From IMG/VR virus record IMGVR_UViG_3300032046_000003, positions 114,281 to 178,280 of that record: DNA of 64,000 bases; one strand, written 5' to 3'. The notes under the pieces are model-generated. The model did no database searches. It saw only the letters and a list, made by a program, of their open reading frames with translations, and was not told the origin of the DNA. Origin of the DNA: a virus. The translations under genes and the position numbers were made by a program. Of this stretch, positions 1 to 64,000 are shown piece by piece. Numbering within the stretch: the first letter of the stretch is position 1; every line of letters starts with the position of its first letter.

Positions 1-1
1 C

Positions 2-421
2 CTGACGTATAAAGCCTTAAATATACCGGCGAGGCCAAATTCCCCTGTTTACGCCATAGCGGACGGTCTTGTGACAGCTACCGGCGACGCTAGATTTTTC
101 AGGCCTGAAAGGCGTCCTTACACAGGAATGTTCATAGAGATAACGTCTAAATCGGGACTGGTGGTTTCGTATGAGCATTTGAACGATTGGAGCGTTTGCA
201 GGGGCGATTATGTTTTGGCAGGAGACGAGATAGGCTGTGTAGGCGGTTCGGGCAGGACAACAGGATTCCACTTGAGACTGGTAGGCGTATATGAAAAATA
301 CCCTGTGTGTTTAAGCGAGGTATTCGTGGACAAAAGGCACAGCAAAAACTTGACCAAGTATTTCGGCAAGAAGTGGTACCCGATTGCCCCTGGAGACTTG
401 GAACATGTGGGCATCAAGTAA
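2..421 (+). CDS. M23 peptidase-like protein, 5' end outside window
   Basis: The frame is open from the first bases of the window, so the gene starts upstream; a GTG at 71 is internal. The visible part matches the C-terminal half of a lysostaphin-type M23 domain: PVYAIADGLVTATGD, then YEHL, then GDEIGCVGGSGRTTGFHLRL. In active M23 enzymes the last motif is HxH (HLHFE); here it is HLRL, so one zinc or catalytic histidine is replaced. The upstream HxxxD motif cannot be seen. Family members cleave peptidoglycan cross-bridges and serve in phages as tail-associated or lytic enzymes; this copy may be structural rather than catalytic. An intrinsic terminator follows. Confidence 0.7.
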   Translation: MTYKALNIPARPNSPVYAIADGLVTATGDARFFRPERRPYTGMFIEITSKSGLVVSYEHLNDWSVCRGDYVLAGDEIGCVGGSGRTTGFHLRLVGVYEKYPVCLSEVFVDKRHSKNLTKYFGKKWYPIAPGDLEHVGIK

Positions 422-443
422 TACTATAATAATTCCACTAGAT

Positions 444-474
444 AGAGCAGGATTAAACTCCCTGCTCTTTTTTT
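444..474 (+). terminator. Intrinsic terminator
   Basis: A 7-8 bp stem (AGAGCAGG with CCTGCTCT) with a 9-nt loop is followed by a run of seven T. It lies directly after the M23-like gene and before the next promoter, so it closes the upstream transcription unit. Confidence 0.85.
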
Positions 475-479
475 GTCAT

Positions 480-508
480 TTTACAGTTGTGAGTTTATAT
501 GTTATTAT
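480..508 (+). promoter_or_regulatory. Promoter, TTTACA class
   Basis: TTTACA at 480-485, a 17-bp spacer, TG-T extension and TATTAT at 503-508. It is the same architecture as the other TTTACA-class promoters in the window. The predicted start of transcription is at about 513-515. Confidence 0.7.
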
Positions 509-512
509 ATAT

Positions 513-710
513 ATGTACCCAGTCGATCATCTAGAGGCGCAGTTCCTCACTCCGCGACTTAAAATAAAAGCAGATGTAAAAGGAGTTAAGAAACTGTCTT
601 TCCGACGGCACATATCGGAATGCTTTGAGGTTATGGCAAATGGTTTATTCTACCTTAATGCCAAAGACGAGCCCGAGAGGATTGATAACCTCAATTATGC
701 TCAATTCTAA
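513..710 (+). CDS. Small protein of unknown function, possibly leaderless
   Basis: The frame can be extended upstream to 384, but that part would cross the terminator and promoter, so I place the start at ATG 513 (MYPVDHLEAQFLTP, 65 aa). This ATG coincides with the predicted transcription start, so translation would be leaderless. A short alternative start is ATG 633 behind a weak TTGAGG. I do not recognise the family. The product is basic in its first half and has no membrane segment. Confidence 0.4.
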   Translation: MYPVDHLEAQFLTPRLKIKADVKGVKKLSFRRHISECFEVMANGLFYLNAKDEPERIDNLNYAQF

Positions 711-791
711 AAATTACAAATGAATCTATAGTCTCTCTTAAACACCTTACTAGTGTATTTCCTCCGGCACATCCAAAACATAAAATAACAG

Positions 792-820
792 TTTACATCT
801 TGACACAAATACATTATAAT
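792..820 (+). promoter_or_regulatory. Promoter, TTTACA class
   Basis: TTTACA at 792-797, exactly 17 bp, then TATAAT at 815-820. Seven bases after the -10 box lies the ATG of the CCA-adding enzyme gene, leaving little or no 5' leader. Confidence 0.75.
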
Positions 821-826
821 ATATAT

Positions 827-2152
827 ATGAAACAAGAAAATACAAAATTGACCGAGCTGTTGATTAAGTTATTTGATAAAGATATTTATCAGGTCGGCGG
901 CGTAGTCAGAGACGAGATTCTAAACAGGCCTTGTAAGGACATGGATTTTCTCGTCATAAATCGTGATTATAATTCTATAGCTAATGATCTGTCTTATTAT
1001 GGTAAAACCTATTTGGTGGGCAAAAGCTTCGGTATAATAAAATTCAAGCCCAATGAAATGGATATAACAGTTGATATTGCAATTCCACGGACTGAAAAGA
1101 GCGTGGGGGTAGGACACCGGGATTTTGAGGTTAACACTAAAAACGTCAGTCTTCAGGACGATTTGGACAGGCGAGATTTTACCATGAATGCATTGGCAAA
1201 AAATTTATTGACAGGGAAGATAACAGATATAGTTGAAGGTCAAAGAGACATAGACAAAAAATTGATATGTGTGATAACGTCAAAGTCTTTTACAGAAGAC
1301 CCGCTTAGGATGATAAGAGCCTGCAGGTTCGCCTCACAATTGAATTTTCAAATAGGCTGGACCACGCAAAATCTTATAATTGAAAGCGCTGAGCTAATAA
1401 AGACAATAAGTGGAGAACGCATACAGGAAGAACTGAACAAAATTTTGGTGTCAGACAAACCCTCAATAGGATTAAGGTATTTATCAAAACTAGGATTAAT
1501 GATGTATATTGTGCCTGAAGTGGAACTTTTAAACGGCATAGAACAACCAAAAAAATATCATATGTATGATGCATTTATTCACACTATGGAAACCGTCGAT
1601 CAAATAAAAAATGACTTGACGCTAAGACTGACAGCTCTGTTGCACGATGTAGGGAAGGTAGACACCCAGACTATTGAGAATGGCGAGATACATTTTTATG
1701 AGCACGAAGACACAAGCGTTATGAGAGCGCGAGATGTTATGTTGAGGTTAAAATATCCTAATGATATATCCGATAGGGTCCTGTTGCTGATCAAGCATCA
1801 TTTGGTAGACTTGAACCTGTCAAGAAAAGGCATTAGGAAATTGATTGCGGCTGTAGGCGTTGATAATATATATGATTTACTAGAGCATAAGCGAGCTGAT
1901 AAATTAGCCTCACTGCCAGATAATGAACAGTTGGAAGATATAGAGACTCTTAAATTAAAAGTAGAAAAAGAAATAAAAAACGAAAGCGCCTTCTCTATCA
2001 AGGATTTAGACATATCAGGAGAAGACATTATGAAAATACTTAATATTCCCCCGGGGCCTAAAGTTGGCGAAGTACTTAAGTCACTGTTTGATAAGGTTAT
2101 GGATAATCCTGAACTCAACGAAAAAGAGACCTTAATTAAATTAGTAGTTTAA
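827..2152 (+). CDS. cca: CCA-adding tRNA nucleotidyltransferase with HD domain
   Basis: Polymerase-beta-fold nucleotidyltransferase that adds or repairs the 3' CCA of tRNA. The head domain shows GGVVRDEILNRPCKDMDFLV (G-G-x-V-R-D and the DxD metal site), then RRDFTMNALA and EDPLRMIRACRFASQL, the family signature. A C-terminal HD phosphohydrolase domain follows (LLHDVGK, then KHH), as in many bacterial Cca proteins. A TTG at 800 is in frame, but it lies inside the promoter; ATG 827 is at +1, so the mRNA is probably leaderless. The role fits this genome, because none of its tRNA genes encodes CCA. The length, 442 aa, is normal for the HD-containing type. Confidence 0.92.
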   Translation: MKQENTKLTELLIKLFDKDIYQVGGVVRDEILNRPCKDMDFLVINRDYNSIANDLSYYGKTYLVGKSFGIIKFKPNEMDITVDIAIPRTEKSVGVGHRDFEVNTKNVSLQDDLDRRDFTMNALAKNLLTGKITDIVEGQRDIDKKLICVITSKSFTEDPLRMIRACRFASQLNFQIGWTTQNLIIESAELIKTISGERIQEELNKILVSDKPSIGLRYLSKLGLMMYIVPEVELLNGIEQPKKYHMYDAFIHTMETVDQIKNDLTLRLTALLHDVGKVDTQTIENGEIHFYEHEDTSVMRARDVMLRLKYPNDISDRVLLLIKHHLVDLNLSRKGIRKLIAAVGVDNIYDLLEHKRADKLASLPDNEQLEDIETLKLKVEKEIKNESAFSIKDLDISGEDIMKILNIPPGPKVGEVLKSLFDKVMDNPELNEKETLIKLVV

Positions 2153-2176
2153 GTCTTCAAACAAGTGCATTATAAT
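2148..2176 (+). promoter_or_regulatory. Promoter, TTCAAG class (variant TTTAAG)
   Basis: TTTAAG at 2148-2153 overlaps the stop codon of cca. A 17-bp spacer ending in GTGCAT leads to TATAAT at 2171-2176. The GCAT before the -10 box is the mark of the second promoter class in this window. Confidence 0.7.
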
Positions 2177-2197
2177 AAGTATAAGGAGATGAATAAA

Positions 2198-2425
2198 ATG
2201 ACAGAACATGAAAAAGCATTGAGAAGAAATTTGATAGAAGATATGTATATTCAAATGCGAAGTGGATTAACTAAGGACATTAAACGAAATGCAGCAATCG
2301 GTATCATAGCAGAACTCAAAGGAATGGATTACGCTAGGAAACAAAAACAATATCAATTTGTTAACATCGCAGCCCGGCTATATAAGGAATATATAAAAGA
2401 ATTCGACGAGGCAAAAAATGATTGA
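2198..2425 (+). CDS. Small helical protein, unknown function
   Basis: 75 aa, starting at ATG 2198 behind AAGGAGATG. The in-frame ATG at 2165 lies inside the promoter and is rejected. The protein is highly charged and predicted helical (EHEKALRRNLIEDMYIQM, KEYIKEFDEAKND). I recognise no family. It overlaps the next gene by 8 bases and is the first gene of the transcription unit that starts at 2148. Confidence 0.7.
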   Translation: MTEHEKALRRNLIEDMYIQMRSGLTKDIKRNAAIGIIAELKGMDYARKQKQYQFVNIAARLYKEYIKEFDEAKND

Positions 2426-2690
2426 CATAGGATATTTTGGAAGAGCACATGAGAATGGGCATAGTGTTAAAAATAGTAAAGTTCATGCTATTTATAAAGG
2501 TAGGGTTTTATGTGGATATAAGCCCCATGAAACTATGAAATTTCAATGGTGTTCAACAGATGTAATGTTTAGCTATATTGAATGTCCTATTTGTAAAAAG
2601 AAAGCGGATAAAATTTGGGACATATTAAATCCCACAATAAAATCTGGGGGACAATCATTTTTAGAATTAGCCAAAAGGGGAATGATATAA
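2418..2690 (+). CDS. Small protein with a C-terminal CxxC pair
   Basis: 90 aa. A motif ECPICKKKADKIW near the C-terminus suggests half of a zinc site, with Cys-31 and Cys-45 as possible partners. No known family is recognised. The start ATG lies inside the end of the previous gene. A 70-base stretch follows before the next gene; an overlapping 52-codon frame from 2691 is probably not real. Confidence 0.65.
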   Translation: MIDIGYFGRAHENGHSVKNSKVHAIYKGRVLCGYKPHETMKFQWCSTDVMFSYIECPICKKKADKIWDILNPTIKSGGQSFLELAKRGMI

Positions 2691-2760
2691 ATGAATATTA
2701 TAGAACGATTTAAGAGATGGCATTTGAAATTAAAGAGAAAGAAAAGGGGGTTAAATAGAA

Positions 2761-2955
2761 ATGAGCGAAATAGAAACTGGGGAATTGAAAATATTGTGTC
2801 CGTTCTGCGAAGCTCCTTATACGGCCAAAATGAAAGAAGATTTACATGAAACAGAAGGTTGTGATACATGTGGTTATGGTGAAGAGATACGCGGAACAAT
2901 AACTATAACTTGCTCAAATTGTGGAAAAGTAGTTTATAAGAAAGAATATAATTGA
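2761..2955 (+). CDS. Small zinc-ribbon protein
   Basis: 64 aa with three CxxC knuckles: CPFC, CDTC and CSNC. This makes a double zinc-ribbon pattern typical of small phage proteins that bind nucleic acid or protein. The specific function is unknown. It has an AGGGGG ribosome site upstream. Confidence 0.75.
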   Translation: MSEIETGELKILCPFCEAPYTAKMKEDLHETEGCDTCGYGEEIRGTITITCSNCGKVVYKKEYN

Positions 2956-2966
2956 GGAGGTAAAAA

Positions 2967-3074
2967 GTGACATCAGAAACAATCATAAAAACAATCGTAT
3001 TAATTATTGGTGTTCCTTATTTTTTATGGTGGAATTGGAAAAAAATGGCAGAACACTGGAACGATAAGTGGTGA
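2967..3074 (+). CDS. 35-residue single-span membrane peptide
   Basis: It starts at GTG 2967, behind a strong GAGGAGGT at the right distance. The product is MTSETIIKTIVLIIGVPYFL followed by a short Trp- and Lys-rich tail, so one hydrophobic segment of about 16 residues. The function is unknown; small membrane peptides in phages can be inner-membrane modulators. The good ribosome site is the main evidence. Confidence 0.6.
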   Translation: MTSETIIKTIVLIIGVPYFLWWNWKKMAEHWNDKW

Positions 3075-3080
3075 AAATAA

Positions 3081-3353
3081 ATGTATAAATTAATGATAGC
3101 GAAAAACAAAGTGACCCAAAAATGTGAAGTTTGCCACAAGAAAATCAATAGAGGCAGAAAAATATATATTGTAGGCGAAATAATAGCTTGTAAAATGAGC
3201 AAATTAAAAGACATTTGGAATACATGGGGCAAATGTTGTTCAAAACTTTGTATAGATGATCTTGTATATTCAAAATATTATAAGGATAAGCCGATCGAAG
3301 ATTCAATAAATCAGTTCAAATCTTCCAATATATGCATTATAATATATACATAA
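3081..3353 (+). CDS. Small cysteine-rich protein
   Basis: 90 aa. CEVCHKKINRGRK near the N-terminus and a CC(S)KLC group further on could form a treble-clef-like zinc site, as in small MYM- or HNH-like zinc proteins. No catalytic residues are recognised. The ribosome site is weak (GGTGAAAATAA before ATG). The last codons overlap the next promoter. Confidence 0.6.
   Translation: MYKLMIAKNKVTQKCEVCHKKINRGRKIYIVGEIIACKMSKLKDIWNTWGKCCSKLCIDDLVYSKYYKDKPIEDSINQFKSSNICIIIYT
3315..3343 (+). promoter_or_regulatory. Promoter, TTCAAG class (variant TTCAAA)
   Basis: TTCAAA at 3315-3320, a 17-bp spacer ending ATGCAT, and TATAAT at 3338-3343. It lies within the end of the preceding coding region and serves the gene at 3376. 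Confidence 0.7.
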
Positions 3354-3375
3354 GGAAATGAAAGGAAGGGTTAAA

Positions 3376-3672
3376 ATGAAACAAGAAAATTTATCAGAAG
3401 CAAATAAGATACTACATAATCTATATAATATAGAACAAATATTGGTCAAACAAGGACTGAAACCATTCTTTTATTACGGCAAAAGGAAATTAAGAGTTAA
3501 GAAATTCGCAATAGTAAAAGCATTAATGTGGGCATATAAAACTCGCAAGCCTATAACAATAATGAATAAGAAAAACATGCCGTCAATATTACAGAGAAAA
3601 CCCGAAGATTACAGGCAGAAAGTTATGACGAGTTTGCAAGAATACAGGGAGTTTGAAAAGAAGTTAAGTTAA
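3376..3672 (+). CDS. Conserved-looking basic protein, unknown function
   Basis: 98 aa. I start it at ATG 3376 behind GGAAGGG; an in-frame ATG at 3358 has a poorer site. It is rich in Lys and Arg (KRKLRVKKFAIVKALMWAYK), with a possible DNA-contacting helix, and has no cysteines. It precedes the DUF932-like gene by 13 bases, so the two are co-transcribed. Confidence 0.65.
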   Translation: MKQENLSEANKILHNLYNIEQILVKQGLKPFFYYGKRKLRVKKFAIVKALMWAYKTRKPITIMNKKNMPSILQRKPEDYRQKVMTSLQEYREFEKKLS

Positions 3673-3685
3673 GGAGGAGATAAAA

Positions 3686-4465
3686 ATGGAAACAATGAAT
3701 ATGGAGAGTATTAAGTTGAAGGCCCCAGCGGTATTTGCAACGTCCCCGGTGAAAGAAGCTTCAGATAGGTATTATTTTATATCCACAAAAGAGATAATAG
3801 ACACATTAAAGACATTTGGCTGGCAGGTGACAAGCGCCCAGCAACAGGGAACACATAAACACAATGCTCATAGACAAAATTTTAAGAGGCATTTGTTAAG
3901 GTTCAGGAATCCCGAGATTGCAACCGGAGAAAACATACCAGAAATAGTTGTAATGAATTCACACGATCGAAGCACAAGATTCAAATTTTATGCGGGCATA
4001 TTTAGGACAGTGTGCATGAACGGCTTAATAATTGCCGAGACCAAAGTATCGGGGTTAAACAAAAAACACATTGGTCATATAGATATTGTTAATGAGTTTA
4101 TAGAGTCTACAATAGAGAAGACCACAGAGACGCTTTCAAAGATCAGAGAATATAAGAACACAAAACTTACTCAAGCTGAAAGGATAAGCATTGCCAGACA
4201 AGCCATAAGAATACACTGGTCACATTCAAGCTTTATTACGCCTGAACAAGTGCTGGAACCTCGCAGAGAGGAAGATAAGGGAACTGATTTATGGACCACC
4301 TTTAACGTTATTCAAGAGAACATAATGAAAGGCGGAATGAGCAAACAATTACATGATGGCAGAGTTCACACTACTAGAGAGGTAAAGAACGTTACCGAGA
4401 TAGTTGGATTTAATATCAAACTGTGGAAGCTGTTTAAATTTGATATACTCGATGAAAGTATATAA
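3686..4465 (+). CDS. DUF932 (phage/plasmid-like) protein
   Basis: 259 aa, behind AAGGAGGAG. The pattern of a central VVMNSHDRSTRFKFYAGIFR, then TVCMNGLI, and a C-terminal WTTFNVIQENIMKGG matches the DUF932 family found in phages and plasmids. The end of that motif (NVIQEN, then a GR-rich segment) is typical. The biochemical role of the family is not established. It is the last gene before the promoter at 4474. Confidence 0.75.
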   Translation: METMNMESIKLKAPAVFATSPVKEASDRYYFISTKEIIDTLKTFGWQVTSAQQQGTHKHNAHRQNFKRHLLRFRNPEIATGENIPEIVVMNSHDRSTRFKFYAGIFRTVCMNGLIIAETKVSGLNKKHIGHIDIVNEFIESTIEKTTETLSKIREYKNTKLTQAERISIARQAIRIHWSHSSFITPEQVLEPRREEDKGTDLWTTFNVIQENIMKGGMSKQLHDGRVHTTREVKNVTEIVGFNIKLWKLFKFDILDESI

Positions 4466-4473
4466 ATTAACTG

Positions 4474-4502
4474 TGTACATTTAAAGATCCAAATGTTATA
4501 AT
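4474..4502 (+). promoter_or_regulatory. Promoter, TTTACA class (variant TGTACA)
   Basis: TGTACA at 4474-4479, 17 bp, TG-T extension, TATAAT at 4497-4502. A leader of about 65 nt with an extra AGGAGGTG precedes the gene at 4577. An 8-codon frame (MSYCFSKV) in the leader is too short to judge. Confidence 0.75.
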
Positions 4503-4576
4503 ATATTTAGAGGAGGTGAAGATTATAAGAAATGAGTTATTGTTTTAGTAAAGTATAAAAAATAGGAGGAATTAAA

Positions 4577-5293
4577 ATGGTTGAAGAGATTAGACAGATA
4601 CGTAGTAGAAGGGTAACAGATCCTGTTGCAAAACAGAAAATAGTTTCAGATTATAAAGCGGGTAAAAAAATGAATCTTGATTATGCAATAGCGCTTAAAA
4701 CATCTGCATCTGAAATAAAAGCTATTTTGCAAGAAGAGGGCGTGTATAAGGCGCTACCCAATAGGCGGAATCCTTGGAATTTTGATAAAAATTGGGAAAT
4801 AATAAAGCAGGTATTAAAAAATGGTGCGACCAATAAGGAAATATGTGATAATTTTAGAATCACATTAAAAACTCTAACAAATAGATTAAGTAAGAAAAAA
4901 TATAAAGTTAGAAGAATTGTTAGGCCAGATGTTAGAGCAAAGGTTATTTCTCTTCATATCGCAGGTAAAAAGCCTAAAGATATAATTAGAAAAGTAGGAG
5001 CTAGCAGAATAAGCGTTTATAGTATTATAAGTGCTTATAAAAAGTCGATGCTTAGAAATGTACCAACAGCCTCTATTTCTAGACCAGCAGTTGCCTTATC
5101 TACTTTACCGGCACAAACTAATATAGAAGACGTCGCTAAACAAACTTCTAATATTGTTAAGGCAACCATGGAAATTATGACATTTCCAGAAGTTGTTGTT
5201 GAAAAAAGTGATGGTACAAAAATTACATATAAAAATGTTTCTCATGCACATTTAGTTAAAGCAGGTATAGTTGATATAACTAAATCACACTGA
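4577..5293 (+). CDS. Multi-helix-turn-helix DNA-binding protein
   Basis: 238 aa with three successive HTH-like repeats: about residues 15-50 (KIVSDYKAGKKMNLDYAIAL), 62-105 (IKQVLKNGATNKEICDNFRI) and 112-150 (KVISLHIAGKKPKDIIRKVG). A Pro/Ala linker and a C-terminal beta-like segment follow. Such resolvase- or Sigma-like HTH arrays occur in phage regulators and in small terminase subunits; I cannot choose between these. It is a single-gene transcription unit, with its own promoter and a terminator after it, which fits a regulator. Confidence 0.75.
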   Translation: MVEEIRQIRSRRVTDPVAKQKIVSDYKAGKKMNLDYAIALKTSASEIKAILQEEGVYKALPNRRNPWNFDKNWEIIKQVLKNGATNKEICDNFRITLKTLTNRLSKKKYKVRRIVRPDVRAKVISLHIAGKKPKDIIRKVGASRISVYSIISAYKKSMLRNVPTASISRPAVALSTLPAQTNIEDVAKQTSNIVKATMEIMTFPEVVVEKSDGTKITYKNVSHAHLVKAGIVDITKSH

Positions 5294-5305
5294 AGAAATA
5301 CTTAA

Positions 5306-5345
5306 ATAGATGGGTGGAGTATAAATATCCGCCCTCTATTTTTTT
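5306..5345 (+). terminator. Intrinsic terminator
   Basis: GGGTGGA pairs with TCCGCCC, extended by ATAGA with TCTAT across a bulged T (12 bp in all). A 9-nt loop and a run of seven T follow. It ends the HTH gene. Confidence 0.85.
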
Positions 5346-5348
5346 CAG

Positions 5349-5377
5349 TTCAAGTTTCTTTTAATATGCATTATAAT
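5349..5377 (+). promoter_or_regulatory. Promoter, TTCAAG class
   Basis: AG-TTCAAG-TT at 5349-5354, 17 bp ending ATGCAT, TATAAT at 5372-5377. It lies directly behind the terminator. Confidence 0.8.
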
Positions 5378-5408
5378 ATAATTATAGAGAATGTTAAAGG
5401 AGATTAAA

Positions 5409-5594
5409 ATGAATAGGATAGATGAAAAAAACTTGATAATGGAAGACTTAAGAAGAGCAGTAGAAAATCTACGGTCGGTTGAAAAAAAGAAAAAATTTAA
5501 AAGTGACGTAGATGAACTCGATCATAAGGCGTCATTAGAACATGCAAAATTTAGAGTATCATATCTTAGAAAGCAATTAGAGGAGGCAAGTTAA
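5409..5594 (+). CDS. Small coiled-coil protein
   Basis: 61 aa from ATG 5409 behind AAAGGAG. Almost the whole protein is charged heptad-like helix (EDLRRAVENLRSVEKKKKF, then FRVSYLRKQLEEA). It has no recognisable family. The next gene begins at the base after its stop codon. Confidence 0.65.
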   Translation: MNRIDEKNLIMEDLRRAVENLRSVEKKKKFKSDVDELDHKASLEHAKFRVSYLRKQLEEAS

Positions 5595-5885
5595 ATGTAC
5601 AATTTTTTAATAGAGAATAGTAGATTAATAACGACGATATTCCAAATATTAATAGGGTTCGCGGCTCTAATAGTATTGTTTTTTACAATAGTGGATTATT
5701 TTACTGATAAAATTGGCAGAATTGAAATAGGCAGGAGCCTCGCCACCCCAGCTGATCAATGCGCCAACTGTAGCTATAAAGTATATTTTCAAATAGGTCA
5801 CTATCTTATAGGCAAATGGGAAAATAAAGGTCGTGTTTATTCTTATCCAAAATGGCATATTTGCCATTTAAGTAGGTTTTTTTAA
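5595..5885 (+). CDS. Membrane-anchored small protein with a CxxC
   Basis: 96 aa. One membrane span at about residues 11-34 (TTIFQILIGFAALIVLFFTI), then a soluble tail with CANC and later Cys and His. The start codon follows GAGGAGGCAAGTTAA. The function is unknown. Its stop overlaps the next ATG. Confidence 0.65.
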   Translation: MYNFLIENSRLITTIFQILIGFAALIVLFFTIVDYFTDKIGRIEIGRSLATPADQCANCSYKVYFQIGHYLIGKWENKGRVYSYPKWHICHLSRFF

Positions 5886-6397
5886 TGGACGCGGCCATAA
5901 AAACAAGTTTACAAAGACAGATAGAGCAAGAGGGTGACAGCAAATTTTGGCGTAAAGACGGATATTATTGTTTGATTATGCGCACTCCTGAGTTGAAGAC
6001 TTTATGTGGATATGTTGGTGTTCCTAGGACCTCAACTCTTTATGGCCACGATGTTTTCAGCAACAGTAAAACTAAGATTCAAAAAGACATAAATAAGATT
6101 CGCGTTCATGGGGGTTTGACATTTTCAGGTAAATTTGAAAAAAAAGAAGGCCTACCTTTTGAATCTTTGTCTTCAGATATTTGGTGGTTTGGTTTCGATA
6201 CTGCGCATTTTCAAGATTTAGTTCCGAGTATGGAATTGTTTCCAGCCATGCAGAGAAAAAATATGCAGTATAGAGATATTAAATATGTGGAGACTGAAGT
6301 AAACAATCTACTTTCTCAAATTAAAAAAATAGATGATAAACACTATTCATGGTTTTGGAATCTAATAGATAAATTAATTCATTTACAAGTGTTATAA
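5885..6397 (+). CDS. Conserved phage-type protein, unknown function
   Basis: 170 aa. A segment YYCLIMRTPELKTLCGYVGV resembles uncharacterised phage proteins with a YxCxI..HLCGYVgvP pattern. This is from memory, not a search. The next promoter (6382-6410) lies in its last codons. No catalytic motif is identified. Confidence 0.6.
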   Translation: MDAAIKTSLQRQIEQEGDSKFWRKDGYYCLIMRTPELKTLCGYVGVPRTSTLYGHDVFSNSKTKIQKDINKIRVHGGLTFSGKFEKKEGLPFESLSSDIWWFGFDTAHFQDLVPSMELFPAMQRKNMQYRDIKYVETEVNNLLSQIKKIDDKHYSWFWNLIDKLIHLQVL

Positions 6398-6410
6398 TAT
6401 GTGTTATAAT
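6382..6410 (+). promoter_or_regulatory. Promoter, TTTACA class
   Basis: TTTACA at 6382-6387, 17 bp, TG-T extension, TATAAT at 6405-6410. A second TATAAT sits inside the spacer. Confidence 0.75.
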
Positions 6411-6430
6411 AATATTAGAGGAGAATCATA

Positions 6431-7081
6431 ATGAGCATGGATATAAATAATCTCAGCAACGAAGAGGTCTTAAAATTAACGGAATCTGATATAGATAAAT
6501 ATATCAAATATGAGTGCGCCGAAGATGGAATCAAATTTGAACCTGCTCCAATAAAGCCAGAATTAACAGACAAAATAAAGCCCACAGTGGAGTGCTTTAT
6601 AATGCCAAGCATGATAGTTCAAGATAAACAATTAGCACAAAATGCGCTTGATATTTTGACAGAAGGTCAAACTTTCCACGAAGAATATGATTATGCCGGG
6701 GCGGGATATGACTATAAATATCTGGAGCCATTTAATTTTCAAATATCATCAAAAATGCTTTATGATAAAAACATTATTGATGGTTTATCAGAAAAATTAA
6801 AAAGATTTAAAATACAAAAAGAAGAATATAGCGTATTACACGCCGCCTATGAAGAAAATAAAAAGAAATATGATGTAATATCTAAAAATATTTATGCCTA
6901 TATAGACAACATAAAAGAGAAATTTGAAAAAAGAAACAAATACCAAAAAACATATAACGAGTATCTCTCTTTAACAGGCGGAGACGAGCATATAGCCAAG
7001 ACATTCTTTATTAAAGCATACCCGGAGGCAGAAGAGATTTTGTTTTCGGTCGAATCAAACATATTAAAAGAGTCGATATGA
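6431..7081 (+). CDS. Unknown protein with long charged helices
   Basis: 216 aa, start behind AGAGGAG. The C-terminal half is a Lys/Glu-rich predicted coiled coil (KRFKIQKEEYSVLHAAYEE, KNIYAYIDNIKEKFEKRNKY). I recognise no family. It overlaps the next gene by 4 bases. Confidence 0.6.
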   Translation: MSMDINNLSNEEVLKLTESDIDKYIKYECAEDGIKFEPAPIKPELTDKIKPTVECFIMPSMIVQDKQLAQNALDILTEGQTFHEEYDYAGAGYDYKYLEPFNFQISSKMLYDKNIIDGLSEKLKRFKIQKEEYSVLHAAYEENKKKYDVISKNIYAYIDNIKEKFEKRNKYQKTYNEYLSLTGGDEHIAKTFFIKAYPEAEEILFSVESNILKESI

Positions 7082-7365
7082 GTAATTTAGAGACTTGGAA
7101 AACTGCTGATGGCAAATATATCATTATAAAAGACATGGAAGACGAACATCTAATTAATGCTTTCAAATATGTTGTTAACAGAATAGAATATTTAACAGCA
7201 GATCATATGAAAATTCCTAGTAAATGGATTAAATACTGGAACATATTTAAGCAAGAGATGGACGACAGAGGTTTAAATGAATTTTTTGATCAACTAGGCA
7301 GCAATTATAAAGGAGAAACTTACCAAAAGCTGTCCAAATTAGGCATAAAGAACGAGTCTATTTAG
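7078..7365 (+). CDS. Small helical protein, unknown function
   Basis: 95 aa, ATGA overlap with the gene before. The sequence (TWKTADGKYIIIKDMEDEHL, then a run of short helices) looks like the small phage proteins that begin with a WxTxxGxxixixdM(T/E)dxHL element. Their function is unknown to me. The next promoter starts at the base after its stop. Confidence 0.65.
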   Translation: MSNLETWKTADGKYIIIKDMEDEHLINAFKYVVNRIEYLTADHMKIPSKWIKYWNIFKQEMDDRGLNEFFDQLGSNYKGETYQKLSKLGIKNESI

Positions 7366-7394
7366 TTCAAGTTCAGCAAATTATGCATTATAAT
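7366..7394 (+). promoter_or_regulatory. Promoter, TTCAAG class
   Basis: TTCAAG at 7366-7371, immediately after a TAG stop, 17 bp ending ATGCAT, TATAAT at 7389-7394. Confidence 0.8.
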
Positions 7395-7417
7395 ATACTT
7401 ATAAGGGGTTGATAAGA

Positions 7418-7636
7418 TTGAGTATGTCTAAAGAAGAATGTAGAATGAGTTCGAGTTCGGAAATAGAATGTGAATGCGGAGAGACGGTGTTCGTCGAAGA
7501 TTTAGGCGATACTCCAATGTATTTAAGTGGTGAATGTGAAAAATGCGGAAGGCAATATGGTGGAAATGGCTTGGCAGGATTTGAATGTGAAAATGAACAT
7601 GAGATAGCAGGCAAAGAGAAAAAAAATGGACATTAA
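7418..7636 (+). CDS. Small zinc-binding protein
   Basis: About 72 aa. Four cysteines as CECG and CEKCG, with a further Cys-His near the C-terminus, suggest a zinc ribbon. The start is uncertain: TTG 7418 is about 9 bases from AAGGGG; TTG 7409 and ATG 7424 are alternatives. The last codons overlap the next gene. Confidence 0.6.
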   Translation: MSMSKEECRMSSSSEIECECGETVFVEDLGDTPMYLSGECEKCGRQYGGNGLAGFECENEHEIAGKEKKNGH

Positions 7637-7859
7637 AAAAACACTAGATGAGCGTCCGGAAAAAATATACCCTTCGGTGGAAGAGACTAGGGATATACTC
7701 AAAAACAACCCCACGTTTATATCGACATTAATTGCGATAGCGCTAGTTAACGATATAAAATTAGAACCAGCAATAGCGCTCATTACATGCTTATTTCACA
7801 ATGGGTTGGTTGACATGGGCGCGCTGTATCATTTTGTAAAAAGAATTAAGAACAAGTAA
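7626..7859 (+). CDS. Small protein, unknown function
   Basis: 77 aa, predicted helical with a hydrophobic middle (PTFISTLIAIALVNDIKLEP) that is short and interrupted for a membrane span. It overlaps the preceding gene. No family is recognised. Confidence 0.55.
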   Translation: MDIKKTLDERPEKIYPSVEETRDILKNNPTFISTLIAIALVNDIKLEPAIALITCLFHNGLVDMGALYHFVKRIKNK

Positions 7860-7872
7860 TTAGAGGGGAATT

Positions 7873-8124
7873 ATGAATCAGGCGCTTATATTTTCAACCA
7901 TATCGGGCTCGATAAACATATTGTTGGTATTATATTATATATGGTTGACTTTGAAAATAATGTGGCCATTGCAAAATAAAGTTGAGCATATGGGAAGGAC
8001 AATGAACGAACAATCAGCAGTATTAAGTTCATGTGTTCATACTATAGATGGCTCAGAAAAACAAATGGCAATTTTATATAAGGTGTTAAAACAAAAGCAA
8101 GATGTCTTTAATGAAAGTCTATAA
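7873..8124 (+). CDS. Small membrane protein
   Basis: 83 aa. One membrane span at residues 5-33 (LIFSTISGSINILLVLYYIW), followed by a soluble helical tail. The ribosome site is GAGGGGAATT. A further AAGGAGGTG at 8129 has no usable start codon next to it. Confidence 0.6.
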   Translation: MNQALIFSTISGSINILLVLYYIWLTLKIMWPLQNKVEHMGRTMNEQSAVLSSCVHTIDGSEKQMAILYKVLKQKQDVFNESL

Positions 8125-8180
8125 TAAGGAGGTGCATTAGTATTAAGTAGCGATTATTTTACAGAGAGGGGAATGTAAAA

Positions 8181-8411
8181 ATGACAACAACGAAGCATTT
8201 TCCAAAGTACATTAAAGAGATAGAAAAACACGATAAATACGCCAAATACAACCGTTCTCACGAAATACCTAGTCTAAATTCAAACTCAGGCCACGGATTA
8301 ATGCTAAGGGACATATTAAGATTAAGAGATATTGCAGATGTGATCGATGTTTTGATTGATAGCGATTTTGGCAGCACAGAAACAATAAAGGAGAAGGATG
8401 AAAAAAAGTAG
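8181..8411 (+). CDS. Small protein, unknown function
   Basis: 76 aa behind GAGAGGGGAATG. It is rich in His and charged residues (TTTKHFPKYIKEIEKHDKY), then a short helix and an acidic-basic tail. No family is recognised. The next promoter begins right after the stop. Confidence 0.55.
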   Translation: MTTTKHFPKYIKEIEKHDKYAKYNRSHEIPSLNSNSGHGLMLRDILRLRDIADVIDVLIDSDFGSTETIKEKDEKK

Positions 8412-8415
8412 TCAT

Positions 8416-8444
8416 TTTACAAAGTTAAAGAAATATGATATAAT
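8416..8444 (+). promoter_or_regulatory. Promoter, TTTACA class
   Basis: GTCAT-TTTACA at 8416-8421, 17 bp, TATAAT at 8439-8444. The GTCATTTTAC context is repeated at 475 and 24535. Confidence 0.75.
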
Positions 8445-8472
8445 AATATTAGAATAGATGAGGAGGTGAAAG

Positions 8473-8859
8473 ATGACTATAGTGAAAGCAAGGATTCCAC
8501 ACGGTAAATTTGGATATATAGAAATAGAGAGACAAATCGCCAATCAGGCCGAAGAGCAGAAAAACATCGATGATCTAAAAGTATTAATACAAGAAAATTC
8601 ATTTTATGAGGACGATTCAAACATCAATCCAGAAGTAGTTGTAGAGGGCAAAGTTTGCCCTAAATGTCAAAGTAGCTTGGTTGAGCAAATTGCAATCTCA
8701 CCTAAAACAAATAAACCTTTTCACAGAGTAAAATGCATAAACAACGTTATGCTCCCAGAAGGCGTTAAACCAGATGCTAATGGAGAAATTGTAGTAAAAG
8801 GCAAAAAAATTAAGTATTGTGACCATATTACCTGGATAGCTGTATCATTGAAACCGTAA
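8473..8859 (+). CDS. Zinc-site-containing protein, unknown function
   Basis: 128 aa, ATG behind AGGAGGTG. An N-terminal segment (KARIPHGKFGYIEIERQ) precedes CPKC and later C-x(n)-CDH, so a zinc ribbon is likely in the C-terminal half. The N-terminal KxxxPhGxyaYIE pattern occurs in small phage proteins of unknown role. Confidence 0.6.
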   Translation: MTIVKARIPHGKFGYIEIERQIANQAEEQKNIDDLKVLIQENSFYEDDSNINPEVVVEGKVCPKCQSSLVEQIAISPKTNKPFHRVKCINNVMLPEGVKPDANGEIVVKGKKIKYCDHITWIAVSLKP

Positions 8860-8866
8860 TAGGCCA

Positions 8867-8886
8867 GAGGCATCCTGGGGATGCTC
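8867..8886 (+). terminator. Weak hairpin, possible terminator
   Basis: GAG-G-CATCC pairs with GGATG-CTC (8 bp, one bulged G) around a 3-nt loop. No clear T run follows, so it may instead be an mRNA-stabilising 3' end. The rest of the 150-bp gap to 9012 holds a small CCGG/CCGG hairpin and the next promoter. Confidence 0.4.
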
Positions 8887-8960
8887 AGCTTAACGTTCTT
8901 TGTTAGTATGTTAGATTCTATTAATGTCTAGTTTATGTAACCGGAGTGACCCGGCAAATG

Positions 8961-8989
8961 TTTACAAAGTCACAATTATATGTTATAAT
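8961..8989 (+). promoter_or_regulatory. Promoter, TTTACA class
   Basis: TTTACA at 8961-8966, 17 bp, TG-T extension, TATAAT at 8984-8989. The stretch TACAAAGTCACAA(T/A)TATATGTTATAAT is nearly the same as at 62479. Confidence 0.85.
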
Positions 8990-9011
8990 AATTATAGAGA
9001 GGAGGTGAATC

Positions 9012-9206
9012 ATGACACAATCAGCATTAGAGCAGCTTAAGGAGAAGATAACAGGTTTGGATTTCTTATATGCAAAGATAGCCGAGAAGCCTTATGGATC
9101 GGAAGTCACCATGGCTAGGAAGACATATCAAGAGATAAAAACCTTGGCCAACCTTGAAAGGAAAAGACTTACGACAGAAGCAAAGAAAGCTAAAGCCGCA
9201 AAGTAG
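9012..9206 (+). CDS. Small helical protein, unknown function
   Basis: 64 aa behind GAGGAGGTG. It is Lys/Ala-rich and helical (SALEQLKEKITGLDFLYAKI, ending TTEAKKAKAAK). It has its own strong promoter and a terminator after it, so it is a separately controlled single gene. The function is not recognised. Confidence 0.65.
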   Translation: MTQSALEQLKEKITGLDFLYAKIAEKPYGSEVTMARKTYQEIKTLANLERKRLTTEAKKAKAAK

Positions 9207-9211
9207 TAAAT

Positions 9212-9272
9212 AACCGGTCCGGTTAAATATTTAAGGGTGGGCTTAGCGCCTGGTTAGGCCCACTCTTTTTTT
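9212..9272 (+). terminator. Intrinsic terminator, preceded by a small hairpin
   Basis: GTGGGCTTA (9237-9245) pairs with TAGGCCCAC (9255-9263), followed by a T-rich tract to 9272. A small perfect hairpin AACCG-GTC-CGGTT lies just before it at 9212-9224. Confidence 0.9.
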
Positions 9273-9285
9273 AGAAAGAGGAACT

Positions 9286-10008
9286 ATGCACAAAGAAGAT
9301 TTAAACACTTGTCCCGCGTGTGGAAGCATTAAAAAAGACACAAATCAAATAGACGAAAATACGGTTTGCGAATGCAGAAGACAAAAAAAATTAGCAGCGC
9401 TATATACTAGAACAAATATCCCGTATGAATATTGGTTCAAAGACTTGTCAGATTTTAATGGTAAAGAAGAATATAAGAAAGAGCTGGAAGATTACGTTGG
9501 CAATTTAGACAAATATTATAAGCATTCAATTGGATTATTTTTGTGGGGTAAAAATGGTACAGGTAAAACTCTATTGGCCATCGGCGCCTTAAAAGAAGTT
9601 TTAAAGAAAAAACATTCATGCTTCTTTGCGTCTTATTCAGAGATTGTCAAGCTTTTTACCAGCGGCTGGAAAAGTGACGTTGCAAAGTCAAACTTTGAAA
9701 TGAATATAGAGAATTCGGATTTTCTTGTTATAGACGATTTGGGCAAAGAATACAAAACTAATAACAATTTAACCGAAAGCGTGCTAGATGGCGTTATAAG
9801 ATACAGAAAAGGTCCTACAATAATCACTTCAAATAAAAACGTCGAAGAACTAAAAGAAACATATAGCAGCACATTCGGCGAATCACTCGCTTCGTTGATA
9901 TACGGCAAGACAATTAATTTACAAATTATGGGAACCGATTTTAGAAAAGACATTAGCAGCCGCCTTCGTGAAATAGTTAAACAAACTAACTATAGGTCTA
10001 TAAAATAA
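9286..10008 (+). CDS. DnaC/IstB-like helicase loader ATPase
   Basis: 240 aa AAA+ ATPase. An N-terminal zinc-binding segment (CPACGS, then CEC) precedes Walker A GKNGTGKT at about residue 88 and Walker B FLVIDDLG. A sensor-type TSN and a C-terminal SRLRE helix with the arginine-finger position follow. DnaC and IstB-like ATPases load the replicative helicase onto DNA. The DnaB-like helicase is encoded 600 bp downstream, which supports this role. Confidence 0.88.
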   Translation: MHKEDLNTCPACGSIKKDTNQIDENTVCECRRQKKLAALYTRTNIPYEYWFKDLSDFNGKEEYKKELEDYVGNLDKYYKHSIGLFLWGKNGTGKTLLAIGALKEVLKKKHSCFFASYSEIVKLFTSGWKSDVAKSNFEMNIENSDFLVIDDLGKEYKTNNNLTESVLDGVIRYRKGPTIITSNKNVEELKETYSSTFGESLASLIYGKTINLQIMGTDFRKDISSRLREIVKQTNYRSIK

Positions 10009-10017
10009 GGAGAAAAA

Positions 10018-10413
10018 ATGAAAAGATGTTTGCAGGAAAAATTAATTAAGAGGTTCAAATTCTTAAGACCCGCAAAAGACATGGATCGCCATGCCTATAA
10101 CTTATTCGGTATAGAATGCGGCGATGGATGGTTCAAATTACTATGGGAACTCTGTGCGAGGATAGAGGATGAGATGAAAAGGGAGCCTTCAAAAGAATTT
10201 ATGGTGGCTCAAATCAAGGAAAAATTTGCAGGACTAAGATTTTATGTATATGGTGTTAACGATAAGATACGGGAATTGATAGATGGAGCGGAGAATAAGT
10301 CACTTAAGATTTGTGAGGAATGTGGGAAGAAAGGCAAAATAGTAAAGATAAGAGGTTGGTTTATAACTTTATGTAAGGCTCATGCAGGTAAAAGGAAGGA
10401 GGCGAAAGAATGA
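10018..10413 (+). CDS. Phage protein with C-terminal zinc ribbon
   Basis: 131 aa behind AAGGAG. The pattern ECGDGWFKLLWELCARIEDE, then QIKEKFAGLRFYVYG, then CEECGKKG, with a last C-x-AH, is a recurrent uncharacterised phage family (from memory). It sits between the helicase loader and the helicase, in an overlapping operon, so a replication-accessory role is possible but unproven. Confidence 0.7.
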   Translation: MKRCLQEKLIKRFKFLRPAKDMDRHAYNLFGIECGDGWFKLLWELCARIEDEMKREPSKEFMVAQIKEKFAGLRFYVYGVNDKIRELIDGAENKSLKICEECGKKGKIVKIRGWFITLCKAHAGKRKEAKE

Positions 10414-10628
10414 AAAGTATAACAGAACGATTAGTTGAAAAATGTATAACTACCAGAAAATTAAAACAAGGAGATAGGACAAGACATTTGTATGAATTTG
10501 ATATTGAGACTTTGGTAAATGTGGTAGAGGAGCTAATCAATGATAATTGGATGAAAGGGCTGCAAGAGTTTCGCAAAAAGTTAATGTTCTGGAAATTGAG
10601 GAGGACAAACAATGAACGCAGAATATAG
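10410..10628 (+). CDS. Small protein between loader and helicase
   Basis: 72 aa, ATGA overlap with the gene before and 17-base overlap with dnaB. It is basic and helical. No family is recognised. Confidence 0.6.
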   Translation: MKSITERLVEKCITTRKLKQGDRTRHLYEFDIETLVNVVEELINDNWMKGLQEFRKKLMFWKLRRTNNERRI

Positions 10629-11883
10629 TTTAATTAATGCTGTTATTACTCAAGGGCATATAATACCATTATTAAAAAGAATAGATGCGTCATTCTTTGA
10701 TGTAGAGCTGCATAAAAATGTGTATTTATTATTATTAGATTATTACAATAAATTCAAGAAAGTGGCCCCATCTTCAGTTATAAAACAAAAATACCCAGAT
10801 TTCGAACCCATAGAAGAAAATGGTCAAATTGACTTTTTCATAGATGAGATTATACAAAAGAAATGCGAGAGACGTTTAACAAGCATATTATCGGAAAGCG
10901 TCAATAAATTAAGAGAAGGCAAGTCTCAGGAAGTGATCGAATATATATCGTCGGAAGTCAAAGGGTTAAAAAACAGCATTCATACCGAAGAAGACATTGA
11001 TATAACAAAAAACACAGAAAGAAGACTCGATAGATACATACAAACCGCGCAGGGTGCAAATCATGGCCTAATAGGGATTACTTCAGGCTTTAAGTCAGTG
11101 GACAATTTAACGGGCGGATTTAAAAACGGCGAGTTAATAGTTGTTATGGCCCCAACGGGAACAGGCAAAAGTTTCCTGTGTACACATTTTGCAAGAGCAG
11201 CTTGGCTGGCGGGATATAAGCCTTTGTATATTTCATTAGAGATGAGCGACATACAAATCTCATATCGATTTGACGCTTTAATTACAGGATTAAAACACAA
11301 GTTTATAAAACACGCCCAATTAAATGAAGAGGATTTGACCAAATATAAAAAGCACTTGCAAGATATAAAAGAGGGAAGGCCCAGTTTCATTATATCAAAT
11401 CCATCTAGGTGTACGCAAAATACGGTTTATAATAAAATATTAGAGCACAAGCCAGATATTTGCGTGGTTGATTACATATCATTAATGCAAGATGAAAAGA
11501 AAAATAAAGATTGGCAGGCAGTTGATAGCATAATGAAAGATTTAAAAAATATAGCTAACGACAAACAAATATCCATACCAATAATTGCTATTGCCCAGGT
11601 TAATAGAGGTTTTGATAGAAATTCTCAAGAGCTTCCACAGTTAGATGATGTAGCCCGATCAGACTCTATTTCTCATCACGCTGATATTGTTATAGCGATA
11701 CACCAAAATACGGCCCTGAAAGACGAGTGTGAAATGTTGTTTGGTATAATAAAACAACGAGATGAAGAGAATATGCAGATGAAATTGCATTGGGATTTAA
11801 GAAATTCTATTATAGAAGAGCCCGAAGAACAAACAGCAACAACTGCAACTACTGAAAGAACAAATGAAGGGTTGTTTGATTGA
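10612..11883 (+). CDS. dnaB: Replicative DNA helicase (DnaB type)
   Basis: 423 aa RecA-fold hexameric helicase that unwinds DNA at the fork. A short N-terminal helical domain (residues 1-100) is followed by GITSGFKSVDNLTGGFKNGE, Walker A APTGTGKS, then LYISLEMS, Walker B CVVDYISLM, and the H4-type AIAQVNRG. It ends with an acidic and Thr-rich tail. The length is close to other phage DnaB proteins. The loader, primase and single-strand binding protein are encoded nearby. Confidence 0.93.
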   Translation: MNAEYSLINAVITQGHIIPLLKRIDASFFDVELHKNVYLLLLDYYNKFKKVAPSSVIKQKYPDFEPIEENGQIDFFIDEIIQKKCERRLTSILSESVNKLREGKSQEVIEYISSEVKGLKNSIHTEEDIDITKNTERRLDRYIQTAQGANHGLIGITSGFKSVDNLTGGFKNGELIVVMAPTGTGKSFLCTHFARAAWLAGYKPLYISLEMSDIQISYRFDALITGLKHKFIKHAQLNEEDLTKYKKHLQDIKEGRPSFIISNPSRCTQNTVYNKILEHKPDICVVDYISLMQDEKKNKDWQAVDSIMKDLKNIANDKQISIPIIAIAQVNRGFDRNSQELPQLDDVARSDSISHHADIVIAIHQNTALKDECEMLFGIIKQRDEENMQMKLHWDLRNSIIEEPEEQTATTATTERTNEGLFD

Positions 11884-11988
11884 TTAATTTGAAATATATG
11901 GAGAATAAAAAAGAATATTCAAATATTAATATTATTGTTATAGAAAATGATAATTATAAAGTATTTTCATCGTTATTTAAGGATAAAT

Positions 11989-12921
11989 GTGCTAGCTAGG
12001 AATAAAAATTTTATAATAGATTTTCTTCATTCTAGAAATATAAGAAGAATTAGAATTAGCGGAGATGAGGCAATTTTTTGTTGTCCTTTTCATGGAGATT
12101 CTAATCCTTCTATGAGTATGAATATTAAAAGTGGCTTATATAATTGTTTTTCATGTGGAGAAAAAGGATCAATAATAAGTTTTATTTCTAAAATAGATAG
12201 TATTAGCAAAGAAGATGCAATAAAATCTTTAGGAGATTTAACTAGTAAGGATATAGCTTTGCTTAATTTAAAAAATGAGCTTGATGAATTATTAACAAGA
12301 GAAGAAGTAATCAAAGGTGCGAAACCATTGTGTTTTGAGAATGAAATTCTTAATAGTTATAAATATGACAATTATGATTATATGCTGAAGCGCAGATTTA
12401 ATCTTCAGACTCTAAAGGAATTTGAGATAGGCTTTGTTGATGATAAGGTAACGATTCCTGTTCGCGATGAAGGTAATAATTTGATCGCTGTATTGGGTAG
12501 AAGCGTAGATCCAAATTGTAGAGCCAAATATATGCCAATAGTTCCCGAGAAAGGTTATGAAAAGTCAAAAATATTGTTCGGCCTCAACAAAGTGAGCAGA
12601 GATGAGAAAACAGTTATATTAGTAGAGGGCCCTCTAGACGCTATGATGTGTTTTCAACTTGGTCATCCCGCAGTTGCAATTCAAGGAAGTAGTTTGTCTT
12701 CATATCAAGCTAAAATTCTTGTAAGACGTTTTGATAAAATTATAATATGTACTGATAACGATAAAACAGGGCATATAGCCGCTAAAAAAATAGTAGATGT
12801 TTTAAAATATCAAGTAAAGTGTTATTATTTTAAATATACGTCAGATGATATTAAGGATCCTGGCGGAATGACTAAAGAACAGATAGAGTGGGGAATAAAG
12901 CATATGGGCATAATTGTATGA
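11989..12921 (+). CDS. dnaG: DNA primase (DnaG type: zinc + TOPRIM)
   Basis: Makes RNA primers for replication. The zinc domain has CCPFHGDSNPSMS and CFSCGEKG (CHC2 pattern). A TOPRIM core follows with VEGPLDAMM and ICTDNDKTG. The frame opens at 11947, but GTG 11989 has AAGG six bases upstream and is the better start (310 aa). It is shorter than cellular DnaG, as the C-terminal helicase-interaction domain is missing. In the gap 11884-11988 a 33-codon frame (11898-11999) exists without a ribosome site. Confidence 0.88.
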   Translation: MLARNKNFIIDFLHSRNIRRIRISGDEAIFCCPFHGDSNPSMSMNIKSGLYNCFSCGEKGSIISFISKIDSISKEDAIKSLGDLTSKDIALLNLKNELDELLTREEVIKGAKPLCFENEILNSYKYDNYDYMLKRRFNLQTLKEFEIGFVDDKVTIPVRDEGNNLIAVLGRSVDPNCRAKYMPIVPEKGYEKSKILFGLNKVSRDEKTVILVEGPLDAMMCFQLGHPAVAIQGSSLSSYQAKILVRRFDKIIICTDNDKTGHIAAKKIVDVLKYQVKCYYFKYTSDDIKDPGGMTKEQIEWGIKHMGIIV

Positions 12922-13268
12922 GCAAATGTTTAAGATGTGGACAATGCTGCAAAGATGTGATGATTTCCACCAGTCCAAAAGGATTAAGAGAGGGATATAA
13001 TAAGTGGAGAAAAGGCAAAAATGATTATATTAAAGATGTTGATTTGATTTATCCAATGTTAATTTTTAAATTTTATTCTAGTAAAGATAAAAGATACCAT
13101 TATGAATGTAAACATTTGAAATTTAAAAACAAAAAAGCAATGTGTAGTATAGAGCAGTTTAAACCTGAAATGTGTAGTGGATTTCCATATTATATAAGAA
13201 AACTTAAAATGACTCTGGACGTAGAAAAACCAAGTCAATATAAAAATTGTGGGTATAATCAATGCTAA
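12918..13268 (+). CDS. YkgJ-like CxxCxxCC protein
   Basis: 116 aa from ATG 12918, which overlaps the primase stop as ATGA. The N-terminal CLRCGQCCKD is the signature of the putative zinc- or iron-chelating YkgJ/UPF0153 family. Later conserved cysteines appear as C(K)HL, AMCSIEQFKPEMCSGFP and a last CGYNQC. The family's activity is not well established. It sits in the replication operon. Confidence 0.8.
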   Translation: MSKCLRCGQCCKDVMISTSPKGLREGYNKWRKGKNDYIKDVDLIYPMLIFKFYSSKDKRYHYECKHLKFKNKKAMCSIEQFKPEMCSGFPYYIRKLKMTLDVEKPSQYKNCGYNQC

Positions 13269-14119
13269 TGCTTATAGACGGACACAACATGATGCACCGG
13301 GCTCACTGGGCCTACAGGCACCTGTCAATAGATGAGCACACTCCAACAGGTATGATTTATGGGTTCTTAGTAATGACATTAACACTAATAAAAAAATATA
13401 AGCCTAAAGATTTAATTATATGTTTTGATGGAGGCAGTGGCAAGAGAAAACTAATAGACCCCAATTACAAATCAAACAGAATGCCTCTTAAAAATGGATT
13501 CTTTCAACAATATGTCGCCATAGTTCAGTTATTGAAGGACTTAGGCATGAAACAATGTTTGGTAGAAGGCGAAGAGGCGGACGATGTTATAGCAACCCTA
13601 GCCCAAAAATTAAAATCAAAAGATAAAGTAATAATAGTTTCAGGCGATCACGATTTTTTACAGTTGATAGATGATAACATATTAGTTTTGAGAGCAGGAA
13701 GCGACGACAAAATATATGACAAGCAAATGGTCAAAGAAAAATATGGAGTAGAAGCTAATCAATTGTATGATTTATTGTGTCTTACAGGTGATGGATCGGA
13801 TAATGTATCAGGCATTAAAAACATGGGTGTTAAGAAGGCCGCGAAGTTAATTAATGAATACGGCAATATAGATGAGATAATAAGCAAATCTGGTGAAAAT
13901 CCTAAGCTTCAGGCGATAAAGGACAACGTTACCATTTTACAAAGCAACAAAAAGGTGATAAAATTAAATTATGGGATAGATACAAAAATAGATTCAGGAA
14001 ATAAGAATCTAGATTTGGTCAAAGACATGTTTCACAATTATTTCAAATTTGAGTCTCTAATAAAGAGATGGGACGAAATAGAGAATTTATCGGCAATAGG
14101 AGGACAATTAATTGAGTAA
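13262..14119 (+). CDS. 5'-3' exonuclease / flap nuclease (PIN-FEN type)
   Basis: 285 aa, like the N-terminal domain of DNA polymerase I. N-terminal LIDGHNMMHRAHWA, then CFDGGSGKRKL, EADDVIATLA and VSGDHDFLQLID give the acidic metal site. LTGDGSDNVSGIKNMGVKKA is the H3TH DNA-binding motif. It would remove RNA primers or 5' flaps; the phage polymerase lacks such a domain, so a separate gene makes sense. Confidence 0.92.
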   Translation: MLMLIDGHNMMHRAHWAYRHLSIDEHTPTGMIYGFLVMTLTLIKKYKPKDLIICFDGGSGKRKLIDPNYKSNRMPLKNGFFQQYVAIVQLLKDLGMKQCLVEGEEADDVIATLAQKLKSKDKVIIVSGDHDFLQLIDDNILVLRAGSDDKIYDKQMVKEKYGVEANQLYDLLCLTGDGSDNVSGIKNMGVKKAAKLINEYGNIDEIISKSGENPKLQAIKDNVTILQSNKKVIKLNYGIDTKIDSGNKNLDLVKDMFHNYFKFESLIKRWDEIENLSAIGGQLIE

Positions 14120-14294
14120 TGAAGTTGCGGCGAAATTATTAGTGCAGTTTATGTTTAAATTAATAATGGCAATAATAGCCTATAAATTAATAATGTGGAT
14201 AGGAGGTAAAATAAGCGTATTACAGCTAATAGCAATTTGGATAGCGTTTCATATATTCTGTAGTTCGCGCATAACATTTGAGTCTAGGAGGTGA
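14112..14294 (+). CDS. Small membrane protein
   Basis: 60 aa, start TTG 14112 behind AGGAGG. Two hydrophobic stretches (LLVQFMFKLIMAIIAYKLIM and ISVLQLIAIWIAFHIFC) suggest two membrane spans. The function is unknown. It overlaps the exonuclease gene. Confidence 0.6.
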   Translation: MSNEVAAKLLVQFMFKLIMAIIAYKLIMWIGGKISVLQLIAIWIAFHIFCSSRITFESRR

Positions 14295-14337
14295 TGATAA
14301 GTAGTTTTTTGTGTTTGTAAAATAAAGGAGGATTGAA

Positions 14338-14982
14338 ATGGTAAATTATAAAAAGGGTTTGGATGACGTTTCTAATGAATATGAGGGTAGTGGGTTTTCG
14401 TGGTTTAAGGTAAAAGAAAATGAGACCAAGACAATAAGGTTTTTGACTGAGGCCCCGGATATTATTCGTCTGCCTCTTCACTTCATTAAAATAGGGAAAT
14501 TTAAAGGAAGTGTTATGTGCCAGAACGATCCCGATACCAACAAATTTGATTGCCCGATGTGTAAAGTTGCCCAAAAAGAATTCACTGCTCCAGTTGGTAT
14601 GGTGGCGGAAAGAATGTTTGCCGTGATTATAGACAGGGAATCCAAGGAGGCGAAATTATTTCAAGGCACGGCTTCTGTTATGAATAAAGTGGCAGAAAGC
14701 TATAGACTCAACAAATCTCTAACAAATGTTGATTACTCAATCTCATTGAGGAGAGGCAAGAATAATTTCTTGGAATATTCTTTAAACGCCCTGGTTAATA
14801 CCGCGGGCGAACTTAAACCAGAGGAAAAGGCTCTGGTAACAAAAATAAACATGGACGATGTTATTAAGGGCTTTACTAAGACTGACGAAGAGGTCACCAA
14901 GATTTTAAGGGGAGAATACGCTCCTAAAAAGAAAAGTGGCTCAGTTTTAGACGACATAATGGGCAGCAATAACGTTTTATAA
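14338..14982 (+). CDS. Single-stranded DNA-binding protein (gp32-like)
   Basis: 214 aa behind AAAGGAGG. N-terminal WFKVKENETKTIRFLTEAPD (the strand opening an OB fold), then a zinc site with C-x(n)-CPMC (VMCQNDPDTNKFDCPMC), and a C-terminal acidic tail (SVLDDIMGSNNV). This follows the T4 gp32 / phage SSB plan: it coats ssDNA and recruits partners through the tail. It lies after the primase and exonuclease genes. Confidence 0.82.
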   Translation: MVNYKKGLDDVSNEYEGSGFSWFKVKENETKTIRFLTEAPDIIRLPLHFIKIGKFKGSVMCQNDPDTNKFDCPMCKVAQKEFTAPVGMVAERMFAVIIDRESKEAKLFQGTASVMNKVAESYRLNKSLTNVDYSISLRRGKNNFLEYSLNALVNTAGELKPEEKALVTKINMDDVIKGFTKTDEEVTKILRGEYAPKKKSGSVLDDIMGSNNVL

Positions 14983-15320
14983 TGGAGAAGTTAGAACAAA
15001 TATTTGAGTTCCAAAAAGAGTTCGGTAGCAGGTTTATCGATTTCGATAAGCTTAATGAAGAGCAGCAGGAATTAAAAACTCTCGAATTCATAGACCACTG
15101 TATAGAAGAGCTCATAGAAATGCGCAAGGAAATTCCTCGTAGAAAACACTGGAAGAAATTAACTCCAGTGGATAAGGTAAAATTATTAGATGAATACGTT
15201 GATGTCTTACACTTTTTTATTGAATTAGCAATAATTAATGGATGGACAGCTGAAACAATATATCAAGGTTATTTAGATAAGAACAAAGTAAATCATCAGA
15301 GACAGGAGAATGGTTATTAA
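14982..15320 (+). CDS. All-alpha dUTP/dCTP pyrophosphatase (MazG-like)
   Basis: 112 aa. Helical EIDH(C)IEELIEMRKE and LLDEYVDVLHFFIELA match the dimeric dUTPase / MazG superfamily, whose paired ExxE and (E/D)xxD motifs bind Mg. T4 gp56, which destroys dCTP and dUTP in a cytosine-modifying phage, belongs to this fold. With the dCMP-hydroxymethylase-like gene downstream, a dCTPase/dUTPase role is a reasonable inference. Substrate cannot be told from sequence alone. Start overlaps the ssb stop. Confidence 0.75.
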   Translation: MEKLEQIFEFQKEFGSRFIDFDKLNEEQQELKTLEFIDHCIEELIEMRKEIPRRKHWKKLTPVDKVKLLDEYVDVLHFFIELAIINGWTAETIYQGYLDKNKVNHQRQENGY

Positions 15321-16564
15321 TGTATGATGTTGCCATAATAGGCTTTGGGAGAGTTGGTGCTCCCTTAAGCTTATCACTTGAAAAAAATGGATTGTCTGTT
15401 GTAGCAATTGATATATCAAAAGATATTATTAATAAAGTTAATAACAAAATAATGCCATTTAATGAGCCTGGATATGATGAGTTGTTATTGTCATCAAAAA
15501 TACAAGTGTTTGATGGTAATGAAATAGAAAAATATCCAGAAGCGAAATGTTATATAATAACAGTTGGTACTCCATTAATGCAGCAAATAGAGACCGATCT
15601 CAGTCAAATTAAAAGAGTTATAAAAACTCTAATTGACAAAGTAGATATTAAAAATAAATTAGTAGTTCTACGCTCAACAGTGGCTCCATATACAACAGAA
15701 TTTGTAAAGAATTACATATCATCAACATGTAATTTAAAATTTGGTGATGAGTTCTATTTAGCAATGTGTCCAGAGAGAATAGCAGAGGGTAAGGCATTAA
15801 TTGAACTAGAACAATTGCCGCAAATCATTGGAGTAAGTGATGAAATATCATTTATGCTCGCGCAAGACGTCTTCTCTGTTCTAAAAGTTGATATTCTAAA
15901 ATGTACTTATATTGAGGCAGAGTTGGCAAAGTTGTTTTGTAATATATACAGATATATCAATTTTGCAATTCCAAATTACTTTACTTACATAGCTGACAAA
16001 TTTAAGGTGGATATATTTAAACTGTTAAATGTAATGAATTTAAAATATCCTAGAAATAGTGGATTAAAATATCCTGGATTTGCTGCAGGCGCATGTCTTC
16101 GTAAAGATTTTGGTATGATAAACGAATATTTTCCTCAAACAGACTTGTTGCTTCAAGCACACAAAATCAATGAATATATGCCTAAATTTTACACTGATCT
16201 AGTAAAAGATAAAATTAATGGCAAAAGAATAGGAATATTAGGCTACACATTTAAATCAAATACAGATGATACAAGAGATAGTTTAGTCCCTAAAATGATT
16301 AGATATATTGAAAGACAAGTACCATCCAATATTTTGATTCATGAGCCAAATCTTCCACAAGGACAATATTGCGACAAGTTTAATGAATACAGTTTTGATA
16401 ACAAGTCATTAGATGATGTTATACAAAATTCAGATATTATATTTATAGCCATCAATCACAATGAATTCTCAAAGTTGAATGCGAGTATGTTAAAAGAATA
16501 CGGTTGTAAAACTATTGTAGATATTTGGGGTATTTTAAACCTAAACGAATTGGTAATTAATTAA
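15320..16564 (+). CDS. Nucleotide-sugar 6-dehydrogenase (UDP-Glc/ManNAc type)
   Basis: 414 aa NAD-dependent enzyme oxidising the 6-OH of a nucleotide sugar to a uronic acid. GFGRVGAPLSL is the Rossmann loop; MCPERIAEGKALIEL and the catalytic-cysteine motif GACLRKDFG follow; LGYTFKSNTDDTRDS is the C-terminal nucleotide-sugar domain. The closest general type is WecC/Ugd. It starts a block of sugar genes and overlaps the gene before it. Confidence 0.9.
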   Translation: MYDVAIIGFGRVGAPLSLSLEKNGLSVVAIDISKDIINKVNNKIMPFNEPGYDELLLSSKIQVFDGNEIEKYPEAKCYIITVGTPLMQQIETDLSQIKRVIKTLIDKVDIKNKLVVLRSTVAPYTTEFVKNYISSTCNLKFGDEFYLAMCPERIAEGKALIELEQLPQIIGVSDEISFMLAQDVFSVLKVDILKCTYIEAELAKLFCNIYRYINFAIPNYFTYIADKFKVDIFKLLNVMNLKYPRNSGLKYPGFAAGACLRKDFGMINEYFPQTDLLLQAHKINEYMPKFYTDLVKDKINGKRIGILGYTFKSNTDDTRDSLVPKMIRYIERQVPSNILIHEPNLPQGQYCDKFNEYSFDNKSLDDVIQNSDIIFIAINHNEFSKLNASMLKEYGCKTIVDIWGILNLNELVIN

Positions 16565-16579
16565 GAAAGAGGGGACTTC

Positions 16580-17605
16580 ATGAAAATATTGTGGACTGGA
16601 GATAGAGGATTTATTGCTGGTTATGCTATTCAAAAGCTTTTAAACGAAGGTCATGAAGTGTTTGGAGTTGACAATGATTGGAAATATGGACCTGTAAAGA
16701 AAAGCTATGATGATTTTCAATTATATCATCACTATAAATTTGATTGTAAAGACAAAGACAAGTTAAAAGAATTGGTAATGGATAATAATATTGATGTATT
16801 GGTGTTAGGAGCAGCTATAATTGGTGGAATATCTTTATTTCACGAACTTGCATATGATTTAATGTCAGAAAATGAAAAATTAACGGCTACAGGATTTGAT
16901 ATTGCAGTAGATGCATACAAAGACAACAAATTAAAGCAAGTATTAGCAATATCATCAAGTATGGTATTTGAATCTGCTAACACATTCCCATCAAAAGAAG
17001 GTGATCAGTTTATTTGTCCACCACCATTATCGACATATGGATTTCAAAAATTAGCAGTTGAATATTTCGCTAAAGGAGCAAGACAACAATATGATTTGCC
17101 AGTCACTATAGTTAGACCATTTAATTGCGTAGGAGTTGGAGAACAAAAAGCTTTGATAGATAAAAAAATATTGAGTGGTAATGTTAATTTAGCAATGAGT
17201 CACGTGGTGTCCGATTTAATTCAGAAAATATTTAAAGGACAAAATCCATTACACATATTAGGAAATGGTAATCAAATAAGACATTATACTTATGGAGGCG
17301 ATTTAGCGAATGGAATATATAAGGCAATCACAGTTCCACGAGCGTTAAATGACGATTTCAATCTATCAACTGACAAAGGACATTCTGTTTTAGAGTTAGC
17401 AAAAATTATATGGGATAAGATTAAGCCTGGAGAAGAATTTAAATATATTTCAGATGCTCCATTTTTATACGATGTTCAAAAGAGAGTTCCTAACACTGAA
17501 AAGGCTAAAGCTATTTTGAATTTCGATGCAGGCACATCTCTTGAAACCGCTTTGGATGAAATAATCCCTTGGGTAAAGAAAGCCGTAGAAGATGACGTTA
17601 TATGA
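16580..17605 (+). CDS. NAD-dependent sugar epimerase/dehydratase (extended SDR)
   Basis: 341 aa. TGDRGFIAGYA near the N-terminus is the NAD-binding TGxxGxxG variant. SSSMVFE and YGFQKLAVE carry the catalytic Ser and YxxxK, and RPFNCVGVGE follows. It probably epimerises or dehydrates a nucleotide sugar such as the product of the preceding dehydrogenase. The exact sugar is unknown. Confidence 0.88.
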   Translation: MKILWTGDRGFIAGYAIQKLLNEGHEVFGVDNDWKYGPVKKSYDDFQLYHHYKFDCKDKDKLKELVMDNNIDVLVLGAAIIGGISLFHELAYDLMSENEKLTATGFDIAVDAYKDNKLKQVLAISSSMVFESANTFPSKEGDQFICPPPLSTYGFQKLAVEYFAKGARQQYDLPVTIVRPFNCVGVGEQKALIDKKILSGNVNLAMSHVVSDLIQKIFKGQNPLHILGNGNQIRHYTYGGDLANGIYKAITVPRALNDDFNLSTDKGHSVLELAKIIWDKIKPGEEFKYISDAPFLYDVQKRVPNTEKAKAILNFDAGTSLETALDEIIPWVKKAVEDDVI

Positions 17606-18155
17606 TGATTTTAAAGTTATAGAAAGTGAAGTTTTAAATTGCAGTAAGTGTGAAAGATTAAGATCAGTTACTCCCAATCAAATGCCTCACATATTCTATG
17701 GGAATATAGACGACATAAAGCTTGTAATTGTTGGTAGGAATCCTGGTCTTGAAAATGACACTTCTAAAATTTCAAAAGAAAATTTCATGGATTATTATAG
17801 AGAGAAATGGCTAGAGTGTAAAATAGGAAAGTATTTAAGAGAAAAACTTGGAGATGAAGTGATTTTGAAGAAAATGTTTTTTACTAATATATGTAAATGT
17901 TCATCACCAGACAACAGCGCATTATTAGAAGAAGAGAAAACAAATTGTTTAGAGTTTCTTAAGAGACAAATTAATTTAATAAAGCCTAAAATAATAATAG
18001 CTCTAGGGTCAGATGCTAAAAAAGCAGTCAGTTCAATAGGATATAATTGTTCAACTCATTATTTATATCATCCAACTTTTTTTTTGTATAAACACGACAA
18101 AACATTAATTCATCAACAAGACTGCAGTTTAAATCTCATAAAAGGTGTATTATAA
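17592..18155 (+). CDS. Uracil-DNA glycosylase, Fe-S family 4-like
   Basis: 187 aa. Motif 1 VGRNPGLEND corresponds to GEAPGxxED, and motif 2 is YHPT (HPS/T). Four cysteines in the family-4 spacing (CSKC, then CKC and NCLEF) would hold a 4Fe-4S cluster. It removes uracil from DNA. Together with the pyrophosphatase and dCMP deaminase it suggests that dU control matters for this phage. Motif 1 has Arg-Asn where Glu-Ala is usual, so it could act on another base. Confidence 0.78.
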   Translation: MTLYDDFKVIESEVLNCSKCERLRSVTPNQMPHIFYGNIDDIKLVIVGRNPGLENDTSKISKENFMDYYREKWLECKIGKYLREKLGDEVILKKMFFTNICKCSSPDNSALLEEEKTNCLEFLKRQINLIKPKIIIALGSDAKKAVSSIGYNCSTHYLYHPTFFLYKHDKTLIHQQDCSLNLIKGVL

Positions 18156-18156
18156 T
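18128..18156 (+). promoter_or_regulatory. Possible internal promoter
   Basis: TTTAAA at 18128-18133, 17 bp ending GGTGTAT, TATAAT at 18151-18156. It lies inside the end of the glycosylase gene. Spacing and -10 box agree with the other promoters; the -35 box is intermediate between the two classes. Confidence 0.5.
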
Positions 18157-18159
18157 ATA

Positions 18160-18822
18160 TTGAGTAAAACACAACAAACCTCATCACTAAGAAGCTCTCT
18201 CTCAAAAATAGATTTAGACCCAGGTTATTTTTGTAAGTTTGTAAAAGATCAGTTTGTAAGAAATTTTATTAAGCAGACAACTAATCCAAAAATATTAGAT
18301 ATTGGTTGTGATACATGTTATATAGCTGGATTATTGAATTATGATAAGTTTAAATTTTCATATTTGGGATTAGATATAGAAGATAGAGTTTGCAAAGAAC
18401 ATTTTAAAGGTAAAAATCAACAATTTAAAATAATGAAGGATATAAGTGATATTTATAAGTTAGACCAATATGATATAATCTTATTGTTGGATGTAATTGA
18501 GCATATGAAAAATAAAGAGCAAGGATTTGAATTAATAGATATGTGTTTTGATAAACTCAAGAAAGGCGGCAAATTAATAATAAGCACTCCAAACCAATTA
18601 GGCAAAAAAGTGAATTGGCCTAAATATCATAAATTTGAATATACTTTTAAAGAGATAATGAATCATTGTGAGCATAAATTAATTACATGTTTTGGTTGGA
18701 GCATGGATGACGATTTGTTTAAAATTAGTTGTGGAATATTGCCAAAAGAAGTTAAAAGGGTTTTGCATGCAATTAATAATCCAGATTTAAGCAGGGATGT
18801 GTTATACGTATATGAAAAATGA
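18160..18822 (+). CDS. Class I SAM-dependent methyltransferase
   Basis: About 220 aa. Motif I ILDIGCDTCYIAGLL, acidic LGLDIED, then IILLLDVIEHMKN (motif IV) and GGKLIISTPNQLGKK are the UbiE/Methyltransf_11 pattern. The substrate is not clear; being among sugar and nucleotide genes, it could methylate a sugar or a nucleotide. The start is uncertain: GTG 18145 or TTG 18160, the latter near the predicted transcription start of the internal promoter. Confidence 0.78.
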   Translation: MSKTQQTSSLRSSLSKIDLDPGYFCKFVKDQFVRNFIKQTTNPKILDIGCDTCYIAGLLNYDKFKFSYLGLDIEDRVCKEHFKGKNQQFKIMKDISDIYKLDQYDIILLLDVIEHMKNKEQGFELIDMCFDKLKKGGKLIISTPNQLGKKVNWPKYHKFEYTFKEIMNHCEHKLITCFGWSMDDDLFKISCGILPKEVKRVLHAINNPDLSRDVLYVYEK

Positions 18823-19333
18823 CATAATAATTTTTGAAGGTCCAGATAGATGTGGCAAAACAGAAATAGCAAAGAATCTTGCAGACATATTGGATTATCA
18901 ATATTTTAAGAACACAGAAGAGCACAATAACTTTAAAAAAGGTTCTTTTAATGTTTCAATTGAATTAAAATATATTACAAGCCTTCTATCAAACATTGAG
19001 GTAAAAGGCAATGGAATAATTTTTGATAGATTTTTTATATCAGAATATGTATATGCAAAAATGTATAAAAGGTCATTAAATTTAAAAGAGATAAAACATT
19101 ATGATTCATTATATGCAAAATCTAATGCTAAAATAATCTATTGCTATAAAGATAAGTATAGAACTTATGATGATGAAATAATAGACATTAAACATATAAA
19201 CAAAATAAAAAAGTTATATGAGCAATATTTTAATAAAACTGAGATTAAAGTTTTTAAACTTAAAACCGATGATGAAGATTTGATTAATCAATTAGCTGTG
19301 ATAATATCGTGGTTAAAGAATGGCAAAAAATGA
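18812..19333 (+). CDS. Thymidylate-kinase-like dNMP kinase
   Basis: 173 aa from ATG 18812. P-loop FEGPDRCGKTEIAK near the N-terminus and IIFDRFFISEYVY (DR(Y/F) motif) are typical of thymidylate kinases. The LID-type basic segment is reduced (CYKDKYRTYDDE). It would phosphorylate a deoxynucleoside monophosphate. Its position next to a glycosyltransferase and a dCMP-hydroxymethylase-like gene suggests a modified nucleotide as substrate. Confidence 0.78.
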   Translation: MKNDIIIFEGPDRCGKTEIAKNLADILDYQYFKNTEEHNNFKKGSFNVSIELKYITSLLSNIEVKGNGIIFDRFFISEYVYAKMYKRSLNLKEIKHYDSLYAKSNAKIIYCYKDKYRTYDDEIIDIKHINKIKKLYEQYFNKTEIKVFKLKTDDEDLINQLAVIISWLKNGKK

Positions 19334-20541
19334 ACATATTATACATATTACAACAATCAATATATAATAAAAATAAGAAATGGATAAGCAGTGACAGTAA
19401 TATACAAATGATGAGAGGCATCCTGAGCGAATTGATTGAAAAGACAGATTGGAATTTTTATGTATTAATTGCTGAATTAGAGAATTTTGCAGATATTAAA
19501 GATTATAAAGAAATTTTTGACAATGAAAGAGTTCATTTTATTCCCTATAAATTTCCAGTAGATGCCTTTTTACTTAGACAACACTTCAACACAACTGAAT
19601 TCGATCTATTATTTAGATATGGATTGCCTAAAATAGATATTATATGGAACAATATAGCTGAAATTTCTAGGAACATAAAAACCTATTTAAAGTTTAATGT
19701 CAAAGACAATATTAAACTAATAACTTGTTGTTATTGGTTGGACACTCCAATGATAAAAGGACAAAATAAAGTTGATATTGATATATCATATGATTGGAGA
19801 CAATTTGATGGATTTGAGTGTTCTGATTTATGCGTGTTTACTTGTAAATCAACTTTTAATGCATTTTTAAATAATGCAAAGCTTAAATTCAATAATAAAT
19901 TTATAAAGAAAATAGCTAACAAATCTACTATATGGGATTTTGGCTATTCAATAAAAGAGTTAAATCAATATAAGGTCTCAAATGTGTTTGAAAAGCCAAC
20001 TATAATGTTTTTAAATAGATTAAGTGAAATAAATTACACAAAACATATGGAGTTTATAAAAGCAATAAATAGGCTAGCTAAAAAGAGAAGTGATTTTCAA
20101 GTAGTGTTCACTAATCCAAGCATGAAGGTCGACTTTGAAGAGTTAAATAAAAGTGTTAGCAATATATTTCTATATTCAACAAAGCCATTAAACAGAGAAC
20201 AATATATAAAATTATTATGGGGTGGAGTGATTTCAGTCCATCTATATACAAAAGAACTGTATGGCGGTTGTGCATCAAGAGAAGCAATAGAGTGCAACAA
20301 TATAATAGTTACTCCAAAAGTATTTGAATATAGACAAATTTTAGGAGAAAATTATCCATTCTATGTTAAGCCAGGAATAAGTGAAGAGTATAAGGACCTT
20401 GATAAGATTTTAAACAAGGCATTAGACGGATATAAAAATTTTATTAAGAGCAATAAATTTAAACAGATATTGGAAAGAAATAGAAATAGCTCATTTGAGA
20501 AAATATCAAACAGAGTTATAAAGGATATAAAAGGTTTATGA
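19330..20541 (+). CDS. Glycosyltransferase, GT-B (group 1-like)
   Basis: 403 aa from ATG 19330, overlapping the kinase stop. The C-terminal half has TIMFLNRLSEINYTKHMEF, then ELYGGCASREAIECNNIIVT, which is the GT4-like donor-binding EAhacG(x)PVI region. The N-terminal half is poorly conserved. The gene is wedged between a nucleotide kinase and the thymidylate-synthase relative, both by overlap, so modified DNA or a nucleotide could be the acceptor instead of surface glycan. That is inference. Confidence 0.7.
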   Translation: MNILYILQQSIYNKNKKWISSDSNIQMMRGILSELIEKTDWNFYVLIAELENFADIKDYKEIFDNERVHFIPYKFPVDAFLLRQHFNTTEFDLLFRYGLPKIDIIWNNIAEISRNIKTYLKFNVKDNIKLITCCYWLDTPMIKGQNKVDIDISYDWRQFDGFECSDLCVFTCKSTFNAFLNNAKLKFNNKFIKKIANKSTIWDFGYSIKELNQYKVSNVFEKPTIMFLNRLSEINYTKHMEFIKAINRLAKKRSDFQVVFTNPSMKVDFEELNKSVSNIFLYSTKPLNREQYIKLLWGGVISVHLYTKELYGGCASREAIECNNIIVTPKVFEYRQILGENYPFYVKPGISEEYKDLDKILNKALDGYKNFIKSNKFKQILERNRNSSFEKISNRVIKDIKGL

Positions 20542-21374
20542 GCAATAAGGACGTTTTTGTAAAAATATTCAAAGATTTAGATGATGCAAAAACATATAGT
20601 CCTAGAAATTTAAAAGTAAAAGAGATAGTTAATTACAACTTCACCATAGAGAATCCTTATGATAGAATAATGAACTTTGAAGGCAGGAACATTAATTTAA
20701 AATATATCATCGCAGAGCTATGCTGGTACTTACGAGGTGAACTCAAATTGGATGGTATAGATAACTATTCAAAATTCTGGCTTAATGTCTGTGGTAAAAA
20801 AGGTCAGCTTAATTCGAATTATGGGCATTATATATTTAAAGAGAAGCAACTTTTCAACAATGTAATAGATAGACTCAAAAAAGACATGTTCTCAAGACAA
20901 GCAGTTATCATTATAAATAGACTAAGTGTTATAATGAATAATGATACAAAAGATCAGATATGCACAACATCGTTGCAGTTTTTGATAAGAGACAATAAGC
21001 TTCATATGATAGTTAATATGAGGTCAAATGATTTGATTTTTGGGTTAGGCAACGACTTGCCATTCTTTACTATATTGCAAGAACTTGTATTAGAGATTTT
21101 AAAAAAATATTATCCATCTTTATATATGGGAAACTATTACCATAATGATGGTAGTCTACATATTTATGAAAGACATTTTCAAATGGTTAAAGATGTTATA
21201 AAAAATGATAAATATGACTCAATAGCATTTCCAAAAATTAATGGTTATAAGGAAGCCATGTATATTATCAACAATTTAGGTTCAATTGAGCAGAAAATTA
21301 GACAAGGAAAGGACATTAAATGTGATGATGAGTTTAAATTTACTCGTCAATGTATTATGATATTAAAAACATGA
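20538..21374 (+). CDS. Thymidylate synthase family, probable dCMP hydroxymethylase
   Basis: 278 aa. A gapless alignment to E. coli ThyA (from memory) gives catalytic Cys in QICTTSLQF, Arg-Ser in NMRSNDLIFG, then GLGNDLPFF. At the position of ThyA Asn177, which selects uracil, this protein has Asp, as T4 dCMP hydroxymethylase does. The dUMP-binding His-x-Tyr (SLHIYERH) is kept. A dCMP substrate, giving 5-hydroxymethyl- or 5-methyl-dCMP, is therefore the likelier reading. Neighbouring kinase, glycosyltransferase and pyrophosphatase genes support a modified-cytosine pathway. Ordinary thymidylate synthase remains possible. Confidence 0.8.
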   Translation: MSNKDVFVKIFKDLDDAKTYSPRNLKVKEIVNYNFTIENPYDRIMNFEGRNINLKYIIAELCWYLRGELKLDGIDNYSKFWLNVCGKKGQLNSNYGHYIFKEKQLFNNVIDRLKKDMFSRQAVIIINRLSVIMNNDTKDQICTTSLQFLIRDNKLHMIVNMRSNDLIFGLGNDLPFFTILQELVLEILKKYYPSLYMGNYYHNDGSLHIYERHFQMVKDVIKNDKYDSIAFPKINGYKEAMYIINNLGSIEQKIRQGKDIKCDDEFKFTRQCIMILKT

Positions 21375-21784
21375 AAGATAGAGATAAGCTTTTTATAGAT
21401 ATTGCCAAAAGAGTATCTGAAATGTCATATGCTAAAAGAAATAAAGTTGGTGGCATACTAGTAAAAGATAAAAACATAATATCTTTTGGATGGAATGGGA
21501 CTCCAACTGGCTTTAATAATAAATGTGAAGATGATAAAAACATGACTCTACCAGAAGTTATCCACGCCGAAATGAATATATATGCAAAATTAGCAAGAAA
21601 TGGTGGCTCAGCTAAAGGCTCTGTTTTATATTTAACATTATCACCATGTTATGAATGTGGAAAACTTATTATTCAATCAGGAACAAAAAGAGTGGTATAT
21701 TTAGAACAGTATAGGAATCCAGAGCCAATAAAATTTTTATTGAAAGCTGGCGTTAAATGTGTTCAATACAAGGAGAAAAAATGA
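21371..21784 (+). CDS. dCMP deaminase
   Basis: 137 aa from ATG 21371 (ATGA overlap). Zinc-site motifs VIHAEMNIYAKLA (HAE) and TLSPCYECGKLI (PCxxC), with NGTPTGFNN, are the ComEB/dCMP deaminase signature. It converts dCMP to dUMP for dTTP synthesis, drawing down unmodified cytosine nucleotides. It lies between the TS-like gene and the polymerase in one operon. Confidence 0.9.
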   Translation: MKDRDKLFIDIAKRVSEMSYAKRNKVGGILVKDKNIISFGWNGTPTGFNNKCEDDKNMTLPEVIHAEMNIYAKLARNGGSAKGSVLYLTLSPCYECGKLIIQSGTKRVVYLEQYRNPEPIKFLLKAGVKCVQYKEKK

Positions 21785-24531
21785 AAGATTTCGTTCATCT
21801 TCATGTGCATTCTGAATATTCAATATTAGATTCAGCTGCAAAAATAAGAGATGTAATAGATAAGTGTGGAAAATTAGGCCAAAAGGCTGTAGCGTTTACT
21901 GAACATGGCAATATAAATAGCGCACTAAGAGCGTATCTTTATGCAAAGTCTAAAAATATCAAATATATACCAGGAGTAGAAGCGTATATTGTTGATGATA
22001 TGACTAAAAAAGGTTCTGATGAAGAAGAAGACGAATTTGGCAAAAAGAAGAGACCTAAGAAAAATCACATAGTTCTTTTAGCTAAAAATGATATAGGATT
22101 TAAAAATTTATTAAAAATAACTTCATTTGGCTATATAGATGGATTTTATTATAAGCCAAGAATAGACCTCAATTTAATTGAAAAATATAAAGAAGGCATA
22201 GTGGTTTTATCAGCTTGTGTATTTGGAATTATAGCAGATAAGATTCTATATTCAACAGAGCAAGATCTGCAAAACACTGTTGTTAAGTTTAAGAATATGT
22301 TTGGTGATGATTTTTATTTAGAGATTCAGCCTCATAATTTTAAAGAGCAAATAGTGGTTAATAAGAAAATAATAGAGCTTTCAAAAAAACACAATATAAA
22401 ATTAGTGGCCACAAATGATGTTCATTATACAAATGAAGGCGATCACATTGCTCAACAGTTTTTAACGATGTTAAACATGAAAATTGCTATCAGTCAATAT
22501 GATAAAAGTAGATTAAACAATAACACTGGATTTCATTTTAAAACTAGAGAAGAAATGTTTAATGATTTTATGGTTAATCATAAAGAAAATGAAATTGAAA
22601 TTAATGAAGCACTAGATAACTCAAATTTAATAGCTGATAAGGTTAATGTTGCTATAGACACTAAAACATATAAACTCCCAAAATTCACTCATATAGATGT
22701 TGATAAGACGCTTCAGGATTTGATACATTCAAGATGGGATAAAATAAGCGTAGACATGGAACCATCAAAGATTCCTCTTTATGTTCATAGAATAAGACAC
22801 GAATATAAGATTATAAAAGAGAAAAATCTCTTAGATTTCTTATATATTATATATGATGTGGTTTTATGGGCAAATAAAAATGGCGTTATGACTGGTGTTG
22901 GTAGAGGATCAGCATGCGGAAGTCTACTGTGTTATTTATTAGATATAACCAAAATTGACCCAATACAACATGATTTGTTATTTGAAAGGTTTATAAATGC
23001 CAATAGAATGGAAATGCCTGACATAGACATAGACTTTGACCATAGATACAGATATAAAATAAAAGAATATTTAGTGTCAAAATATGGTGAACAATGTGTG
23101 TCTTCTATAGGAGCTTTCAGCACATTTCAACCTAGAGGTTTATTAAAAGATTTGGCAAGAGTATATGAATTGCCATTAGACGAAATTGATGCTGTAACAA
23201 AAACAATTCCATTTGATGCAGATGATTTTGATAAAGCGTTAAATGTTCCACAAGTTAGTGAATATTTTAAAAAATATCCACATCTATTGCCAATAGCAAC
23301 AAGATTACAAGGTCAAATAAGACATTTTTCTACTCATGCTGCAGGATTAGCAATATCCAATAGAAGTTTATTTGAAAATGTTCCATTATGTAGATATAAA
23401 AACGAGTTAATAACAGGATGGGATGAAGGCGGAGAAGATATTAAATGTATATCAGAAATGAAAATAATGAAATTAGACTGTTTGGGGTTAGCAACACTAG
23501 GAACAATAAAAGATACGATTGATTTAATAAAACAAACTAAAAAGAAAGATTTATATGATTTCTTATTTTATAAATTACCTTTAAATGACCCAGAGGTTTT
23601 AAGACTAGCTCATAAAGCTGACACAACTGGTGTATTCCAATTTGAAAGTTATTCTATTAAAAATTTATTAGAAGAAGTAGGAATACAAGAATTCGAACAC
23701 TTAGTTGCTGTTAATGCTTTACATAGACCAGCGACATTAAGATCAGGATTTGCTAAAGAATATGCATTGAGAAAGAATAGAATCAAAGAAATAAAATATG
23801 TTCATTCATCACTAGAAAAGCCTCTTAGTAGAAGCTACGGACTAATGCTGTTTCAAGAAGATTCAATGAGAATAGCGAGAGATGTCGCAGGATATACATT
23901 AGAAGAAGCTGATGATTTAAGAAAAGTTACATCTAAAGGAGCTAAATTATATCAATTAGGCCAAGGACATTTAGTTGATGAAGCAAAACAAAGATTTTTA
24001 GATAGATGTGTTAAAAATGGAACAACATTGGATCAAGCAAAAGAGATATTTGGATTTATAGAAAAATTCTTAAGTTATTCATTTAATCGTTCTCACGCTG
24101 TAGCATATTCATATATAGCTTATCAATGTTTATATTTAAAGAGATATTATCCTTTAGAATATATGACTGCATTATTGAATAATTCTGGCAGTGAAGACGA
24201 CCTTAAACTTTATGCTAGAGAATGCAAAAAGATGAAGATAGTTATTCATTCACCTAGAATAAATGAAAGCAAATCAAAATTTGTTATTTTTGGTAGTGAG
24301 ATGTTGTGTGGATTTTCAATTGTTAAAAATGTTGGTGAAAAGGCTGCTGATAGCATAGTTCAAAATCAACCTTATAGAAATTATAAAGAATTCCTAGCCA
24401 AGGTTAATAGAAGAGTGGTTAATAAGAGAGTAATAGCCGCATTGAACAAATATAAGGTATTCAGTCAGTTTAGTGATTTTTCATTAGAACTTACTGAGAA
24501 AAAACCTTCTAAAAAAACTAAAATCGAGTGA
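21781..24531 (+). CDS. dnaE: DNA polymerase III alpha subunit (DnaE type, short)
   Basis: 916 aa C-family replicative polymerase, starting at ATG 21781 behind AAGGAG. PHP domain: HLHVHSEYSILDSA, EHGN, PGVEAYI, ATNDVHYT. Polymerase core: GVGRGSACGSL and the catalytic MPDIDIDFDHR, then FSTHAAG and VFQFES. Near the end, HhH segments (SRSYGLMLFQEDSM, NKRVIAALNKY). It stops about 250 residues short of cellular DnaE; the OB fold and the clamp- and tau-binding tail are absent. Proofreading would come from a separate enzyme. Confidence 0.95.
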   Translation: MKDFVHLHVHSEYSILDSAAKIRDVIDKCGKLGQKAVAFTEHGNINSALRAYLYAKSKNIKYIPGVEAYIVDDMTKKGSDEEEDEFGKKKRPKKNHIVLLAKNDIGFKNLLKITSFGYIDGFYYKPRIDLNLIEKYKEGIVVLSACVFGIIADKILYSTEQDLQNTVVKFKNMFGDDFYLEIQPHNFKEQIVVNKKIIELSKKHNIKLVATNDVHYTNEGDHIAQQFLTMLNMKIAISQYDKSRLNNNTGFHFKTREEMFNDFMVNHKENEIEINEALDNSNLIADKVNVAIDTKTYKLPKFTHIDVDKTLQDLIHSRWDKISVDMEPSKIPLYVHRIRHEYKIIKEKNLLDFLYIIYDVVLWANKNGVMTGVGRGSACGSLLCYLLDITKIDPIQHDLLFERFINANRMEMPDIDIDFDHRYRYKIKEYLVSKYGEQCVSSIGAFSTFQPRGLLKDLARVYELPLDEIDAVTKTIPFDADDFDKALNVPQVSEYFKKYPHLLPIATRLQGQIRHFSTHAAGLAISNRSLFENVPLCRYKNELITGWDEGGEDIKCISEMKIMKLDCLGLATLGTIKDTIDLIKQTKKKDLYDFLFYKLPLNDPEVLRLAHKADTTGVFQFESYSIKNLLEEVGIQEFEHLVAVNALHRPATLRSGFAKEYALRKNRIKEIKYVHSSLEKPLSRSYGLMLFQEDSMRIARDVAGYTLEEADDLRKVTSKGAKLYQLGQGHLVDEAKQRFLDRCVKNGTTLDQAKEIFGFIEKFLSYSFNRSHAVAYSYIAYQCLYLKRYYPLEYMTALLNNSGSEDDLKLYARECKKMKIVIHSPRINESKSKFVIFGSEMLCGFSIVKNVGEKAADSIVQNQPYRNYKEFLAKVNRRVVNKRVIAALNKYKVFSQFSDFSLELTEKKPSKKTKIE

Positions 24532-24539
24532 GTTATCAT

Positions 24540-24568
24540 TTTACGAAAGTGTAATTTCATGTTATAAT
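24540..24568 (+). promoter_or_regulatory. Promoter, TTTACA class (variant TTTACG)
   Basis: GTCAT-TTTACG at 24540-24545, 17 bp, TG-T extension, TATAAT at 24563-24568, upstream of recA. Confidence 0.75.
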
Positions 24569-24591
24569 ATATATAGAGGAGAGTGATAAAT

Positions 24592-25665
24592 TTGCCAAGA
24601 GGTAGAAAGAAGAAAATTGTAGAGCAGATTCCCATAAACAAATCATCGGAGGATAAACAAAAGCAGTCTAATACGTTAGTGGAATTGACCATGGAAGAAT
24701 TACTAAAATCAACAGATGACAAAAAAAAAGTTTTAGACACTTTAATGAGGGTTATAAATAAGCAGCATGGTAAGGGCATAATGACGACCGCGGACGACCC
24801 TAAATTAAAGATCAAATGCATTCCAACAGGCATTAGGACATTGGACGCCCTGTTGACTAGAGAAAATCAAGAAACCGGATTACCGATGGGCAGGACTATA
24901 GAATTGTATGGGCCTGAGCATTCAGGTAAAAGTACTATTGCCTTAAGATTTATTGCACAAGCGCAAAAATATGGATTTATGTGCGCTTATTTAGATAGCG
25001 AAAATGCATACGATGAAACTTGGGCAATTAAGCAAGGCGTAAACACTCAACTGCTTCAATATTCGCGATTAGAAAAAGACGACCCAGAATCCATAGAAAA
25101 AGATCCTGAGAAGATAAAGAAAATGCCCATGACATCAGGAGAGGTCTTGCAGTTAGTCAGGACCCTGGTAAAAAGCACAATATTCAAAATTGTAATAGTC
25201 GACTCAGTAGCCTCTTTAGTTCCAAGGAAAGAGCTGGAGGGCAATATAGAAGACAACCAAATGGCTCTGCTTGCCAGAGAGATGAGCAAAGGAATGAGAT
25301 GCTTAACTGCGGAAAATAAAACTCAAGGAACCATAATCATATTCATAAACCAGCTGAGAAGCAATATCGGTGTTATGTACGGCAATCCAAATGTTACACC
25401 CGGAGGAAGAGCCTTAAAATTCTTCGCGAGTTTAAGGATGAATGTGCGGTCAGGTGAATCATGGCCTAATAAAAAAGAAGCAGAAGCAAAAGAGGTTATT
25501 GTTAAGCTTGATAAGGACAAAATATTTGGCAAATGGGAACAGGACGAAAGGTTCTTTTTGTTCAGAGACGGGCATATAGATTTTAGAGAGGATTTAAAGA
25601 AAAAGATGAAAGGCACAGACGACGATCCTACGCCAGTTCCTGCCGATGAATCTGGCATTTTTTAA
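24592..25665 (+). CDS. recA: RecA/UvsX-like recombinase
   Basis: 357 aa. Walker A GPEHSGKST, then AYLDSENAYDETW, Walker B IVIVDSVASLVPR, then the L2-region FINQLRSNIGVMYGNP and TPGGRALKFFASLRM. It is a strand-exchange recombinase for phage recombination and repair. The N-terminal 60 residues are an extra charged extension. I choose TTG 24592, seven bases from GAGGAG, matching the layout of the similar leader at 62515; GTG 24583 overlaps the ribosome site. Confidence 0.93.
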   Translation: MPRGRKKKIVEQIPINKSSEDKQKQSNTLVELTMEELLKSTDDKKKVLDTLMRVINKQHGKGIMTTADDPKLKIKCIPTGIRTLDALLTRENQETGLPMGRTIELYGPEHSGKSTIALRFIAQAQKYGFMCAYLDSENAYDETWAIKQGVNTQLLQYSRLEKDDPESIEKDPEKIKKMPMTSGEVLQLVRTLVKSTIFKIVIVDSVASLVPRKELEGNIEDNQMALLAREMSKGMRCLTAENKTQGTIIIFINQLRSNIGVMYGNPNVTPGGRALKFFASLRMNVRSGESWPNKKEAEAKEVIVKLDKDKIFGKWEQDERFFLFRDGHIDFREDLKKKMKGTDDDPTPVPADESGIF

Positions 25666-25713
25666 TAATATAAAATAGCATTATGGCTATAGCTGTCTTT
25701 ATGGGAGGCGAAA

Positions 25714-25860
25714 ATGGAAAAATTAAATTGGCGCCAAAGAATAATGAAATGGCTTAAATGGATTATTTGTCGGCATGATTTCACGGACTGGGATTATTGG
25801 GAAGATTTTAAAACAAGAATATGCAGAAAATGTGGGGAAGAAGAAATAGAAGAAACATGA
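25714..25860 (+). CDS. Small CxxC/His protein
   Basis: 48 aa behind GGGAGGCG. CRHDF and CRKCGEEE suggest a small zinc knuckle. Its stop overlaps the next start as ATGA. No family is recognised. Confidence 0.6.
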   Translation: MEKLNWRQRIMKWLKWIICRHDFTDWDYWEDFKTRICRKCGEEEIEET

Positions 25861-26366
25861 AAACCAAATCAAAAAAGCAAGAATTAAGATGGGCAAAATC
25901 ATTAGACGGCAAGGCCATTCCGGGAAGTGGCAATCAACCGTCTTGGAAGGGCGATGTAGACTCAGGTTTAAATAGTCCAGATTTTCTTGATGATTGGAAA
26001 TTAGAGTGTAAAACCACAAAGAGACCGTTTTATACTTTGCATATAAAAGACTTAACCAAATTAGAAGGTCAGGCTAAAAAAGTTTCAAGATTACCAGCTT
26101 TTGTAATTGAATTTTTAGACGCTTGTTTATATAATGGAAACGAATATGTTATTATTAGAGAACAAGATTTTAACAATGAAAGATTTCCGCATTTATTAGA
26201 CAATGAAAGCACGATATATCAAATTAAAAGCAAAAACATTAAATTTACTGTAGAAGAATTAGATAATTATTGGTTAAATGATAAAAAAATAGAATTATTA
26301 TACAAGGACAACCTATATATAATACTAAATAAACTTGATTTCTTAAAAATGATAAGGAGGATTTAA
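25857..26366 (+). CDS. Resolvase-like PD-(D/E)xK nuclease
   Basis: 169 aa from ATG 25857. KKQELRWAKSLDGKAIPGSG, then GDVDSGLNSPDFLDDWKLEC-K, has the G-D-x(n)-D-x(n)-E-x-K order of the PD-(D/E)xK nuclease fold, as in Hjr/RecU-like resolvases. LEGQAKKVSRLPAFVIE follows as the next conserved helix and strand. It lies between recA and a RecB-like nuclease, so a recombination role is likely. Confidence 0.7.
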   Translation: MKTKSKKQELRWAKSLDGKAIPGSGNQPSWKGDVDSGLNSPDFLDDWKLECKTTKRPFYTLHIKDLTKLEGQAKKVSRLPAFVIEFLDACLYNGNEYVIIREQDFNNERFPHLLDNESTIYQIKSKNIKFTVEELDNYWLNDKKIELLYKDNLYIILNKLDFLKMIRRI

Positions 26367-27178
26367 TGAATAACGTTAAACACGGTTTAGATGATATAAA
26401 AAAGTATTTTAGCGTCTCACAGATCAACACATATATGAGGTGTCCTTTTCAATGGTATTTTAGATACGTAGAAGGCCTAGTAAAGCCACCGGATTTCGGG
26501 TTAATAGTCGGAAGCGCAACTCACAAAGCAATAGAGACCAATTTCAAACAAAAAATAACATCAAAAATTGACGCTCCTATGGAATTATTAGAATCAGCAT
26601 TTAGTGATGAGTTTGATAAAAAGAAATTAGATGTTCCAGATAGGAATGACGAAGGCCAACAAAAAGATATGGGTATAAAATTGGTGAGAATGCATCGTTC
26701 TAAATTAGCGCCCCGAATACAGCCTACGCATGTTGAGCACGAATTTTTAATAGATGTTCCAAAACAAGAAATAAATATAGAAAGCAAGTCGGTTATTATA
26801 GATATTCCGTGGAAATTTAAAGGCTATATAGATTTAATAGATGCGGACAAAGTTGTTGTTGACAATAAGACAACTGGAAAATCATATCAAGAAGACGCCG
26901 CAGACGAGAACTACCAGCTTATGGGATATGGATTTGCTCATAAGCAGATATTTGGAGAATTGCCCAGTGGGGTCAGATTTGATATATTGGTAAAAACAAA
27001 AGTCCCAAAATTCCAACAAATTAGATCAACAATTGACGAGAATAAAATTAACAGGTTTTTATTGGCAGCGAGCAACGTGTATAAAGCCATCAATGCAGGA
27101 ATATTTTACCCTAGACGTGGACAAGATTGTTCCTGGTGCGGGTACAAAGAAAATTGTAAAAATAAAAAGATTTGGTAG
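26366..27178 (+). CDS. RecB/Cas4-like Fe-S nuclease
   Basis: 270 aa PD-(D/E)xK exonuclease. SVSQINTYMRCPFQWYFRY at the N-terminus, GSATHKAIE, then GYIDLIDADKVVVDNKTTGKS (D-x(n)-D-x-K), and C-terminal CSWCGYKENC. The N-terminal Cys plus three C-terminal Cys form the 4Fe-4S site of AddB/Cas4-type nucleases. It likely acts in DNA end processing with recA nearby. It is not a Cas gene, as there are no repeats or other cas genes here. Confidence 0.85.
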   Translation: MNNVKHGLDDIKKYFSVSQINTYMRCPFQWYFRYVEGLVKPPDFGLIVGSATHKAIETNFKQKITSKIDAPMELLESAFSDEFDKKKLDVPDRNDEGQQKDMGIKLVRMHRSKLAPRIQPTHVEHEFLIDVPKQEINIESKSVIIDIPWKFKGYIDLIDADKVVVDNKTTGKSYQEDAADENYQLMGYGFAHKQIFGELPSGVRFDILVKTKVPKFQQIRSTIDENKINRFLLAASNVYKAINAGIFYPRRGQDCSWCGYKENCKNKKIW

Positions 27179-27191
27179 GTGATAAAATAAT

Positions 27192-27377
27192 ATGACATCA
27201 GGAGTTTATATAAGAACAAAACAACATATATTAAATCGAGTTGCTTCTAGAAAGAAATATGATAAAAATGGAATGCTAAGTTTTAAAGATATTCAGCGTC
27301 AGAAAGAAATCCAAGAAATGTTTCCTGACTTTAAATTTAAAAGAATAAAAGAAAGTGATACTGGAGTAAATTTATGA
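27192..27377 (+). pseudogene. Internally deleted remnant of a homing endonuclease
   Basis: A 61-codon frame with only the two ends of the larger family seen at 28549, 33439 and 35879: the start MTSGVYIRTKQH and the end DIQRQKEIQEMFPDFKFKRI. The DNA-binding repeats and nuclease centre are missing. It remains in frame and ends with an ATGA overlap to the next gene, so it still fits the translational coupling of its neighbours. Confidence 0.75.
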
Positions 27378-28549
27378 AAATAAATAAATGTAAAATGGAA
27401 CAATTACTTAAAAAACATAAAGGAGATAATTTTGAATGTTGGACGGAAATGGGCGTATCAGAAAGAACATGGCAAAGATATAAACGATTATATAAATTGA
27501 ATCCAGTTCAATTTGGGCTATCTCCTCATCAAGAAATAATTAAAGATTCAAAATTAGACAGTCTGTCATCAAAATTAAAACAAAGCGAAGAGAAATACAA
27601 AATAGTTTGCAAAGATAACGAGTCGCTTAAATCATTATTAGAGGCAACGAGAATCATAGATTCCGCCAACACTTATTTGATAAAATCTATTAAGCACGAT
27701 AGCAGAAATTTAGTTACAGCGGTTGCCTTGGCCAGTGATTGGCATTATGAGGAAACTGTTCATCTTGCCAATGTTAATAACAAGAACGAATATAACCCTA
27801 AAATTGCAAAGGAAAGAGCAGAAATGTTTTTCATCAGCACAGTAAGGCTTCTTAAAATATTTGGCAAAGAGAGCGAAATAGAGAACCTTATATTGGCGTT
27901 GTTGGGCGATTTCATTAACGGCCAATTAAGAGAAGAGGCGATGGAAAACAATTCCATGAGGCCCACCGAGGCCATGTTAGAGTCCTGGAAAATTTTATCG
28001 GCGGGTATCAATTATATTCTGCAAAACACAGATATTAACTTGACAATACCGTGTCACTCAGGCAATCACGCTAGAATTACCCCCAAAACTCACATGTCTA
28101 CAGAAGCCGGTAATTCTTTAGAGTATATTATATATCATGGACTTGCATCAGAATTTAAAGATAACAAAAGAGTCAAATTTATTATTCCAACAAGTTATCA
28201 CTCTTATATAGACATAAATGGATTTACAATTAGATTCCATCACGGCCACGCAATGAAATACCACGGCGGAATCGGGGGGATATATATCAGCGTTAATAAG
28301 GCTATAGCCCAATGGAACAAGGTTAAGCATGCCGATCTAGATGCTTTTGCGCACTTCCATCAACTAAGAGATGGCGGCAATTTTATTTGCAACGGTTCTT
28401 TAATTGGCTGGAACGAATTCGCTAATTTTATTAAAGCCGATTATGAGAAGCCCAAGCAAGCATTTTTCTTGATAGACCATGAAAGACAAGAAAAGACCAT
28501 CAACGCTCCCATATTTCTTTCTCGTAAAGATAAAGAGGGGACACAATAA
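27374..28549 (+). CDS. Metallophosphoesterase with N-terminal HTH
   Basis: 391 aa. Residues 1-50 form a small HTH-like domain (WTEMGVSERTWQRYKRLYKL). After a coiled linker, calcineurin-type metal motifs appear in order: ASDWHYE, LLGDFINGQ, SGNHAR, HHGHAMKY and AHFHQ. This is close to phage metallophosphatases possibly related to the SbcD/Mre11 nuclease fold. The substrate could be DNA or a nucleotide; the HTH favours DNA. Confidence 0.8.
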   Translation: MKINKCKMEQLLKKHKGDNFECWTEMGVSERTWQRYKRLYKLNPVQFGLSPHQEIIKDSKLDSLSSKLKQSEEKYKIVCKDNESLKSLLEATRIIDSANTYLIKSIKHDSRNLVTAVALASDWHYEETVHLANVNNKNEYNPKIAKERAEMFFISTVRLLKIFGKESEIENLILALLGDFINGQLREEAMENNSMRPTEAMLESWKILSAGINYILQNTDINLTIPCHSGNHARITPKTHMSTEAGNSLEYIIYHGLASEFKDNKRVKFIIPTSYHSYIDINGFTIRFHHGHAMKYHGGIGGIYISVNKAIAQWNKVKHADLDAFAHFHQLRDGGNFICNGSLIGWNEFANFIKADYEKPKQAFFLIDHERQEKTINAPIFLSRKDKEGTQ

Positions 28550-29229
28550 TGTCATCAGGTGTTTATATAAGAACAGAATATCACAAAAAACGCTTAAAAG
28601 AAAATCATGTTGGAATGTTGGGCAAAAAACAATCTAAAGAAACTATAGAAAAGAGAAGTTCTAAATTAAGAGGTAAAAAAAGACTATTATCTCTACAACA
28701 TATACAAAATATACAAGTTGCTAATATAAAAAGATGTAAAGGTAATCCCGCGCATAATAAAGGAATTCCATCATCAGAAGAATCAAAATTAAAAAATAGA
28801 TTATCACATTTAGGTAAAAAACGTTCTAAAGAATCTATTAAAAAACAGAAAGAAAATGCCAAGATAACTTTAAATAGGCCGGAAATTAAGGCAAAAATGC
28901 GTCAAAAAGCTGTTCAAAGAGTTTTGCTTAACAATGGTAAATTTCCTTCTTACAGTAAAAAACAAGTAGAATATTTTAAGAATTATGATAAAAAAAATAA
29001 CGCCAATGGACAATATGCTACTCATCCTCATGAGTATTATATTAAAGAGCTTGGCTACTGGCCTGATTATATTAACTTTGATAAGAAAATAATTATGGAA
29101 TATGACGAAAAATATCATTTTAATAAATCAACTGGGTTACTAAAAGAACAAGACATTCAGCGTCAACAAGAAATCCAAGAAAAATATCCAGATTTTGAAT
29201 TTATAAGAGTAAATAAGGACAAAATATGA
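28549..29229 (+). CDS. Free-standing homing endonuclease, NUMOD3 + PD-(D/E)xK/Vsr-like
   Basis: 226 aa. The start MSSGVYIRTEYHKKRLKENH and Lys-rich repeats (KQSKETIEKRSSKLRGKKR, KKRSKESIKKQKENAK) are NUMOD3-type DNA-binding modules. A conserved block IRQKAVQRxLLNNG..FPSYSK follows. The C-terminal ELGYWPDYINFDKKIIMEYD then EKYH looks like the Vsr/EDxHD-type catalytic centre of intein- and intron-associated endonucleases. It is inserted between two genes without disrupting either, with overlap on both sides. Confidence 0.82.
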   Translation: MSSGVYIRTEYHKKRLKENHVGMLGKKQSKETIEKRSSKLRGKKRLLSLQHIQNIQVANIKRCKGNPAHNKGIPSSEESKLKNRLSHLGKKRSKESIKKQKENAKITLNRPEIKAKMRQKAVQRVLLNNGKFPSYSKKQVEYFKNYDKKNNANGQYATHPHEYYIKELGYWPDYINFDKKIIMEYDEKYHFNKSTGLLKEQDIQRQQEIQEKYPDFEFIRVNKDKI

Positions 29230-29456
29230 TAGTATTTCCGATTGCATTTTTTGTACTTATGATTTCATTGACAATCATAGGAAACATAATGGAACGTAAG
29301 CTTTGGAATAAAGGAAAATGCCCCGATTGTAATAAAAAATGGAGATATTTTGATACTGATAGTCAGGGCGGCAAGGGATATACTTGCGATAAATGTGATA
29401 GAACTATTTGGATAAGCTGGCCATTTATAGATAAGAAGACAAACAATGGAGAATAA
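29226..29456 (+). CDS. Membrane-anchored zinc-ribbon protein
   Basis: 76 aa. One N-terminal membrane span (VFPIAFFVLMISLTIIGNIM), then CPDC and CDKC forming a zinc ribbon. Short proteins of this plan are often of unknown role. Start overlaps the stop of the endonuclease gene. Confidence 0.65.
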   Translation: MIVFPIAFFVLMISLTIIGNIMERKLWNKGKCPDCNKKWRYFDTDSQGGKGYTCDKCDRTIWISWPFIDKKTNNGE

Positions 29457-29769
29457 ACATTCGAATTGTCACAATAGGCCAGAAAAACATTGTCAAGAAT
29501 GCAGAGCTCTAAGAAAAGCAAGAGAAGACAAAGAATACGCTTGGGAAATGGTCGAGTACAGAGAAAAACAAATAGAGGCATTAAAAAAACAAATTAAACA
29601 AAAATGGCAGATATTACATAGAATATCTTGTGGAAAAGATAGCAAGTGGATTTCAAATTGTGGAGTTTTATGTGATAAAAAAGGATTATTAAAATCTATA
29701 AGCAAAACACTAAAAGAAAAAATGGATAACGGCGAAGACTTTATTTTGGCAGTAAGAAAAGCGATATAA
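29446..29769 (+). CDS. Cysteine-containing coiled-coil protein
   Basis: 107 aa. N-terminal Cys/His cluster (CHNRPEKHCQEC), then a charged helix (EMVEYREKQIEALKKQIKQK). No known family. Start overlaps the gene before it. Confidence 0.55.
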   Translation: MENKHSNCHNRPEKHCQECRALRKAREDKEYAWEMVEYREKQIEALKKQIKQKWQILHRISCGKDSKWISNCGVLCDKKGLLKSISKTLKEKMDNGEDFILAVRKAI

Positions 29770-29781
29770 TGGAGGTAAATT

Positions 29782-30441
29782 ATGTTAAATGTTAAATTCA
29801 ATGAGCCATTAAGGGAGACATGCGTGATGTTTTTCTGTCCCGCCTATCAATACATTGTATCATTAAGCAACAACGGAGATTTGAAAGGGCCTGTTAAGTG
29901 CCCCAAGATTTTTTGCGATAGAATGAAATTGATTAACGGGGCTTGTTCAAAATGCAAACAATCTAAACCCATTCATCAAGGTTATTATATTAACAGTGCG
30001 TTTACATGTTTTGAATGTGACAGCGGCATCGAACAAAAGCATATAGAGATAAAAGAAGGGCCGGCTAAAGAGGTTACCGTATCTCAAAACAAAATTGACG
30101 CATTAACGAAGGAACTGTTAGACAAGTCTAAAAATTCTAAGTTCATGCAATATTATAGTGACACCAACAAAGAGCAGCAAAAGATAAGTTTTTACAATCC
30201 AATGAACACGTCAAGCTTGCCGCTGGTGTGGGATTTTGATTATGTTAACAACAGCAGCATAGAGGCCTTAAGAATTGAAGTGTTCGCTTTCTTCAAATCA
30301 TTTTTTGAACATTTTGAGGATGCTCCTAGCTGTCAAGGGTGCAAATATGAAAATACAACTTGTAATGGTATGAGCTGCGTAGATTGTAAAAGAAATAAGA
30401 ACAGTATGTCAATATTAAAAAAGGATCGTTTTAAAGCTTGA
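29782..30441 (+). CDS. Cysteine-rich protein, several zinc knuckles
   Basis: 219 aa behind ATGGAGGT. CSKCKQSK, CFECDSG, CQGCKYE and CVDCKRNK suggest two zinc sites flanking a helical middle. No catalytic motif is recognised. Genes after it overlap, so it belongs to the operon that reaches 31050. Confidence 0.6.
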   Translation: MLNVKFNEPLRETCVMFFCPAYQYIVSLSNNGDLKGPVKCPKIFCDRMKLINGACSKCKQSKPIHQGYYINSAFTCFECDSGIEQKHIEIKEGPAKEVTVSQNKIDALTKELLDKSKNSKFMQYYSDTNKEQQKISFYNPMNTSSLPLVWDFDYVNNSSIEALRIEVFAFFKSFFEHFEDAPSCQGCKYENTTCNGMSCVDCKRNKNSMSILKKDRFKA

Positions 30442-30680
30442 AAATACTGTGTTTTTATAGCAGCAAAGACGACAAGTTTAAAAAGCACAATGAGGAACAA
30501 CTCATTGAATATACAGATTGTGACAAGAAAAAAAATAAGGATAAATTTGATGAATACGTATTCAGAAAAGCAAATTTACCAGCGTATTATTTTTATTCAG
30601 GTGATAAGCTTAAATACAATACAATGGGCTTGTATTTAACAGACAATGATGTTAAAGAGGTGATAAAAAGATATGAGTAG
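30438..30680 (+). CDS. Small acidic-basic protein, unknown function
   Basis: 80 aa, start TTG 30438 overlapping the previous stop. N-terminal KILCFYSSKDDKFKKHNEE and later FYSGDKLKYNTMGLYLTD. No family is recognised. Confidence 0.5.
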   Translation: MKILCFYSSKDDKFKKHNEEQLIEYTDCDKKKNKDKFDEYVFRKANLPAYYFYSGDKLKYNTMGLYLTDNDVKEVIKRYE

Positions 30681-30903
30681 CGCCAATGATAGAGGAGGCC
30701 AATATTACAGAGATGGAGGCATAGAGACTTGGGATTATATTTTGTCTCATCATTTAGGGTATTTAGAAGGCAATATCATAAAATATGTGACCAGATACGA
30801 TAAAAAAAACGGATTGGAAGACTTATATAAAGCTAAGCATTATTTAGAGAAGCTTATAGAATATTTGCAGATTAATAAAAAAGAAGGGGGTGAAAAAAAG
30901 TAA
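30673..30903 (+). CDS. DUF3310-like phage protein
   Basis: 76 aa. The pattern IETWDYILSHHLGYLEGNII then KYVTRYDKKNGLEDLYKAKH followed by Y-x2-KLIEYL is the DUF3310 (SaV-like) module common in phages, often annotated as nucleotide-kinase-like. The real role is not established. Confidence 0.85.
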   Translation: MSSANDRGGQYYRDGGIETWDYILSHHLGYLEGNIIKYVTRYDKKNGLEDLYKAKHYLEKLIEYLQINKKEGGEKK

Positions 30904-31049
30904 TGCAAAAGTTAAGAAGTAAGTTTCGCAACAGTTCAAGTTTAGAGAAGTTCATTGATAAGAGTGGTGGGGTTGTAACTGCGGCTCACAAATTAGGCGT
31001 GGACAGGAAGACATTGTACAATTTCAGAGTGGAGATGGATCTTATATAA
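30903..31049 (+). CDS. Small helix-turn-helix protein
   Basis: 48 aa, ATG 30903 behind GGGGGTG. The C-terminal part (VVTAAHKLGVDRKTLYNFRV) is a clear HTH of the Fis/MerR-like type. A tiny DNA-binding regulator is likely. Directly after its stop starts a strongly structured stretch (31051-31195). Confidence 0.65.
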   Translation: MQKLRSKFRNSSSLEKFIDKSGGVVTAAHKLGVDRKTLYNFRVEMDLI

Positions 31050-31050
31050 T

Positions 31051-31195
31051 GATATAGGCGCCGACAGGCTTAATAAAGGGAAATATAATGCCCTAATTGG
31101 GATGCCAATTGAAAGCCTATATCGATTAATAATAGGAGCCGGTGGTATGTATACTTTATCGATTATACCTCTGCAGCCGGCTTCCTATAAGAAAG
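31051..31195 (+). ncRNA. Two large adjacent RNA hairpins, leader of the RuvC-like gene
   Basis: Hairpin 1: GATATAGGC (31051-31059) pairs perfectly with GCCTATATC (31115-31123), with an inner AATTGG-GATG-CCAATT stem. Hairpin 2: ATAGGAGCCGG pairs with CCGGCTTCCTAT with one bulge, enclosing GGTAT/ATACC. The AGGAG inside hairpin 2 is the best ribosome site for an ATG at 31147, so the fold could hide or expose translation start. I do not recognise a known riboswitch family. Confidence 0.55.
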
Positions 31196-31200
31196 TAAAT

Positions 31201-31677
31201 ATGATAATAATGGCAATCGACCCAGCAAGTAAAAAAATAGGCTACGCATATTTTGTAGACGACAGATTGATAAAATATGATAGCCTGGACCTGTCTAAGG
31301 ACACTGATATTAATAGCAGGTATAAGAAAATATATTTAGATTTATCAAACAGGTTGTTAACGCTAAATCCAAATGTAGTCGTTCTAGAAGCGCAAAAGCA
31401 TTTTTTAAATGCTAAAACTGCGAGAGTGCTTAATGAGGTTGTAGGGATTATCAAAATCTGCTGTTTAATAGAGTATGGATTTTGTAAGTTAGAGGAAATA
31501 CACCCAAAAACTATGAAGAAAATGGTTACAGGAAACGGAAGCGCATCTAAAGAAGACGTGATAAAATACATTATGAAAATATACCCTATTAATATTAAAG
31601 ATAAAATCACTGAAGACATGGCAGACGCGATAGGATTAGGCTATGCATATTTTAAGAGGCAAAAGTGTCAGAAATAG
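31201..31677 (+). CDS. RuvC-like Holliday-junction resolvase
   Basis: 158 aa. RNase H-fold: N-terminal MAIDPASKKIGYAYF (first Asp), VVVLEAQKHFLNAKT (Glu), then HPKTMKKMVTGNGSASKEDV and a final DMADAIGLGYAYF (Asp-x-x-Asp). It would resolve branched DNA before packaging. The start is not certain: ATG 31201 lacks a good ribosome site; ATG 31147, in frame, has AGGAG nine bases upstream within the hairpin. Confidence 0.82.
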   Translation: MIIMAIDPASKKIGYAYFVDDRLIKYDSLDLSKDTDINSRYKKIYLDLSNRLLTLNPNVVVLEAQKHFLNAKTARVLNEVVGIIKICCLIEYGFCKLEEIHPKTMKKMVTGNGSASKEDVIKYIMKIYPINIKDKITEDMADAIGLGYAYFKRQKCQK

Positions 31678-31898
31678 AATGTCATGAATGTGCAAGCAGC
31701 ATAGATTCAGACGATGAAGCTTGTTGCTCTAGTTGCATGGAAGAATTAAATAGTAAATTAGAGGATGCAGAAGAAGAAGTTGAAAATCTAGAATATGAAG
31801 TTGAGTGCTTAAAAAAAGAAAGAGATGACGCAATAAAAGAGTATGAAAAATTGGAAGAAAAAAATAAAAAAGGGGAAATAAAGGACGAATCAATATGA
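31665..31898 (+). CDS. Acidic coiled-coil protein with CxxC pair
   Basis: 77 aa, GTG start behind GAGGC. CHECAS and CCSSCMEE make a small zinc knuckle, then a long acidic coiled coil (LEDAEEEVENLEYEVECLKK). No known family. Confidence 0.6.
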   Translation: MSEIECHECASSIDSDDEACCSSCMEELNSKLEDAEEEVENLEYEVECLKKERDDAIKEYEKLEEKNKKGEIKDESI

Positions 31899-32296
31899 AA
31901 GATAATACTGAAGTCGACGAATTTATATCATCAATGGGCTCCAGCAAATCTAAGATACCTATCACTTATCAATCTAGCGAAGTAGAGACCATTGTCGAGA
32001 AAATAGGGGGTCAGGTTTTAAACAGAAAGCAAAGATATGATAACGGAATTGACGTCGTTTTACAATGTTCTGGATGTGGTGAATATATAGTGCAAGGCAA
32101 AGAGACGAATGATCAGGTCGATGAAAGCAAAATATACTGTTTTAGATGTCGCGAATATAAAGTAAGAAAAAATATATTAATATGGTCAAAGAATAATTTA
32201 TGGATGAAGCCAGAAATGCCTACAATGAGAGTAGAATATGAGAAATTGATCAATGAGTTTATTAAGAATAACAAGCCAAAAATAATTAAGATATAG
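31895..32296 (+). CDS. Zinc-site protein, unknown function
   Basis: 133 aa. CSGCGEYIV and CFRCREY form a probable zinc ribbon in the middle of the protein. Start overlaps the stop of the gene before. It ends 8 bases before another homing endonuclease. Confidence 0.6.
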   Translation: MKDNTEVDEFISSMGSSKSKIPITYQSSEVETIVEKIGGQVLNRKQRYDNGIDVVLQCSGCGEYIVQGKETNDQVDESKIYCFRCREYKVRKNILIWSKNNLWMKPEMPTMRVEYEKLINEFIKNNKPKIIKI

Positions 32297-32304
32297 GAGA
32301 TAAT

Positions 32305-33015
32305 ATGCCTACGGGAATTTATATAAGGACTAAAAAACATAATAAAAATATTTCAAAAACACTAAAAAAGACTTGGGTTAAAATAAAAAATAGCGCCTGT
32401 ACTTTAAATAGAAATAAAAAAATAAGTAAGGCTAATAAAGGCAGGCTTTCTCCTAAAAAAAATAAAAATTATGAGGAATTTTATGGGATAAAAAGATCTA
32501 AAGAAATAAAAATAAAACAGAGTAAAGCTAAAAAAGGTAAAATATTTTCGCAGCAACATTGTAAAAATATAAGCATCTCTCAAAGTGGATTAAATAAGAA
32601 TAAGACTTATGAAGAAAGATTGGGAGCGGAAAAAGCAAAAAAATGTAAAATAAAACAAAGGCTAAAAGCTATACAAAGAATAGAGAATAATTATGGCAAA
32701 TGTGAACCTAATTATAATTTAAAAGCCTGTAAAGTATTAAGACAATTTGATAAAATTAACAATACAAAAGGTCAATATGCAGTTTATGGTGACGGAGAGT
32801 ATTTAATAAAAGGCTTACATTATTTCCTTGATTATATAAATTTCGATAAGAAATTAATTATAGAAATTGATGAGAAACATCACTTTGATAAATTTGATAA
32901 TTTAAAACTAAAAGATATTGAAAGACAACAGGAAATTCAAAAAATTTACCCAGATTTCAAATTTCTAAGATTTAAAGATAAAGAAATGGATAAAATTTTG
33001 GAGATAAAAATATGA
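32305..33015 (+). CDS. Free-standing homing endonuclease, same family (diverged copy)
   Basis: 236 aa. Start MPTGIYIRTKKHNKNISK, then repeats of the form KNYEEFYGIKRSKEIKIKQS and NKTYEERLGAEKAKKCKIKQ, a shared GQYAVYGDGEYLIKGL block and the centre DYINFDKKLIIEIDEKHHFD. It ends with the family's DIERQQEIQKIYPDFKFLRF. It is the most divergent of the family members in this window and sits between two unknown genes. Confidence 0.82.
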   Translation: MPTGIYIRTKKHNKNISKTLKKTWVKIKNSACTLNRNKKISKANKGRLSPKKNKNYEEFYGIKRSKEIKIKQSKAKKGKIFSQQHCKNISISQSGLNKNKTYEERLGAEKAKKCKIKQRLKAIQRIENNYGKCEPNYNLKACKVLRQFDKINNTKGQYAVYGDGEYLIKGLHYFLDYINFDKKLIIEIDEKHHFDKFDNLKLKDIERQQEIQKIYPDFKFLRFKDKEMDKILEIKI

Positions 33016-33437
33016 AAGATAGTTTGAGCTATGTGATAATTTATATAATTATCTCGGTGCCTGTAATTGTTATTACAGTGTCTATTTCATATTTTATATT
33101 GCAAATAATTCCATCATTTAAAATATTTCTTGAGAAAAGAGGTCAAATAGGAGATAAAATAATTGTTGTTAATCCCCAATCAAGTCAACAGCCTGTCGCA
33201 AATGATTTTTCAGGATTGGCAGAAATTATAGCGAAAATTACATCAGGACAAAAAGTTGACGCACCGGCTGGACTTAGTGATAAGGAACAAGAAGAAAAAT
33301 TTGAAGAGATGAAACATAGGGTATTTATTGCGCCTGATAAAAAAACTTCTACAACAAATTTTGAATCTTTAGGTCAAGAGACTACTAAAAAGGATAATAT
33401 TAATAAAACAGTGAAATTACTAAAAAAGGATAAATAA
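33012..33437 (+). CDS. Single-span membrane protein
   Basis: 141 aa. Membrane span at residues 7-34 (IIYIIISVPVIVITVSISYF), then a soluble, low-complexity charged tail. The function is unknown. It lies between two homing endonuclease genes. Confidence 0.6.
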   Translation: MKDSLSYVIIYIIISVPVIVITVSISYFILQIIPSFKIFLEKRGQIGDKIIVVNPQSSQQPVANDFSGLAEIIAKITSGQKVDAPAGLSDKEQEEKFEEMKHRVFIAPDKKTSTTNFESLGQETTKKDNINKTVKLLKKDK

Positions 33438-33438
33438 T

Positions 33439-34173
33439 ATGCCCAAAGGAATATATATACGAACTAAACAAAATATTGAAAATTTAAGTAAGGTGCATAA
33501 AAATTTACCAAGTCCAATGCTGGGTAAACATCACACTAAAAACGCCAAAAAACTACAAAGTAAATTTAGAAAAAACAAGACCTATGAAGAGATTTATGGG
33601 GTAAAAAATGCCAAAGAACAAAGAAAAATAAAGGTTAGGGCTATATTAGGAAATAAAAATCCTATGAAAAATCCAAATATTGCATTAAAAGTTAGTTTAT
33701 CACTTAAGAATAGAAAATTAACTGAAGAACATAAAAACAGTTTAAGCGAATCTCATAAAGGAATAAAATATTCAAAAGAACGAAATAAAAAAATAAGTAA
33801 AAAAAATAAAATTATTTTAAATACGCCAGAAATTAAAGCAAAAATACGTCAAAAAGCTGTTCAAAGAATACTTTTAAACAATGGTTATTTTCCATCTTAC
33901 AGTAAACAACAAGTAGAGTTTTTTAAAAGTTATGATAAACAACACAACACTAATGGTCAATATGCAACAAACCCACATGAGCATTATATTAAAGAGCTTG
34001 GTTATTGGCCAGATTATATCAATTTTGATAAGAAACTTATAATGGAATATGATGAAAAACATCATTACAATAAAAATGATAAACTTAAAAAAGAAGACAT
34101 AATTCGACAAAAAGAAATTCAAGATTTTTATCCAGAATTTAAATTCATAAGAATAAAGGAGAACGCTATATGA
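33439..34173 (+). CDS. Free-standing homing endonuclease, same family
   Basis: 244 aa. MPKGIYIRTKQN start; NUMOD3-like NPMKNPNIALKVSLSLKNRK and HKNSLSESHKG; then QKAVQRILLNNGYFPSYSK and ELGYWPDYINFDKKLIMEYD with EKHHYN. Very close to the copies at 28549 and 35879 over the last 110 residues, which points to recent duplication. Stop overlaps rmlA as ATGA. Confidence 0.84.
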   Translation: MPKGIYIRTKQNIENLSKVHKNLPSPMLGKHHTKNAKKLQSKFRKNKTYEEIYGVKNAKEQRKIKVRAILGNKNPMKNPNIALKVSLSLKNRKLTEEHKNSLSESHKGIKYSKERNKKISKKNKIILNTPEIKAKIRQKAVQRILLNNGYFPSYSKQQVEFFKSYDKQHNTNGQYATNPHEHYIKELGYWPDYINFDKKLIMEYDEKHHYNKNDKLKKEDIIRQKEIQDFYPEFKFIRIKENAI

Positions 34174-34937
34174 AGGGTGTGGTACTTTGTGGAGGGCTCG
34201 GGACTAGGTTGGGTCTCATCACTCAAAGGGTGACAAACAAACATTGTTTGCCGGTATATAATACACCTATGATAATTTATCCTTTGAGAACGCTAGTTAA
34301 AGCAGGAATAACAGATATTTGCATAGTGACAGGGGGAAGATATAAGGGTCATATACTGGATTTATTAGGAAACGGAAAGGAATTCGGAATTAATTATTTA
34401 ACATATGAGTTTCAATATGGGGAAGGCGGAATAGCTGAGGCTTTAAGTTTATGTGAAAGATTTGTAGAGAGCGATAATTGTTGCGTCATATTAGGCGATA
34501 ATGTATTTGAGACGTTTGATTTAAAAAGCATTGTTAATGAATTTGATAAACAAAATGAGCCAGAGGTTGCCATGAGAATAAAAACCAAGCCGCCTAAAGC
34601 TAATTTATTTTTAACTAATGTAAAAGATCCTCAAAGATTTGGAATAGCAGAAATTAAAAATAACAAAATTATTAATATAGAAGAAAAACCCGCAATTCCT
34701 AAAACAGATTTAGCAGTCACCGGTCTTTATATGTATGACAATAATGTTTTTGATTTTATTAGAGAGATAAAACCCAGTCAAAGAAATGAGTTAGAAGTGA
34801 CCGATTTAAATAATTTATATAAAGAAAGAGGCAAATTAAGCTATACAATACTGAATACTTTTTGGAGTGATGCAGGAACACCTGACAGCCTCTTAAGTTG
34901 CTCAGAGTGGGTAAAGGAAAAAAATAAAAATGCATAA
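34170..34937 (+). CDS. rmlA: Glucose-1-phosphate thymidylyltransferase
   Basis: 255 aa. LCGGLGTRLGLIT (GGxGTRL), then LPVYNTPMIIYPL, VILGDNVFE and IEEKPAIPKTDLAVTGLY. It makes dTDP-glucose from dTTP and glucose-1-phosphate. It overlaps rmlB, giving dTDP-4-keto-6-deoxyglucose. No rmlC or rmlD is present in the window, so the end product is not necessarily rhamnose. Confidence 0.9.
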   Translation: MKGVVLCGGLGTRLGLITQRVTNKHCLPVYNTPMIIYPLRTLVKAGITDICIVTGGRYKGHILDLLGNGKEFGINYLTYEFQYGEGGIAEALSLCERFVESDNCCVILGDNVFETFDLKSIVNEFDKQNEPEVAMRIKTKPPKANLFLTNVKDPQRFGIAEIKNNKIINIEEKPAIPKTDLAVTGLYMYDNNVFDFIREIKPSQRNELEVTDLNNLYKERGKLSYTILNTFWSDAGTPDSLLSCSEWVKEKNKNA

Positions 34938-35886
34938 TATACTCATAACAGGCGGCTGCGGATTTATAGGCAGCAATTTTATTAAACATATCATGGATAA
35001 AAAAGATTTCAATTTGTTAATCAACGTGGATAAGCTAACATACGCCGGCTCAATGTTGAATGTTGTTGATTTAAATCTAGACACAAATCATGTATTTATT
35101 AAGACGGATATAAACGATAAAGCGGCGATCAAATACATTTTGGACAATTACAATATAGACTATATTGTTAATTTTGCGGCCGAAAGTCATGTTGATAGAA
35201 GCATTGAAGATAGCGATGCATTTATGCATTCTAACATATTAGGCGTAAAAAATCTTTTGGATTGTTGTAGAGAATATGGCAAGCTTAAATTATTTATTCA
35301 AATATCGACAGATGAGGTTTACGGGAGCGCCAAACCGGGGCAATCATTTAAAGAGGACGCTTCATTTAATCCAGGTTCGCCCTATGCGGCATCAAAAGCG
35401 GCCGCCGAGATGATATGCAAGGCGTATGCTAATACTTACAAAATACCCATAACTATCACAAGGTGCAGCAATAATTACGGTCCAAAGCAATACCCTGAAA
35501 AATTGATACCAGTGGTTATAAGCAAGGCTTTAAATAACGAGAAGATCCCGGTGTATGGAGACGGAAAGAACGAGAGAGAGTGGATTTATGTTGACGACCA
35601 CTGCGAGGCGATATACCAGATAATAAAGAACAATATCATTAATAAAATATACAATATATCTAGTAAGCATAAAATGAGCAATTTAAGTTTGATTAAAATT
35701 ATACTTAATAAACTTGATAAAAAAACCAATTTAATAGAATTTGTAGCTGATAGATTAGGACATGATAGAATATATTCTATCAATTCTAATAAGATACGAA
35801 AAGAACTTAAGTGGAAACCAACAACTAATTTTTATGATGGTTTATCGACAACAATTAGATGGTATAGGGAGAGATATAATGCCTAA
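34930..35886 (+). CDS. rmlB: dTDP-glucose 4,6-dehydratase
   Basis: 318 aa extended SDR. GGCGFIGSNF (NAD binding), STDEVYG with the catalytic Asp-Glu, and YAASKAAAE (YxxxK). RPERYNYGP-type TRCSNNYGPKQYPEKLIP follows. It converts dTDP-glucose to dTDP-4-keto-6-deoxyglucose. Directly coupled to rmlA. The last 40 codons are more AT-rich, next to an inserted endonuclease gene. Confidence 0.92.
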   Translation: MHNILITGGCGFIGSNFIKHIMDKKDFNLLINVDKLTYAGSMLNVVDLNLDTNHVFIKTDINDKAAIKYILDNYNIDYIVNFAAESHVDRSIEDSDAFMHSNILGVKNLLDCCREYGKLKLFIQISTDEVYGSAKPGQSFKEDASFNPGSPYAASKAAAEMICKAYANTYKIPITITRCSNNYGPKQYPEKLIPVVISKALNNEKIPVYGDGKNEREWIYVDDHCEAIYQIIKNNIINKIYNISSKHKMSNLSLIKIILNKLDKKTNLIEFVADRLGHDRIYSINSNKIRKELKWKPTTNFYDGLSTTIRWYRERYNA

Positions 35887-36631
35887 AAAAGGATATAAGC
35901 AAACAGAATTACATAGAAAAAATACGAGCATATCTATGAAAGGTAAAAGACATGATTCACCTATAAAAGATATGACTTATGAACAAAAATATGGAGTTGA
36001 TAAGGCTAAAGAAATTAAAACAAAGCAAAGTAGAAGCAGAAAATATATAAAGTTCTCAGAACAATGGTGCGAAAATATAAGCAAAGCCAAAAAAGGTCTA
36101 AATAAAAATAAGACTTACAGCGAAATGTATGGTATTGAAAAAGCACAAGAAATTAGAAAAAAACAAAGTAAAGCTCTTAAAAATAAACATTATAAAGATA
36201 AAACTTATGAAGAGAGATATGGAATTGAAACTGCTAAAAAATTAATAAAAAAATTGAGTGAAGCAAAAAAAGGTAAAAACCAAACAGAATCTGCAAAAAT
36301 AAAAACTAGACAAAAAGCAGTAGAAAGAGTCTTATTAAACAATGGTAAATTCCCTTCTTACAGCAAAGAACAAGTTGAATATTTTAAAAACTATGATATT
36401 AAAAACAATACTAATGGACAATACGCAACTAATCCTCACGAATATTACATTAAAGAATTAGGTTATTGGCCAGATTATATAGATTTTAATAATAATCTTA
36501 TTATGGAATACGATGAAAAACATCATAGTAAACCTAAAAATAAATCTAAAGACGTAATTCGTCAAAAAGAGATTCAGCAATTATATCCAGATTTTAAATT
36601 TATAAGAATAGGAGATAATAATCATGTCTAA
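35879..36631 (+). CDS. Free-standing homing endonuclease, same family
   Basis: 250 aa from ATG 35879, which overlaps the end of rmlB by 8 bases; an in-frame ATG at 35762 would lie inside rmlB and is rejected. MPKKGYKQTELHRKNTS start, three NKTYEExYGIEKAxEIxxKQ repeats, then QKAVERVLLNNGKFPSYSK and ELGYWPDYIDFNNNLIMEYD. It ends KDVIRQKEIQQLYPDFKFIR. Confidence 0.84.
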   Translation: MPKKGYKQTELHRKNTSISMKGKRHDSPIKDMTYEQKYGVDKAKEIKTKQSRSRKYIKFSEQWCENISKAKKGLNKNKTYSEMYGIEKAQEIRKKQSKALKNKHYKDKTYEERYGIETAKKLIKKLSEAKKGKNQTESAKIKTRQKAVERVLLNNGKFPSYSKEQVEYFKNYDIKNNTNGQYATNPHEYYIKELGYWPDYIDFNNNLIMEYDEKHHSKPKNKSKDVIRQKEIQQLYPDFKFIRIGDNNHV

Positions 36632-37421
36632 TCGCGTCTTGATATGCGTAACTTCTTATAACAGACAACCCTACACCAAACAATGTTTAGAGGCGTTGTT
36701 CAATTATACAAGCGAGCCTTTTGATTTAATTGTGGTAGATAATGGTTCAGCAGCACCTTCATTAGAACTATTAAAGAATTTTGAAGATAAAAAATATGGC
36801 AATGGTTCAACTTCAAGAGTAGTATATAATGGAACTAATTTAGGGGTATCAAAAGCCTTAAACATAGGAATGAGATTGAGGCAACCCGGGCAACACTACA
36901 TGAAGCTCGACAATGACATGGTATTGCCAAATAATTACGAGAGCTGGCTGACTGAGATGATAGACATCACCGAGAACAGCAGACGAGATATTGACAATGT
37001 AAAATTGGTAGCATTATCGCCATTTAATTATAATAGGCCTATGTCTGAACATTTTCCTAGGCGTTTTTTGGATTTAACCAATGGGCACAGATATGAAATA
37101 GAGGACCCTATGCCATACGCTTGTTTGGGGGCAGGAAAATTTGTGCATTCAGATGTTATAGACAGAATAGGCGGATATAACGAAAAGTTCGGATTGTATG
37201 GATTTGAAGACACTGATTATGGCAACAGGGCAATAAGAGTGGGGTTTAAAAATGTATATCACGCAAAAGTTCAGGCAAAGCACATAGATGCCGAAAATTT
37301 GCCAGAAAGCGCTGAATTAAGGGCTTTAAAGACCAATGCTCTGAGACATAATGGAATACTGGCTGGAAACGCCAGGATAGAATACGCTCATGACGGCGGA
37401 AAGGTTCGCATTCCGCTTTAA
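36624..37421 (+). CDS. Glycosyltransferase family 2
   Basis: 265 aa GT-A fold. CVTSYNRQPYTKQCLEALF, IVVDNGSAAPSLELL, then YMKLDNDMVLP (DxD-like) and a C-terminal GLYGFEDTDYGNRA (ED motif of the catalytic base). Adds a sugar to an unknown acceptor: capsid, tail or host-surface glycan. It is the first of three GT2 genes in the region. Confidence 0.88.
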   Translation: MSNRVLICVTSYNRQPYTKQCLEALFNYTSEPFDLIVVDNGSAAPSLELLKNFEDKKYGNGSTSRVVYNGTNLGVSKALNIGMRLRQPGQHYMKLDNDMVLPNNYESWLTEMIDITENSRRDIDNVKLVALSPFNYNRPMSEHFPRRFLDLTNGHRYEIEDPMPYACLGAGKFVHSDVIDRIGGYNEKFGLYGFEDTDYGNRAIRVGFKNVYHAKVQAKHIDAENLPESAELRALKTNALRHNGILAGNARIEYAHDGGKVRIPL

Positions 37422-37430
37422 GGATGATAA

Positions 37431-37529
37431 ATGAGTAAATCTATAATAAGAGGAATTAAAACAAATCCAGCTGAAGAAGAAATGCACAAGATTTTAAAAC
37501 TTAAAATTGAGGGAAATATAAATGCATAA
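37431..37529 (+). CDS. Short peptide, 32 codons
   Basis: ATG 37431 behind AAGGATGAT. The product begins MSKSIIRGIKTNPAEEEMHK. The last codons hold the ribosome site of the next gene and overlap its start. Translational-coupling peptide is one possibility. Evidence is only the ribosome site and position. Confidence 0.4.
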   Translation: MSKSIIRGIKTNPAEEEMHKILKLKIEGNINA

Positions 37530-38295
37530 TCCTATTTTAGTGGCAATGCTTTCATATAATAGAGTAGACTTTACTCAACAAGCCATAGAAGCATTATATA
37601 AAAATACCGATCTAATGTTTGATTTGGTTATTTTAGATAATGGTTCTAATGATGAGACTGTCAAGTATTTAAAGTCATTAAATAAAGAAAATTTACATAT
37701 AATATATGAGCCTGTAAATATAGGAGTTTCCAAAGGAATGAATGTGATATTAGAACATAGAATGAAAGATCAGCATTTTATGAAACTCGATAATGATATG
37801 GTTTTTGATGATAGTACCAGTAAAGATTGGCTCGAAACGATAATACACTTGTTAGAATTTCCGTTAGAAATTAACGTGAATGATCCCCGGATTAAAAAAA
37901 CAAATGTTTGTAAAATAGGCGCAATTGGATTAAAGCCGTATAAATTATTGCCAGAATTTGAAAATAAAATAAATGTTCTGGGCATTAATTTAGAATTGCC
38001 GCCAGAAGGAACTTTAGGCTGCGCCACGGTCTACAAGAATGAAATATTCGATAAAATAGGGAAATTTAACGAGGAATACGACAAATACGGATATGAAGAC
38101 CCGGACCTAAACATTAGATTAGGCATGTCAAACTATATAACGTGTTTTTGGCCAGAAATAAAAATAGCTCATATTGACCCAGGCGGTGAAACAGACTATA
38201 TGAAATGGAAGCAATTAATGGCTGTAAAAAACAATAAGTTGTATTTTGATAATTATAATGACTATAAGGGCGGTAAGAAGAAGGTAAAAATATGA
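37522..38295 (+). CDS. Glycosyltransferase family 2
   Basis: 257 aa. MLSYNRVDFTQQAIEALYKN, VILDNGSNDETVKYL, HFMKLDNDMVFD and DKYGYEDPDLNIRLG. It is clearly related to the GT2 at 36624. It probably has a different donor or acceptor. Confidence 0.88.
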   Translation: MHNPILVAMLSYNRVDFTQQAIEALYKNTDLMFDLVILDNGSNDETVKYLKSLNKENLHIIYEPVNIGVSKGMNVILEHRMKDQHFMKLDNDMVFDDSTSKDWLETIIHLLEFPLEINVNDPRIKKTNVCKIGAIGLKPYKLLPEFENKINVLGINLELPPEGTLGCATVYKNEIFDKIGKFNEEYDKYGYEDPDLNIRLGMSNYITCFWPEIKIAHIDPGGETDYMKWKQLMAVKNNKLYFDNYNDYKGGKKKVKI

Positions 38296-38726
38296 TAAAT
38301 TTTTTAGATAATGTATTTGGCGTTGCAGATGAATATTTTAAAGACGAAAAAGAATTTAGGCATTTTGGTGGCAATCATCTAAACAAGCTAATAAATAAGC
38401 ATTGCAGAAAAGACATGACGGTGATCGACGGCGATTGCATCCAACATAAAATCAACTTAAATGGTAAAGAATACATTAGAGACATAGAGTATAAGCATCA
38501 TAAGGATTCAATGTCACAAGTTCAACTTAATTTATTATTGAGGAGAGCCAAGGATGCTAAAATAGTTATGGAACATGAACCCGATCAAGTAAGGCAAGTA
38601 TACATAATTCAGTCTGATTATCCTTTTCAAAGAAACAACATAGTAAAAAACCTAATAACGGGGGCTTCTAAAACTCTTAATTATGATGATTTTATAAAAT
38701 TTTTAAATTTCGAGTTGGAGGTATGA
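38292..38726 (+). CDS. Possible PD-(D/E)xK-type protein
   Basis: 144 aa. VIDGDCIQHKINLNGKEYIR then DIEYKHHKDSM resembles a D-x(n)-E-x-K nuclease centre, and the long helix with QVQLNLLLRRAKDAKIVMEH fits after it. The assignment is weak; no family is recognised. Confidence 0.5.
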   Translation: MINFLDNVFGVADEYFKDEKEFRHFGGNHLNKLINKHCRKDMTVIDGDCIQHKINLNGKEYIRDIEYKHHKDSMSQVQLNLLLRRAKDAKIVMEHEPDQVRQVYIIQSDYPFQRNNIVKNLITGASKTLNYDDFIKFLNFELEV

Positions 38727-38727
38727 A

Positions 38728-39402
38728 TTGATAGATATAATAATTCCTTCAGGTAATATAAAACATTTAACGCATCAATGTATTAATAGTTTATCATCAT
38801 TTGATGCAGGAATGTCTTTTGAAACAATAATTGTTGACAACAGCGATGGAGAGCCTTTCAAATTGCTTGCAAATTTTAAAGTTGAAGGAATTAGAATAAT
38901 CAGACTGAATGGTCAACAAGGGTTTGCAAAAGCGGTTAATGCGGGATTAAAAGAGTCTAAAAATGAATATAAACTAATTCTTAATAATGACACCGTAATA
39001 AAACATAATAATTGGTTGGCTAACCTGCATAAATGTTTTAATCATCAAGAAAAAATAGGCATAGTTAGTCCTACGACAAATTTCATAGCTGTAAATGAGG
39101 CTAGATGCCCAGGAATAGAACAATTGCCTAACAAATACATAGAAACCTCAGTAGTTTCTGCAGTTTGCTGGCTTGCAAATCAAAAAATAATAGAAGATAT
39201 AGGATTGATGGACGAACAATTTATGAATGCCTTTGATGATGCGGATTATTGTAAAAGAGTCAAAGAAAAAGGATATAAAATATTCATTGACGGATTCACC
39301 TTTATACAGCACCTTGGAAGTCAAACAGTTTCTAGAACTCCAGGATATTACGAGGCATTTCAACAAAGTTCAGACAAATTTACAAAAAAATGGAGGAAAT
39401 AA
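38728..39402 (+). CDS. Glycosyltransferase family 2
   Basis: 224 aa, start TTG behind GGAGGT. TIIVDNSDGEPFKLLANF, GFAKAVNAGLKESKNEYKLI, LNNDTVIKHNNWL and FMNAFDDADYCKRVKEKGY are the rhamnosyltransferase-type GT2 motifs. The rmlA/rmlB genes nearby could supply a deoxysugar donor. Confidence 0.88.
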   Translation: MIDIIIPSGNIKHLTHQCINSLSSFDAGMSFETIIVDNSDGEPFKLLANFKVEGIRIIRLNGQQGFAKAVNAGLKESKNEYKLILNNDTVIKHNNWLANLHKCFNHQEKIGIVSPTTNFIAVNEARCPGIEQLPNKYIETSVVSAVCWLANQKIIEDIGLMDEQFMNAFDDADYCKRVKEKGYKIFIDGFTFIQHLGSQTVSRTPGYYEAFQQSSDKFTKKWRK

Positions 39403-39403
39403 T

Positions 39404-39889
39404 ATGACAGTAAAAACACTAGACGACATATTGAAATTTAAAATAGAAGAGTTGGGCAAAACAGAAATACCAGAGTGGATAGATAAGATCGAGAAAGAAT
39501 ATGATACGGCGCTTGAATTAACAGACTATGAGTTGACGCCCGCCGAACACGATATTTATGCTATAAAATTTGCCAGAATTCATGACTGGTTTACTATTCA
39601 AGTAGCAAGAGCATCATATTATAAAGCGGAAGTGGAAGGCAAGCTAGAAAAAATATTAAGAGAAAATAAAAGAAATGCGCCCCCAAACTTTACCTCAGAA
39701 GCCTCAAGAGTTAGGTGGGTAGAAGAAAATGTACCTGATTATGGTAAAATTAAAGACGAAATGTCTCAAGCAATAGGATATTATGATTATTTTAGTGGTA
39801 AGATTGAGAGCATAAAAATAAAGCACTATCTTTGTAAGAATTTGGGCAAGTCTGAAAAGTCGGGGTTCAATATAGGATCACACACTTAA
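39404..39889 (+). CDS. Unknown helical protein
   Basis: 161 aa from ATG 39404 behind TGGAGGA. Helical throughout (LDDILKFKIEELGKTEIPEW; RIHDWFTIQVARASYYKAEV). The NAPPNFTSEASRVRWVE segment and the final YYDYFSGKIESIK resemble uncharacterised phage proteins. No function assigned. Confidence 0.6.
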   Translation: MTVKTLDDILKFKIEELGKTEIPEWIDKIEKEYDTALELTDYELTPAEHDIYAIKFARIHDWFTIQVARASYYKAEVEGKLEKILRENKRNAPPNFTSEASRVRWVEENVPDYGKIKDEMSQAIGYYDYFSGKIESIKIKHYLCKNLGKSEKSGFNIGSHT

Positions 39890-40104
39890 TGACCGAATTA
39901 AAAATAAATAAGAAAATAGAGATTGAATTAAAGCCCTACATAGACGAAATGTTGGAGCGCGTTCATAAGGTAAGGAGAAAAGGAGGTTATGCGACCATTC
40001 AGTTAAACGCTAAGGTTATTATTCAAGACGGCAAAGTCACCCAGTTGACATTTAATGAGGAGCACATAAAAATAAAGGAGGAAGAAATATGTTCAGGGAC
40101 ATAA
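39889..40104 (+). CDS. Small protein, unknown function
   Basis: 71 aa, start overlaps the preceding stop. KVIIQDGKVTQLTFNEEHIK gives a small beta-rich core; the N-terminus is helical. No family recognised. Confidence 0.55.
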   Translation: MTELKINKKIEIELKPYIDEMLERVHKVRRKGGYATIQLNAKVIIQDGKVTQLTFNEEHIKIKEEEICSGT

Positions 40105-40298
40105 CAGAGTTTATAATAGGTGGTCTAATATCGGTTCCATTGGCGATGATTGTAGTTTCTTTTATGAAATGCGAAGGTTTAAGACTGGCATTTTTTGATG
40201 TATTGCCCACAGCCATATACATGATAGTTATTTTTATAGTGTTTGAAGCGGCTTCGGCCTATAGAAATATGAGAGAAAGAGAAAATTTAAGGAGATAG
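40089..40298 (+). CDS. Two-span membrane protein
   Basis: 69 aa behind AAGGAGG. Two hydrophobic segments (FIIGGLISVPLAMIVVSF and VLPTAIYMIVIFIVFEAA) and a basic C-terminus. Function unknown. Confidence 0.6.
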   Translation: MFRDITEFIIGGLISVPLAMIVVSFMKCEGLRLAFFDVLPTAIYMIVIFIVFEAASAYRNMRERENLRR

Positions 40299-40300
40299 GT

Positions 40301-40537
40301 ATGACAGTTATATTATATACTTTGCCTACTTGTGAAAAATGTAAAGGCCTAAAAAAAATAATGAAAGAAAGAAAAATAGAGTTTAAAGAGCTCGACTTGA
40401 GTAATCCAGATAATTTAGCTATTTTAGTCATGAAAGGCGTTAATATTTCACTTGCTCCAATTTTGGAAATTGACGGTAAGTTTTACAATAATCATGAAGG
40501 AATTTTAAAACACTTAGAAGGAAAACGAAATGAATAA
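40301..40537 (+). CDS. Glutaredoxin / NrdH-like redoxin
   Basis: 78 aa thioredoxin-fold. Active site TLPTCEKCKGLKK (CxxC) at residues 10-13; the cis-Pro motif appears as SLAPILEIDG. It stands just upstream of the anaerobic ribonucleotide reductase genes. Some class III reductases take electrons from a redoxin rather than formate, so it may be the reductant here; this link is inference from position. Confidence 0.85.
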   Translation: MTVILYTLPTCEKCKGLKKIMKERKIEFKELDLSNPDNLAILVMKGVNISLAPILEIDGKFYNNHEGILKHLEGKRNE

Positions 40538-40555
40538 AATATCGGAGATAAATTT

Positions 40556-40756
40556 ATGAAAAAGCAAAAAATTAAGATTAAAGATTTGCCAGAAGATTTT
40601 GATATGATCGGGTGTAAGTTAAAAGGTAAATATATTTATAGCGGTTGGAATAAAGGGTTTTGGATGAAAAAGAAGATGAGCGATACTGAAATGTTTCCTT
40701 TGTTTTTTAAAAGTTTTGATGATATTAAGAATTGGGAGATAGAAATAATAAAATGA
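40556..40756 (+). CDS. Small basic protein, unknown function
   Basis: 66 aa. It starts KKQKIKIKDLPEDFDMIGCK and has a Trp-rich middle (YSGWNKGFWMKKKM). Stop overlaps the nrdD start as ATGA. Confidence 0.5.
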   Translation: MKKQKIKIKDLPEDFDMIGCKLKGKYIYSGWNKGFWMKKKMSDTEMFPLFFKSFDDIKNWEIEIIK

Positions 40757-42957
40757 CCAAGAAAAAAATTAAAGTAATAACAAAACAATCTAAAGCAGAT
40801 ACTACTGACAAATCACTTAATGTAGAATCTTTTTCTACTTATGAAATGATAACTGAGTGGGATAAATCTAGAGTCGCTGATAGTCTGCAAAAAGAAGCCG
40901 GAGTGACTGAAAAATTAGCAAAAGATATAGCAAACGCGGTAGAGAACAAATTATTAAAACTCGAGATTGAAAGCATTTCAACAGAATTCATCAGGTCTTT
41001 GGTTGATGAGGAATTGCTTATAAGGGGCGAAAAGAAAAAGCTCCAAAAACAAAAAGCATTAATTATACCCACTTATGATTTAGAGCAAGTATTGTTCGAT
41101 AAAACTAATGAGAATAGTAATGTTCAATCAAATAGTCCCGAGGCAGTAAACATGTTTATAGCCGAGTCTATATTAAAACAATATGCTCTTAACCGAGTAT
41201 TTTCTACTGAGGTCGCCAATTCACATCTGAACGGAGAAATACATCTACACGATTTAGGGTATATTGACAGGGTATACAGTCTAGACGGGTTAAATAGTAC
41301 CATAGAGATTAAAAGTGGCATAAATGGGCCATCTAGAAAAATTTGTATGAAAAATTTATATGATGTTATATGCGAAGAGGAATTATATGATCCAGAATTA
41401 GATGCACATATAAAATATCCCAAAGATTTATTTATTAGGGATAAAAATGAATGGGTGGAGCTAAAAAAAGTATTAAAACACAAAACAGATAAGAAAATTT
41501 TAAAAATAGACACAACAGAAGGGGATAGCCTATGGGTTACAGAAGATCATCCTTGCATAATTTTAGAAAATGAAATAGAGATTACAAAACAGGCAAAAGA
41601 TTTAAAAGAGAACGATATATTGTTAAAAATTATATTAATAAATGCGTCAGAAAGGTTAAAAGTGTTTATGCAACAAGTTAAAATAAAAAAAATACAAAAA
41701 GTAATTAATTCAAGCGATTTTGTTTATGACGTAACTACAAAATCAGGAACGTTTATATGCAATAACTTATTAATTCACAACTGTTCATCTCATTCATTAG
41801 AATACATAAAGAAATATGGATTAAGTTTGCAGAATCTGTCAACAAAATCGTCACCTGCGAAATATGCTTTAACGTTAACAGGTCATTTAAATACTTTCCT
41901 AGCTTCAATGCAGGCTTTTTATGCAGGAGCCCTAGGAATAAGCTACGTGAATATATTTTATGCTCCGTTTTTATTAGGAATGACTAAAAAAGAATTAAAG
42001 CAACAGGCTCAATACCTTATATTTTCATGTTCTCAAAATGCTTTTAGCAGGGGAGGGCAGACTTTATTTATAGACTTTAATATACATTTAGGAGTACCTA
42101 GCATATTAGCAGATGTTCCAACAATAGGTCAAAATGGTAAATATATTACTGAATTAATAATCGATGGTATGGAACCATCAGAACAAAGAAGAGAAAACAA
42201 GGAATTCAGAGAATCTTTATGGATATTGACTAAAGAAAGAGACGAATTGACGCATGAGAAAATATTACAATATTATGAGTTATTTCCGCTAGAATATGAA
42301 GGCAAGAAAATAATAGAATACATAAGACTTAGAGCTTATCATACAAGGCAATTAACATATAAAGATTTTGAGAAAAAATCTCAAGAATTTGCTCAAGCCT
42401 TAATGGAAGTATGGCACGAGGGCGATTCTAATCACGGAGTATTCCCATTTCCTAAATTTGACCTACATGTTAATGAAGAGTGCTTTACTGATGAAACTCA
42501 AAAAAAACTAATGGAATATGCCTGCGAGTTGTCGGCAGACAAAGGAATAACATATTTCTTCTTTGATAGGTCAGAGGCTCAATTGGCGCAATGCATTTCT
42601 GGTAATTCATTGATCAAGATTAATAATAAAAAAGTACAAATTGAAGATTTATTTGAAAAATTAAGTAAAAATGTCGAAAAAAGACAAGATGGCTCTGAAG
42701 TTATAAAAATTAAAAATATAAAAATTGATGATTTTGATATAAAAAATAACAAAAAAGAGAATGTAAATATGAATGCATTGATGAGAAAAAAATATAAAGG
42801 TAATATTATTAAAACAATGATTAATAATAAAGAATTAATTTGTACGCCCGATCATAAATTTACTGTTAAATGTAAAAAAAATAATGAGTTAATTGAAATA
42901 ACTGCAGAAAAATTATATGAAAATAAAGATTTATATTTAATCCCAATGGAGAATTAA
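40753..42957 (+). CDS. nrdD: Anaerobic ribonucleotide reductase NrdD, N-terminal part with one cis intein and an N-terminal half-intein
   Basis: From ATG 40753. Residues 1-175: an ATP-cone (SFSTYEMITEWDKSRVADSL) and the N-terminal NrdD part up to HLHDLGYIDRVY. Then a 168-residue cis intein (41278-41781). Next the central NrdD barrel (CSSHSLEYIKKYGL, FSRGGQTLFIDFNIHLGVP), ending FFDRSEAQLAQ. The last 121 residues are the N-half of a second, split intein beginning CISGN. The rest of NrdD is made from 43939 onward and must be joined in trans. Class III reductase makes dNTPs without oxygen, using a glycyl radical. Confidence 0.93.
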   Translation: MTKKKIKVITKQSKADTTDKSLNVESFSTYEMITEWDKSRVADSLQKEAGVTEKLAKDIANAVENKLLKLEIESISTEFIRSLVDEELLIRGEKKKLQKQKALIIPTYDLEQVLFDKTNENSNVQSNSPEAVNMFIAESILKQYALNRVFSTEVANSHLNGEIHLHDLGYIDRVYSLDGLNSTIEIKSGINGPSRKICMKNLYDVICEEELYDPELDAHIKYPKDLFIRDKNEWVELKKVLKHKTDKKILKIDTTEGDSLWVTEDHPCIILENEIEITKQAKDLKENDILLKIILINASERLKVFMQQVKIKKIQKVINSSDFVYDVTTKSGTFICNNLLIHNCSSHSLEYIKKYGLSLQNLSTKSSPAKYALTLTGHLNTFLASMQAFYAGALGISYVNIFYAPFLLGMTKKELKQQAQYLIFSCSQNAFSRGGQTLFIDFNIHLGVPSILADVPTIGQNGKYITELIIDGMEPSEQRRENKEFRESLWILTKERDELTHEKILQYYELFPLEYEGKKIIEYIRLRAYHTRQLTYKDFEKKSQEFAQALMEVWHEGDSNHGVFPFPKFDLHVNEECFTDETQKKLMEYACELSADKGITYFFFDRSEAQLAQCISGNSLIKINNKKVQIEDLFEKLSKNVEKRQDGSEVIKIKNIKIDDFDIKNNKKENVNMNALMRKKYKGNIIKTMINNKELICTPDHKFTVKCKKNNELIEITAEKLYENKDLYLIPMEN
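41278..41781 (+). mobile_element. Cis-splicing mini-intein in NrdD
   Basis: 168 residues, first residue Ser (SLDGLNSTIEI), last two His-Asn, followed by extein Cys (CSSHSLEYIKKYG). Block B is TEDHPCII (TxxH); blocks F and G are VYDVTTKSGTFICNNLLIHN. There is no endonuclease domain. Removing it rejoins IDRVY to CSSHSLEY, the normal NrdD sequence. The +1 cysteine appears to be the conserved NrdD active-site-region cysteine after HxHD. Confidence 0.9.
42592..42954 (+). mobile_element. N-terminal half of a split intein (NrdD)
   Basis: 121 residues starting CISGNSLIKINNKKVQIEDL, with block B CTPDHKFTV (TxxH). It ends with a stop codon at 42955. Its partner is the 38-residue C-half at 43939. The junction in the host protein is AQ / CCRLR. 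Confidence 0.9.
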
Positions 42958-42962
42958 TAAAA

Positions 42963-43934
42963 ATGTGTAAAAATATGATTAAAAATAAAAAAGGTAGACC
43001 TAAAATAGAAAGACAGTTTAAAACATGTAAATGTGGTAAAAATTTCGAATGTAGGATAACAGAAAATAGGAAATATTGTTCATTAATATGTTGGTATAAA
43101 TTTGGCGATAAAACTAAAGAAAATAATCCAGCATGGAAAGAAAGGGAAACTCACTATTGTCAATGTGGTTGTAATGAAATATTTGAAACAATAATAACAT
43201 CTAAAAGAAGATTTATTAATGGTCATCAAATGAGAGGCATAAAGCGTAGCGATGTAACAAGAGCAAAATTAAGGGAAGCGGCTAAAGGAAGATTTACTTT
43301 AAAATGGTATATAGAAAGATATGGAGAAAATGAAGGTGAAAGGAAATACATAGAACGCAATAAAAAGACAGTTTCTAACAATTTAGAGGCATTAACAGTT
43401 AAATATGGGAAAGTTGTTGCTAAAGAAAAATTTGATAATTATCTCAAAAAATGGAAAAGACAATACATTGAAGAATTTTGGATTGAAAAATTTGGCGAAA
43501 AGATTGGTAAAGAAAAATATATTAAGAGAATGAATAAGCTTTTTCCCAATTGTTCATCAAAGATCTCTCAAGAATTATTTTTTAAATTATACAATAAATT
43601 AAATTTATCTAAATACAAATATGTTTATTTTGACAAATTAAATCATGAATTCTCATGTGGAACTAGATATAATTTTGATTTCGTAATAAATGATATTAAA
43701 AAGATAATTGAATTTAACGGTGATAAATTTCATGCTAATCCTTCTATTTATAAAGCTGAAGACGTTTCTAATCCATTTGAAAAATTAACAGCTAAAGAAA
43801 TTTGGGAAAATGATAGTATCAAAATAAATAAAGTTTTAAATAAGGGATATAAAGTACTTGTTATTTGGGAAAGTGATTATTATAAAAATAAAGAAAAAAC
43901 TTTTAAAAAATGTAAAGAATTTTTAGAGGAGTAA
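42963..43934 (+). CDS. Free-standing homing endonuclease between split-intein halves (Vsr/EDxHD-like)
   Basis: 323 aa. N-terminal zinc fingers (CKCGKNFEC, CSLICW; CQCGCNEIF), a middle of repeated helical segments (WYIERYGENEGERKYIERNK, IEKFGEKIGKEKYIKR), and the C-terminal nuclease: YNFDFVINDIKKIIEFNGDK, FHANP, then IWENDSIKINKVLNKGYKVL and VIWESDYY. This matches the endonuclease family known from fractured, split-intein genes, whose core resembles Vsr mismatch endonuclease. It ends with AGAGGAG, the ribosome site for the next fragment. Confidence 0.88.
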   Translation: MCKNMIKNKKGRPKIERQFKTCKCGKNFECRITENRKYCSLICWYKFGDKTKENNPAWKERETHYCQCGCNEIFETIITSKRRFINGHQMRGIKRSDVTRAKLREAAKGRFTLKWYIERYGENEGERKYIERNKKTVSNNLEALTVKYGKVVAKEKFDNYLKKWKRQYIEEFWIEKFGEKIGKEKYIKRMNKLFPNCSSKISQELFFKLYNKLNLSKYKYVYFDKLNHEFSCGTRYNFDFVINDIKKIIEFNGDKFHANPSIYKAEDVSNPFEKLTAKEIWENDSIKINKVLNKGYKVLVIWESDYYKNKEKTFKKCKEFLEE

Positions 43935-43938
43935 AAAA

Positions 43939-44052
43939 ATGAAATTTCGTGAAATAGATGATATAAAAATAGAAAAATATGATGGATATGTTTATGATTT
44001 AGAAACAGAAAAATATAATCATTATGCTGCAAATGATTTTATAATACATAAT
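43939..44052 (+). mobile_element. C-terminal half of the split intein (NrdD)
   Basis: 38 residues: YDGYVYDLETEKYNHYAAND (block F) then FIIHN and extein Cys (block G). Has its own ATG and ribosome site. Confidence 0.9.
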
Positions 44053-44895
44053 TGCTGTCGTCTTCGAGAAACTATAACAGATATGACTATGGTTAAAAAT
44101 CCTGAAAGTTTGAGATTTTGTGGGTTCCAAAACGTGACTATTAATCTTCCGCAAGCTGCTTATAGGGGTAAGGGTGATTTTAATAAAACTGTAGATGAAA
44201 TAATCTGGGCAATGAAAATAGCTATGAAAGCCCATCTGCAGAAAAAGAAGTTTATACAAAGTTTAATGGACGATGAAAATAAACCTCTTTGGCAAGTAGG
44301 AAAACCATCTGAAGACGGAAAACCATATATCGACTTAGAAAAGTCAACATATATTATAGGAATGCTAGGATTAAATGAGTGCGTTCAAAGAATAATGGGA
44401 AAACAGTTGCATGAATCGGATGATGCGTTGAATATGGGTATAAAAATAGTCGCTCATATGTATTCCGAATGTAAAGAATTTGCCAAAGAATATAAATTAA
44501 AAGTCGTATTAGAAGAATCTCCTGCAGAAAGTGCGGCAGCTAGATTGGCTAAAATAGACTTGAATAAATTTCCAGAGGCTAAAAAGTATATTAAAGGCAA
44601 TAAAGATAACGGAGATGTATATTATACGAATTCTACTCATTTTACCGCAGATGCAGATATTGATATATTAGACAGGATAGACAAACAATCTAAATTCAAT
44701 CAACTTATAGAGGCAGGAGCCATAACGCATGTTTTCTTAGGAGAGCAAAGGCCCACAAAAGAAGCAGTATTTAATTTGGTAGAAAAGACATGGAGAAATA
44801 CTCAATCAGCTCAATTAACGTTAAGTCCTGAATTGATAATATGTCATGATTGCGGAAGGGTGACCAGAGGCTTTTCTCAAGTTGAAGATGAATAG
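43939..44895 (+). CDS. nrdD: C-half-intein plus C-terminal part of NrdD, lacking the glycyl-radical domain
   Basis: 318 aa. Residues 1-38 are the intein C-half ending AANDFIIHN; the NrdD extein starts at CCRLRETITDMT. It includes NLPQAAYRGKGDF, IGMLGLNECVQ, YYTNSTHFTADADIDILDRI and HVFLGEQRPTKEA, all NrdD. It ends after CHDCGRVTRGFSQVEDE, where NrdD proteins would go on to a second CxxC and the RVxGY glycyl-radical loop. Those parts are encoded separately at 45324. Confidence 0.92.
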   Translation: MKFREIDDIKIEKYDGYVYDLETEKYNHYAANDFIIHNCCRLRETITDMTMVKNPESLRFCGFQNVTINLPQAAYRGKGDFNKTVDEIIWAMKIAMKAHLQKKKFIQSLMDDENKPLWQVGKPSEDGKPYIDLEKSTYIIGMLGLNECVQRIMGKQLHESDDALNMGIKIVAHMYSECKEFAKEYKLKVVLEESPAESAAARLAKIDLNKFPEAKKYIKGNKDNGDVYYTNSTHFTADADIDILDRIDKQSKFNQLIEAGAITHVFLGEQRPTKEAVFNLVEKTWRNTQSAQLTLSPELIICHDCGRVTRGFSQVEDE

Positions 44896-44924
44896 TTTAA
44901 TTTTTATAATAAATGTATTATAAT
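44896..44924 (+). promoter_or_regulatory. Promoter of tRNA-Glu (variant TTTAAT)
   Basis: TTTAAT at 44896-44901, 17 bp ending ATGTAT, TATAAT at 44919-44924. The predicted start is one or two bases before the tRNA 5' end. It begins right at the stop of the nrdD fragment. Confidence 0.65.
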
Positions 44925-44932
44925 AAATATCT

Positions 44933-45003
44933 GGCGTCATCGGCTAACGGTAGGCCAGCGGGCCTTCAACTCGCTAACAAGGGTTCGACTCCCTTTGGCG
45001 CCA
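44933..45003 (+). tRNA. tRNA-Glu (anticodon TTC)
   Basis: Full cloverleaf: acceptor GGCGTCA/TGGCGCC, D-stem GGCT/GGCC with AACGGTA loop, anticodon stem GCGGG/CTCGC with loop CCTTCAA (anticodon TTC at 44965-44967), T-arm AAGGG-TTCGACT-CCCTT, discriminator A. No CCA encoded. Oddity: position 33, nearly always T, is C. The D-arm and anticodon 5' strand are almost the same as in tRNA-Gln at 56463, so the two share origin. Confidence 0.85.
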
Positions 45004-45026
45004 TAATTAAATTATAAGGAGATAAC

Positions 45027-45320
45027 ATGAATTGGTTAGAAAAAATGGATAAATTGCCAGAAAAAATTACTGATATATTTTCTAATAAATGTCCTAAATG
45101 TCATAAGAAAATATATAATTGGACAAAAACATATAGATTGTATTTTTTTAGAGTTAAAGGTAAATGGTTTGGTACTTATAGGAATCAAGAAACTATAGAC
45201 AATGTAGTTTATTATCAAGATAAGAATTTTGAAAAATTAATAGAAAAACTTTATAGGTGGACAAGGAAGTATAAAAATTGGATAAGGGCTGGAGAGGAAT
45301 ACGAAAAAAAAGGAGGTTGA
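45027..45320 (+). CDS. Small protein inserted within the nrdD locus
   Basis: 97 aa behind AAGGAG. One zinc-type pair CPKCHKK, then a basic Tyr/Trp-rich region (YRLYFFRVKGKWFGTYRNQE) and a C-terminal YRWTRKYKNWI. No family recognised. With the tRNA gene it separates the main NrdD body from its glycyl-radical domain. Its end carries AAGGAGGT, the ribosome site of the next gene. Confidence 0.65.
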   Translation: MNWLEKMDKLPEKITDIFSNKCPKCHKKIYNWTKTYRLYFFRVKGKWFGTYRNQETIDNVVYYQDKNFEKLIEKLYRWTRKYKNWIRAGEEYEKKGG

Positions 45321-45323
45321 AAA

Positions 45324-45482
45324 ATGGACAAAAAGAAAAAAGTAATCTGTTGCAAAGAATGCGGCTCAGAAAATGTTGATTTATTGACGCGCATAGTTGG
45401 ATATTTTAGTTCTATCAAAGTTTGGAATAAATCTAAAAAACAAGAACTGAAAGCCCGTCAGAAAGGAAAGTATAAATTATGA
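45324..45482 (+). CDS. Stand-alone glycyl-radical domain of NrdD
   Basis: 52 aa, ATG 45324 behind an ideal AAAGGAGGT. MDKKKKVICCKECGSENVDL is the second CxxC half of the NrdD zinc site, and TRIVGYFSSIKVWNKSKKQE the glycyl-radical loop (consensus RVxGY with WN..K..E), followed by LKAR. This is exactly the part missing at the end of the fragment at 43939. It would have to dock onto NrdD as a separate chain, comparable to GrcA/YfiD for pyruvate formate-lyase. The zinc site would be shared between chains. Stop overlaps the next ATG. Confidence 0.88.
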   Translation: MDKKKKVICCKECGSENVDLLTRIVGYFSSIKVWNKSKKQELKARQKGKYKL

Positions 45483-46048
45483 TTTTAGAAAAAGAAGTCA
45501 ATCTTATTCAAGATATAGAGATAAAAGAAAATACTCGTAGGCTGGTAGACAAATACGAGGAGAAAATAAAAACTCAACCAACAAGTTTAAGCGGAAAATA
45601 TCACAGAAGTGATCCTGTTGTTGAACTTCATTTACGCAGAACGACCTGGTTCGCGAATGAATTGTGTAGAGAATTTAATGTTATAGGCATAGAGAGAGAT
45701 AGCATTATTTCTGCATCGATACTTCATGATGTGGGCAATTACGAATTTTCTCACAAAGGCAATGTAGAAAAGTGTGCCAATTATTACCCAGCAACGGGAT
45801 GGTGCAGAATGTTTCCTCTTGATCAGCATCCTTTAGAGGGCAAAAAGATAATTGACGAAAAGTCATTTAAAAAGTCAGAAGAGATAGGCAGAATGGTAGC
45901 TAGTCACATGAGTCATTGGCACAAAAATTGCCCTCAGCCCACTAAACTAGATGAATATATAGTTTGTATTGCTGATTATTTTGCTTCAAAAGAAGAAGTT
46001 TCGGTTGAAGGAATTAATTTAAGTCAGGCTAAAGAAATAGCGAAATAA
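45479..46048 (+). CDS. HD-domain phosphohydrolase
   Basis: 189 aa. ILHDVGNYEFSH (HD), with HLRRTTWFANELCRE before it and GRMVASHMSHWHKNCP, then CIADYFASKEE (D), are the HD superfamily metal residues in order. Substrate unknown; nucleotides are likely in this setting. It overlaps the glycyl-radical gene. Confidence 0.78.
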   Translation: MILEKEVNLIQDIEIKENTRRLVDKYEEKIKTQPTSLSGKYHRSDPVVELHLRRTTWFANELCREFNVIGIERDSIISASILHDVGNYEFSHKGNVEKCANYYPATGWCRMFPLDQHPLEGKKIIDEKSFKKSEEIGRMVASHMSHWHKNCPQPTKLDEYIVCIADYFASKEEVSVEGINLSQAKEIAK

Positions 46049-46059
46049 GGAGGTATAAT

Positions 46060-46233
46060 ATGAATGAAAGTGAATGTTTAAAGATGGGTGGACATTGTTG
46101 GGATAATAAAAATGCAATAATGACTGATAGTTTAGGAAATGCAGTAGTTCCTGTAAGATTTAAGCAGGTATGTAAACATTGTGATAAAACAGAATTTAAA
46201 ACAATGGATGAAATGTTGAAAGAAGAAAGATAA
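46060..46233 (+). CDS. Small Cys/His protein
   Basis: 57 aa behind AAGGAGGT. CLKMGGHCW and VCKHCDKTEFK form a probable zinc site. Ends two bases before nrdG. No function assigned. Confidence 0.6.
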   Translation: MNESECLKMGGHCWDNKNAIMTDSLGNAVVPVRFKQVCKHCDKTEFKTMDEMLKEER

Positions 46234-46234
46234 C

Positions 46235-46594
46235 ATGGATATAAGAGGCTGGCATAAAGTGAGCTTACTGGATTATCCAGACAAGGTAAGCACATTAATT
46301 TTCACTTATGGATGCAATAGAAGGTGTCCATATTGTGTGTCAAACGACACTAAAATAACTTTAAAAAATGGTAAAACAAAAAGAGCCGATTTAATTAATG
46401 TGGGAGATATTTTAAAAACACCTTTCGGAAAAACCAAAGTTACGACTTATATAGAAGACATAAAAGAACTTTATGAGATTAAATTTAAAGGTGGTAAAAA
46501 AATTAAAGTAGGCAAAAATCATTTATTTATGAGTGAAAAGAATTTAAAAAAAGTAAAGAATTTAAAAATAGGGGATATAATTTATGGTGTGTAA
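46235..46594 (+). CDS. nrdG: NrdG activase, first 33 residues, plus N-half of a split intein
   Basis: 119 aa. Residues 1-33 are the N-terminus of an anaerobic reductase activating protein (WHKVSLLDYPDKVSTLIFTY, then GCNRRCPY). Cys-34 begins the intein half, CVSNDTKITLKNGKTKRADL. So only two of the three radical-SAM cysteines are in this extein. The third comes from the C-extein after splicing. NrdG uses S-adenosylmethionine and a 4Fe-4S cluster to make the NrdD glycyl radical. Confidence 0.9.
   Translation: MDIRGWHKVSLLDYPDKVSTLIFTYGCNRRCPYCVSNDTKITLKNGKTKRADLINVGDILKTPFGKTKVTTYIEDIKELYEIKFKGGKKIKVGKNHLFMSEKNLKKVKNLKIGDIIYGV
46334..46591 (+). mobile_element. N-terminal half of a split intein (NrdG)
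   Basis: 86 residues from CVSNDTKIT to GDIIYGV; block B is VGKNHLFM (GxxH). A different intein from that in NrdD. The next gene starts inside its last codons. Confidence 0.85.
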
Positions 46595-47372
46595 TTTAAA
46601 TAATAGCTTAAGAATGAAATTAAACAATCCAATGAAAAATAAATTAATTGTTAAAAAAGTTATGAACACTAAAAAAATAAATCATGTTTATGAAAAAATG
46701 GCTAAGAATGCCATAGGAAAAAAAATGTTAAAAGAATCAATTTTAAAAAGACAGAAAACTTATTATAAGAACAATCAGCATATTAAATCTTCTAATAGAA
46801 TGAAGATTAATAATCCAATGTTCAGAGTTAATATTAAACAAAAGATGAAAAATACATTTAAAAATAAAACTTTCAAAGAAAGAGAAATTATTAATAATAA
46901 GATTTTAGAAACCAAAAATAAAACTGGATGCTATAAAAATATGTCCAAAAATATGAAAAAAAATAATCCTATGTTTAATGAAAATACAGTTAAAAAGATG
47001 GTCAAAACTATGTATGAGCTTTGGCCAAATAAAAAAAGTGGATTAGAAAAAAAATATGAGAAAATATTTTATATATTAGATAAAAAAATTGAATTTGTAG
47101 GTAATGGTTCAGTTTGGATTAAAAGACAAAACCCTGATTTTATATTGAGAAGTAAAAAGAAAGTTATTGAAATGACTTCACATTGGTTTTATAGAACTAA
47201 AAATAATTATGCCATTAATAGAATAAAAAAATATAATGAATGTAATTGGAATTGTCTAGTCATTTTCATAGATAAGGATAAATTTAATGATAGCTTAAGA
47301 TTACAAATACTAGATTATTTAAAACATGATTATTCAGGGGTAATAGAATATGGCAAACTTGAAAAAATATAA
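46584..47372 (+). CDS. Free-standing endonuclease between NrdG intein halves
   Basis: 262 aa, very Lys/Asn-rich. NUMOD3-like repeats with NPM cores (MKLNNPMKNK, MKINNPMFRVNIKQKMKNTF, MKKNNPMFNENTVKKMVKTM). C-terminal nuclease: SGLEKKYEKIFYILDKKIEF, then KRQNPDFILRSKKKVIEMTS-HWFY and CLVIFIDKDK. The PDFI...KVIEM centre resembles the same Vsr-like or PD-(D/E)xK family as other endonucleases here. It overlaps the intein N-half gene by 11 bases and the C-half gene by 23. Confidence 0.82.
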   Translation: MVCNLNNSLRMKLNNPMKNKLIVKKVMNTKKINHVYEKMAKNAIGKKMLKESILKRQKTYYKNNQHIKSSNRMKINNPMFRVNIKQKMKNTFKNKTFKEREIINNKILETKNKTGCYKNMSKNMKKNNPMFNENTVKKMVKTMYELWPNKKSGLEKKYEKIFYILDKKIEFVGNGSVWIKRQNPDFILRSKKKVIEMTSHWFYRTKNNYAINRIKKYNECNWNCLVIFIDKDKFNDSLRLQILDYLKHDYSGVIEYGKLEKI

Positions 47373-48054
47373 AATTTTGAGTATAAAAAAAATAGGATAT
47401 GACAAAGTTATAGATTTTTCATGTGAACCAATACCATATTATATATCTAATAATATGATTTCGCATAATTGTCATAATCCAAAATTAGTCTTAGTGAGAA
47501 ACAAATGGAAATTGACTGAAAGAATAAAAGAAGACAAAATCATAAATTTCATTAAGAGTAAAAACAAGACTAAAAAATGGGTGGATGCTATTTCCATATG
47601 TGGCGGTGAGCCTACGACCCAATGGAGTTTGATCAAGTTCTGCGAGAAGATAAAAAAAGAATTAGGAATACTTATTAAGGTTGATACAAATGGAACTAAC
47701 CCCAGAATGCTCAGAAAATTAATAAGTAGGAAATTGGTTGATTACGTGGCAATGGATGTTAAAGTGGATTTATTCAATAGGCGGAACTATAATCTCAGCA
47801 TCAAGCTAGTAAAGAAGATGAAAAATTATGAATTTCGTTTGACAGCGGTTCCAACATTGGTTAAAGACGACAATATAGAACAAATAGCAGAAAAGTTCAA
47901 AGGAGCCAAGAGGTTCTATATTCAGCAGTTCAACAACAAGGTTAATATGCTGAATAACAAATATAAGGATATAAAGCCTTATAAGCGGGCGACATTGGAA
48001 GAATGGTGCAAGAAAATCAAGAAAAATTTTGATAGATGCGAGGTGCGCGCGTAA
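47350..48054 (+). CDS. nrdG: C-half-intein plus main body of NrdG
   Basis: 234 aa. Residues 1-40 are the intein C-half (KVIDFSCEPIPYYISNNMIS then HN, 47350-47469). The extein begins CHNPKLVLVRNKW, giving the third cysteine of CxxxCxxC when joined to the N-extein (CNRRCPY+CHNP). AISICGGEPTTQWSLIKFC (GGEPT SAM site) and KVDTNGTNP follow. Combined exteins make 227 aa, the size of an NrdG2-type activase. Neither half alone could bind the cluster. Confidence 0.92.
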   Translation: MANLKKYKILSIKKIGYDKVIDFSCEPIPYYISNNMISHNCHNPKLVLVRNKWKLTERIKEDKIINFIKSKNKTKKWVDAISICGGEPTTQWSLIKFCEKIKKELGILIKVDTNGTNPRMLRKLISRKLVDYVAMDVKVDLFNRRNYNLSIKLVKKMKNYEFRLTAVPTLVKDDNIEQIAEKFKGAKRFYIQQFNNKVNMLNNKYKDIKPYKRATLEEWCKKIKKNFDRCEVRA

Positions 48055-48087
48055 TGTGTTTTAAACAAATTCTATGTTTGTTGGGTA

Positions 48088-48116
48088 TGTACAAAGATGA
48101 AAAAATATGTTATAAT
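48088..48116 (+). promoter_or_regulatory. Promoter, TTTACA class (variant TGTACA)
   Basis: TGTACA at 48088-48093, 17 bp, TG-T extension, TATAAT at 48111-48116. Confidence 0.75.
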
Positions 48117-48137
48117 AGTATTAGAGAAGAAGATAAG

Positions 48138-48605
48138 GTGAATGAACCTGTAAAGCTTTTACGACCAGTTCAAAAAGATATTAAAGAGGGGATGTTATTC
48201 GGAGAAGTCTATCCTGCAGAAATACAAAAGATGACGGGAAAGACTTCTCATATGGGCATAGATTATTTAGCGCCAGTAGGAGTTAAGTGTTATGCTTCAG
48301 GAGGAGAAATAGTCAACGTTTACGATGATAAAACTTTGTTCGGGTTATATGTAGTTGAGAAGGTAATAATAGATGCAGAGAATACTATATTTTCATACTT
48401 TGCACATTTGTCAGAAGCACTAGTTAAAATAGGAGACAAAACGGAAAGAGGTCAAATTATAGGTTTGTCTGGATGTAGTGGGGATGCCACGCAGAACGGG
48501 ATTCCTCATCCTCATCTTCATTTCGAGGTACGATTAAATAGTAGATTGCCAAGTGCGGCTATTAATCCAGAGCCATATATAAGCGTTGTAGACGAGGTGA
48601 TTTAA
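48138..48605 (+). CDS. M23 family peptidase
   Basis: 155 aa. TSHMGIDYLAPVGVKCYASG (HxxxD), SYFAHLSEALVKIGDKTERG and PHLHFEVRLNSR (HxH) are all present, so an active LytM-type zinc endopeptidase is expected. It likely cuts peptidoglycan cross-links during lysis or entry. No signal peptide. The start is GTG 48138, downstream of its own promoter; the longer frame to 48036 overlaps nrdG and the promoter. Confidence 0.88.
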   Translation: MNEPVKLLRPVQKDIKEGMLFGEVYPAEIQKMTGKTSHMGIDYLAPVGVKCYASGGEIVNVYDDKTLFGLYVVEKVIIDAENTIFSYFAHLSEALVKIGDKTERGQIIGLSGCSGDATQNGIPHPHLHFEVRLNSRLPSAAINPEPYISVVDEVI

Positions 48606-48860
48606 ATGAATAATAAAGAATGGTTAATAGACGAATTTAAATGTGCTTGGGGAGATAGCAAAGAATACGAAAAATGGAGGATAGGCCCCAAAGATGCATG
48701 GTTTTGGACTGGAACCGTAGAATCAGAAAGGTCAGCAGAACCTATAGTAGAAAAAATAAAATTTTATAGAAAAAAGAAAAAGAGCAAAAGAATACACAAA
48801 CTAAAGCATAACGCTCTCAATAAGATGAAGAAAATAGGAATTATAGACGAGGCCATATAG
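48606..48860 (+). CDS. Small basic protein, unknown function
   Basis: 84 aa, starting on the base after the M23 stop. Trp-rich N-terminus (KEYEKWRIGPKDAWFWTGTV) and a Lys-rich C-terminus. No family recognised. Confidence 0.55.
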   Translation: MNNKEWLIDEFKCAWGDSKEYEKWRIGPKDAWFWTGTVESERSAEPIVEKIKFYRKKKKSKRIHKLKHNALNKMKKIGIIDEAI

Positions 48861-48889
48861 TTCAAGTTTTGTGTTAAATGCATTATAAT
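48861..48889 (+). promoter_or_regulatory. Promoter, TTCAAG class
   Basis: TTCAAG at 48861-48866 directly after a TAG stop, 17 bp ending ATGCAT, TATAAT at 48884-48889. It is the closest promoter upstream of the ubiquitin-like cassette. Confidence 0.82.
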
Positions 48890-48900
48890 AGGAGATATTA

Positions 48901-49131
48901 ATGAGAATAGAATCATCAATAGCAGACGAAATAATAAAAATGTTAAAAGGTAGAAAAATTAAGGATGCCATTGACAAATTAGAGGGACTGAAATGTAAAC
49001 ATCATATCCCTTTACCATATAATGTCACGCATGCGTCAGGTTACGGGTTGAAAAAAAATAAAACATATAAGCGTTGTTCAATATGCGATGAAATATACGA
49101 AGAGATTAAGCCTAAAAGTTGGAGGGCATAA
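48901..49131 (+). CDS. Small protein with zinc residues
   Basis: 76 aa behind TAGGAG. An N-terminal helix (IADEIIKMLKGRKIKDAIDK) then CKHH and CSICDEIYEE. Function unknown. Stop overlaps the next ATG. Confidence 0.6.
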   Translation: MRIESSIADEIIKMLKGRKIKDAIDKLEGLKCKHHIPLPYNVTHASGYGLKKNKTYKRCSICDEIYEEIKPKSWRA

Positions 49132-49592
49132 TGACCAGAAAAAAAGAGGCCGTGATATGCGACATTGACGGAACAGCGGCATGTGATATGCCTAGGTGGA
49201 GTGCGGCGACCAATAACACTAATAAATTGAAAAATGTCAATTGGGATATTTACTTTGACGAGAACTTGCTGTTAAACGACAAGCCTATTAAAGAAATAAA
49301 AAAAATAGTATTGAAATATTTTTCAGAAGGTAAACAGATAATATACTTGACAGGAAGGCATGGTAAACTTTTAGGTATCACCAAAAAATGGCTTAAAAAC
49401 AACAATTTTCCAATAGGAATAGTGTTAATGAGAGAAAATGACGATTATGAAAACATATTTAATTTTAAAACAAGCAAAATAAAAGAAGTATTAAAGAAAT
49501 ATAATGTAGTATTTGCATTGGGCGATTTAAAAGAAGACAAAGCAGCTTATGATTCATTTGGAATACCAAATTTTATTGTAAAAGGGGGGTGA
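49131..49592 (+). CDS. HAD-family phosphatase, polynucleotide 3'-phosphatase-like
   Basis: 153 aa from ATG 49131. VICDIDGTAACDMPRW is HAD motif I (DxDGT), YLTGRHGKLLGITKKWL motif II (T-GR), and FALGDLKEDKAAYDSFGIP motif IV. The TGR followed by a KWL helix and the layout resemble the 3'-phosphatase domain of T4 polynucleotide kinase; no kinase domain is present. With the RNA ligase at 55014 it could heal cleaved tRNA. An unspecific HAD phosphatase is the alternative. Confidence 0.78.
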   Translation: MTRKKEAVICDIDGTAACDMPRWSAATNNTNKLKNVNWDIYFDENLLLNDKPIKEIKKIVLKYFSEGKQIIYLTGRHGKLLGITKKWLKNNNFPIGIVLMRENDDYENIFNFKTSKIKEVLKKYNVVFALGDLKEDKAAYDSFGIPNFIVKGG

Positions 49593-49599
49593 AAAAGTT

Positions 49600-49821
49600 A
49601 TGGCAGAAATTACATTCCATCGTCTTGGTGGAGATGTGTCTAAGTTGAACATAACAGAGGAAATATCTGTTAAGGATGCGTTAGACAGGGCAGGTGTAAA
49701 GTATCAAACCGGTGATGACATCAGAATCCAAGGCAAATCTGTGGGGCTTGATACGAAGATTACCCCTGATCAAGCGCAGTTTGTCACAGCAGTCCCGAAA
49801 GTCAAAGGGGGTATTCACTAA
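49600..49821 (+). CDS. Ubiquitin-like (beta-grasp) modifier candidate
   Basis: 73 aa behind GGGGGGTG. AEITFHRLGGDVSKLNITEE, then VSVKDAL-type EISVKDALDRAGV, then DDIRIQGKSVGLDTKI and FVTAVPKVKGGIH. The strand-strand-helix-strand order fits a MoaD/ThiS/ubiquitin fold. The C-terminus is Gly70-Gly71 followed by Ile-His, so the diglycine would be exposed by removing two residues. The next three genes are E2-like, JAB and E1-like, which makes a modifier role likely. Confidence 0.78.
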   Translation: MAEITFHRLGGDVSKLNITEEISVKDALDRAGVKYQTGDDIRIQGKSVGLDTKITPDQAQFVTAVPKVKGGIH

Positions 49822-49836
49822 AATTTTAGTGTGATA

Positions 49837-49906
49837 GGGATTAAGGACGGTGAGTCCGCCGATAAAAATTGGGAGCATTGGACATCTTTACCAAAACCTT
49901 AGTTCC
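49837..49906 (+). ncRNA. Cloverleaf-like structured element between Ubl and E2 genes
   Basis: GGGATTAAGG (49837-49846) pairs with CCTTAGTTCC (49897-49906) over 10 positions including two G-T pairs. Inside are GGAC/GTCC or CGG/CCG, CCGA/TTGG and TTGG/CCAA short stems. The outline recalls a tRNA of 70 nt but there is no TTC T-loop or clear anticodon loop. It may adjust expression of E2 relative to the modifier, or be a dead tRNA. Confidence 0.45.
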
Positions 49907-49923
49907 GTGTAAAGGAGAAAAAA

Positions 49924-50571
49924 ATGGCTAAAGTAGATGATAAAATAGAAGACAAGAAATTTAAAGAAGAGCAAGAAAGCTATATTCAGACATGTCAAAC
50001 TAGGCATGACCATAGAATAAAGACTTGCGATGACAAAGAAAAGCAAATAAGCAAGGAAATAGAGCAGACCAGTAAGCAATTAATGTTGTATGTTAGAGCG
50101 TTAAATGATATACAAATCGAGTCAAACGACCTGAAAAACAACAAAGAGAAGAGCATAGAAAAATATAGAGAGGAATTCAAGGCGCTCAAGTCTATGAAAA
50201 ATTACAAAAATATTCAAGTTTCATTTAGCAACAACAGACCGGCGCTGGTAGGCTTTACTAATATGATATATATACAAGATAAAAATCAGTGGTACAAAAT
50301 AGGTAAGTTTAAAGTTGTTATTCAAGATGGTACTATTAATATCGATAATTTGACAAGTAAAAAAGAGGGGTATAATCATCCACATGTTCAAGGAAACGGC
50401 ACTCCGTGCCTCGGAGACTTACAATCAAGTTTGCCCAAGTTAATGGGCAATCACGAATATGCGCTCGTGTTTGACATCATACACAAATATTTATGTAGCT
50501 ACAATGAAAGAAGTCCGTATAAAAAAGTAGAGGCCTGGGAGAGAGTAAGCAAGCCAGGGGATGACGCATAA
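49924..50571 (+). CDS. E2-like (UBC-fold) conjugating protein
   Basis: 215 aa behind AAAGGAG. Residues 1-90 are a charged coiled coil (KQISKEIEQTSKQLMLYVRA). The C-terminal part has IYIQDKNQWYKIGKFKVVIQ, then YNHPHVQGNGTPCLGDL: the HPHV ... CLGD arrangement of prokaryotic E2-like proteins, with Cys162 as predicted catalytic residue and the His-Pro of the UBC fold. It would accept the activated modifier from the E1-like enzyme and pass it to a target. The order E2-JAB-E1 also resembles proteins B, A and ThiF of the PRTRC plasmid system. Confidence 0.82.
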   Translation: MAKVDDKIEDKKFKEEQESYIQTCQTRHDHRIKTCDDKEKQISKEIEQTSKQLMLYVRALNDIQIESNDLKNNKEKSIEKYREEFKALKSMKNYKNIQVSFSNNRPALVGFTNMIYIQDKNQWYKIGKFKVVIQDGTINIDNLTSKKEGYNHPHVQGNGTPCLGDLQSSLPKLMGNHEYALVFDIIHKYLCSYNERSPYKKVEAWERVSKPGDDA

Positions 50572-51075
50572 ATGTTAAAATCCAAAATATTTTTAACACC
50601 AGAAACATTCAAGAAAATAAGATTTTTTACCGATCTGGCTGAAGGTGAGGTATCAGGTCTAGGTAAGGCAGAGCGATCGGGTAATGATTTTATTATTACA
50701 GATGTCTATTGTCTTAAACAATATAACACAGGGGCATCAACTGAATTAGACAGTGAAGACATTGCAAAATTACTGTGTAGACTGTATGAGAAGAAAGAAG
50801 ATGTTAGCCTGTTGAAATTCTGGTGGCACTCTCATGCTAATTTTGGTGCATTTTGGAGTGGAACTGATACTCATACTATTAGTGAATTTGCAGCCAGCAA
50901 CAGCTATTTAATATCGCTCGTAACAAATAAAAACGGCGACATATTGGCCAGATTAGACATATTTAATCCAATTGAATGCACTTTTGATAATGTAGAATTG
51001 GACGTAATGATAGATGCGAAAGATGCTGCATTAAAAGAAGAGTGCCAGAAAGAATTGGAGCATATTAATGAGTGA
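50572..51075 (+). CDS. JAB/JAMM metalloprotease (deubiquitinase-like)
   Basis: 167 aa. Glu26 in EGEVSGLGKAER and the exact JAMM motif H-x-H-x7-S-x2-D in WWHSHANFGAFWSGTDT (His86, His88, Ser96, Asp99). This zinc isopeptidase could trim the modifier after Gly-Gly and remove it from targets. It begins on the base after the E2-like stop, so the two are translationally coupled. Confidence 0.92.
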   Translation: MLKSKIFLTPETFKKIRFFTDLAEGEVSGLGKAERSGNDFIITDVYCLKQYNTGASTELDSEDIAKLLCRLYEKKEDVSLLKFWWHSHANFGAFWSGTDTHTISEFAASNSYLISLVTNKNGDILARLDIFNPIECTFDNVELDVMIDAKDAALKEECQKELEHINE

Positions 51076-51721
51076 ACAAAAATATTGGAGACAGTTAGAT
51101 ATAGTTAATAATGATAAGTTAAGCATTCCTATAACTATAATAGGTGCAGGGGCCGTCGGTTCATTTGTGTGTTTGACATTAGCAAAAATGGGATGCACTG
51201 ATATAACAGTATATGATGATGACGACATAGACACTCACAATATTTCTAATCAATTTTACAGAGAACAAGATTGCGGTAATTCAAAAGTTGAAAGTTTGAA
51301 GGCAATAATAAAAGAGTTCGATAATATAGATATTAAGATTGTTTCAAAAAAATACAAAAATCAATCTCTTGAAGGCATAATTATATCTGCTGTTGACAGT
51401 ATGAACGTAAGAAACGATATATGGAAGAATATCAAATATAATCCCTCCATAAAATTATTCATAGATGGCAGAATGGGCGCCGAAGTTATGAGAATATACA
51501 CAGTAAAGCCTCATGATAAGGACGAGATAAAGTTCTTTGAAAAATATTTATATACTGAAAAAGAAGCAGAGGAATTAAAATGCACCGAGAAGAGCATAAT
51601 ATATAATGTTGCTGTTGTCAGCGGATTAATAACTAATCAAGTTAAGAAATATTGTATGGAGCAAGAATATAACAAAGAATTGATTTTTGATTTAAAGAAC
51701 TTGTTGTTTATAAAGAATTAG
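51068..51721 (+). CDS. E1-like (ThiF/MoeB/HesA) activating enzyme
   Basis: 217 aa. ITIIGAGAVGSFVCLTLAKM (nucleotide loop), VYDDDDIDTHNISNQFYRE (acidic and N-x-x-x-Q-F motif), then GNSKVESLKAI and SAVDSMNVRND. This is the minimal ThiF-type adenylyltransferase. It would adenylate the modifier's C-terminus and transfer it to the E2-like protein. A catalytic Cys cannot be fixed; CTEKS near residue 175 is a candidate. No zinc CxxC pairs are seen. Confidence 0.92.
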   Translation: MSEQKYWRQLDIVNNDKLSIPITIIGAGAVGSFVCLTLAKMGCTDITVYDDDDIDTHNISNQFYREQDCGNSKVESLKAIIKEFDNIDIKIVSKKYKNQSLEGIIISAVDSMNVRNDIWKNIKYNPSIKLFIDGRMGAEVMRIYTVKPHDKDEIKFFEKYLYTEKEAEELKCTEKSIIYNVAVVSGLITNQVKKYCMEQEYNKELIFDLKNLLFIKN

Positions 51722-51750
51722 TTCAAATGAGAAGAAAAATGCATAATAAT
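51722..51750 (+). promoter_or_regulatory. Possible degenerate promoter, TTCAAG class
   Basis: AG-TTCAAA at 51722-51727, 17 bp ending ATGCAT, AATAAT at 51745-51750. It keeps the class context but the -10 box is one base off TATAAT. If active it would separate clpC from the modifier genes. Confidence 0.4.
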
Positions 51751-52032
51751 ACTGATGTGAACATAATAGACTATACATTGTCCAGGGAACTGGACAAGAT
51801 TAAAAGGAAGCGTCGATCAGCTGAAAGAGATTTAGCAGATATTAAATCCAGATATGAATTAGCTTCGGTTGAAGTTGAATATTATAATCATTGTGAAAAA
51901 GAAATTCTTGAGAAGTTAGATAGTAAATACATAAAAAAAATGAGCGAGCCTGAATTCGAAAGAGTCAGAAGAGCCAAATATAATAGTTCGGTCAAATATA
52001 GACGTAATGGAATTACGGAGGAAAGTATATGA
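51727..52032 (+). CDS. Charged coiled-coil protein before clpC
   Basis: 101 aa. Basic and acidic helix ([40 protein letters not shown]). Alternative ATG at 51739. Overlaps the clpC start by four bases. It could be an adaptor for the unfoldase, but this is only position-based. Confidence 0.5.
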
Positions 52033-54548
52033 TATGTGAAGATTGCCGTCAAAATGAAGCGACATTTGAAGCCATATTTAATATAAATGGCGCCAGGCGC
52101 GTTAAAAATATATGTGATGTATGCTATAACAAATATCAACTAAGCAACGACGAACAAGTTAAAGAAATTTATAACAAATTAAGCGACGCCACCAAGAAGT
52201 CTATTTATTATGCAAGGAGAGAGGCTAAGAACAGAAGGCATAAATATGTCACCGAATACCATTTATTATACGGAATCGTTCTCGAGCAAGGCAGCACATA
52301 TAACACTTTAATAAGCATCGGCGTGAATATTGATAGTTTAAAACAAAAAATAGATTGGGCTTTAACTGCTGTTGCTGATTTAGTTGATAGGGGTAGTCAA
52401 GTTGAACCACTTTTATCAGTTGAAGTAGCCAATACATTAAAAGCCAGTGTCAATATAATAAATAAAATAGAGTTTCCAGAAGTGGAGCCTGAACATATTC
52501 TAATAGCAATCTTGGAACAAAGAGACAGCGAATTGTGTAGAGTGCTGAAACAGCAATTTGGATTAGACATAATTAAGATATTGGAGGAAATAGAGGCTCA
52601 ATTACCCGGCGATATTGACCTAGTTAGAAAATATAAAGAAAATGATTCTAAGAAAACAGCATTAGAAAAGTACAGCAGGAATCTGACTAAAATGGCCAAA
52701 GCCGATGAACTCGATCCTTGTATAGGTAGAACCTTAGAAATAGAGAGAATGATACACATATTGTCTAGAAGGACCAAGAACAACCCTGTGCTGGTCGGAG
52801 AAGCCGGTGTTGGTAAAACTGCAATAGTAGAGGGATTGGCAAGAAAAATAGTTGAAGGTGATGTACCTGAAAACATATTAAATAAGCAAGTCTTAGCGCT
52901 GGACTTAAACTCGATGGTGGCGGGAACTAGGTTTAGAGGAGAGTTTGAAGAGAGAATAAAGGCTGTTCTCGATGAGGTAAAATCTCGCTCAAGAGAGGTT
53001 ATTCTTTTCATAGACGAATTGCATACGTTGATAGGCGCAGGTTCGGCTCAAGGAAGCATGGACGCCGCCAATATATTGAAACCCATGTTGGCGAGAGGGG
53101 AATTACAATGTATAGGAGCAACAACTCGAGAAGAATACAGCCAACATATAGAAAATGACAAGGCGCTAGAAAGAAGATTCCAACTTATTGACGTTTCAGA
53201 ACCTACGGTAGACGAGGCAAAAGAAATCTTAAAAGGCGTAAAATATAGATATGATAATTTTCACAATGTGAATATAAGCAACGAGGCTATTGACGCGGCC
53301 GTTGAAATGTCAACTAAATTCATAGCCAACAGATTCTTGCCGGATAAAGCAATAGATTTGATGGACGAGGCCAGTGCTAAGGTAAAATTAAGCAAGTTGG
53401 AATTACCAGAAGACATTAAATCCCTTAAAAAGCAAATAGCGCTAGATAAGAAAAATAAAAAAGATACTGTAAAAGAAGAAAAACTGCTTAATCAGAAACT
53501 CGAAAAAAGAACAGAGGACAATAGCAAAATAGTTCTAAATGTCGAGAAAAACGACATAGCGCAAGTGGTTAGCAGATGGACTAAAATACCCGCAACTGAA
53601 CTATTGAAGGAAGAGAAAACTAAACTATTGCATTTAGAAGATAAGCTGCACGAGAAAATCATAGGTCAAGACCAGGCAATAAAGGCGCTTTGCAATTCGA
53701 TACGAAGATCGAGAGTCGGTATAAACGACCACAACAAGCCAATAGGCTCTTTCATATTTGCCGGTAAGACCGGAGTGGGTAAAACTTTAGTGGCCAAAAC
53801 ACTAGCCGAATATCTATTTGATTCTCCCGAGCACTTTATAAAAATTGACATGTCAGAGTATCAAGAAAAACATACAGTTTCTAGACTAATAGGAGCGCCT
53901 CCAGGATATATTGGATTTGAGCAAGGCGGGCAATTAATAGAACACTTAAGAAGGCACCCTTATTCAGTTATATTGTTAGATGAAATTGAAAAAGCTCATC
54001 CAGACATATTTAACGTATTATTGCAAGTGACTGAAGACGGGGTAATAACTGATGGCAGAGGAAGAAAAGCCGATTGTAGGAATTCCATCATAATAATGAC
54101 TTCAAACATAGGGGCGTTAAAAAAGGACATTATAGGGTTTAATGCAAAGATCGAAACTAAAGACGAATATGAGAGGCTTAGAACAGCTACAGAGAATGCC
54201 ATGAAGGAGTTTTTTAAGCCTGAATTCTTGAACAGGATAGACGACGTCATAGTATTCCACAATCTGGAAGAGGACGACATGTATAAGATAGTAGAATTGA
54301 TGATAAACGACTTGTCTGCAAGAATGAAAAAGCAAGAGCTCAATATAAAGATAGACCAAGACGTCAAGAAGTTGTTGGTGGAATCTGGATTTGACAAAGA
54401 ATATGGCGCTAGAAGTTTGAAGAAATTCATAGTTCGCAGGATAGAAAATCCATTGGCTGAAGAGATGCTTAAGGACAAATTTAAGCCTAATGACACTATA
54501 TTAATTACTAAAGAAAAGAAAGAAATAATTTTTGAAGTAGAAAAATGA
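52029..54548 (+). CDS. clpC: ClpC-type AAA+ unfoldase with N-terminal McsA-like zinc finger
   Basis: 839 aa. Residues 1-36: [20 protein letters not shown] then CDVCYNK, a zinc finger of the kind at the start of McsA. Then a Clp N-domain, D1 ([17 protein letters not shown]), a short ClpC-type middle region, and D2 ([25 protein letters not shown]). DIIGFNAK contains the IGF loop by which Clp ATPases dock ClpP, so it may feed host ClpP. No clpP is in the window. It lies just after the E1-like gene. Confidence 0.92.
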
Positions 54549-54964
54549 TACCCTTAGTTATTAAAAGATTAGAGCCAGATTTACTTAAAATTTATAACAA
54601 ATTAATAGAAGACGGATGGAATTGTGTATCTAATAGCAGAATGATATTTATGAAAGATTTGTACGAGGATTTTCATACAAAAGTTACTGTTATTAAGGGA
54701 CGCAGAAAATTTCGCTGTCAAGTAGACTGGGACTTTTCTAAACTGTTATGGATTGAAAACGATTCAAGGGTGAGGCTGATCGAATTTCACAAGTCAGATA
54801 AAACAAAGTGGTTTCGATCAAGAGGACAGTTGGAGAATAGAGAAATATCTGTAGATCAGTTCGGTAATTTGGATGAAATATTAGACGAAATGTTTGACAA
54901 TATACAAAATATACACAGCATTAACAAGGTCAAGCGATTGCGTTTATTTAACGAAAACATTTAG
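54545..54964 (+). CDS. Unknown protein after clpC
   Basis: 139 aa, ATGA overlap with clpC. Mixed alpha/beta ([40 protein letters not shown]). No family recognised. Co-translation with clpC hints at a partner role. Confidence 0.55.
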
Positions 54965-54993
54965 TTCAAGTTTGTTGAAAGTTGCATTATAAT
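54965..54993 (+). promoter_or_regulatory. Promoter, TTCAAG class
   Basis: TTCAAG at 54965-54970 right after a TAG stop, 17 bp ending TTGCAT, TATAAT at 54988-54993. Confidence 0.82.
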
Positions 54994-55013
54994 ATAATAG
55001 GAGGTTAAAACAA

Positions 55014-56201
55014 ATGAACGTATTTGATTATGGAGTTGACTTATCAGGTGTTTGTGATAAATGTAATAAAAAAATAATAATGGGTATATGCGCTTGTGAA
55101 AAGACAAATAGAAAATTAGCTTCTATACAAAAAATATTAGCAGTTGAACCCATAGAAGGAGCTGACAACATAGAGAAGGTTAAGGTTCTTGGGTGGCAAG
55201 TAGTGGTGAAAAAAGGAGAATTTAAACCAGGAGATTTATGCGTATTTTTTGAAATAGACTCATTTTTGCCCATAAGAGAAGAGTTTGAATTCTTAAGAAA
55301 ATCTAGTTATCGCCTTTTAGAAGATGGCAAAGAAGGATTTAGATTAAAGAGTTGCAAGCTCAGGAAGACTTTATCTCAAGGACTTGTAATGCCGCTATCT
55401 ATTTTAGATGGAAAATTAACTTTTTCAGCACCTTCTGGTTTAGAATTAGGAAAAATGATGGAAATGGCAATAGACAAAGTATTAAGTGCAGAAGAAGGAT
55501 TAGATGTTACAGAAATATTAGGCATTACAAAATATGAGATAGCAATTCCCGTCCAACTGAAAGGAATTTTAGAGGGGAAATTTCCTACAGAAATAATACC
55601 CAAGACAGACGAGATACGCATCCAGTCGGAACCCGGTCTTATTGAGGAAATGAAAGGCAAGGAATATTACATCACTGTCAAGGTAGACGGAACAAGCGCC
55701 ACATTTTATAAGCACAACGATAAGTTTGGTGTATGCGGCAGAAATTGGGAACATAAATTAGAGTCCCAAAACGCTTATATGCAAATAGCACAGAAATACG
55801 ATTTACAGAATAAGCTGAATGCACTGGGTAAGAACTTGGCGATACAAGGGGAAATCGCAGGGCTTGGCATACAGAAGAATCCTTTGGGACTTAAAGAATT
55901 AGAATTATTTGTGTTTTCTATATATGATATAGATAATAGAAAATATTTGGATTTAGAGGAATTTTTAAATACAGCAAGAGAATTAAATCTTAGAACAGTT
56001 CCATTTGAAGGAAGAGATTTGGATTTTGATTATATAATGGAAGAACTTATTGAAAAAGCTAAAGGTAAATATGTAGGGACACAGAAAAACCGAGAAGGCA
56101 TAGTTATAAGACCGATAAAGGAAACATATTCAGAGTTATTGAAAGGGAGATTATCATTTAAGGTTGTTAATGATGATTATTTACTTAAGGATGAAGAATA
56201 G
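55014..56201 (+). CDS. RNA ligase, DRB0094/Rnl5-like
   Basis: 395 aa behind AGGAGG. An N-terminal zinc-like part (CDKCNKKIIMGICAC), an OB-fold domain (LASIQKILAVEPIEGADNIE, KGEFKPGDLCVFFEIDS), then the nucleotidyltransferase domain: ITVKVDGTSATFY (motif I, Lys of KVDG), GEIAGLGIQ, EGIVIRPIKE (motif IV) and LSFKVVNDDY (motif V). This is the plan of the Deinococcus-type RNA ligase family. With the HAD phosphatase and the CCA enzyme it could form a tRNA repair set against host anticodon nucleases. Confidence 0.88.
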   Translation: MNVFDYGVDLSGVCDKCNKKIIMGICACEKTNRKLASIQKILAVEPIEGADNIEKVKVLGWQVVVKKGEFKPGDLCVFFEIDSFLPIREEFEFLRKSSYRLLEDGKEGFRLKSCKLRKTLSQGLVMPLSILDGKLTFSAPSGLELGKMMEMAIDKVLSAEEGLDVTEILGITKYEIAIPVQLKGILEGKFPTEIIPKTDEIRIQSEPGLIEEMKGKEYYITVKVDGTSATFYKHNDKFGVCGRNWEHKLESQNAYMQIAQKYDLQNKLNALGKNLAIQGEIAGLGIQKNPLGLKELELFVFSIYDIDNRKYLDLEEFLNTARELNLRTVPFEGRDLDFDYIMEELIEKAKGKYVGTQKNREGIVIRPIKETYSELLKGRLSFKVVNDDYLLKDEE

Positions 56202-56390
56202 ATGAGCAAAGAGGGTTTACAAAAAGCTGCTCAAGTATTTATAGATATGCAGCAATTAAGAATAGAGTTTTTAGGGCATTCAAAAGATAAACAAGATATT
56301 CTTTTAGGGCAAATGTTGGAAGTAGGTAAAGACGCTATGCAAAAACATTTTGCAGAAATTACCTTAATGGAAAAATATGATTCAATTTAA
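56202..56390 (+). CDS. Small helical protein, unknown function
   Basis: 62 aa, starting on the base after the ligase stop. Helical (EGLQKAAQVFIDMQQLRIEF). Ends at a tRNA-like gene. Confidence 0.55.
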   Translation: MSKEGLQKAAQVFIDMQQLRIEFLGHSKDKQDILLGQMLEVGKDAMQKHFAEITLMEKYDSI

Positions 56391-56391
56391 C

Positions 56392-56459
56392 GCCGGGATA
56401 GCTGAGATTAGCGCAACCCTGAAAAGGTTGAGACAATGGTGCGATACCATTTCCTGACA
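56392..56459 (+). tRNA. Degenerate tRNA-Phe-like element (GAA)
   Basis: Anticodon arm CAACC-CTGAAAA-GGTTG (anticodon GAA), T-arm AATGG-TGCGATA-CCATT, acceptor GCCGGGA/TCCTGAC with one C-A mismatch. The D-arm is reduced to GCT-GAGATT-AGC without the GG of normal D loops, and the T-loop is TGC instead of TTC. 68 nt, no CCA. It may be decaying or a phage-divergent tRNA. It lies 3 nt before tRNA-Gln. Confidence 0.5.
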
Positions 56460-56462
56460 CAT

Positions 56463-56533
56463 TCCAGGGTCGGCTAATGGTAGGCCAGCGGGCTTTGAAC
56501 CCGTTAACGGAGGTTCGAATCCTTCCCCTGGAG
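56463..56533 (+). tRNA. tRNA-Gln (anticodon TTG)
   Basis: Acceptor TCCAGGG/CCCTGGA, D-arm GGCT-AATGGTA-GGCC, anticodon arm GCGGG-CTTTGAA-CCCGT (TTG at 56495-56497), T-arm GGAGG-TTCGAAT-CCTTC, discriminator G. No CCA is encoded. A promoter begins at the next base. Confidence 0.92.
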
Positions 56534-56562
56534 TTCAAGTTCGCTGAAAAGTGCATTATAAT
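56534..56562 (+). promoter_or_regulatory. Promoter, TTCAAG class
   Basis: TTCAAG at 56534-56539, abutting the tRNA-Gln 3' end, 17 bp ending GTGCAT, TATAAT at 56557-56562. Confidence 0.82.
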
Positions 56563-56583
56563 AAAGATAGGAGAGTGATTAAT

Positions 56584-57675
56584 ATGAAAAATTGGATTAG
56601 TGTATTGGTAGTTTCAATGTGTTTAGGCGTAATGTTGTGTGGATGCGGTCAAAGCCCTGTAGATAATAGCAAGGACAAGACGTATTCAACAGTTCATCAT
56701 TATTTTGGGACACAATCCCCCGGCGATGCATGGGACTGGACTACTGAGAATTATACATTTAGCGGCAGCAATGAAATGACAGGCCTTTATTTTTCTGGCC
56801 TATATTCAATTACCTCTAATGGATATATGAAGGCAACAATAGAATCTACAAGCGATAATGTGAATATGCCAACCGGAACAATAATATACGGACTAGAAAT
56901 TCCGGGAACAATGCTGATAATCAAGCCCGGAATAAATGACAATATGAACAGAGTTATTATATGCGCTGCAAAAGCAAATTCCGCCTATGTAGGCAAATTC
57001 AATTGGGTGGTTATGCCTGGTGCATATTGGGATAATTTCGGTCCTTCACCAGCCTATGGGACAGGCGAAATAGTCTCTCAACTTGATAACACATATACCG
57101 ATTATGCTACAGGCAATTATATAGACGGTTCATTTGCCGCCTCATGGCAAACAGACGGAATGATTTTTGACAATGGACTATTTTATGAACCAGGAGAAGA
57201 CTTTAAAACCTGTATTATGGAAAGCGGAATAGGAGTATCAGATTGCGGCGCTAATAGTAATAGCATAATTAATTTGGGCGACCCGAATACTGAGATTAGT
57301 TCTGTTGATGTCGCTGCAGATTTAGATTATAGAGGAGTTATATATTATACCAATGCTGTTGGCGCTACAAGTACGGCAGAAACTAAACTTATCGGAGCCA
57401 GGAAAGACCCGTCAAGAGAAGGAGCATTGCAGATATACAATTGGGCAGGGAACAACTTTGAAGATGGAAGCCCAGATTATACAAATTGTATTACTTTGGA
57501 ATTGGGAAGCAATATCAACAATGGAATATTAAAAGGAAAATATATAGACAGTAATGGAGCTACACCTAATAGTGAAGTAATAATCTCTAAAATTGACAAT
57601 AAATATATTGTTTTCGGAATATCTACTCTACCAATATCTAATTATCCAGTTAATGTGGTTTTGATACAGAGGTAA
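56584..57675 (+). CDS. Predicted lipoprotein, host-like
   Basis: 363 aa from ATG 56584 behind TAGGAGAG. Residues 1-24 are a type II signal peptide: MKNWISVLVVSMCLGVML then lipobox LCG-C. The rest is beta-rich and secreted-looking (ENYTFSGSNEMTGLYFSGLY; GYMKATIESTSDNVNMPTGT). Family unknown. It has its own promoter and more balanced codons than its neighbours, which suggests capture from a host. A role in surface change or superinfection exclusion is possible. Confidence 0.75.
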   Translation: MKNWISVLVVSMCLGVMLCGCGQSPVDNSKDKTYSTVHHYFGTQSPGDAWDWTTENYTFSGSNEMTGLYFSGLYSITSNGYMKATIESTSDNVNMPTGTIIYGLEIPGTMLIIKPGINDNMNRVIICAAKANSAYVGKFNWVVMPGAYWDNFGPSPAYGTGEIVSQLDNTYTDYATGNYIDGSFAASWQTDGMIFDNGLFYEPGEDFKTCIMESGIGVSDCGANSNSIINLGDPNTEISSVDVAADLDYRGVIYYTNAVGATSTAETKLIGARKDPSREGALQIYNWAGNNFEDGSPDYTNCITLELGSNINNGILKGKYIDSNGATPNSEVIISKIDNKYIVFGISTLPISNYPVNVVLIQR

Positions 57676-57678
57676 AAT

Positions 57679-58209
57679 ATGAAATGGAATGAAACAATAG
57701 CAAGTCAATGTAGATACGGCGATATAGCTGGACAAGTATGGGGCAAGTGGGATATTATCTGGGAGGACAGTTCGGCTGATTATCAAGGTCATGCAACTAT
57801 TTTGGCTAAAAAGGGTAAAAAATATTGCTTCTATGAGTGGCATTACGGTTCGTGCTCAGGTTGCGATGGATGGGAAGCTGACGGAAAGACTGGCGACGAA
57901 ATAGAAAAAGAGATGCGAGACACAGCGATGTGGCTTGATAATAAAGCACAACTCAAAAAGTGGCTAAACATGCTTGAAGGCGACCCTAGAAGTAATGCTA
58001 GCATGGAAAGAGGCGGAGGTCTTGCATATGGAATAGATTTTCTAAGTGGAGGCTTAATAGACAGGATAAATGCCATTAGAAAAGAACTTAAAATGCCCGA
58101 GCTTAAAAAAGAAGATTTTGATCCTTCAGAAGTAAGCTCGTGTGAAAGCTGTTTTTGTATGACTCACGCTATTAATGGTAAATGCGGAAAATGTGGAGCT
58201 GTTAAATAG
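57679..58209 (+). CDS. Zinc-site protein, unknown function
   Basis: 176 aa. N-terminal beta-rich domain with GHATILAKKGKKYCFYEWHY and CSGC; C-terminal CESCFCMTHAINGKCGKCG, a compact zinc knuckle. The function is unknown. Its stop codon forms the first bases of the structured RNA that follows. Confidence 0.6.
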   Translation: MKWNETIASQCRYGDIAGQVWGKWDIIWEDSSADYQGHATILAKKGKKYCFYEWHYGSCSGCDGWEADGKTGDEIEKEMRDTAMWLDNKAQLKKWLNMLEGDPRSNASMERGGGLAYGIDFLSGGLIDRINAIRKELKMPELKKEDFDPSEVSSCESCFCMTHAINGKCGKCGAVK

Positions 58210-58397
58210 GCTGGTGCCAAAGTTGGGGTTTGAAGCCGCAGTTATATGCGAATTGTATATAACTCATAAGACTATCTTCGAACACACCAAGCCAAGCTGT
58301 CAGGAGCAATTTGCGGTTGAAAAATAGGCGTTATTTAGATTAAGGGTTAGTCGACTTGATTGAATAAGGACATTTTCAACAACGGACAGTCAGCCTA
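58207..58397 (+). ncRNA. Structured RNA of about 190 nt, family not recognised
   Basis: Nested helices: closing stem TAGGCTG (58207-58213) with CAGCCTA (58391-58397); hairpin AGTTATAT/ATATAACT (58240-58264); CTGTC/GACAG (58297-58301 with 58385-58389); GTTGAAAA/TTTTCAAC (58316-58323 with 58373-58380); TTATT/AATAA and ATTAAG/CTTGAT further in. A competing helix pairs GGCTGGTG (58209-58216) with CACC-A-AGCC (58285-58293). No coding frame with a ribosome site is present. It could be a stand-alone RNA or a leader of the next gene. Confidence 0.62.
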
Positions 58398-58427
58398 GTT
58401 TGCAATGTGTTCAATAGAGGTGATAAT

Positions 58428-58877
58428 ATGAAATGGTTATGGAAGAATTTTCGAAAAATTATAAGAGATAATTTCTGGCTGATAGCGTTTGTTATAATAA
58501 TCGGCATACATCAAGCTCAATATGCCTCTTTAATGTCTAGAATTGACATGTGGGAAGCTGAAATGGGATTTTCTCAAGCAACAGGGTGGATTAATGTAGT
58601 TGCGTCTTATTTCGGTAAAGGTGATGGTTTAGAAAAAGCAATTATGTATAGCGGGACCAGAGTCAATGACAAAACATTATTCTTTGCCTCAAGACATGTT
58701 CCTATGGGGACAAAGGCAATGTTTTATAATCCTAAGACCAAAAAATATGCCGTAGGAATATGCTTGGACTGGGGGCCGAATGCAAGGTTGAAAAGAGATG
58801 TGGACTTGGGACCTGCATTATCAGATAGACTCGGATTCAAAGGGGTTTATGCTATAAGAATGAAGGTACTGAGATAA
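58428..58877 (+). CDS. RlpA-like double-psi beta-barrel protein, membrane-anchored
   Basis: 149 aa from ATG 58428 behind GAGGTGATA. One membrane span near the N-terminus (NFWLIAFVIIIGIHQ). The domain VVASYFGKGDGLEKAIMYSG, FFASRHVPMGTKAMFYNPKT, then GICLDWGPNARLKRDVDLGP follows the RlpA pattern (ASyYG, AHr-lPfGt, DrGP, iDls). RlpA-like domains bind or cut glycan strands. A role in host envelope breakdown is likely. Confidence 0.78.
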   Translation: MKWLWKNFRKIIRDNFWLIAFVIIIGIHQAQYASLMSRIDMWEAEMGFSQATGWINVVASYFGKGDGLEKAIMYSGTRVNDKTLFFASRHVPMGTKAMFYNPKTKKYAVGICLDWGPNARLKRDVDLGPALSDRLGFKGVYAIRMKVLR

Positions 58878-58890
58878 GGGAGGTAAAAGA

Positions 58891-59235
58891 ATGAGAGCTA
58901 GAATACTCTGCTTCTTTATGGGGCATAAGTGGTGTGACCATAGATGTTTGCGGTGTGAGCAATGGCAGGAAACTAAAACCTGTAATACTTGGGGCGAAGA
59001 AACAGCAAGCATATTGGCACAACCCTTTTCAGAATCAGTAGGGGGGTTGAGTGCTGAGCAAATGGAAATTGTTGAGAGGCAAGCCCTCGCCATCAAGGAA
59101 GCAGGATATGTGAAGAGGGATTGGGTTATAGGGATAGTGGAGAAGGCAAAAAGGACATATTGCTTTAAGCCAATGAAAGGACTTGATGTATTTGACCAAG
59201 CAATAAAAGAAATACTGTGGGAGGTAAAAGAATGA
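58891..59235 (+). CDS. Zinc-motif protein, unknown function
   Basis: 114 aa. N-terminal CFFMGHKWCDHRCLRCEQW is a compact zinc cluster seen in small phage proteins that open with GHKW. The rest is helical. It starts behind GGGAGGTAAAAGA, a ribosome site repeated before four genes in a row. Stop overlaps the next ATG. Confidence 0.62.
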   Translation: MRARILCFFMGHKWCDHRCLRCEQWQETKTCNTWGEETASILAQPFSESVGGLSAEQMEIVERQALAIKEAGYVKRDWVIGIVEKAKRTYCFKPMKGLDVFDQAIKEILWEVKE

Positions 59236-59369
59236 AGTGTGACCATTGGGGATGGTTATACCCAAAGTTTATTAAAAGAAAGTTAAAAGTCTTGTGCTGT
59301 AGGTGTGATAAGTGGCTAACAAAAAAGGAAATAAAGAAATTATTGCCTGAATGGAAATTGGGGAGGTAA
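59232..59369 (+). CDS. Small zinc-like protein
   Basis: 45 aa. CDHWGW then LCCRCDKWLTKKE. It has the same ribosome-site cassette as the gene before. Function unknown. Confidence 0.6.
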   Translation: MKCDHWGWLYPKFIKRKLKVLCCRCDKWLTKKEIKKLLPEWKLGR

Positions 59370-59373
59370 AAGA

Positions 59374-59625
59374 ATGAAGTTAATACCGCCAGATAAAAAA
59401 CAATGTCAAGCTGAAAAGCCCTGTGGAACTAATTTTATGACATTAGGTGGACTCCCAGTAGGAACGCTTGTGAGATGTACAAACAAACCTACAGTTATAA
59501 TTACTGAAGCAAATAAAAACAAAAAAGATGGTAAAAAGGGAAGTATGGCATTATGTGATGATTGTCTTGGAGTAGCTTTAAAAGATTTTACTAAAAGGCA
59601 TTTTGTTATCAAGACTATAAAATAA
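59374..59625 (+). CDS. Small cysteine-containing protein
   Basis: 83 aa. Cys residues at QCQAEKPC, RCTNKP and LCDDCLG form a possible zinc site resembling small proteins with CxxxxxPA..-LCDDC. Third gene behind GGGAGGTAAAAGA. Confidence 0.6.
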   Translation: MKLIPPDKKQCQAEKPCGTNFMTLGGLPVGTLVRCTNKPTVIITEANKNKKDGKKGSMALCDDCLGVALKDFTKRHFVIKTIK

Positions 59626-59643
59626 AATGTGGGAGGTAAAAGA

Positions 59644-59757
59644 ATGAGAGAGATAAAGTTAGACAATCTTGCTATGTTTAATTGTGGTTGTTTAAGTCGG
59701 GCATTGGCAATCATAGATGCTCAGATAAAAGAATTGTCAAACAAAGGAAGTGAATAA
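59644..59757 (+). CDS. 37-residue peptide
   Basis: Fourth gene behind GGGAGGTAAAAGA. NLAMFNCGCLSRALAIIDAQ with a helical C-terminus. Function unknown. Confidence 0.5.
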   Translation: MREIKLDNLAMFNCGCLSRALAIIDAQIKELSNKGSE

Positions 59758-59761
59758 ATAA

Positions 59762-60073
59762 ATGAATACGTTTAGGAACTTGTCAGAAGAGGAATATGAA
59801 TTTATTAAAAGGACTATAAAAGAAGACCAAGCAATGGAAACTTTGCAAATATGCTTTGTTTCAGATAAACGCGGAAAATTCACCACATGTTTATTGAAGG
59901 TTAAAAATCCGCCTCTTTTAGATTTGTATTGTAATGAGATATATGTGGGAAATAGCAAGAGGGTCACTTACGCTAAAATGGCAGATACTTATAATGAAGC
60001 GACCGGCAGATTAGTATCATTAGGAAGAGCCATTAAGCATTTAGTCAATAAAGAAAGTTTCGTGTCTTTGTAA
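59762..60073 (+). CDS. Unknown protein
   Basis: 103 aa. LQICFVSDKRGKFTTCLLKV and RLVSLGRAIKHLVNKESF. No family is recognised. Weak ribosome site (AGGAAGTG). Confidence 0.55.
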   Translation: MNTFRNLSEEEYEFIKRTIKEDQAMETLQICFVSDKRGKFTTCLLKVKNPPLLDLYCNEIYVGNSKRVTYAKMADTYNEATGRLVSLGRAIKHLVNKESFVSL

Positions 60074-60085
60074 GAAAGGAAAAAT

Positions 60086-60671
60086 ATGGGAATTTGTATA
60101 GTTGACATTGAGTCCACTTGCGATATTTCAAGGAATATAGATTCAGAAATAATCGAAATAGGCGCCATTAAAGAAGATGGAAGTGAATTCCAAGCTTTTA
60201 TCAAGCCTACAAAAAAACCCTATTCTGTCGAAATTTTGCAAAGAATTAACAAGCATAACGCAAGATCAAGTGGAAAGCGCCGAGAAGTTCAACATTGTAG
60301 TTCAAAGCTTCATAAAATGGCTCGGAGAAGATACGATAGTTTCATGGGGCGATTATGACAGGAACATGCTTCAAAAGCAATACTCTTCATATTTTCAAGG
60401 TGCTAAATGGTGTTTTAATCATGTTAACCTTAAGGCAGTATGGGCAAAGCTTCACAAAAGATGCAAACAATGCGGTATGAAAAAAGCTCTAGAAATAGAG
60501 GGAATACCACTAGACGGAACTCATCACAGGGGGATAGACGACGCTCGCAATATTCTTAAAATATATAAAAAAATAAAAGATAGAATAAATTCATCAGAAT
60601 TATTAAAAAATGATATAGAATTATTAAATTTAAAATTAAAAGGTCATAAAGTACAACCTTATGAGAAATAA
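60086..60671 (+). pseudogene. DnaQ/KapD-like 3'-5' exonuclease broken by a frameshift
   Basis: The first frame (60086 on) has ExoI VDIESTC and reaches AFIKPTKK. The match then continues in another frame as PILSKFCKELTSITQDQVES, ExoII WGDYDRNML and ExoIII HHRGIDDARNI, ending 60671. The switch lies at a run of seven A (60211-60217); one A fewer would restore a single 195-residue DEDDh exonuclease. This is a real mutation, a sequencing error, or slippage. It would be the natural proofreader for the DnaE-type polymerase, which has none. Confidence 0.82.
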
Positions 60672-60740
60672 ATGTTTTATATAGCGACTTTAATTTATAT
60701 AGCGGCTTTAATATGGTTTTTAAGTGGTATGCAATGGTAG
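60672..60740 (+). CDS. 22-residue hydrophobic peptide
   Basis: ATG on the base after the exonuclease stop: MFYIATLIYIAALIWFLSGM plus QW. One membrane span and no good ribosome site. Real only if translated by coupling. Confidence 0.3.
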   Translation: MFYIATLIYIAALIWFLSGMQW

Positions 60741-60746
60741 GTAAAA

Positions 60747-60830
60747 GTCGAAGTGGTGGAACTGGTAGACACAAGGGCCTTAAAAGCCCTCGTTCGTAAG
60801 GACATGCCGGTTCGATTCCGGCCTTCGACA
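60747..60830 (+). tRNA. tRNA-Leu (anticodon TAA)
   Basis: 84 nt with the long variable arm of class II tRNAs. Acceptor GTCGAAG/CTTCGAC, anticodon arm AGGGC-CTTAAAA-GCCCT (TAA at 60781-60783), T-arm GCCGG-TTCGATT-CCGGC, discriminator A, no CCA. UUA is a frequent Leu codon in this AT-rich window. Confidence 0.94.
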
Positions 60831-60853
60831 TTAATTAAGAAAGAGGGGATAAA

Positions 60854-61063
60854 ATGGGAATAGATTTTTTTAATTTAGAAAGTCCCTGTTTAAACAATAA
60901 TATAGAATGCAAAAATTTTAAAAAATGCTCAGATGAAAAATTAGCTTGCGCCAGGTTTTTAAAGTATTATGAGAGCATTACAGGTAAAATAGACGTTAAT
61001 GAGGATATTGCACCTCGTAAAATTTATTATAAAAGGATATTTAAAGAAAATGATATTCATTAA
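60854..61063 (+). CDS. Small cysteine-containing protein
   Basis: 69 aa behind AGAGGGG. Cys at SPCLNNNIECKNFKKCSDEK and LACARF resemble a small C-x(n)-C cluster; possibly metal-binding. Function unknown. Confidence 0.55.
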   Translation: MGIDFFNLESPCLNNNIECKNFKKCSDEKLACARFLKYYESITGKIDVNEDIAPRKIYYKRIFKENDIH

Positions 61064-61223
61064 TTCGACAGGGGGAATAGAATGGTGTTGCAAGTGTCAA
61101 ACAAATCAGTTATGTAATAAATTTATTCAAGGTAAGGTAAAAACTTATCAATGTACAGTGTGCGGAACGACCATAAGGACGGAATATGTTAAAGCTAAAA
61201 ACAAAAGAATTAAAAAGAAATGA
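61050..61223 (+). CDS. Small zinc-ribbon protein
   Basis: 57 aa from ATG 61050 (an upstream in-frame ATG at 60999 lies inside the preceding gene). WCCKCQTNQLCNKF and CTVCGTTIR form a zinc ribbon; basic C-terminus (KAKNKRIKKK). Function unknown. Confidence 0.58.
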   Translation: MIFINSTGGIEWCCKCQTNQLCNKFIQGKVKTYQCTVCGTTIRTEYVKAKNKRIKKK

Positions 61224-61551
61224 CGCAAAAGTAATTAAAGAGTTTATTAGCTTATTGAGAAAGCAAAATAAATCTTCAATAACATGTGAGATGCATCTTA
61301 TTAATGCAGGACCTTTTAAAGTACATTATGAGAGCGGCAAAGTGTATTGTTCAGATAGGGGATATTATATTCCAGGAGACCACATTATATGCTGTCATTA
61401 TAAAGGATTAAGTTTAAAATACTTATTAGAAACATTAGCGCATGAATTTAAGCACTTCATTCAAGATTTAGAAGAAAAAAAAATAGACATGAACGACGAG
61501 GAGGAAGCCGATGGATTCGCTAAGGATTTTGTTAGAGAATTTGGTAAATAA
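61186..61551 (+). CDS. Small HExxH zinc metallopeptidase-like protein
   Basis: 121 aa. LAHEFKHFIQDLEE has the HExxH zinc motif, with a downstream Glu (EEEADGFAKDF) as a possible third ligand, as in ImmA/SprT-like domains. It overlaps the genes on both sides. Target unknown. Confidence 0.72.
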   Translation: MLKLKTKELKRNDAKVIKEFISLLRKQNKSSITCEMHLINAGPFKVHYESGKVYCSDRGYYIPGDHIICCHYKGLSLKYLLETLAHEFKHFIQDLEEKKIDMNDEEEADGFAKDFVREFGK

Positions 61552-61900
61552 TTTACGTCAAGACGCCATGTTAACAGCAATAGAGAGGGATATTATGGAT
61601 AATAATGAAAGAGAAAACGAAGAATTTAGACAAAGAATGGAATTAAGACACAATTTGACAGGCATTGACGTGGTGGACAGGGACCCATATTACTTTGAAA
61701 CTACACAACGCAGGTCGGGATTAAGAATCTCAGGTTTTAGTTATCATCGCATTAAGTATTATGTTTTGAAAATGGAAGACGGGAATATCGAAGTTTTTGA
61801 TGCAAATTTGTTAATCGCAAAACAAGTTCCCAGCAAAAGCGAAATTTTCAAAAAAAGAAGCAAATTACTTAAGGAGGGTTTACTAGATGAAAGCCTATGA
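61511..61900 (+). CDS. Unknown protein
   Basis: 129 aa from ATG 61511 behind GAGGAGGAAG; ATG 61595 is an alternative. N-terminal acidic helices, then a beta segment (RIKYYVLKMEDGNIEVFDAN). No family recognised. Confidence 0.55.
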   Translation: MDSLRILLENLVNNLRQDAMLTAIERDIMDNNERENEEFRQRMELRHNLTGIDVVDRDPYYFETTQRRSGLRISGFSYHRIKYYVLKMEDGNIEVFDANLLIAKQVPSKSEIFKKRSKLLKEGLLDESL

Positions 61901-62477
61901 TTTTCCTATGAAAGATACTATCGACTTTGTAAGAAATAGCAATAAAATAGAGGGTATAGACTATGATTATGCCAAATATGAAGAGGCCATAAAATACCCC
62001 GAGACTGTTGATAATGATGAGATACAAGGTCATCTCCGCGCTTATGAGTATCTGGCTGTAAATTATAAAGATGATTTAACAGAAGAGCACATATTAGCGA
62101 TGCACAAACTACTGACCAAAGGATTGGTGGCCGATAAGCATAACGGCAAGTACAGAGACTGTCTCGTGTCTATTGGGGGCAGGATTGCGGAATTGCCCAT
62201 TGCAATAAGACCTAAAATGAGAGAATTAATTGTCATGGCTAAAAAAGTCAAAACAATTAAAGAAATATGGGCTATACATGATGAATTTGAAATTGTGCAT
62301 CCTTTTGTGGATGGTAATGGGCGCACAGGAAGACTTATTCTTAATTGGTTAATGTTAAAAAGTGATCATCCTTTATATATAGTCTATTTTGATAATAGAT
62401 ATGGCTATTATGAGAGAATAGAGCGGTATAGGCGTAAAAAATACGAAGTTTTTAGTTTAAAAAATTACGATAAATAA
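61887..62477 (+). CDS. Fic-domain AMP transferase
   Basis: 196 aa. Fic core HPFVDGNGRTGRLILNWL complete with catalytic His. An N-terminal inhibitory motif SNKIEG (S/T-xxx-E-G/N) is present, so activity is self-restrained (class II-like). Fic proteins transfer AMP or other groups to target proteins. In a phage it could modify host proteins or act in anti-defence. Confidence 0.9.
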   Translation: MKAYDFPMKDTIDFVRNSNKIEGIDYDYAKYEEAIKYPETVDNDEIQGHLRAYEYLAVNYKDDLTEEHILAMHKLLTKGLVADKHNGKYRDCLVSIGGRIAELPIAIRPKMRELIVMAKKVKTIKEIWAIHDEFEIVHPFVDGNGRTGRLILNWLMLKSDHPLYIVYFDNRYGYYERIERYRRKKYEVFSLKNYDK

Positions 62478-62506
62478 TGTACAAAGTCACAAATATATGT
62501 TATAAT
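62478..62506 (+). promoter_or_regulatory. Promoter, TTTACA class (variant TGTACA)
   Basis: TGTACA at 62478-62483, 17 bp, TG-T extension, TATAAT at 62501-62506. Nearly identical over 25 bases to the promoter at 8961. Confidence 0.82.
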
Positions 62507-62530
62507 ATATATAGAGGAGAGTGATAAAAA

Positions 62531-62692
62531 ATGTGCGGAACTAAGAATTTTACAATAGCTTTCAAAACTCGCAGCGGTGAATTTCTAGACACTGTTGTAG
62601 AAGCTGTCAATACCCCAGAAGAGGCGGTTAAGGCATTGAGAGAGTCTATTCCAGAAGTTGAATCTGTAGTATGGACTGAGGAGAAAAAATGA
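62531..62692 (+). CDS. Small protein, unknown function
   Basis: 53 aa behind AGAGGAG. FTIAFKTRSGEFLDTVVEAV followed by TPEEAVKALRESIPEVESV: a small alpha/beta fold. The family is unknown. ATGA overlap with the next gene. Confidence 0.6.
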   Translation: MCGTKNFTIAFKTRSGEFLDTVVEAVNTPEEAVKALRESIPEVESVVWTEEKK

Positions 62693-62793
62693 TCGACAAG
62701 AAAACTATAGAGCTGCTTCAAATAGCAGTTGTTATATTGTTTTTTATAGGAACAGGATTATTAATTTGGGTGAGGGAGAAAATATTTAAATGA
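62689..62793 (+). CDS. 34-residue membrane peptide
   Basis: ATG 62689 overlaps the previous stop. IELLQIAVVILFFIGTGLLI is a single span with a basic C-terminus (VREKIFK). Function unknown. Confidence 0.55.
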   Translation: MIDKKTIELLQIAVVILFFIGTGLLIWVREKIFK

Positions 62794-63239
62794 AACTTTG
62801 CAAAAATTGGCACTTATATGAGGCTATTGACATAGCTTTACATGCTCACGGCGAACAAGTAGACAAGCAAGGTTTGCTTTACATTTTACATCCTTTATAT
62901 GTAATGGAGATTGTTAAAGATCGGGGAATAGACTATCAAATCGTAGCAATATTACATGATGTGCTGGAAGATACAGAAATAACTTCAAGCGATCTTCATA
63001 TGTTTCCAGATTATATTTTAGATGCCTTGAAGTTGTTAACTCATAAAGATAATGAAACATATGGGAATTATATAAATAAAATAGTAAAAAGCAGAGATGA
63101 ACTAGCAATTACAATTAAATTTGTTGATGCGCATCATAATCTTATGAGGCTACCTCAACTTAAAGACGCTAAAGAGAGAAAAAGATTAGCAAAGAAATAT
63201 TTAATGGTTCATGAAAAGCTCAGAAAATTAGTACCATAG
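62790..63239 (+). CDS. RelA/SpoT-type HD hydrolase (MESH1/SAH-like)
   Basis: 149 aa. ALHAHGEQVDKQGLLYILHP, then VAILHDVLEDTEITSSDL is the HD hydrolase domain of Rel/SpoT enzymes, with no synthetase domain. The last Asp/Asn motif appears as FVDAHHNLMRL (usually KxADxxHN). It would hydrolyse (p)ppGpp-like alarmones. A phage could use it to blunt stringent response or alarmone-based defence. Confidence 0.85.
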   Translation: MKLCKNWHLYEAIDIALHAHGEQVDKQGLLYILHPLYVMEIVKDRGIDYQIVAILHDVLEDTEITSSDLHMFPDYILDALKLLTHKDNETYGNYINKIVKSRDELAITIKFVDAHHNLMRLPQLKDAKERKRLAKKYLMVHEKLRKLVP

Positions 63240-63251
63240 GAGGTGAAAATA

Positions 63252-63707
63252 ATGTCTCAATTAGGAATTGGAAGCAAGGTCGAATATATTGGACGGTCTA
63301 CAGGCGTTAGAGGAATAGGTACCATAAAAGAAATCAAGCAAACGGGCATAAATGAATTTAATGTCGAGTTTGATTCAGGCATGAGATGGTGTTCCAAAGA
63401 AGAGTTGCAAGAAGTAAAGGGAGGTGGAAAAAAGATGGCAGAAAATAGAGGATTATATCAGGTTGTGGTGGTTAATCCCACTGAAGACGGAGAGGTTCTT
63501 TTAAACGAGCTCGTAATAGCAAAAGACATATCAGAGGCCAAGTTCAACGCTGAAATTAAACCAAAGCTTAAAGAGAAAAGCCTTAAGATTGGGTCGGTTG
63601 ACATAATAGTGAATAAGGTCGGAGACGTTAGACCTTATGCCGAAGAGCAAACTGTTAAGATCGTGGGCGGAGTCGGCGAGTATAAATTGATTAAGGAGGC
63701 ACAATGA
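63252..63707 (+). CDS. SH3-like/KOW-type domain protein with a likely internal start
   Basis: 151 aa from ATG 63252 behind AGGAGGTG. The N-terminal half (GSKVEYIGRSTGVRGIGTIK, FNVEFDSGMRWCSKEELQEV) is a small SH3-like barrel. In the middle, GGGAGGTGGAAAAAAG precedes an in-frame ATG at 63435, so the C-terminal half (MAENRGLYQVVVVNPTEDGE) may also be made alone. Functions unknown. Confidence 0.6.
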   Translation: MSQLGIGSKVEYIGRSTGVRGIGTIKEIKQTGINEFNVEFDSGMRWCSKEELQEVKGGGKKMAENRGLYQVVVVNPTEDGEVLLNELVIAKDISEAKFNAEIKPKLKEKSLKIGSVDIIVNKVGDVRPYAEEQTVKIVGGVGEYKLIKEAQ

Positions 63708-63770
63708 CATCAGGCGTTTATAAGAAAACCTTTTGCTGAACAACATTGTATAAAAAAATTAAATTGGTAA
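63704..63770 (+). pseudogene. Remnant of a homing endonuclease of the same family
   Basis: ATG 63704 behind AAGGAGGC opens MTSGVYKKT, the family's N-terminal signature, then stops. In the next frame PFAEQHCIKKLNW continues, recalling the FSEQWCENI or FSQQHCKNI segment of the full-length copies. Most of the gene is gone. Confidence 0.65.
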
Positions 63771-63783
63771 GGAGGAGAAATAA

Positions 63784-64000
63784 ATGAAAGCAATAGGCGG
63801 AATTCTTGTATTTGTGGGGATAATCGTAGGCCTATACGTTGGAGTTTGGTGGGCTTTTATTGGAGGCATAATTCAAATAATAAATGCCGTTAAAGCAACT
63901 CCAGTAGAGGCAATGCCGGTTGTCATAGGCATAGCCAAAATAGTGTTCTCAGGAACATTAGGCTTTATAGCTGGCGCTGTATTATGTATTCCAGGAATGT
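63784..64000 (+). CDS. Membrane protein, 3' end outside window
   Basis: Starts at ATG 63784 behind AAGGAGGAG and runs off the window. At least two membrane spans (IGGILVFVGIIVGLYVGVWW; VVIGIAKIVFSGTLGFIAGA). Family not recognised. Small multi-span phage proteins of this kind are often unknown; a holin is possible but unsupported. Confidence 0.65.
   Translation, partial: MKAIGGILVFVGIIVGLYVGVWWAFIGGIIQIINAVKATPVEAMPVVIGIAKIVFSGTLGFIAGAVLCIPGM

Follow-up and report, generated by a model that had tools for sequence, protein, structure and literature searches.

Does a phage carry its own machinery for attaching a ubiquitin-like modifier (Ubl) to proteins and, if so, to what end? The question is raised by four consecutive genes in the DNA analysed here, a window of 64,000 nucleotides that corresponds to positions 114281-178280 of G000, a 178,280-base IMG/VR virus record. 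A preliminary description had read these genes as a cassette of Ubl, E2, JAB and E1. This core reading is borne out by homology at the profile level, by conserved motifs, by a model of the Ubl with a beta-grasp fold and by the conserved co-occurrence of the genes in many phages, and we consider it probable that they form a phage-encoded, reversible Ubl conjugation pathway, possibly cooperating in this lineage with a ClpC-like unfoldase.

The cassette in its source genome

G000 is a contractile-tailed phage (terminase, tail sheath at 2.3e-72, baseplate wedge, DnaE, DnaB and primase) with a G+C content of about 35% and 21 tRNA genes, in which the Ubl, E2, JAB and E1 genes are each found in a single copy. 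Their open reading frames run consecutively on the plus strand from 49600 to 51721, at the coordinates and in the order first proposed (Table 1), and the E1 and JAB genes overlap by 8 bases.

Table 1. Features of the cassette and of the region downstream, in window coordinates.
Feature	Position	Strand	Description
Ubl modifier	49600..49821	+	73 aa, beta-grasp (predicted), C-terminus KVKGGIH (di-Gly plus two residues)
Ubl-E2 spacer	49822..49923	+	102 bases, moderately stable predicted RNA fold
E2-like conjugating enzyme	49924..50571	+	215 aa, N-terminal coiled coil, then UBC-like core
JAB/JAMM isopeptidase	50572..51075	+	167 aa; E26, H86, H88, S96, D99
E1-like activating enzyme	51068..51721	+	217 aa, single ThiF adenylation domain, invariant C172, Rossmann GAGAVGS
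Small coiled-coil-like ORF	51727..52032	+	101 aa, between E1 and Clp
ClpC-like double-AAA+ unfoldase	52029..54548	+	839 aa, N-terminal CxxC...CxxC zinc finger, Clp_N repeats, IGF loop

The predicted fold of the spacer has a z-score of -1.9, 9 of 200 shuffled sequences being equally stable; no match to the spacer was found in Rfam, and its fold perhaps sets the ratio of Ubl to enzyme. The G+C content of the Ubl gene is 44%, compared with 30-37% in its neighbours.

Relatives of the cassette and assignment of its proteins

When searched alone, only the E1 could be placed securely (Pfam ThiF, 2.7e-20, above the cut-off). The single JAB sequence reached Prok-JAB at 0.0015, under the cut-off, and the lone Ubl and E2 sequences gave no family match and no relatives in single-sequence searches; with the E1 sequence by itself, no relatives were found among viral contigs. 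A plasmid search gave no E1 match. By searching with the ClpC-like neighbour, we found a sister phage, L012 (IMGVR_UViG_3300018080_004265), with a block composed of a HAD phosphatase, Ubl, E2, JAB, E1, two small ORFs and Clp. The identities to the window are 60% for the Ubl, 50% for the E2, 51% for the JAB, 65% for the E1 and 67-68% for Clp; the genes past Clp are not conserved between the two phages, and some farther upstream genes are. The E1 tree pairs the window with L012 as sisters (support 1.0) and groups the E1s of crAss-like and Flavobacterium phages in one clade (0.98).

The comparison with L012 also bears on other genes. The 101-residue ORF has a possible weak relative at the equivalent L012 site (BLASTP E 0.015 over 21 residues), with an alignment score that was reached by 5 of 2000 shuffles. 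An intein-like insert appears to split a QueE-like radical SAM gene of the window (46235-48054), the L012 homologue (4067-4747) being intact, and an anaerobic ribonucleotide reductase-like gene (40732-44895) is seemingly interrupted by an intein or homing element; its C-terminal part starts past an HN-C type junction, and the L012 counterpart (983-3196) is one ORF. L012 further contains a second ThiF/MoeB-like gene, preceded by one for a small protein with the C-terminus PPARKG (L012:13945-16655). G000 encodes a homologue of this small protein, 41% identical, at its opposite end (G000:C1:254-466), where no second ThiF was found.

The E2 alignment of the window and L012 was still insufficient to find E2 relatives. 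With the equivalent two-sequence E1 profile, nine loci in viruses and one in a MAG were found; an eleven-sequence E1 profile gave 364 relatives, and 80 of these were retained. The resulting census of 82 loci was selected solely by E1, and the other genes were found by HMMs; the loci are distinct contigs without redundancy clustering, and at least 12 of them have little upstream sequence. A JAB was found in 77 loci, a Ubl in 69, an E2 in 66 and all four genes in 63. The gene order Ubl-E2-JAB-E1 is observed in 51 of the 82, with E1-Ubl-E2-JAB and Ubl-E2-E1-JAB as variants (four loci each). This recurrence, together with the invariant catalytic residues of the relatives, confirms that the cassette is far beyond chance. 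It also overturns the earlier view that a complete set is unusual in a phage, since the cassette is common in phages, the crAss-like ones included.

Among named phages, crAss001, cr126, Dulem virus 41 and FpV4 have ThiF and JAB (“metalloprotease”) genes plus two more genes in matching order; crAss-like and Flavobacterium phages carry an E1 and a JAB of the cassette type, with E2-like and Ubl-like genes adjoining. The link of these phages to the window family is firm for the E1 and the JAB (JAB profile, 1.5e-14) and weak for the E2, where it covers the active-site stretch only; no profile link between the crAss Ubl and the window Ubl family was detected. The crAss E2 and Ubl are therefore assigned by their motifs and position. 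A Ubl that ends in GG (2.5e-5), an E2 (5.5e-12) and an E1 (1e-33) are also encoded by large Xanthomonas phages (227-229 kb), with no JAB adjoining these three genes.

The family profiles place the four proteins with differing firmness. That of the E1 matches ThiF (3.1e-14) and UBA1 (2.8e-13), in agreement with the ThiF/E1-like enzyme of the preliminary description. C172 and the nucleotide-site residues are unchanged in 11 of 11 alignment rows; C172 is taken as the catalytic cysteine by position, without an assay. In the JAB, the exact JAMM motif noticed earlier, HxH-x7-S-x2-D, is indeed present as H86-S-H88-x7-S96-x2-D99. These four residues and E26 are unchanged in all 10 alignment rows, and the motif is intact in 76 of the 77 JABs of the E1-selected loci. 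The top match of the JAB family profile is Rpn11 (1.3e-9), and the Rpn11 of C. subterraneum is matched at 7e-8; the JAB alignment was too diverse for use in scanning.

Judging from its sequence and predicted structure, the 73-residue protein is a beta-grasp Ubl with a C-terminal glycine, in line with the beta-grasp-like protein ending GG-IH of the preliminary description: the ORF, the profile match to SAMP2 (5.4e-6; also to MoaD and TtuB) and the AlphaFold model agree. The model has a pLDDT of 81 and a strand-strand-helix-strands order. In Foldseek it matched ubiquitin, SUMO and NEDD8 with a probability of 1.00 and SAMP1 with a TM of 0.71, no E-value being below 0.001. Family members match Pfam ThiS, the best at 1.3e-7. 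The window Ubl ends VKGG-IH and that of L012 in a bare VRGG; GG with 0-4 trailing residues is found in 44 of 70 family hits, GA, AG or GN in about one quarter, and several hits have neither.

The E2 is the weakest link of the cassette assignment. The HPHV...CLGD stretch recognised at first reading is present as H152-P-H-V...C162-L-G-D, that is, HPH-x7-CLG; a cysteine at the catalytic position is kept in 71 of 71 E2 hits, most of them with HPH or HPN shortly upstream. A 66-sequence profile matched UBE2L3 (5.3e-4) and then mainly other E2s, in an alignment that spans helix 1 to the active-site cysteine, and 5 of the 66 members weakly matched Pfam UQ_con (best 0.0035). The AlphaFold model (pLDDT 89) was built from a shallow alignment of 11 sequences and includes the long coiled coil. 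A Foldseek search of the PDB gave no useful match; in BFVD, the best was an unnamed 474-residue protein (1.6e-3), and a phage protein labelled “type II CBASS E2” scored 0.2. The check on the UBC fold thus gave UBC enzymes with the deep profile and no significant UBC match with the 11-sequence model; we regard a UBC fold, inferred from sequence, as likely and not proven.

Some relatives have more elaborate sets of E2-like genes. In G004, a single E1 is accompanied by a pair of neighbouring E2-like genes and by a third candidate about 8 kb off (L017:5759-7295, L026:2515-3441), and apparently degenerate second E2-like genes lie near the cassette at L020:3483-4463 and L015:4900-5655. Other E2-like proteins have C-terminal cysteine-rich, zinc-finger-like extensions (L024:5904-7316, L108:4247-6925, L021:281-1450), possibly built-in E3 or substrate-binding parts.

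Proposed protein conjugation and the neighbouring unfoldase

In the pathway that we propose, the JAB would trim the Ubl after its di-glycine (GG-IH in the window), the single-domain E1 would adenylate the exposed glycine, and the Ubl would pass via C172 of the E1 to C162 of the E2, which would join it to target proteins at lysine residues. The JAB could also strip the Ubl from its targets, making the modification reversible. The chemistry, the order of the steps and the isopeptide conjugates are inferred; even so, we hold with good confidence that the cassette performs protein conjugation, of which no conjugates have been shown.

The same components might instead serve as a sulfur-carrier pathway, in which the E1 thiocarboxylates a ThiS/MoaD-like Ubl that supplies sulfur for tRNA or nucleotide modification. 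The Ubl is nearest to SAMP2, MoaD, TtuB and ThiS, and the E1 is of the minimal ThiF type. Archaeal SAMPs and Urm1 take part in both protein conjugation and sulfur carriage. However, the JAB is Rpn11-like, the cassette shows neither a rhodanese nor a sulfurtransferase, and it includes an E2 of its own whose active-site cysteine is invariant, a feature that argues for protein conjugation over pure sulfur carriage; we regard a sulfur-carrier role as very improbable.

If proteins are conjugated, the genes around the cassettes of the relatives may indicate which. These cassettes lie in replication and recombination blocks, with primase and UDG in crAss001, SbcD and SbcC in L016, SbcC in L020 and, in Xanthomonas phage PhiXhv-12, DNA ligase and topoisomerase. 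Adjacent genes include ParB-like (4) and SSB (3) genes, SbcC, primase, DnaB and a clamp loader. Such neighbours would fit a SUMO-like, non-degradative tagging, in which phage or host replication and recombination proteins are reversibly modified to switch complexes while the genome is replicated. The nearby Clp would then be there by coincidence; a Clp is missing from most cassette phages, including complete crAss genomes. However, replication genes are also found at least 5.5 kb away, so that only ParB and SSB look enriched, with small counts, and the window cassette itself is flanked by the HAD phosphatase and ClpC, not by replication genes. We retain SUMO-like tagging as a possibility, and only tentatively.

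Another possible role is anti-defence, in which the phage pathway would disable the host Bil, CBASS type II and Bub systems by tagging, by JAB deconjugation or by E1/E2 decoys. Bacterial Ubl operons act in defence against phage (Bil, PMC11354881; CBASS, PMC10097602), and the PADLOC E1-E2 and JAB models include relatives of the phage E1 and JAB. The cassette sits, however, in replication blocks and not in recognisable anti-defence islands. Nor is the machinery simply a decoy, given that 69 of the 82 loci retain a cognate Ubl. In our judgement, an anti-defence role is quite unlikely.

A degradative role was suggested by the gene at 52029-54548. The preliminary description was right that no CD-NTase lies among the scanned neighbours and overlooked this ClpC-like AAA+ unfoldase, which adjoins the cassette in both the window and L012. 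Its similarity to ClpC (7.5e-212) runs from residue 48 onward and includes two AAA+ modules and a (V/I/L)GF loop, IIGFNAK aligning to YVGFNVQ of B. subtilis ClpC, with IGF in place of VGF. In ClpC and ClpE, this loop is the ClpP-binding loop. C3, C6, C29 and C32 of the zinc finger are invariant between the window and L012, and we take this four-cysteine finger to resemble that of ClpE and McsA. The unfoldase could pass tagged proteins to host ClpP; no ClpP was found in G000, and no proteasome subunits in 18 related records.

Other unfoldases are few. A search of 28 virus records with AAA_2 (PF07724) gave three matches over the cut-off, in G000, G001 and G002, each lying no more than 9 kb from the E1. 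L017, a distant relative, has a different, VCP/Mpa-like AAA+ protein 4.5 kb ahead of its E1; a ClpB-type fragment 8 kb off in L015 was rejected as support for degradation, being without the ClpP loop. Three phages have Ycf46-like AAA+ ATPases, named so by the N-terminal pattern of the family, at a distance of 4-7 kb from the cassette (L041:17260-18867, L066:14486-16123, L087:5866-7308). A ClpC- or VCP-type unfoldase is close by in only 3 of 82 loci, and the window and L012 count as one event because they are sisters that also share upstream synteny. No Clp was found in crAss genomes, complete ones included, or in most other cassette phages, and the proximity argument was made post hoc, with the data already seen. 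For these reasons, coupling to Clp is a lineage-specific possibility. That the cassette is coupled to the adjacent unfoldase is an inference, as is the binding of ClpP, and we find such coupling somewhat doubtful; a full ubiquitin-proteasome-like logic, in which a phage ClpC-like (elsewhere VCP/Mpa-like) unfoldase would read the tag via its zinc finger or N-domain and feed host ClpP or remodel the target, appears unlikely.

Whatever its targets, protein tagging appears to be a common and largely unstudied phage strategy, because the same kit is found in dozens of other phages. A literature search, with most subscription papers and preprints outside its coverage, gave no account of this phage cassette, which is widespread in phages and, as far as the searched papers show, has not been described as a class. 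In crAss-like phages of the human gut, the ThiF and “metalloprotease” genes have been annotated merely one by one. If the pathway works, Ubl conjugation would be a common phage tool and not a matter of bacterial defence alone. The minimal four-gene cascade with its Rpn11-like protease lends itself to studying how conjugation came to be linked to AAA+ unfolding, and crAss001, DAC15, the Fpv phages and Xanthomonas PhiXhv-12 offer culturable, testable models.

Comparison with known systems

The Caldiarchaeum subterraneum operon, like the phage cassette, comprises Ub, E1, E2 and an Rpn11-like JAMM protease, and the archaeal CsRpn11 cuts its Ub precursor exactly after GG (PMC6043591). The window cassette differs in having no visible RING E3, in its SAMP2/ThiS-like Ubl and in being phage-borne. 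Lambda-type tail assembly genes likewise provide a phage-encoded Ub-like domain (TAPI) and a JAB (TAPK) (PMC1779556), but they have no E1 or E2, their JAB is fused to NlpC/P60 and their context is tail assembly; an identity with them was considered and rejected.

Bil (BilABCD, ISG15-like) has the same four functions, and its JAB trims a Ubl precursor (PMC11354881). However, BilA has two Ubl domains whereas the 73-residue phage Ubl has one, BilD combines inactive and active adenylation domains with a Cys domain whereas the phage E1 is one domain of 217 residues, and BilB has its cysteine followed downstream by E/H/H (CEHH, PMC11354881) whereas the phage E2 has HPH upstream. The CEHH spacing is absent after C162 of the window E2, and Bil is a host defence while the present cassette is found in phages. 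Membership in Bil was rejected on the single-domain Ubl and E1 and the lack of CEHH.

PRTRC, or class 6d of Iyer 2006, resembles the phage cassette in its separate Ubl, JAB, E1 and E2 genes and in the ParB-like genes near some phage cassettes, none of which was seen among the scanned neighbours in the window. The class 6d E2 is without an upstream histidine and has one after the cysteine (PMC1779556), unlike the phage E2. Membership was rejected on this HPH, on the score of the phage E1 against PRTRC_ThiF TIGR03736 (38.3 bits, cut-off 144.75) and on Prok_Ub PF14454, with no match in G000 at E up to 10. CBASS type II (Cap2/Cap3; Iyer class 6b) shares E1, E2 and JAB activities, but its E2 and E1 are fused in Cap2, whereas in the phage they are separate genes accompanied by a dedicated Ubl; on that separation, and with no nucleotidyltransferase among the scanned neighbours of the window cassette, it was rejected as well. 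The best reading is that, by the defining features of these systems, the phage cassette lies outside Bil, CBASS and PRTRC.

Follow-up and report, generated by a model that had tools for sequence, protein, structure and literature searches.

A possible orphan structured RNA in an intercistronic gap of a large phage

The window analysed here is a 64-kb stretch, the final part (bases 114281-178280) of a 178,280-base IMG/VR phage record. Its genes are tightly packed and lie almost all on the + strand. Among the best matches listed in the phage collection the DnaE protein reaches at most ~35% identity, which places the phage among large phages without a close cultured relative. The candidate RNA is found in a gap on the coding strand between two same-strand genes, flanked by tRNA genes at distances of 1.7 kb (upstream) and 2.3 kb (downstream); all four tRNAs that ARAGORN finds in the window are ordinary. 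The locus has the following features, of which the ClpA-like and RNA ligase genes were named from sequence or family match.

52029-54548: ClpA-like ATPase gene
55014-56201: RNA ligase gene
56392-56534, + strand: tRNA-Phe and tRNA-Gln (ARAGORN), upstream of the gap
57679-58209, + strand: upstream gene, 176 aa, Cys-rich motif at the C-terminus
58210-58427, + strand: intercistronic gap holding the candidate RNA, 218 nt, from the stop codon ending at 58209 to the ATG at 58428
58428-58877, + strand: downstream gene, 149 aa, membrane segment at the N-terminus
60747-60830, + strand: tRNA-Leu (ARAGORN), downstream of the gap

No Pfam family was found for the upstream gene, and the downstream gene gives a weak match to the phage lipoprotein A (RlpA)-like family phrog_7930. 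Behind it, at 58878-59650, stands a series of small ORFs, each with a near-identical leader (GGGAGGTAAAAGAATGA) ahead of it; these leaders look as if the ribosome site was duplicated together with the small ORFs. The 218 nt of the gap compare with at most 18 nt in the adjoining gene-to-gene gaps. The G+C content of the gap and of the candidate RNA is about 0.40-0.41, against 0.33 in the window and 0.26-0.37 in neighbouring spacers, and raised G+C in A+T-rich genomes is a criterion that published searches use for spacers bearing ncRNA (PMC8632094).

Does the gap conceal a gene of its own? With 106 long genes of this phage as its training set, a hexamer coding model assigns it scores of -0.32 to -0.80 in all six frames, while the 1st percentile of real genes lies at +0.35. 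A hidden protein was rejected, as the six frames score like off-frame sequence and 0/3 frame-derived peptides match PHROG. The original prediction had held that the region contains no ORF with a ribosome site. The hexamer scores bear this out in that there is no coding frame, but an AGGAG at 58302-58306 does stand ahead of an 8-codon TTG mini-ORF, where nothing gene-like is seen. The scan returned no terminator in the gap or at its ends and no convincing promoter, its sole hit being a weak resemblance to a promoter that overlaps the ribosome site of the downstream gene.

The candidate RNA was also described in the original prediction as neither a tRNA, a tmRNA nor a known riboswitch, with a comparison against Rfam proposed as a check, and this description agrees with both ARAGORN and Rfam. 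Rfam 15, whose families cover tRNA, tmRNA, 6S, RNase P, riboswitches, ribozymes, group I/II introns, ROOL and GOLLD, gives no match at the gathering threshold, and relaxing the cut-off to E <= 10 under permissive filters over 57900-58700 still brings up no family. A tRNA or tmRNA was rejected because ARAGORN (acceptor, T arm, anticodon or tag) finds none in the gap. A self-cleaving ribozyme, a group I intron and a tRNA-like structure were rejected by eye, their defining motifs being absent, as is any Rfam match.

Searches for relatives of the region were similarly negative. Against phages and plasmids blastn gives merely short chance matches (E 0.3-0.9), and neither the neighbouring proteins, used as bait in viral contigs, nor DnaE led to relatives. 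The RNA ligase retrieved 23 records in which DNA similarity never extends beyond 14-21 nt and no covariance-model match occurs, a ThiF-like protein retrieved eight further records with no RNA match, and a degenerate DNA pattern of two segments of the RNA found no match in viral contigs. ClpA retrieved only Clp proteins of bacterial genomes (42-51% identity) from genome contigs, and the covariance model R1 has no match in 398 genomes from the phylum of a clostridial genome. Overall, the searches by DNA, pattern, neighbouring genes and covariance model brought up no relatives among phages, plasmids, the 32 related virus records or 398 bacterial genomes; the model was built from a single sequence and would miss distant ones.

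ClpA also led to the one true relative of the phage, the record IMGVR_UViG_3300018080_004265 (hereafter L040), whose ClpA is 67% identical and whose gene order is common to most of the window. Even with filters off, the covariance model finds no match to the candidate RNA in L040. Downstream of clpA this phage carries, at the syntenic place, a 12-tRNA array that contains a 285-nt non-coding segment (L040:13076-13360) with a G+C content of 0.45 against 0.31 for the L040 phage. This segment has no Rfam match, only short chance matches by blastn, and a fold z of -1.3; on composition, though, it makes a stronger case for an unknown phage ncRNA than the segment in the window does. The two resemble each other solely over 26 nt, in opposite orientation (22/26, shuffle p 0.003 over six tests), and from their sequences they are not detectably the same RNA.

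The comparison with L040 extends to other parts of the window. The protein encoded at 61887-62477 belongs to the Fic/DOC family (Pfam E 3.9e-16) and its L040 counterpart is 51% identical. The regions 40732-44895 and 46235-48054 look like genes for an anaerobic ribonucleotide reductase and its activating enzyme, apparently interrupted by inteins with endonuclease ORFs; the HN|C junctions were judged by eye, and the parts flanking the putative inteins match adjacent places in L040. Four related endonuclease-like ORFs (28549-29229, 32305-33015, 33439-34173 and 35762-36631) are scattered in one region, have N-terminal repeats and the C-terminal half in common, and all match one L040 place.

The fold predicted for the segment 58207-58397 and its immediate downstream context comprises the following elements, with pairing probabilities given where they depend on context.

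58207-58213, + strand: 5' strand, UAGGCUG, of the closing helix; it begins with the stop codon of the upstream gene
58391-58397, + strand: 3' strand of the closing helix, CAGCCUA, pairing with 58207-58213
58228-58235 with 58276-58283, + strand: helix GUUUGAAG/CUUCGAAC, probability 0.98 alone and ~0.03 with the downstream leader
58240-58264, + strand: robust 10-bp hairpin AGUUAUAUGC/GUAUAUAACU, probability 0.91-0.99 in every context
58316-58380, + strand: robust long irregular hairpin, ~22 bp in three helices (58316-58323/58373-58380, 58331-58338/58360-58367 and 58340-58344/58355-58359), probability 0.87-0.97
58265-58287, + strand: segment of the alternative fold, predicted to pair with 58406-58430 and so to mask the downstream gene's ribosome site and AUG
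58406-58430, + strand: downstream leader, Shine-Dalgarno sequence (AGAGGTG) and ATG, partner in the alternative fold

On the + strand this 191-nt segment folds with -52.8 kcal/mol (z -2.93, 3/200 shuffles equally good; z -2.6 in an independent run of 400 shuffles), and it ranks in about the top 2% of 300 random 191-nt genome windows by both energy and z. The - strand has a z of about -0.34, no better than shuffles. Folding beyond shuffles that is specific to one strand and free of coding signal, as observed for 58207-58397, is a criterion for structured ncRNA. In one scan, however, 5/160 other windows of this sequence folded better, so that, given the range of windows open to choice, a z between -2.6 and -2.9 is not unusual. 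The strongest folding signal of the window scan is located elsewhere, at 5231-5420 (z -5.3), where the space between two genes contains a hairpin resembling a terminator and, after it, a promoter of the TATAAT type.

These figures bring in the possibility that the gap is a spacer without function, left over from DNA that decayed or was acquired horizontally, its fold reflecting chance and slightly raised G+C in one window picked out of many. We consider this about a one-in-three proposition. It would account for other windows of the same phage folding equally well, for the lack of relatives in any collection searched and for the different content of the syntenic region in L040, but it sits less easily with the strand-specific energy, with a G+C content above that of neighbouring spacers and with the fact that so compact an operon has kept a gap of 218 nt.

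The element on which the original prediction placed most weight, a 7-bp helix joining the two ends of the segment, is present as described, with further helices inside it; it is perfect over 7 bp and reaches 8 bp if one G-U is counted. As the helix that spans the region it holds for the isolated segment, with a probability of 0.87 for 58207-58397, but this falls to 0.01 when the 43 natural bases downstream (58398-58440) are included in the fold, because the downstream leader then pairs back upstream, masking the start codon and ribosome site of the downstream gene. Moreover, a perfect 7-bp helix arises between the outer 15 nt of each end in 0.7% of shuffles and between the outer 30 nt in 4.3%, figures that apply to ends picked after inspection. 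Both this chance level and the loss of the helix in context favour a functionless spacer. The competing pairing that was said to switch the 5' strand was not recovered; the internal competitor that we find, 58296-58301 with 58385-58390 (probability 0.17), rivals the 3' side of the closing helix. The main helices of the hairpins 58240-58264 and 58316-58380, by contrast with the closing helix, keep a probability of at least 0.91 with the same downstream bases added.

What could be the significance of the pairing that displaces the closing helix? Over 58207-58440 the state with the ribosome site hidden has an energy of -59.4 kcal/mol against -55.9 for the closed state. On the basis of these predicted folds, a regulatory switch operating through the 58265-58287/58406-58430 pairing is possible. 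Taken further, the segment might be a riboswitch-like or thermosensor leader of the RlpA-like gene, in which the closing helix together with the 58228/58283 helix would free the ribosome site and the alternative pairing would hide it. The ~3.5 kcal/mol advantage of the hidden state agrees with such a role, as does the predicted behaviour of the Shine-Dalgarno sequence and AUG, which are for the most part base-paired at 37 C and become accessible gradually as the temperature rises. Taken jointly, these two fall in the lowest 5% for accessibility among 116 phage genes, whereas singly the Shine-Dalgarno sequence is at the 30th and the AUG at the 15th percentile. The pairing itself is not clearly beyond chance, however, since 46% of shuffled downstream tails pair as stably as the natural one; 9% displace the closing helix as much (p 0.03-0.09 for helix displacement). 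Orphan riboswitch-type leaders that sequester the Shine-Dalgarno sequence resemble the candidate RNA in that an alternative pairing can cover this site and the AUG of the next gene, but here the segment begins at the upstream stop codon inside an operon and not at a transcript 5' end, the downstream gene is not evidently metabolic or transport, and no conserved aptamer is recognisable, as no homologue was found. We regard a sensing leader of this kind as improbable, at roughly one chance in ten.

The position of the gap raises another alternative, a discrete trans-acting phage RNA processed from the transcript of the tRNA region and trimmed to ~190 nt. ROOL and GOLLD RNAs often adjoin phage tRNA islands (PMC12286853), and the candidate RNA likewise has tRNA genes on both sides. 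The G+C-rich non-coding segment within the tRNA array of L040, after the same clpA gene, points in the same direction. ROOL and GOLLD, which occur in phages and prophages, are several hundred nt long, with many GOLLD above 800, and have elaborate conserved folds and Rfam models; the candidate RNA measures ~190 nt in its gap, matches no Rfam model and is unrelated to them in sequence. We know of no function for either ROOL or GOLLD. The proposal in the original prediction of a discrete RNA of ~190 nt bounded by the closing helix is not sustained, as the helix that would define its ends is weak once the flanks are folded and those ends have no convincing promoter or terminator. With the two phages' segments not detectably homologous by covariance model, and alike over one opposite-strand stretch only, we judge a discrete trans-acting RNA unlikely. 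More doubtful than any of these readings is that the window RNA and the L040 segment are diverged or functionally equivalent members of a new class of small structured phage RNA, which a family of large phages would keep in the tRNA regions that follow clpA. Both the discrete RNA and the ligand- or heat-sensing leader are less likely than a segment acting in cis or a functionless spacer.

We tentatively favour, at somewhat better than one chance in three, the reading that the segment is a structured, non-coding part of a polycistronic phage mRNA and acts in cis between the two cistrons. This reading draws on the strand-specific fold and its rank among genome windows, the non-coding hexamer bias, the long gap with raised G+C among short ones, the two context-stable hairpins, the low joint accessibility of the Shine-Dalgarno sequence and AUG, and the lack of a terminator or of more than a weak promoter-like match. 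It is weakened by the lack of a homologue and therefore of covariation, a z unexceptional among windows, tail pairing at chance level and the modest percentile of the AUG taken alone, and within error it is as likely as a spacer without RNA function. Composition, strand-specific energy, the missing coding signal and the missing Rfam match reasonably support the uncharacterised structured RNA of the original prediction, and an orphan structured intercistronic RNA outside known families is weakly supported.

How would such a segment work? The hairpins 58240-58264 and 58316-58380 might form a processing or stability element acting in cis between the two cistrons. Intercistronic hairpins with such roles are present in polycistronic phage mRNAs, as exemplified by the RNase III sites of T7, and the predicted long irregular hairpin 58316-58380 resembles them in its location between same-strand cistrons. 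The hairpins might also damp translation of the downstream RlpA-like gene, an idea suggested by the two pairing options of the remainder of the segment, with itself through the closing helix or with the ribosome site and AUG downstream.

Within the viral messenger the candidate RNA is probably an element of modest importance. If it is a discrete RNA, it would enlarge the short list of structured RNAs known in large phages; if it is an intercistronic element, it would be one among many unremarkable features of compact phage operons.
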